The notes under the pieces were generated by a model. The model worked only from the letters and a program-made list of their open reading frames with translations, was not told the DNA's origin and did not search any database. From NCBI GenBank assembly GCA_019310745.1, contig JAFDDS010000002.1, positions 1 through 17,554 on the forward strand: a DNA stretch of 17,554 nt. The letters run 5' to 3'. Every line of letters starts with the position of its first letter. Position 1 is the stretch's first letter. The stretch is from Deltaproteobacteria bacterium. GTDB lineage: Bacteria; Desulfobacterota; DSM-4660; Desulfatiglandales; B25-G16. The position numbers were made by a program, and so were the translations under genes. Below, in pieces: positions 1 through 17,554 of the stretch.

Positions 1-155
1 TCGGAAAGCCGTGTGCGGGAAAACCGCACGCACGGTTTGATGAGGGAGGGCTGGCGAAGGATTCTATGGGTTGGCTATTTAGGCACCGCCAAACGAAAGG
101 GGCGGAAACAGATAGGTCGATTCCTACGGAGACTGGAGGCTGCCCTCTACTCTAC
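1..155 (+). mobile_element. Group II intron, 3' end (domains V and VI)
   Basis: Positions 6-38 fold as a group II intron domain V. The lower stem (6-13 with 31-38) carries the AGC catalytic triad at 7-9 with the typical G-U wobble. A two-base bulge (29-30) follows, then an upper stem 14-18/24-28 closed by a GAAAA loop. Downstream, 46-51 pairs with 142-147 and 42-44 with 150-152, leaving A149 unpaired as the branch-point candidate of domain VI. The intron would then end near 155 in the common CTCTAC form. The intron body and any reverse transcriptase lie upstream of the window. Domain VI carries an unusually long tip (about 52-141). Confidence 0.8.
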
Positions 156-190
156 CCAAAAGTCCATGAATCTATACCTATAGGAATCGT

Positions 191-221
191 AACTTAAAAC
201 TAAAATCCCTGTTTTTCAGGG
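191..221 (-). terminator. Weak intrinsic terminator after the receiver-domain relic
   Basis: On the minus strand CCCTG-AAAAA-CAGGG (221-207) forms a 5-bp hairpin, followed by a T-rich run (206-191). It lies about 95 bases beyond the stop codon of the receiver-domain relic and fits as its ancestral terminator. The stem is short. Confidence 0.4.
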
Positions 222-315
222 TCGACTACATATGATATTGGAAACATTTCGGTGGGTGAGTGAAGTCGAGTATAGGGGTGACCTATCCTTGACAGGACCT
301 TATGAAACAAAAATA

Positions 316-500
316 TTATTTCTCCAATTCTTCCCTAATGGCAAGACCTATTTTTTCCAAGGTATATGGTTTTTTAACATATTTCCCCGCACCCAATCTT
401 TGTGCCTCTTTGACACGGTCTGTTTCAGAGAATCCGCTTGCAATGATCGCTTTCTGACCAGGATATAATTCCAGATTCTTTCTCCCGTCTCACCATCAAC
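316..500 (-). pseudogene. Response-regulator receiver domain, C-terminal relic with frameshift
   Basis: Read on the minus strand from about 472 down to the stop at 318-316, the frame gives the C-terminal half of a CheY-like receiver domain: LELYPGQKAIIASGFSET, then a DRVKEAQRLGAG segment, then KPYTLEKIGLAIREELEK. It includes the conserved Lys-Pro near the end. In the frame immediately upstream (about 474-500) the residues VDGETGERI continue the same domain. One base is therefore missing near 474, which breaks the gene. The phosphoacceptor Asp region is absent. Such domains often sit at the C-terminus of hybrid histidine kinases in Desulfobacterota. The homology stops at about 500, next to a different GC-rich element. 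It is non-functional. Confidence 0.75.
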
Positions 501-519
501 ACGCCTTACGGTAATGCCT

Positions 520-538
520 GCCCGATATTGCATCGGGC
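520..538. repeat. Perfect 7-bp hairpin
   Basis: GCCCGAT (520-526) and ATCGGGC (532-538) form a perfect inverted repeat around the 5-base loop ATTGC. No T-run follows on either strand, so it is not an obvious terminator. It lies between the receiver-domain relic and the GC-rich element that begins near 553. Confidence 0.6.
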
Positions 539-552
539 GATGTGACGGGGTT

Positions 553-969
553 GATACGTTTTGTATAATCGACCATTGCGGACAACTTAGGCGGCACCTT
601 GGACGCCGATGGAAATATGGGTCCCGTACTGGCACGTTAGAGACCTTTAACCTCTCCATATGCGCAAACACAAGGAAGCGCATCATCGATCTTTACCCCG
701 ATAGGTCTGTCGCTCGCTTGACGACGCGTGCGGTTCCTCGATTACTCTCGCCATATTGTCCTGACCCTAGCTTTTAACCGAGCAGGATTCTCGGAAGGGA
801 GTCTGCCTCACGGTTTCCTCCCAATTCAGTACTTTGTCGGACGGGCTCCATACCCAATGTACAGCGCACAGCACGCATGCCGTCCTAGGGTACTGGCGGG
901 GACACGCCAGGTGATTTCCAGTATGGGTTAACCTGCTGTAATCACATTCGATTATACATTTTTGTATCG
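553..969. mobile_element. MITE-like, GC-rich structured element without a recognisable ORF
   Basis: The stretch is bounded by inverted repeats. The left copy (553-572) and right copy (948-969) share TGTATAATCGA exactly, plus GATAC at the outer ends, with a small length difference between these blocks. The interior is much more GC-rich than its AT-rich flanks and has several hairpins: 778-782/790-794, a nested pair 839-844/880-885, and the perfect 893-898/905-910 (CTGGCG and CGCCAG around a 6-base loop). None of the open frames here resembles a known protein. It could be a non-autonomous mobile element, a structured RNA, or the end of an IS I cannot name. No target-site duplication was established. 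Confidence 0.4.
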
Positions 970-1185
970 CAAATAACGTTTGCAGTGAGAGACTCGACGA
1001 AAAACACACCAAAGTTCCCGCTTAGCTACATGAAAGATATGTCTAAAATTAAATGTAGTTCTTAACTTGTTAATTTTGCACTTTCTTCAATTTTTGACAG
1101 GGGCAATATTAGGATGGCTTCGTTTATAAAATCAAAGAAAAGCATGGATTTTGGTTAAAATAGTTGCAAAAAATGAAATATATTC
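970..1185. other. AT-rich intergenic stretch, nothing recognised
   Basis: Between the GC-rich element and the IclR promoter I see only AT-rich sequence, with no convincing ORF, terminator or RNA gene. Confidence 0.6.
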
Positions 1186-1252
1186 TTGACAAATGCAATT
1201 CATTTGAATATATAGCAAACCAGTTGCTTATTATCTTTAACTAAATTGCATT
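1186..1252 (+). promoter_or_regulatory. Sigma70-type promoter with overlapping palindromes for the IclR gene
   Basis: A perfect -35 TTGACA (1186-1191), a 17-base spacer and a -10 TATATA (1209-1214) precede the regulator gene by about 70 bases. The spacer contains the palindrome ATTCA-TT-TGAAT (1198-1209), touching the -10. AATGCAATT (1192-1200) is repeated inverted as AATTGCATT (1244-1252), downstream of the likely transcription start. These placements suit an autorepressor operator, which is common for IclR regulators, but that role is inferred. Confidence 0.6.
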
Positions 1253-1283
1253 AAAAAAGTCACTCTGAAAAAGCAGGTGGTAT

Positions 1284-2054
1284 ATGCAGACCTATAAAAC
1301 TATTGAAGATTTCGGGAAGATCCTTGCTTTATTTAAAGGTTTCCAAGTTGAAGAAAGAGGGGTAACTGAGATTTCAAATGCACTTGAAATGACTGCAAGC
1401 AAAGTCTCAAGAATGCTTCGAACCTTGGAAAATGAAAGGTTTTTTGAAAGAAATTTGGATACTGGCAAGTATCGGCTTGGGTTTGCATTTTTCGAACTTG
1501 GAATGGCATATGCGTTTCATTTCCCATTGAGAAAAATAATACGGCCACATATCGAACATATAGCTAAGGGCCTAGGTTTGACGGCAAGTTGGGGAATTTT
1601 CCAGAACGATAATGTGATTGTTGTCGATAGGATCCAAAATCTTAATATAGACCTTATGTCATACCGGATTGGTCTGAACTTACCCATTCATAGCACATCC
1701 ATTGGAAAAATTTTATTGGCTTACTTTCCAGAAGAAAAGCAAGATAGGGTTATTAAATCTATTAAGTTAAACAAATTTACCGAAAAAACTATCGTAGATC
1801 CGATTTCAATAAAAGAAAAACTTAAGATATATAGGGAACTTGGATATGCAACAGATGAAGGTGAAACTCACGAAGAATTAAATTGTATCGCCGTACCTAT
1901 AAAAAATCAAAAAGGGGAGGTTATCGCAGCAGTTAATTTGATGGCAGAACAGTCACAAGCCAGCGCGGAAGAGCTGTTCAAGCATTCTGCTTATCTGAAG
2001 GAAAGAGCTATGTTCATATCACGTCAACTAGGGTACACATTATTCGAATCATAA
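1284..2054 (+). CDS. IclR-family transcriptional regulator
   Basis: This 256-residue protein has the full IclR length and plan. An N-terminal winged helix-turn-helix (about residues 8-64) includes an EISNALEMTASKVSRMLRTL recognition segment and ends in a GKYRLG wing. An effector-binding domain (about 80-250) contains the typical ELNCIAVPIKN and GEVIAAVNL strands. Family members bind a small catabolic effector, often an aromatic or hydroxy acid, and control a neighbouring operon. The start ATG is supported by AGGTGG five bases upstream. A strong promoter with palindromes precedes it. It is the first gene of module 1 and probably controls the transporter and dehydrogenase genes downstream. The effector cannot be read from sequence. 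Confidence 0.93.
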   Translation: MQTYKTIEDFGKILALFKGFQVEERGVTEISNALEMTASKVSRMLRTLENERFFERNLDTGKYRLGFAFFELGMAYAFHFPLRKIIRPHIEHIAKGLGLTASWGIFQNDNVIVVDRIQNLNIDLMSYRIGLNLPIHSTSIGKILLAYFPEEKQDRVIKSIKLNKFTEKTIVDPISIKEKLKIYRELGYATDEGETHEELNCIAVPIKNQKGEVIAAVNLMAEQSQASAEELFKHSAYLKERAMFISRQLGYTLFES

Positions 2055-2409
2055 CTGTAAAGAAAGGGCGTACAAATCAAATTAAACTTAAGGAGAAACT
2101 AAACCTGAAGAGATTTAGGGTTTTATAGATTAAATCATAAATGACGAGAGCCAGAAAGGATAAATGTTTTACGAAGCAAATTTTCTTTCGGCTTAGTGTT
2201 TGCTGTATTCAATCTGAAGAATATATGGAACATAATTTGAGTTTATGAAGAGCGACTGATTTTTGTAGCAACTATGGCAACGAGAAAATTGCTCAGTAAG
2301 GAGGTGATAACAGGTTTTCAGCAGAAATTCAATTACGTAGATTTGTAGATAGCTCCAATGAGTTTAGGCAAACGTTAACAGGTTTGATAATGTTAGAAAG
2401 GAGAAAATT
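2055..2409 (+). other. Leader region of the binding-protein gene
   Basis: This 355-base AT-rich stretch has no convincing ORF. It holds a small inverted repeat TTCA-ATC-TGAA (2208-2218), similar in type to the palindrome in the IclR promoter. A Shine-Dalgarno-like GGAGGTG (2300-2306) is not followed by a usable start. The real ribosome binding site of the next gene (AAAGGAG) is just before 2410. I could not place a convincing promoter. Confidence 0.45.
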
Positions 2410-3618
2410 ATGGGAAAAAAAGGTATATTGTGTCTTAGGAAGGTTTGCTTGGCGGCTTTAGCTTTTGTGGTCTGCGTCAGTGTCTTGACGGTCAAAGAAG
2501 AGATTGTATGGTGCGGGGAAGCTAAACAAGGGTTCTACAATATTGGAGTTATTGCGCCGATTTCTGGCCCAGGTGCTGCTCTAGGGAAATATTTTGCACA
2601 AGCAGTTGAGGTTGAAACGAAGTATATTAATAATAGTGGTGGAATAAACGGAATCCCCGTTAAACTTTTCATTGAAGACGACCAGAGCAACCCTACGGTA
2701 GCTCTAGTTGCTGTTAAAAAGCTCATCCAAAATGGGGCTGTGTGTATTCTGGGCTCGGTATTAACTAATAATGTACTGGCGATGATACCAGAGCTAGAAA
2801 AAGCTCAGGTTCCTAATATTGCCTCAGGTGCAGGTCGACAGATAATAGATCCTTTAAGAAAATGGATTTTCAAGGTCCCGCATACCGATACGAAAGTAAA
2901 TTTGGCAATGCTAGAATTTGCAAAAAGGAGTCTTGAGGCTAAGCAAATAGCGGTTCTATTTCAAGATGATGCTTATGGGATGAGCGGAGCGAAGCAGATG
3001 AGAACGCAGGCACCTCAGTTAGGGATTTCCATTGTTTCAGAACAAACTTTCCATGCTGGAGACTCGAACATGATTTCACAGCTGATGAAAATTTCCAAGA
3101 AAAGTCCTGACGCTGTTTTGGTTCATTCTTTCATTGGCCCGGGAGCTATTATTGCGAAGAATGCTTATCAGATTGGTCTAAAGACCCCAATTGTTTATTC
3201 TACTGGTGCTGTTAGTGAAACACTAATAAAGGTAGCTGGAAACAAGGTAGCAGAGGGACTATATTTCGCTGGAATTAAGCCGACAATTGGAAACCTCCTG
3301 CCTCAAAATGATCCACAAAAATTTTTCTATGATAGATTTCTAAAGAGATTGAAGAAGGAGAACATCCGATTCGATACTTTCCATGGAAACGGCCATGATG
3401 CAACTAATTTAATGGCATACGCACTAAAGAAGATTTCACCTAAAGTAAATGACACTCGAGCAATACGTGACGCAATTCAAAGAGCGCTTGAAACGGTAAA
3501 AAATTTGCCGCTACATAATGCAATGTATACTTTTACATCAAAAGACCATGACGGGGCGATGGCAGAATCCTTAGTTATGGTACAGGTAAGGGATGGCAAA
3601 TTCGTCCCAGCAAAGTAG
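2410..3618 (+). CDS. ABC transporter periplasmic binding protein, branched-chain amino acid (LivK) type
   Basis: This 402-residue protein starts with a basic stretch and a hydrophobic core (about residues 10-27) typical of a Sec signal peptide, with likely cleavage near residue 38. The mature part opens with NIGVIAPISGPGAALGKYF (44-62), the classic first strand and loop of type I binding proteins (Peripla_BP_6), followed by NNSGGINGIPVKL and a DDQSNPTVA segment. It would capture a small carboxylate or amino acid in the periplasm and pass it to LivH/LivM. Homologues bind amino acids, amides, aromatic acids or other carboxylates, so the ligand is open. AAAGGAG precedes the ATG. It has its own terminator and is separated from LivHMGF by three enzyme genes. 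Confidence 0.9.
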   Translation: MGKKGILCLRKVCLAALAFVVCVSVLTVKEEIVWCGEAKQGFYNIGVIAPISGPGAALGKYFAQAVEVETKYINNSGGINGIPVKLFIEDDQSNPTVALVAVKKLIQNGAVCILGSVLTNNVLAMIPELEKAQVPNIASGAGRQIIDPLRKWIFKVPHTDTKVNLAMLEFAKRSLEAKQIAVLFQDDAYGMSGAKQMRTQAPQLGISIVSEQTFHAGDSNMISQLMKISKKSPDAVLVHSFIGPGAIIAKNAYQIGLKTPIVYSTGAVSETLIKVAGNKVAEGLYFAGIKPTIGNLLPQNDPQKFFYDRFLKRLKKENIRFDTFHGNGHDATNLMAYALKKISPKVNDTRAIRDAIQRALETVKNLPLHNAMYTFTSKDHDGAMAESLVMVQVRDGKFVPAK

Positions 3619-3659
3619 AGAATCCCGTTCTTCACCACAAGGCATTTTGAAAAGCAAGG

Positions 3660-3685
3660 AGGGGGATTATTACGTCCCCCTTTTT
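3660..3685 (+). terminator. Intrinsic terminator after the binding-protein gene
   Basis: AGGGGGA (3660-3666) and TCCCCCT (3675-3681) form a 7-bp GC-rich stem with an 8-base loop, followed immediately by T residues (3681-3685). It is a strong rho-independent terminator 42 bases past the stop codon. The LarA-like gene therefore probably has its own promoter. Confidence 0.88.
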
Positions 3686-3998
3686 CCCGCACCGTATTTG
3701 GCCCCGACATAAATGACTAGGTATCTTGCTGGGTGCTTATAAGGTTTTCAAATTAGACAAAAGCCTAATATTAACTGTGGTGGAATCCATACTTAAAAGA
3801 CCAATCAATTTGCTTAGGTAAGAGTTGTTGCAGTGTTATGAGGCTAAAAAGAATTTTAGATTTATGATAAATACAGAGTTGTCTCCAAATTGATGCGGGC
3901 AATTTTGCAGCAGTCAAAGAGCACGTTTTATTGCGGAGCACTCTTAAATATTTGCAAAAAAGTTTTTTATTTTCGGGTTAAAGAGCGGGAGGTTTGTC
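3686..3998 (+). other. Intergenic region upstream of the LarA-like gene
   Basis: About 310 bases without an ORF. A ribosome binding site (GGGAGG, about 3987-3992) precedes the next start. It follows a strong terminator, so a promoter is expected here, but I see no clear -35/-10 pair. Confidence 0.5.
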
Positions 3999-5438
3999 AT
4001 GTACAAAAGTGTGAAGGTAGATCGGTGGGAAGGGCAAATTGAAATTCAGGTGCCTGAGGCTTCAGTAATTTTTCAGTCGCAGGGTGCTGAAGAAAAGGCA
4101 TATGATCCAATAGCCAAGATACGACATGCTATTGAGAATCCACTTGGTATGAGGCCGATAAAAGAAATTATAAATAGCGGAAGCAGAGTGGCGATTGCCT
4201 TCGATAATCCATTAAAGCCGTGCCCAAGTTCCTTAACTATTCCCATTGTTTTAGAAGAAATAAGGGAAGTTGGTGTAAAAGAAGAAAACATTGTTTTGGT
4301 GAGTGCTAATGGATGTCAAAGGAAACATAGGGCTAGTGAGTTTTATGATTATCTAAATCGCGGTTATGGTCTATCACCAGGGAAAGGCCTCGTAACGGTG
4401 CCAAAAAAAATATTCAAGGAGTTTTGGCCCCATCGGTTTATTAGGAACGATTCTGCTAACCCAGAAAAGTTAGTGGATATGGGCCGTTCCAAATTAGGTG
4501 ATGTGGTTGAAGTCAATAGGGTTTTAGTAGATTATGATCTTCTTATATATACTGGAGCTGTTTATCCTATGGCCTGGGGAGGATATGGGGGGGTCGGGGT
4601 CGTAATCGGACTAAGTAGCGCAAGGAGCATAGCTTCTCATCATAACGTAGGAGTCATTGGACATAGGGACGCTTGTCATGCTGATCAGCGAAACCACTTC
4701 TATCGGAGACATAAGGATTCTATAATGGAGAGAATCGAAGAGTACACAGGGAGGAAGGTGTTTTATATTGACGCTATTCTTAATGGAGCTCGACAGTGGT
4801 CTCATTTTGCTGCGGGACATTTTAAGGAAATTCAGGAACCCTTATGGAAGGCTGCGGATGAAGAACGAATTTATCAAGTTGAGCAAGCAGATGTTGTGGT
4901 AATCGGTCTACCTAAATGGATACTATACGACACGACTCGAAACCCAGTCATATGCCTAAACGCTGCAGCCAATATCCTTAGGAACTCTTTAGGAAGGCCT
5001 GTTCTTCGAGAAGGTGGTGTATTAATATTAATAGCAGTTTGCGATGGATTTATTGATAATGATGCACTACCTTCGTATCCCGAAGTTCTAGATCTTTATG
5101 GTAAGATGGGTAACGCACAGAGGTTGGAAGAAAAATACTTAGAGGAATTCCTGTTTTATAGAGAGGATTATCTTATACAGCATATGGCGGGAAATGCTAA
5201 TCACCCAACACACCCTTTTTGGCTATTTGCAGAAACTCAGTTTGTGCATGACCATGTTGGTAAATTAATAATTGCTACTGCAGAGAATCCTGAGGCGGTG
5301 AGAAAGGTCGGGGGGACTTGGGCAGAGGACTTTGATCAAGCTTGGCAAATGGCTGAAAAATTAGTGGGAAAATCTCCGAAGACTCTTGTATTACCCAACT
5401 TTTTCACTAATGTTCCAGTTAAGTTCGCAGTGAAGTAG
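3999..5438 (+). CDS. LarA-like (DUF2088, nickel-dependent lactate racemase family) protein, non-canonical active site
   Basis: This 479-residue protein is soluble, with no signal peptide. It has the LarA layout: an N-terminal DUF2088 half with DNPLKPCPSS (69-78) where LarA has its D-x-T-R-P loop, NGCQRKHRASE (104-114) where LarA has G-x-H-R-P, and GAVYPMAWGGYGG (186-198) followed by SIASHHN (210-216). The last two match the family's P-H-x-x-AG(F/Y)SGGRK and T-I-x-x-N-H segments. A C-terminal half follows. LarA proteins racemise or epimerise 2-hydroxy acids with a nickel-pincer cofactor. Here the aligned positions for two histidines (Q107, M191) and for the cofactor lysine are not conserved, so activity may differ or the cofactor may be absent. 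No larB, larC or larE lies in the window. The ribosome binding site is GGGAGG. The dehydrogenases downstream suggest a hydroxy-acid pathway. Confidence 0.8.
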   Translation: MYKSVKVDRWEGQIEIQVPEASVIFQSQGAEEKAYDPIAKIRHAIENPLGMRPIKEIINSGSRVAIAFDNPLKPCPSSLTIPIVLEEIREVGVKEENIVLVSANGCQRKHRASEFYDYLNRGYGLSPGKGLVTVPKKIFKEFWPHRFIRNDSANPEKLVDMGRSKLGDVVEVNRVLVDYDLLIYTGAVYPMAWGGYGGVGVVIGLSSARSIASHHNVGVIGHRDACHADQRNHFYRRHKDSIMERIEEYTGRKVFYIDAILNGARQWSHFAAGHFKEIQEPLWKAADEERIYQVEQADVVVIGLPKWILYDTTRNPVICLNAAANILRNSLGRPVLREGGVLILIAVCDGFIDNDALPSYPEVLDLYGKMGNAQRLEEKYLEEFLFYREDYLIQHMAGNANHPTHPFWLFAETQFVHDHVGKLIIATAENPEAVRKVGGTWAEDFDQAWQMAEKLVGKSPKTLVLPNFFTNVPVKFAVK

Positions 5439-5573
5439 TCGTTTAATGTGTTTTTGCCGCGAGGGTCACTCCGAGAAGTGGACATCGAGTTAAGAAGCGA
5501 ATTTCATTTGCTGAAAATTGAAATATAGACAATCCATCTAAAGCCGAATGAATCCGCCTAACGTTACAGGACA

Positions 5574-5590
5574 TTTCAATGTATTTGAAA
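5574..5590. promoter_or_regulatory. Inverted repeat upstream of the SDR operon, possible operator
   Basis: TTTCAA (5574-5579) and TTGAAA (5585-5590) form a perfect inverted repeat around TGTAT, about 100 bases upstream of the SDR start. Its half-sites resemble those in the IclR promoter, but the spacing differs, so a shared regulator is only a possibility. Confidence 0.3.
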
Positions 5591-5688
5591 ATATTTGTTC
5601 GGGTTTCGCTATGGTTTACCTGAAAAGTTGCTGTTTAGTGTAATTGCAGTGTGATTGTTGAAATAAATATTATTTGTGGGATGAAGCC

Positions 5689-6450
5689 ATGAGGATGAAG
5701 GAAAAAATAGCCATAATTACTGGGGGATCTGACGGAATTGGGAAAGAAACCGCCTTATTATTCGGGCGTGAAGGGGCAACTGTCGTCATTGCTGACTATG
5801 ATGCCGAAAAAGGAAAAGAGGTCATAAACCAACTGAAAAAAGTCTACATTGAAAGCCTTTTTATCAAAACTGATGTGAGGGAGTCGATACAGGTACAAGA
5901 GATGGTGGAGCAAATAGTCAAGCAGTATGGGCGCATAGATGTACTAATAAACAATGCCGGTGTTGCTGGCGTGGTTCCAGTTACAGAGCTTTCTGAGGAA
6001 GATTGGGATCGAGTTGTTGATACGAATCTTAAGGGGGTATTTCTGTGTTGTAAGTATGCAATACCATATATGATTAAGAATGGTGGAGGAGTTATAGTTA
6101 ATATGGGTTCGGTACTTGGCTTTGTGGGGAGATTAAGGGCATCAGCATATAATGCATCTAAAGCAGGCGTTATTATGCTAACCAAAAATATGGCCTTGGA
6201 TTATGTAGATTTCAATATCAGAGTTAATGCTATCTGTCCTGGGTATGTTGAGACAGAGATCGTAAGAAGGTACATAAAAGGCTGTGAGGAGCCCGAAAAA
6301 ACGTATAGAGAATTAGTTAACCTTCATCCAATGGATCGTTTGGGGAGACCTGAAGAGATAGCCAATGGTATCTTATTCCTAGCTTCAAGCGAAAGTTCAT
6401 TTATGACAGGCTCCTGTCTAGTCATGGATGGAGGTTATTCTTGTCAATAA
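5689..6450 (+). CDS. Short-chain dehydrogenase/reductase (SDR), probably NAD-dependent
   Basis: A classical SDR of 253 residues. It shows TGGSDGIG (11-18, cofactor loop), Asp36 at the end of the second strand (favouring NAD over NADP), NNAG (88-91), the catalytic Ser141, Tyr154 and Lys158, and PGYVETE after strand six. It would interconvert a secondary alcohol or 3-hydroxyacyl group and the ketone in the cytoplasm. The start is chosen at ATG 5689, with GTGGGA seven bases upstream. A TTG at 5674 is possible but has no ribosome binding site, and ATG 5695 is too close to GAGG. It is followed 26 bases later by the zinc alcohol dehydrogenase and then LivHMGF, probably in one operon. The substrate is unknown. 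Confidence 0.92.
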   Translation: MRMKEKIAIITGGSDGIGKETALLFGREGATVVIADYDAEKGKEVINQLKKVYIESLFIKTDVRESIQVQEMVEQIVKQYGRIDVLINNAGVAGVVPVTELSEEDWDRVVDTNLKGVFLCCKYAIPYMIKNGGGVIVNMGSVLGFVGRLRASAYNASKAGVIMLTKNMALDYVDFNIRVNAICPGYVETEIVRRYIKGCEEPEKTYRELVNLHPMDRLGRPEEIANGILFLASSESSFMTGSCLVMDGGYSCQ

Positions 6451-6476
6451 ATCGCTAAGAGATAGAGGTGATGATA

Positions 6477-7520
6477 ATGAAGGCAGTTATATTTGAAAAA
6501 ATCGGATCAGTGAAACTTGCTGAAATTTCTAAACCTAAGCTTCTGAATCCCGATGATGCCTTAGTGAAAATAACAAGTACTGCAATTTGTGGTACCGATC
6601 TTCATATAATTAATGGAAATATCCCAGTTGAAGAAGACTTTGTGATAGGTCATGAAGCTGTAGGTATCGTTGAAGAGATCGGCAATGATGTTAAAAAGGT
6701 AAAGCCTAATGACAGAGTCGTAGTTTCTTGTACGGTTCAATGTGGCTTCTGTGTCAACTGTAGAAGAGGGGTAGCAGCCCTTTGCGAAAAAGGAGGAATT
6801 TTTGGCTGCGGGAAGGCGAGAGGTGGATTCGCAGGTGCGCAAGCTGAATATATGAGGGTCCCGTATGCTGATATGGTGTTAGAGCCAATTCCAGATAATA
6901 TAAGCGATGATGAAGCATTATTTGTCGGCGATATTCTTTCTACTGGCTACATGGCTGCTGAGAATGGATGCATCCGACCGGGTGATATTGTAGCTATTTT
7001 TGGATCAGGCCCAGTTGGCTTATGTACTTTAGCTTGTGCCAAACTTTTTGGAGCAAGCAAGATAATCAACGTAGATTTACTTGATTATCGGTTGGAAGAA
7101 GCTCAAAGGCTTGGAGCAGACATTGTTATTAACGCCAATAACACAGATCCAGTGGAGGAAATTAAAAATGCGACTAAAGGAAGGGGGGCTGATGTAACTA
7201 TTGAAGCTATAGGTGATCCAAAAACGTTACAAGCTTGCATAAACTCAGTCAGGGGAGGGGGAAATATTTCAATAGTTGGGGTTTTTCCTCCGGGCGTTGT
7301 AGAAATATCGATGAAGGAAATGCTTATTCAAAATCTTACAATAAAAATGGGCCTTGTAAACGTGATCAATATGGGTAAGTTATTAACCTTAATTATGAAT
7401 GGTAAACTTGATGTAACGTCGTTAATAACACATAGGTTGGATCTAGATGATGCAGAAGATGCCTATGCCATATTTTCCAAAAGGTCCCAGGGCGTGCTCA
7501 AGGTAATACTTAAACCTTAA
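6477..7520 (+). CDS. Zinc-dependent alcohol dehydrogenase (MDR family)
   Basis: This 347-residue protein has a GroES-like catalytic domain and a Rossmann domain. Catalytic zinc ligands are seen at Cys38 (ICGTDLH), His59 and Glu60 (GHE) and Asp152 (GDILSTGY). The structural zinc site has four cysteines (89, 92, 95, 103). GSGPVG (176-181) and Asp200 indicate NAD binding. Family members oxidise secondary alcohols, polyols or threonine-like substrates. The start at ATG 6477 has GAGGTG six bases upstream, and a GTG at 6468 overlaps that site so is less likely. It lies between the SDR and the transporter permease. Two dehydrogenases in a row suggest two oxidation steps, or the use of both enantiomers of one alcohol. 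The substrate cannot be named. Confidence 0.92.
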   Translation: MKAVIFEKIGSVKLAEISKPKLLNPDDALVKITSTAICGTDLHIINGNIPVEEDFVIGHEAVGIVEEIGNDVKKVKPNDRVVVSCTVQCGFCVNCRRGVAALCEKGGIFGCGKARGGFAGAQAEYMRVPYADMVLEPIPDNISDDEALFVGDILSTGYMAAENGCIRPGDIVAIFGSGPVGLCTLACAKLFGASKIINVDLLDYRLEEAQRLGADIVINANNTDPVEEIKNATKGRGADVTIEAIGDPKTLQACINSVRGGGNISIVGVFPPGVVEISMKEMLIQNLTIKMGLVNVINMGKLLTLIMNGKLDVTSLITHRLDLDDAEDAYAIFSKRSQGVLKVILKP

Positions 7521-7652
7521 AAGCAAGCAAAAATGGGATGGCGAAAACAAAAGGTATCTATAGAATTTGTGGGGAACCTCCGACTATTTAACTAACTGAT
7601 AATTGTGTAATATAAGATTTTGCTAATAATATTTTTATGAGACGTAAATGTT

Positions 7653-8531
7653 TTGGATATTACTGACCTAATACAGTTATTGATAACAGGGATTACAGAG
7701 GGCAGTGCGTATGCATTGATAGCTCTCGGTTTCTCCTTGATTTTTAGATGCACTAATGTGATTAGTTTTGCTCAAGGGGAATTCGTGGTACTTGGAAGTC
7801 TTATAATGGTTACTTTCCATGAGTTCCTAGGTGCTCCTGTAGTTTTATCTTTTGCAATAACTGTTGTCGTCGTAGGAAGCGTAGGAGCTTTATTTTACAA
7901 TTTTACTATTAGGCCTCTTATTGGAAGTTCTGCATCGATTCTGAATATGATAATTGTTACCATAGGGGTCTCGATGGTTTTAAAAACTATTGCAAAACTA
8001 TTTTGGGGAAGAGAGCCCATTGGTCTTTCATCCTTTGGCGGTGATGAGCCGATTAGATTTATGAGTGCGTTTTTACACCCTCAGTCACCTTGGATATTGG
8101 CAGTTTCGTTATTAATTTTGGCTGGGATAATAGGCTTCTTAGATTATACGCGTGAAGGGAAGGCTCTTAAAGCGTGTGCGGAAGATTCGTTTGCCGCTAA
8201 GTTGATGGGAATTAGCACGCAGCGAATTGTATTTTATTCCGTTATTTTGAGCGCAATGGTTGGTGCTGTTAGTGGAATTATTATAGCACCGGTTACATAT
8301 GCCAGATATGATCTTGGTATAATATATACTATCAAGGGTTTTAGTGCAGCTGTACTGGGAGGCATCAAAAACCCAGTTGGTTCAATGGTGGGAGGAATAA
8401 TTCTGGGGCTTTTGGAAACCTTCGGCGTTTTTTTCATGTCTTCGGGGTATAAGGATGTTATCTCGCTTGGCGTACTATTGGTTGTGCTATTTTTTAAGCC
8501 AGAAGGTATTTTTTCATCCCATGCAGAGTGA
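7653..8531 (+). CDS. livH: Branched-chain amino acid-type ABC transporter permease LivH
   Basis: This 292-residue membrane protein begins at a TTG codon. No ATG in frame gives the family's usual N-terminus, and the start sits directly before QLLITGITEGSAYALIALG, the standard LivH opening. ISFAQGEF (37-44) matches the family's SFAHG signature. GKALKACAEDSFAAKLMGIS (169-188) is the cytoplasmic EAA-like loop that contacts the ATPase. About eight hydrophobic segments are visible. With LivM it forms the channel through the inner membrane. The ribosome binding site is weak. It lies 132 bases after the alcohol dehydrogenase and overlaps the start of LivM. The transported ligand is probably set by the binding protein at 2410. 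Confidence 0.9.
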   Translation: MDITDLIQLLITGITEGSAYALIALGFSLIFRCTNVISFAQGEFVVLGSLIMVTFHEFLGAPVVLSFAITVVVVGSVGALFYNFTIRPLIGSSASILNMIIVTIGVSMVLKTIAKLFWGREPIGLSSFGGDEPIRFMSAFLHPQSPWILAVSLLILAGIIGFLDYTREGKALKACAEDSFAAKLMGISTQRIVFYSVILSAMVGAVSGIIIAPVTYARYDLGIIYTIKGFSAAVLGGIKNPVGSMVGGIILGLLETFGVFFMSSGYKDVISLGVLLVVLFFKPEGIFSSHAE

Positions 8532-9531
8532 GAAAGCATTAAAAATGAGAGAAATATTTTGGGCGTTGCTAAAATCAGTATTGGGAATTTCTTTCCTTTT
8601 GCTAATACCCCTAGCCATTGGAAGACCGTTTATCTACACCATATTAATATTATCAGGAATTAATGCTCTTGTAGCTCTTGGATTGCTTTTGTTAGTAGGA
8701 TACGCTGGCCAAATATCATTTGGGCATGCTGGTTTTATGGCTATAGGGGCGTATACATCAGCAATAATTGCGACCAGGTACGATCTTACCGTGATGATGG
8801 GAATGATTTGCGGTCTCATATTTACGTCGTTGATTGCCATACTGATTGCTATTCCTATTCTTAAATTGAAAGGGTATTACTTGGCAATGGCAACGCTTGC
8901 TTTTGGGGTAGTTTTATCGAAATTGCTGATTGAATTGGAATGGCTTACTGGCGGGCCAGTTGGGATTGGAGCAATACCACCTCTAGAATTTTTTAGTTTT
9001 ACAGTTGAAGGTGACGAGGCGTACTTAATAATTGTATGGTGTATCGTTTTTGTTGTCTACTTTTTTTGTAAAAATATCCTAAACTCCCATATTGGGAGAA
9101 TCCTTAAAGGCATAGATCTTGATGAACAAGTTGTTGGGTGCCATGGTGTAGACGTCAGGAAGGTAAAATCAAACATTTTTGTCTTTAGTGCAATTTTAGC
9201 CTCTTTAGCAGGAAGTCTGTATGCACATTATATGAAATACATTAGTCCAGAAGTATTTTCTGCAGATCTTTCGGTTTTCTTAATTATGATGGTGTTTTTG
9301 GGTGGCACTAGTCATGTTTGGGGGGCAATACTTGGAGCTCTATTGCTAAATATTTTGCCGGAGATACTGCGGTCATACAAAGATATTAGCATGGGTTTAT
9401 ACGGCCTTGCACTCGTGCTTATTGTTATTCTGATGCCAAAGGGATTAAGTGTGATTTTAGTTGGTATGTACAAAAAGCTACTATATTTGGCCAAACAAGT
9501 TTGGACAAAAAAAATATGCAGAGGCCAATAG
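8521..9531 (+). CDS. livM: Branched-chain amino acid-type ABC transporter permease LivM
   Basis: The second permease has 336 residues from ATG 8521, which overlaps the LivH stop by 11 bases and suggests translational coupling. ATG 8545 gives the more usual family N-terminus and is a real alternative. The sequence has the LivM hallmark VGYAGQISFGHAGFMAIGAY shortly after the first helices, LKGYYLAMATLAFGVV in the middle, and a cytoplasmic loop GIDLDEQVVGCHGVDVRKV for ATPase contact. A MVFLGGTSHVWGAILGALLL segment near the end is typical of the family. It pairs with LivH in the membrane. Confidence 0.9.
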   Translation: MQSEKALKMREIFWALLKSVLGISFLLLIPLAIGRPFIYTILILSGINALVALGLLLLVGYAGQISFGHAGFMAIGAYTSAIIATRYDLTVMMGMICGLIFTSLIAILIAIPILKLKGYYLAMATLAFGVVLSKLLIELEWLTGGPVGIGAIPPLEFFSFTVEGDEAYLIIVWCIVFVVYFFCKNILNSHIGRILKGIDLDEQVVGCHGVDVRKVKSNIFVFSAILASLAGSLYAHYMKYISPEVFSADLSVFLIMMVFLGGTSHVWGAILGALLLNILPEILRSYKDISMGLYGLALVLIVILMPKGLSVILVGMYKKLLYLAKQVWTKKICRGQ

Positions 9532-9539
9532 TATTCGTG

Positions 9540-10328
9540 ATGACTGAGATGTATAATAAAAACAGTGAGTCTTGTTTCTTTGAAGTGGAAAATTTGTGTA
9601 AAGACTTTGGTGGCCTTCGAGCGGTGAATAATGTCAGTTTCGAAGTGAAAAAAAATGAAATATTTTCCATTATTGGGCCTAACGGAGCGGGAAAAACAAC
9701 TTTATTCAATCTTATTTCCGGCTTTTTCCAGATTAGAAAGGGAAGTATTTCCTTTAGAGGTAAACGGCTGAATAATTTGAGCCCATTCTTGATTGCGAGG
9801 CTGGGAGTTGCTCGAACTTTTCAAAACATCCGGTTATTTCCTGATATGAACGTAATTGAAAACGTATTAATAGGAAGTGAAGCTAAGGCAGTTCAAGGTT
9901 TTTTGGCAACAGGATTTCGTGTTCCGGGAGTGCAAAAACTGGAGAAAGAGAAAGTCGAAAACGCGGAGGAATGGCTAAACTATTTAGGCTTGCTTGATTA
10001 TAAATATAAAAGATCTGGATCTCTTCCGTATGGGCTACAAAAGAAGCTGGAGATAGCCCGCGCTTTGGCGAATGATCCGGCGCTAATCCTTCTAGATGAA
10101 CCAGGAGCTGGTTTAAATGATGTTGAAATTGGAGAAATTCAAGAAATTATATGGAGAATTCGAGATGAATTAGGTTTGACTATATTGGTTATCGATCATA
10201 ATACAAATTTAATAATGTCTTTATCAGACAGTATCATGGTATTGAATTTTGGTGAAATATTGACAATAGGAAGTCCTGAAGATGTTAGAAATGATTCAAG
10301 GGTAATTGCTGCATACTTAGGGCATTGA
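9540..10328 (+). CDS. livG: Branched-chain amino acid-type ABC transporter ATPase LivG
   Basis: This 262-residue ATPase has Walker A GPNGAGKTT (46-54), a Q-loop at Gln95 (RTFQNIRLF), Walker B ILLDEP (183-188) and the switch His220. The signature is LPYGLQKKLEIARAL rather than LSGGQ, which is normal for LivG and separates it from LivF. The start is uncertain. ATG 9540 gives the family length; ATG 9549 is possible; TTG 9501 and ATG 9516 would overlap LivM and lack ribosome binding sites. It powers transport by ATP hydrolysis at the inner face of the membrane. Confidence 0.92.
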   Translation: MTEMYNKNSESCFFEVENLCKDFGGLRAVNNVSFEVKKNEIFSIIGPNGAGKTTLFNLISGFFQIRKGSISFRGKRLNNLSPFLIARLGVARTFQNIRLFPDMNVIENVLIGSEAKAVQGFLATGFRVPGVQKLEKEKVENAEEWLNYLGLLDYKYKRSGSLPYGLQKKLEIARALANDPALILLDEPGAGLNDVEIGEIQEIIWRIRDELGLTILVIDHNTNLIMSLSDSIMVLNFGEILTIGSPEDVRNDSRVIAAYLGH

Positions 10329-10451
10329 ATTTTTTGTCGGTTGTGGAGAAAAGCGATGGGTTTTTGGGCTTTAAAGTTGCCCGTTGCTTTGTAAGTAGTT
10401 TTACTTAATATTGAAAGTATATCAACAAAAGTCATTTCCTAGGTTGGAACT

Positions 10452-11219
10452 ATGAAGTCTAATCGGCCCCTGACTCTCGAAATAAGTAAAGCTTACGTGG
10501 CAATAAATTCTTCTGTGATTCTACATGATATATCATTGAAGATCGGTGGAGCAGAATTTGTTACTATAATAGGGTCGAATGGGGCCGGAAAAAGTACTTT
10601 GCTTAGGACTATTTCAGGGTTTTACAAGTTAAAGAGTGGGAATATTTCTTTTTATGGGAAAGATATTTCTAAGTTAGAGCCTGAAAATATAGTTAAAATG
10701 GGCCTTTCACACGTCCCCGAAAGAAGACATGTTTTTGCCGCGCTTTCAGTACGGGATAATTTGGAGTTAGGCAGTTACCTATATCAAAAGGTTAGATCAC
10801 AAGCCTATCAACACAACATTAGATTTGTTTATAACTTATTCCCAGTCCTTGAGGAACGAAAAAGGCAGTCAGCTGGCACTTTAAGTGGAGGAGAACAACA
10901 AATGTTGGCCGTAGGCCGGGCATTGATGGCTGAGCCTAAGCTACTAATGTTAGATGAGCCATCGCTTGGTCTAGCTCCTATTGCAGTTGAAGCAGTGTTC
11001 CGTGTTTTAGCTGATCTGAATAGGGAGAGATTGCCAATTCTTCTTATAGAACAAAATGCCAAAATTTCGCTTGATGTCGCAGAAACTGGATACATTTTAG
11101 AAAGAGGAAGAGTAAGGCTTCAAGGAAAGACAAGAGATCTTCTTGGTAACAGAATGGTTGTAGATTCTTACTTAGGTAAACAGGTGGTTAATCCGAAAGG
11201 GTCAAAAGGAGCATTATAA
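10452..11219 (+). CDS. livF: Branched-chain amino acid-type ABC transporter ATPase LivF
   Basis: This 255-residue ATPase has Walker A GSNGAGKST (41-49), signature LSGGEQQ (144-150), Walker B LLMLDEPSLGLAP (164-177), and IEQN (199-202) in place of the switch histidine. The EQN form and the VPERRHVFAALSVRDNLELG segment are characteristic of LivF. It pairs with LivG to complete a LivKHMGF system. A 123-base gap separates it from LivG, longer than the other gaps in the set, with no terminator or clear promoter. The ribosome binding site is weak. It is the last intact gene of the AT-rich module. Confidence 0.93.
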   Translation: MKSNRPLTLEISKAYVAINSSVILHDISLKIGGAEFVTIIGSNGAGKSTLLRTISGFYKLKSGNISFYGKDISKLEPENIVKMGLSHVPERRHVFAALSVRDNLELGSYLYQKVRSQAYQHNIRFVYNLFPVLEERKRQSAGTLSGGEQQMLAVGRALMAEPKLLMLDEPSLGLAPIAVEAVFRVLADLNRERLPILLIEQNAKISLDVAETGYILERGRVRLQGKTRDLLGNRMVVDSYLGKQVVNPKGSKGAL

Positions 11220-11244
11220 AAGGCGGTAGTTTAAAATATTAGTA

Positions 11245-11394
11245 ATGTTCATAAGTGTCGCTGCCCTTATTAATATAACTGCCGAAAAGAAACACGTTAG
11301 CGCAGAGGATTTAATTAAGCACGCAGGTTACCTTAAAAAAGAAAAAAGTTTGTTCATTTCCCGGCATTTCCGTTACAGATATGTGAGAGGCTAA
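11245..11394 (+). pseudogene. IclR-family regulator, C-terminal relic
   Basis: A 49-codon frame ending at TAA 11392-11394 encodes only the last part of an IclR effector domain: VAALINITAE (from about 11257), then VSAEDLIKHAGYLKK and LFISRHF. It aligns with the C-terminus of the intact IclR at 1284, which has ASAEELFKHSAYLKE and MFISRQL at the same place. There is no DNA-binding domain and no usable start, so the gene is 5'-truncated. The two copies differ at many positions, so it is not a recent duplicate of the first gene. It sits exactly between the AT-rich and GC-richer modules. Confidence 0.8.
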
Positions 11395-11478
11395 TATTTA
11401 GGTAAAAGGAACGTTACATTCATTTTCGGTTAGGTGAAAATAAATATCCTATTCTAAAATTTTTAAACGCTGGAGGCA

Positions 11479-13017
11479 ATGGAATTTATGCAAAAAAATA
11501 AGGAATACGATGCAATTTGGTTTGGCGGAGGGGCTGCTGGCAGGTTTGGGGCGGCCTATATGAAAGGATTAGGCGGCATGCCTTTGATTGTTGAGAAGGA
11601 GGGACTCGGAGGAGAGTGCCATACATGTAGGTGTGCTTTTGAGAACTATGTATCGGATCAAGCATCTATGGCTGAGTTGCTGCAAGCCTATTCAGGATTG
11701 TCCTGGTATCCCGAGTTTAAGCTAAAAAAGAATAGTATGGCCAAAGTCGTTGAGGTTTATAGGAATGTGGGACAACCGTCGTTTCACGACGCCATGACCC
11801 ACCAATCTGTAACCCAATTGGGCCTTGATGTCGCCTGGGGAGAAGGGGAGATTATCGATAAGAATATTGTGAAGGTGAATGGTAAGGTTTACAAGGGAAA
11901 AAACCTTGTCATGGGCACTGGTTCAAGGCCGACGATGCCTGATATACCTGGAACCGATTTGGAAAATGTGTGGACCTATAGGGACCATCCGGAAATTAGA
12001 AAAGATCCCAAGAAGCTTGTAATTATCGGCGGCGGGAAGATCGGAATGGGCAAGGGGGCCATGTTTGCCCCTTTCGACATCGATGTCACTATTTTAGAAA
12101 AATATAGCGTTTTGACTAAATGGGATTGGGAAATTAAGAACTGGGTTTTTGAAGATTTCAGGCGAAGAGGTATCAAAGTATATGAAGGTGTTGAGGTCAA
12201 GGAAATCAAAGGGGACGGGAAAGTGGAGGCTGTAGTGGCCGAGATTAAAGGCAAAATCACTGAATTTTCTTGCGACGCCGTGATGTTGTCTGTCGGTCTT
12301 ACCCCGAATTCCGAGCCCGCTATGCCTTTGGGTGTAAAGATAGGAGCGAATAACGAAATTGTTATCGACAAAGGCTCCAGGACAAATATCCCCGGTATCT
12401 ATGCAGTAGGAGATGTTGCCGGGCCACCTTATTTCATGGCCGCTGCAAGAAAGCGCGGCATTATCGCAGCCAAAAACATCATGGGGGGGAGCGCACAATG
12501 GGATGACAGTCTGCCCTTGCCCGACCACATTTATTTACCGCCGTTGGAGGCGACAACGGTTGGGCTCACTGAGAAAGAGGCACGAGAAAAATACGGTGAC
12601 GTTGTGATCATTAGAGTTCCTTGGGGTGCGAGGGCTAAGCATGCCCAACCCCTAAGGTATATCCCTCATCTTGAAAATCAGGGCCTGCCGGTTTGCGGCA
12701 GGGTTCACTCGCTCAATCTGTTCTTTTATGGACAGAATAGAAACGGATTACACAAGGCTATAGTGGATCCCAAATCAAGAAAATATGTTGGGTTCCATCA
12801 TGTTGGTGACGGGGCAAAGACCGCTTTTCAGTATTTGTCCTATTTACTTCAGCAAGGCTGGACAGTGGACCAGATGGCAAATCTACACGAGATTTTCCTC
12901 AATGCTGAGCACTTTATCCAGTTGTCTAGACTAGTTGCGGGGCAGGATGATTTAAAAGGCTACTCGGGACAGACAGTGACCGAGGATTACACGAAGGATC
13001 TCCTTCAAAAGGCATGA
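11479..13017 (+). CDS. 2-oxopropyl-CoM reductase/carboxylase (2-KPCC)-like flavoprotein disulfide oxidoreductase
   Basis: The 512 residues follow the glutathione reductase-type fold: FAD site GGGAAG (16-21), redox pair Cys47-x4-Cys52 (with an extra Cys50), NADPH-type site IGGGKIG (183-189), second FAD motif YAVGDV (308-313) and a C-terminal interface domain. The interface domain has FLNAEHFIQLSRL (473-485). Phe473 and His478 replace the usual His...Glu base pair at the same five-residue spacing as Phe501/His506 of Xanthobacter 2-KPCC. EYDAIWFGGGAAGRFGAAY also matches that enzyme. Arg22, Met320 and Arg324 align with its CoM-site Arg56, Met361 and Arg365. 2-KPCC cleaves 2-ketopropyl-CoM and carboxylates the product to acetoacetate. 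The alignment is from memory. GGAGG lies 2 bases before ATG 11479 and 11 before ATG 11488, so the start is ambiguous. A sulfonate-type transporter follows. Confidence 0.85.
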   Translation: MEFMQKNKEYDAIWFGGGAAGRFGAAYMKGLGGMPLIVEKEGLGGECHTCRCAFENYVSDQASMAELLQAYSGLSWYPEFKLKKNSMAKVVEVYRNVGQPSFHDAMTHQSVTQLGLDVAWGEGEIIDKNIVKVNGKVYKGKNLVMGTGSRPTMPDIPGTDLENVWTYRDHPEIRKDPKKLVIIGGGKIGMGKGAMFAPFDIDVTILEKYSVLTKWDWEIKNWVFEDFRRRGIKVYEGVEVKEIKGDGKVEAVVAEIKGKITEFSCDAVMLSVGLTPNSEPAMPLGVKIGANNEIVIDKGSRTNIPGIYAVGDVAGPPYFMAAARKRGIIAAKNIMGGSAQWDDSLPLPDHIYLPPLEATTVGLTEKEAREKYGDVVIIRVPWGARAKHAQPLRYIPHLENQGLPVCGRVHSLNLFFYGQNRNGLHKAIVDPKSRKYVGFHHVGDGAKTAFQYLSYLLQQGWTVDQMANLHEIFLNAEHFIQLSRLVAGQDDLKGYSGQTVTEDYTKDLLQKA

Positions 13018-13202
13018 TCAATGGGTAAAAGACGGGATCCAAATATGTAAACGGGACTGGAATAATTGTTTTTAAGGATGAAGGGGGACAGAGGATGGGC
13101 CGTGACTGGGTTAGGGCATTGCTAAAAATGGCGCTTTATTCAAGAATGCTGCATGGAATTATAAATTATCATCTGGGAGTCTTAGTCCCAAGGAGACTTA
13201 TA

Positions 13203-14168
13203 ATGACTAAGGGATTTATTCTCATTGTTATGTGTGCCTTTATTATTATCGGAATTGCAGGCTATGCTGAGGGGTCTGGAAAGCCTATCAGGATTGCCTA
13301 TCTGCAGAGTGACATTCACCATTTAGCCTGCTGGATATCACTGGAAAAGGGCTTTTTCAAGGACGCTGGCTTGGATGTTGAAGTGGCGGGGATCTTCAAA
13401 GCAGGCCCTGAGATGATGAGTGCTTTTGGTGCTGGCGCCTTGGATATGGGTTATGTAGGGCAAGCGCCGGCAACCACAGCCGTGGCGAACGGGGCCGTCG
13501 CGGTCACTGTTTTGGCACAGGTCAATACAGAAGGATCGGCCATTGTTGTGAGGAGGAATTCACCAGCAAAGTGCCTCCTTTCTCTTGTCGAAAAGATTGT
13601 AGCGATCCCTGGACATTCGACTGTCCAGGACTTCCTCCTGCAACACGGTCTGGCAAAAAGCAGCGTGAATGCAAACAAGGTAAAAACGATCGTCCTAAAA
13701 CCTCCTGAAATGATTGGGGCCCTACGCACAGGCCAAATTGATGCGTTCATTGCCTGGGAACCCTATCCCGCCCTGGCCCAGAGCATGGCTGTTGGACGGG
13801 TGCTCATTTCCTCCAGTGAAATCTGGGAAGCGCACCCATGCTGCGTTCTCGTAGCAGATAATCGGTTTCTTTCTAATCATCCTGACGAAGCCGCAGCCAT
13901 GGTTCGATGCCATATCAAGGCAACAGATTTTATTAACGAGCATCCTGGAAAAGCGGCTGAAATTGCAATGAAATACACAGGAATGGATCAGAGAACCGTC
14001 AGAATAGCGATGAAAAACGTTCACTATGATTATGAAATCAACATAGAAGGCGAAAAGACCTATGTGGATTTCCTTTCTAAGCTAGGATATATAAGACTGG
14101 ATGACAGTAACCAGTTCATCAAGAGATTCATCAATGGTGACTTTCTTCGAAATTCTATCAAACGATGA
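13203..14168 (+). CDS. ABC transporter periplasmic binding protein, sulfonate/taurine/nitrate (SsuA/NMT1) type
   Basis: This 321-residue protein has a signal peptide (hydrophobic residues 4-20, likely cleavage after Ala22) and a type II binding-protein body: PIRIAYLQSD (28-37), LEKGFFKDAGLDVEV (47-61), the ligand-loop signature GAGALDMGYVGQAPA (76-90), and a later AWEPYPALA segment. Relatives bind aliphatic sulfonates, taurine, nitrate or thiamine precursors. The start is ATG 13203, with AGGAG seven bases before it and the signal peptide directly after. An in-frame ATG at 13095 would add 36 residues ahead of the signal and is rejected. It follows the 2-KPCC-like gene by 185 bases and starts a complete transporter set. 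Confidence 0.88.
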   Translation: MTKGFILIVMCAFIIIGIAGYAEGSGKPIRIAYLQSDIHHLACWISLEKGFFKDAGLDVEVAGIFKAGPEMMSAFGAGALDMGYVGQAPATTAVANGAVAVTVLAQVNTEGSAIVVRRNSPAKCLLSLVEKIVAIPGHSTVQDFLLQHGLAKSSVNANKVKTIVLKPPEMIGALRTGQIDAFIAWEPYPALAQSMAVGRVLISSSEIWEAHPCCVLVADNRFLSNHPDEAAAMVRCHIKATDFINEHPGKAAEIAMKYTGMDQRTVRIAMKNVHYDYEINIEGEKTYVDFLSKLGYIRLDDSNQFIKRFINGDFLRNSIKR

Positions 14169-14256
14169 GGCATGTCTGCCTCGCCCACGAATCGGATGTT
14201 TTGTTTGAGATTTTAATGGGTAGCAAAGCCGCTTTACGAGCGAAGTATGTTTTGAG

Positions 14257-15033
14257 ATGTTTTCATGGTTTACAAGACGTCGTTTTGATCAGTGGATTCT
14301 GCCTTCATTGGTTCTTGTTATGTGGCAGATCCTCAGCTATCTGGAAATTATTCCAAACTTCTTACTCCCATCACCTCTCAGGATACTATTGGGTTTCAAG
14401 GACCTTGTAATCATTGGTATGCCGCCAGGGCATCTACTTCACGTCCATGCCCTCTACAGCCTGTATCGTGTTGCATGGGGCTTCGCCGTGGCGGTCTTAC
14501 TGGCAATACCATTGGGGCTCTTGATGGGATGGTCCGGTAGGCTTCGATACCTGATCAGCCCGCTTTTTGAGTTGGTTAGACCTATTCCACCCCTTGCATG
14601 GATCCCAATTGCCATATTATGGTTTGGTATTGGCCTTAAGTCCGCTGTCTTTATCATCTTTTTGGGGGCATTTTTCCCGATTCTGATCAACACCGTTTCT
14701 GGAGTTACCTCCATCCATCCAAGATATGTCGAGGTAATCCGAACGTTGAATGCGAATGGAAAGGATATTTTTCTCAAGGTGTTGCTCCCTGGCTCCATTC
14801 CGTCCATCTTTGTTGGGATGAGAATCGGGGTGGGGATTGGATGGATGAGCCTGGTGGCTGCCGAATTTACGGGCGTCAGGGAGGGGTACGGGCTTGGCTA
14901 TATGATCATGACTGCGCGGGATATTCAAAGGCCGGATGAGATCCTGGCGGGCATGTTGGTCATCGGAATAATCGGTCTTTTCATCAACAGTGGGTTCAAG
15001 ATCTGCGAATCGAAAATAATCCGGTGGAAATAG
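14257..15033 (+). CDS. ABC transporter permease, SsuC/TauC type
   Basis: This 258-residue inner-membrane protein has about six hydrophobic segments. RPIPPLAWIPIAILWFGIG (108-126) is the typical SsuC/TauC stretch. The EAA loop with VIRTLNANGKDIFLKVLLPG (160-179) contacts the ATPase. It forms the channel for the substrate delivered by the binding protein upstream. The ribosome binding site is weak (TTTGAG right before the ATG), and the 88-base gap from the binding protein holds no other gene, so an earlier non-ATG start cannot be excluded. Its stop lies 10 bases before the next start. Confidence 0.9.
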   Translation: MFSWFTRRRFDQWILPSLVLVMWQILSYLEIIPNFLLPSPLRILLGFKDLVIIGMPPGHLLHVHALYSLYRVAWGFAVAVLLAIPLGLLMGWSGRLRYLISPLFELVRPIPPLAWIPIAILWFGIGLKSAVFIIFLGAFFPILINTVSGVTSIHPRYVEVIRTLNANGKDIFLKVLLPGSIPSIFVGMRIGVGIGWMSLVAAEFTGVREGYGLGYMIMTARDIQRPDEILAGMLVIGIIGLFINSGFKICESKIIRWK

Positions 15034-15043
15034 GGGGCTTTTT

Positions 15044-15838
15044 GTGTGTCTTGAACTAAAAGGGATCTGCAAAACTTTTGGGGACTCGGATTCACAGGAG
15101 ATTGTCCCTGTTCTGGAAGATATCGATTATAGCATTGGCAGTGGGCGTTTTGTTTCCATAGTCGGCCCCAGTGGATGCGGTAAGAGCACGTTAATCAGAA
15201 TTATCGCGGGACTGGAAAGAGTAACCAAAGGGGAGGTTCTTCTCGGGGGCAGCAAGATTAAATACGGGAAGGATTTGATTGGCCTTGTTTTTCAGGAGTA
15301 CGCCCTGTTTCCATGGCGGACGGCGCTTCAGAATATCCAGATAGGCCTGGAAATTATGGGTATTTGTAAAAAGGACAGTGAATCCGCTGCCACAGAATAC
15401 ATGAAGGCCCTTGGTTTGAGCGGATTCGAGAATCAATATCCCAGAGAGTTGTCCGGCGGTATGCAACAACGCGTTGCTATAGCACGAACCTTGATCACAA
15501 ATCCCCAAGTCGTTTTGATGGACGAACCCTTTGGCTCCTTAGATAGCCAGACCAGGAACGATTTGCAGGAGTTTCTTCTCAGTCTTTGGAGGAAAAGGAA
15601 CAAAACGATTATATTTGTAACGCACAATGTGGACGAGGCTGTTTTTTTGAGTGACGAGATTATCTTGTTATCTGAAAGACCCGCACAGATTACCAGGATA
15701 TTCGAGCTCGATTTCCCGAGGCCACGAGATCGGACAGGTCGGGAATGTAATCTGATGAGAAAGGATGTATTAGAGGCGTTAAAAGAACAAAGAATCGAGT
15801 CAACCCCTTTTTTAGTTGAAATTCATGAAGTGGCTTAA
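15044..15838 (+). CDS. ABC transporter ATPase, SsuB/TauB type
   Basis: This 264-residue ATPase starts at GTG, with AGGGGG six bases upstream overlapping the stop of the permease gene. It has Walker A GPSGCGKST (41-49), Q-loop VFQEYALFPW (82-91), which is typical of sulfonate/nitrate importers, signature LSGGMQQR (136-143), Walker B VVLMDEP (156-162) and switch His194 in THNVDEA. It completes a three-gene importer. No terminator is seen after it. No desulfonating enzyme (SsuD or TauD type) is encoded nearby, so the job may not be plain sulfur scavenging. Confidence 0.92.
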   Translation: MCLELKGICKTFGDSDSQEIVPVLEDIDYSIGSGRFVSIVGPSGCGKSTLIRIIAGLERVTKGEVLLGGSKIKYGKDLIGLVFQEYALFPWRTALQNIQIGLEIMGICKKDSESAATEYMKALGLSGFENQYPRELSGGMQQRVAIARTLITNPQVVLMDEPFGSLDSQTRNDLQEFLLSLWRKRNKTIIFVTHNVDEAVFLSDEIILLSERPAQITRIFELDFPRPRDRTGRECNLMRKDVLEALKEQRIESTPFLVEIHEVA

Positions 15839-15844
15839 ACAGAA

Positions 15845-15955
15845 TTATACAGCCTTCCTGTAAAGATGTAGACGCTGTTTGAGAGCTTCACGAAGTTTTG
15901 GAAGGTTTCTATACCCTTTAATCCTCCGCAGCGAACTTCCTCCTTCTTTACTACA
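15845..15955 (-). pseudogene. Possible transposase C-terminal remnant
   Basis: On the minus strand a frame ending at the stop 15847-15845 reads LRRIKGYRNLPKLREALKQR and then LHLYRKAV. The RRIKGYRNLP-x-L-x-x-AL pattern resembles the C-terminus of IS256-like (mutator) transposases. Only about 35 codons are left and no start or catalytic part is visible. The family assignment is from pattern memory and is weak. Confidence 0.3.
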
Positions 15956-16335
15956 TTGCGTACTCGGGGAACTGATATGCCTACTTTCTGATTGGATAAA
16001 TACACAGAGCCCGGGATAAGGGGATGTTATTGAATTTGTTGACTTATTGGTGTCGTTGAAAATTGATTACACAATCCAGTAGTCTGGCATACCCATATTG
16101 CACATTATTTCCCTGTCCGGTTTTTAGGAAGTATTATAGGCGGCCATAAAACCCAGCACCACGACTGCTCTCCCATAAAAAGGAATGGAGGATATTAGAT
16201 GAATCAATATGGCTGGAAGTTATTCACCAAATTCAACAACGTCCCCTAATTACATTAAATTGCTTTTTATAGCTTGTGCAAAATTAATAATCATGGGTGG
16301 TGTGGGCTTTCTATTACCCATAAGTTCAAGCGATT
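15956..16335. other. Intergenic remainder before the insertion element
   Basis: Apart from the small ORF at 16199, this stretch has one loose inverted repeat, ATGGGT (16293-16298) and ACCCAT (16316-16321), close to the end of the DUF6788-like gene. It could be near the left end of the insertion element, but I could not define terminal repeats. Confidence 0.4.
16199..16249 (+). other. 16-codon ORF with strong ribosome binding site, possible truncated gene start
   Basis: ATG 16199 is preceded by GGAGG (16187-16191) at an ideal seven-base distance. The frame encodes MNQYGWKLFTKFNNVP and then stops. It may be the 5' stub of a gene whose body was lost when the neighbouring insertion element arrived or decayed, or a chance ORF. 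I do not recognise the peptide. Confidence 0.3.
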
Positions 16336-16650
16336 CTATCGCCGGGCCTCTTCCTTGAACATTTTGATGTTTGTCTCGACAAGCTGTTCGATGATTTTTC
16401 GTACCCGCGCATAATTGGCGATCATCTTTCGAATTCTGGGTAACTGACCTCGAGACACGTACACGATTCGCGTCTTCTGCTGGTTATCCTTATACGTCAG
16501 GCGGTATGCCCTCCGAGATGACGTCTTATTGCATATGCAGCGGGCTCTGTTGCATGTGGTGCAGATGCTACTGATCGAACCTCGGACAAATTCCGAGTGC
16601 TGGCCAAGTTTCTTCAGCAGCGCGTTTCGTTTTCGGGCCAACCCTTTCAT
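16336..16650 (-). CDS. DUF6788-like small protein associated with transposases
   Basis: A 104-residue basic protein. It has FVRGSISS (21-28), then a probable zinc knuckle with Cys30, Cys33, Cys38 and Cys40, then YRLTYKDNQQKTRIVYVSRG (49-68) and a C-terminal helix ending ETNIKMFKE. This matches the small proteins annotated DUF6788, often found beside IS transposases; their function is unknown. The start is ATG 16650, because GAGGTG lies six bases upstream on the minus strand. A longer start at 16710 would run through the promoter. It is divergent from the transposase and probably belongs to the same element. Confidence 0.75.
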   Translation of the reverse strand: MKGLARKRNALLKKLGQHSEFVRGSISSICTTCNRARCICNKTSSRRAYRLTYKDNQQKTRIVYVSRGQLPRIRKMIANYARVRKIIEQLVETNIKMFKEEARR

Positions 16651-16680
16651 TGACAACACCTCTTCGATAATGGTAGACGT

Positions 16681-16710
16681 ATAATATACATCTACTGCAT
16701 GGCAAGTCAA
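16681..16710 (-). promoter_or_regulatory. Promoter of the DUF6788-like gene
   Basis: On the minus strand TTGACT (16710-16705) and TATTAT (16686-16681) are separated by 18 bases, about 30 bases before the chosen start. This places the promoter between the two divergent genes of the element. A TATAAT (16680-16685) on the plus strand could serve the transposase but lacks a -35 partner. Confidence 0.5.
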
Positions 16711-16731
16711 TGATTAATGAGGAGGTGCGAC

Positions 16732-17554
16732 ATGGCAGGCGAAAACGAGAGGAGTTGGGCTGCTGAGGAATTAGGCGAAAACGAGAGGAGTTGGGCTGCT
16801 GAGGAATTTGCGGATGTCAGCCTTGGTGACAAGAGACTCGATGCGAGGCTGATTAAGCTGTGCGATCGGTTTTCGGATGCTCCAGAGAGCCCCATCAACC
16901 AAGCATGCGCAGATTGGGCAGAGACCAAAGACGCCTATCGTTTCTTTCAAAACAACAACGTTGAGGTCGGCAAGATGCTGGCGGCCCACCGATGTAAAAC
17001 AGCTCAGCGTGCCAAGGAACACAAAACGGTTCTTGCTCTCCAAGATACCAGTTACTTCGTCTACACCAATCATCCGAAAACCCTTGCCTGGCCGTGACGA
17101 CCAAAGGCCTCCCGCTCGGGTTGCTGGATCAGAAAATCTTTTCACGGAAACTCCGTAAAAAGAATACAGGCAAAGCCAAACCTCACGACTATCTGCCGAT
17201 CGAGGAGAAGGAGAGCAACAGATGGCTTGAAGCGTTAGAAAACACCAAGGCGGTAACGGGCGGTACCCAAATCATCACAGTCTGCGATCGCGAAGCGGAT
17301 CTATACGACTTCTTCAAGTGTAGCCAGCAAATAGGCGCTCCAGTTCTCGTTCGTGCCAACGCGGATAGGACAATCAACCGTAACTCCCGATATGCAAAGA
17401 AGGACGTCGAAAAACTCTGGGAGCATATGCGCCAACAGCCCGATACAGGTTCCTACAATAACGTCAAACACAGCACGGAGAAACTTCCAGACATCGAGAT
17501 GCACGCCGTCTATGTTCTGGAACCGGACCCGCCGGATAGCGAGGAATCCATCGA
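16732..17554 (+). pseudogene. IS4-type transposase, internally deleted and frameshifted, partial at window end
   Basis: The start is ATG 16732 with GGAGGT five bases upstream. The first frame (to the stop at 17095-17097) encodes the DNA-binding N-terminal domain typical of Tn5/IS4-like transposases (WAAEEFADVSLGDKRLDARL, then KDAYRFFQNNNV) and LQDTSY with the first catalytic Asp (105). At about 17082-17088 the sequence jumps from TNHPKT to LAVTTKGLPLGLLDQ in the frame one base back. The intervening segment (about 25 residues, with GLG and LLLH motifs in relatives) is missing. The second frame continues to the window end with VCDREADLYDFF carrying the second catalytic Asp. The third acidic residue would lie beyond the window. 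The enzyme cannot be made intact. Confidence 0.85.
16738..16809 (+). repeat. 36-bp tandem direct duplication in the transposase 5' end
   Basis: Two adjacent copies (16738-16773 and 16774-16809) match at 35 of 36 bases, differing only at the last. Each encodes GENERSWAAEE plus one residue (Leu or Phe). The duplication keeps the reading frame and doubles the first conserved WAAEE motif of the DNA-binding domain. Confidence 0.95.

Follow-up and report, generated by a model that had tools for sequence, protein, structure and literature searches.

The protein encoded on the forward strand at 11479..13017 of the window (the whole stretch analysed here, 17,554 nucleotides of a Deltaproteobacteria bacterium contig) is a flavin disulfide oxidoreductase resembling 2-ketopropyl-CoM carboxylase (2-KPCC), yet one that lies outside 2-KPCC proper. 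Judged by its sequence, it belongs to a clade of Phe-His flavin disulfide oxidoreductases, so far drawn from metagenome-assembled genomes (MAGs) of anaerobic lineages, which is sister to the branch bearing 2-KPCC. Since a sulfonate-type importer is encoded beside the gene and genes of sulfite respiration accompany it in some relatives, the findings point to a function in the breakdown of sulfur-containing organic compounds that would be new and possibly ancestral. The initial annotation regarded the host as an anaerobe; the names of the relatives' MAGs (Dehalococcoidia, Deltaproteobacteria and Clostridia) agree with this, although the relatives are the sole basis for it.

The assignment begins with the closest known structures. 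The 512-residue product has the 2-KPCC structure 1mo9 as its top PDB sequence match (276 bits over residues 8-492), followed by two 2-KPCC variants, and the first match of another kind is a mercuric reductase at 140.8 bits. An AlphaFold2 model built from a 37-row alignment has a pLDDT of 90.3, and a Foldseek search with it puts four 2-KPCC chains on top, with TM-scores of 0.84-0.88 by query length, and lipoamide dehydrogenase next at 0.77. The 2-KPCC-like identity first proposed from the letters alone is therefore borne out by 1mo9 leading in sequence and 2-KPCC chains leading in predicted fold. In an alignment of 115 rows, R56, C82, H84, C87 and H137 of XecC, the Xanthobacter 2-KPCC, correspond to R22, C47, T49, C52 and H103 of the window protein, and M361, R365, F501 and H506 correspond to M320, R324, F473 and H478. 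The residues annotated as a Phe-His catalytic pair, Phe473 and His478, do fall on the catalytic positions. Likewise, the Arg/Met/Arg positions claimed as kept align onto R56/M361/R365, the CoM-sulfonate site of XecC.

These residues are sustained across the whole family. The relatives used were the best 120 of 183 2-KPCC-like proteins. Proteins shorter than 400 residues were dropped before the first alignment (126 rows kept) and those shorter than 460 before tree building (115 rows left); X letters were also stripped from the rows ahead of tree building. The 64 rows counted for what we call clade A exclude the window row, include its database copy (P0001) and an outlier (P0079), and count P0015 and an identical locus translation separately. 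Among the matches listed, the F501 equivalent is Phe in 31/31 Xec, 8/8 clade B, 4/4 DHC and 64/64 clade A rows, and the H506 equivalent is His in 31/31, 8/8, 4/4 and 63/64. In all eight outgroup disulfide oxidoreductases, the first position is Tyr or His and the second is Glu or Asp. Conservation of the pair across the Xec, A, B and DHC rows is beyond chance, and none of the 76 rows counted for clades A, B and DHC among the matches listed has a His-Glu relay. R56, M361 and R365 are kept in all Xec (31/31), B (8/8) and DHC (4/4) rows and in 63, 62 and 64 of the 64 clade A rows, respectively, again among the matches listed; each is kept in none of the eight outgroups. Membership among mercuric reductases (MerA) or dihydrolipoyl dehydrogenases (LPD) is ruled out by the Phe-His pair, by the tree, by scores below cut-off (205 bits against 408.8 for TIGR01350 and 192 against 454.45 for TIGR02053) and by 2-KPCC being the best match. 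The extra Cys pointed out between the redox cysteines, C50, is real, but it is optional: its equivalent in clade A is Cys in 40 of 63 rows among the matches listed, Asn in 22 and Ser in one, which rules it out as an essential residue. One relative of 452 residues (P0113, E 3.8e-90), removed by the length filter before tree building, has the R22 and R324 equivalents and lacks the Phe-His pair; it is possibly an intermediate or an outgroup form.

Trees were made by a quick method from the 115 rows and by a careful one from 46 chosen rows. In both, the Phe-His proteins form one clade apart from the MerA/LPD-type outgroups with support of 100/100, so the window protein is not placed among the latter. 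In the 46-row tree, it falls in clade A (100/99, or 97/87 with P0079 included) and outside the XecC clade. The sister group of clade A (94/84) is made up of clade B, which holds one member from a Clostridia MAG, P0090, the Dehalococcoidia clade (DHC) and the Xec clade. The Xec clade (100/100) includes XecC of Xanthobacter along with Nocardioides and Mycolicibacterium proteins, and it groups with DHC at 98/97. The 115-row tree leaves P0079 unplaced and gives the sister group an SH-aLRT of 89. The branch to the outgroups is long, which makes the position of the root less certain than the inner groups of the family. XecC-type 2-KPCC branches within a larger Phe-His family.

While the predicted anion-holding and proton-excluding parts of the active site are common to the family, the keto side and the coenzyme side differ. 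H84 and H137 of XecC are the histidine pair reportedly stabilising enolacetone via water, as Kofoed et al. are said to have found in 2011. Among the matches listed, both are His in 31/31 Xec rows and in 0/12 rows of B and DHC, where Lys plus Tyr or Phe stands instead (12/12). In clade A, H84 is replaced, most commonly by Val (33), Ile (9), Gln (7) or Lys (6) of the 64 rows listed, and the H137 equivalent is His in 28/64. The window protein, with T49 and H103, keeps one of the two. On the coenzyme side, the usual rule is that Glu at the end of the second strand of the NAD domain goes with NADH and Arg with NADPH. Among the matches listed, Glu is present in 59/63 clade A and 4/4 DHC rows, and Arg stands one position further on in 31/31 Xec rows; clade B is Xec-like, with Arg in 7/8. 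The window protein has E207-K208 for V244-R245 of XecC and so is missing the NADPH-type Arg (R245). This pattern points to NADH as the coenzyme of A and DHC, and to NADPH as that of Xec and perhaps of B; NADH does not hold for the whole family because the coenzyme position of clade B is XecC-like. Fold, CX4C motif, Phe-His pair and the positions of R56/M361/R365 are what the window protein has in common with XecC, but identity is just 33-34%, the clade is different, and, since the enolacetone-side and coenzyme residues differ, carboxylation of 2-ketopropyl-CoM is not to be presumed.

The gene lies in a cluster of 13 forward-strand genes, running from 1284 to 15838 with intergenic gaps of at most 380 bp. 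It begins with an IclR-family regulator (1284..2054; PF01614), a Liv-type periplasmic binding protein (2410..3618; PF13458) and a LarA-like protein (3999..5438; PF09861). Next come a classical SDR dehydrogenase (5674..6450), recognised by profile match and by comparison with the SDRs beside XecC, and a zinc-type medium-chain dehydrogenase (6468..7520; profile match). Liv-type transport genes follow, each scoring below the family cut-off: a LivH-like permease (7653..8531; NF008011, 118 bits of 379), a LivM-like permease whose start is uncertain (8455..9531; NF008450, 140 of 366), and LivG-like (9501..10328; NF008449, 281 of 362) and LivF-like ATPases (10452..11219; NF008626, 232 of 441). Directly after the 2-KPCC-like gene is a second importer, consisting of a substrate-binding protein of the SsuA (aliphatic sulfonate) type (13095..14168; PF13379), which exceeds the cut-off of TIGR01728 (173.6 bits against 163.5), an SsuC/TauC-type permease (14257..15033; PF00528; best NF040733, 179.5 bits, below the cut-off of 295) and an SsuB/TauB-type ATPase (15044..15838; best NF040729, 237 bits of 360; TauB model, 222.6 of 357). 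A SaoX-type importer was set aside at 101 bits against the NF040735 cut-off of 300. The importer is thus like SsuABC and TauABC in its components, but its partners here are the LarA-like and 2-KPCC-like enzymes, and no desulfonating monooxygenase was recognised in the cluster.

Context also bears on whether the protein might be 2-KPCC in all but surroundings, cleaving and carboxylating 2-ketopropyl-CoM or a close CoM thioether scavenged through the Ssu-type importer. All 13 cluster genes were scanned, and none was recognised as an epoxide-CoM gene. The SDR is generic, and its identity of 36-37% to the SDR pair next to XecC in Xanthobacter rules it out as a 2-hydroxypropyl-CoM dehydrogenase; with no EaCoMT-like gene recognised either, epoxide or alkene metabolism is ruled out as the context. 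Scavenging would fit the kept Arg/Met/Arg site, Phe-His pair and cysteine pair, and it is consistent with ComA being found in none of eight draft genomes, these being fragmented drafts in which absence is a weak signal. Even so, with H84 and often H137 gone, a different coenzyme site, neither an epoxide-CoM transferase nor an HPC-dehydrogenase-like SDR recognised among the cluster genes, and the link to dsr genes described below left without explanation, we consider this reading unlikely. XecC itself has a 2-hydroxypropyl-CoM lyase and two SDRs as neighbours, and this is partly so at the actinobacterial plasmid matches. Insofar as the incomplete gene tables of those plasmids go, the neighbours of Xec-clade matches differ from the LarA-like/Ssu set.

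The LarA-like protein of the window has its best structure matches in two single-histidine LarA-like proteins, 9q2u (178.6 bits) and 9q3j (136.6 bits). It has the nickel-ligand His in common with them, but it differs in lacking the lysine that binds the NPN cofactor, in a two-residue deletion beside that position and in having Gln for the catalytic His. The relatives used were the best 120 of 173 LarA-like proteins. Among the 121 rows so listed, the lysine column holds another residue, mostly Thr, in 120 (window included), and the adjacent deletion is present in 120; the sole exception at the lysine is a second LarA of a Deltaproteobacteria MAG locus (L001), added as an outgroup. The nickel-ligand His is kept in 121/121 rows, and the catalytic His is kept in 104 and replaced by Gln in 17, the window among them. 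Identity between the window protein and the LarA-like proteins of the other loci is just 39-43%. LarC exceeds its cut-off in six of eight draft genomes, two of these being partial matches, and a search of plasmids with the LarA-like protein found no relative. According to PMC7583248, LarA groups without these residues are known and may do other chemistry. We withhold the label of racemase from the protein. The second LarA of L001 lies upstream of the 2-KPCC-like gene (within 504-8874), has Lys at the NPN position and reaches 428 bits with the LarAH14/15/16 model, against a cut-off of 740. The same segment also encodes a protein like 3-hydroxyacyl-CoA dehydrogenase, a KCE-like enzyme of beta-keto-acid cleavage and, by reading, a sigma-54-type regulator; these genes possibly serve the downstream use of a beta-keto acid.

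The same partners recur beside the gene in relatives. In L001, the 2-KPCC-like, LarA-like and SsuA-like genes are consecutive, the last ending at the contig edge (98.1 bits). In the Dehalococcoidia genome G002, one contig carries the LarA-like gene and then the N-terminal part of the 2-KPCC-like gene, and another carries the C-terminal part followed by SsuA, SsuC and SsuB; the two contigs have no exact end overlap. Four genomes with DHC-clade proteins (G311, G368, G839 and G840, at loci L040, L038, L057 and L055) have the LarA-like gene adjoining the 2-KPCC-like gene and divergent from SsuA, with SsuC and SsuB wherever the contig extends that far. In G393, the end of LarA directly precedes the 2-KPCC-like gene (L039), and a separate contig (L075) holds the start of LarA with SsuA/C/B. 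In G843 (L056), the LarA-like end precedes the 2-KPCC-like gene where the contig begins. Next after the 2-KPCC-like gene comes an SDR in G368, G393, G839 and G840, but not in G311 or G843. Counting only loci whose contig reaches the side in question, the LarA-like gene is adjacent, or 6 kb off in the window, in 9/9 (window, L001, L037, L038, L039, L040, L055, L056 and L057); for an SsuA-like gene the figure is 8/8 (window, L001, L002, L038, L040, L055, L057 and L075). Against the TIGR01728 cut-off, L040 scores above at 166.7 bits, full-length L038 and L075 just below at 156.3 and 152.1, and the L001 protein is a fragment. The initial annotation had seen none of the other epoxide-CoM genes nearby. 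This stands, none being recognised among the 13, but the gene is not without partners, as LarA-like and SsuA/C/B genes recur beside it.

Co-occurrence extends the association. In the taxonomic order of G393, 7 of 84 genomes (G002, G311, G368, G393, G839, G840 and G843) carry the 2-KPCC-like gene at E values up to 1e-50, G002 being near the limit at 9e-53, and exactly those seven carry the LarA-like gene at E values up to 1e-80 (hypergeometric 2e-10, kinship ignored). In the class of G001, each gene is found in 1/42, in the same genome. A survey for the 2-KPCC-like gene found G001 alone in that class (42) plus a draw of 395 from the phylum, and four genomes in a draw of 393 from the class of G002; a scan of a viral collection found no relative. 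Neighbourhoods from outside the one Dehalococcoidia order are few, namely the window and L001. For the other relatives, we compared the longest contigs of the listed 2-KPCC-like and LarA-like proteins for equal size. Among the matches listed, 10 pairs were observed, where shifted sizes gave 0.75 on average and 3 at most. The 10 divide into 6/82 for clade A, one being the L001 contig, 4/8 for clade B and 0/29 for the Xec-like rows P0092-P0120, which include P0095 of the DHC clade and P0113. In one pair, P0089 and P0174, both members bear the name 'Clostridia bacterium'. The comparison is indirect evidence that the two genes share contigs in clade B and in more of clade A.

The ends of the window cluster have features of another kind. 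Structure matches to group II introns (Rfam RF00029 and RF02012) lie upstream of it at 4-155 (forward strand) and 770-911 (reverse strand). About 500 bp past SsuB are DUF6788 and transposase ORFs, two overlapping frames at the right end (16336-17552), with PF14706 in the first part of the transposase. Together they suggest a mobile island, and one could ask whether the neighbourhood is functionally unlinked cargo. That the same partners occur in members of two phyla and to either side of the family's deepest split, in the same 7 of 84 genomes and with equal-size contig matches for clade B, makes this very improbable. A terminator scan of the window gave no excess over shuffles (11 against 12.1), and a promoter scan gave a weak one (44 against 34.9 +/- 5.7).

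The partner set, namely LarA-like protein, SsuA/C/B-type importer and in part SDR and dsr genes, points to organosulfonates, not epoxides. A new substrate or pathway, as the annotation had suggested, is also the better reading. The dsr genes appear past the importer. Four loci extend at least 1 kb beyond SsuB (window, L040, L055 and L057), and in three of them, all but the window, dsrM exceeds its cut-off (G311, G839 and G840), with dsrK doing so in two (G311 and G839); no dsr gene is present on the window contig. In G311, the genes after SsuA/C/B encode a protein with an RsbRD_N domain, then DsrM (451 bits, cut-off 300) and DsrK (720, cut-off 400), a DsrO-like protein that the end of the locus truncated in the scan (173 of 200) and, by reading, a DsrP-like protein. 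G840 has a 3-hydroxyacyl-CoA dehydrogenase-like protein and an MFS protein between SsuB and the RsbRD_N gene, then DsrM (457) and a fragment resembling DsrK where the contig ends. G839 repeats the series with RsbRD_N, DsrM (473), DsrK (722), DsrO (293 of 200) and, by reading, a DsrP-like protein; dsrA (572, cut-off 393) begins roughly 10 kb past SsuB and is followed by dsrB (520, cut-off 341.5), and the end of dsrC (110, cut-off 53.5) lies roughly 14 kb past SsuB. Across the order, dsrA is found in 7/84 genomes, four of which have the module (G368, G393, G839 and G840; p 6e-4, kinship ignored) and three of which do not (G125, G403 and G435). It had no match in the module carriers G001, G002, G311 and G843, and aprA exceeded its cut-off in 0/11 genomes, with two weak matches; these are fragmented drafts, so both absences count for little.

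The proximity of dsrMK and dsrC, all within about 20 kb in G839, together with the fold, could also suit an unusual disulfide or persulfide reductase in a sulfur relay, for example one linked to DsrC or to a low-molecular thiol disulfide, in which the 2-KPCC-like pocket is merely retained. We regard this as quite improbable, since the 76 rows counted for A, B and DHC among the matches listed are without the His-Glu relay and the constant neighbours are the importer and the LarA-like gene, not dsr. What we propose instead is that the enzyme uses NADH and a dithiol to cleave reductively the C-S bond of an imported keto compound bearing a sulfonate, a reaction that would in at least some cases feed sulfite respiration. 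2-KPCC works by dithiol chemistry, and it is this precedent with the conserved residues that leads to the chemistry, as the importer with the Arg/Met/Arg site leads to the class of substrate. An organosulfur substrate would probably enter through the adjoining SsuA/C/B-type system, after which the LarA-like protein and the dehydrogenases would prepare it. NADH would reduce FAD, and FAD the C47-C52 disulfide. With the sulfonate or a similar anion held by R22/M320/R324, the C47 thiolate would cleave the C-S bond adjacent to the ketone, and the Phe-His pocket would shield the released enolate from protons. In at least some Dehalococcoidia, the module would supply sulfite to DsrAB respiration. Fold, residues, tree placement, gene associations and co-occurrence are what the analysis shows; we infer the substrate, the direction, NADH as cofactor and the fate of the enolate, whether protonated or carboxylated. 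A caveat is that SsuA/NMT1-type binding proteins carry other ligands too, and two full-length relatives fall just below the SsuA cut-off. Overall, we hold with about even confidence that the protein belongs to a separate Phe-His clade performing 2-KPCC-type dithiol C-S cleavage of an imported organosulfur substrate, with sulfite passing to DsrAB in some Dehalococcoidia.

As to the sulfur product, it is from the dsr link in Dehalococcoidia alone, not from the window, that we infer sulfite. That a beta-ketosulfonate, for instance sulfopyruvate, releases sulfite is a rather doubtful specification, and release of a sulfonated thiol of the coenzyme M type is doubtful to the same degree. The former corresponds to a sub-case of the preferred reading to which we give similarly limited credence: a sulfolactate-type route in which the LarA-like isomerase and a dehydrogenase would make 3-sulfopyruvate, and the 2-KPCC-like enzyme would expel sulfite as its cysteine thioether forms and then let go of pyruvate, or of oxaloacetate after CO2 capture. 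We know of no precedent for displacement of sulfite from a beta-ketosulfonate by a thiolate, which counts against the route, as do the NPN lysine missing in 120/121 of the LarA-like rows listed and the need to reuse a CoM-like anion site. In its favour are the adjoining SsuA/C/B, dsrMK, dsrAB and dsrC downstream in relatives, aprA over cut-off in none of the 11 draft genomes, and a GlcD-like oxidase close to dsrC in G839. Known LarA-family members also use 2-hydroxy acids, according to PMC11770544.

Anaerobic respiration of organosulfonates uses IslA, SuyAB and Xsc routes. The proposed module is like these in coupling sulfonate uptake to Dsr, but no glycyl-radical enzyme, sulfo-lyase or Xsc was recognised among the neighbour genes read or scanned. 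To our knowledge, 2-KPCC has been treated as a one-off among disulfide oxidoreductases. In the trees it forms a single twig within a larger family, whose recurrent partners hint at a role before CO2 fixation. Tentative, and less likely than not, is the larger idea of a new anaerobic route of organosulfonate respiration (import, LarA-like and dehydrogenase conversion to a 2-oxoalkyl compound, C-S cleavage and sulfite to Dsr) that would be ancestral to the CO2-fixing 2-KPCC of aerobic alkene users. Among the papers listed, as judged by title and opening of the abstract and with subscription journals mostly outside the coverage, none concerned anaerobic 2-KPCC homologues or the LarA-like/Ssu/2-KPCC-like gene set. 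Hadal Chloroflexi are described in PMC9088039 as having sulfonate transporters and alkanesulfonate monooxygenase genes, a monooxygenase route that differs from the proposed module. PMC4959651 leaves the sulfite source of one dsr-bearing member of the Dehalococcoidia as a question, to which the module would be a testable answer.

Two further gene groups accompany the module in Dehalococcoidia. After dsrC in G839 (L074, 11502-17732) are iron-sulfur proteins (by reading), the GlcD-like FAD oxidase and an LdhH/TfrB-like protein, possibly forming a 2-hydroxy acid oxidation complex. In G311 (L040, 1-8760), genes read as porphyrin/siroheme-type and heme-type biosynthesis adjoin the module.
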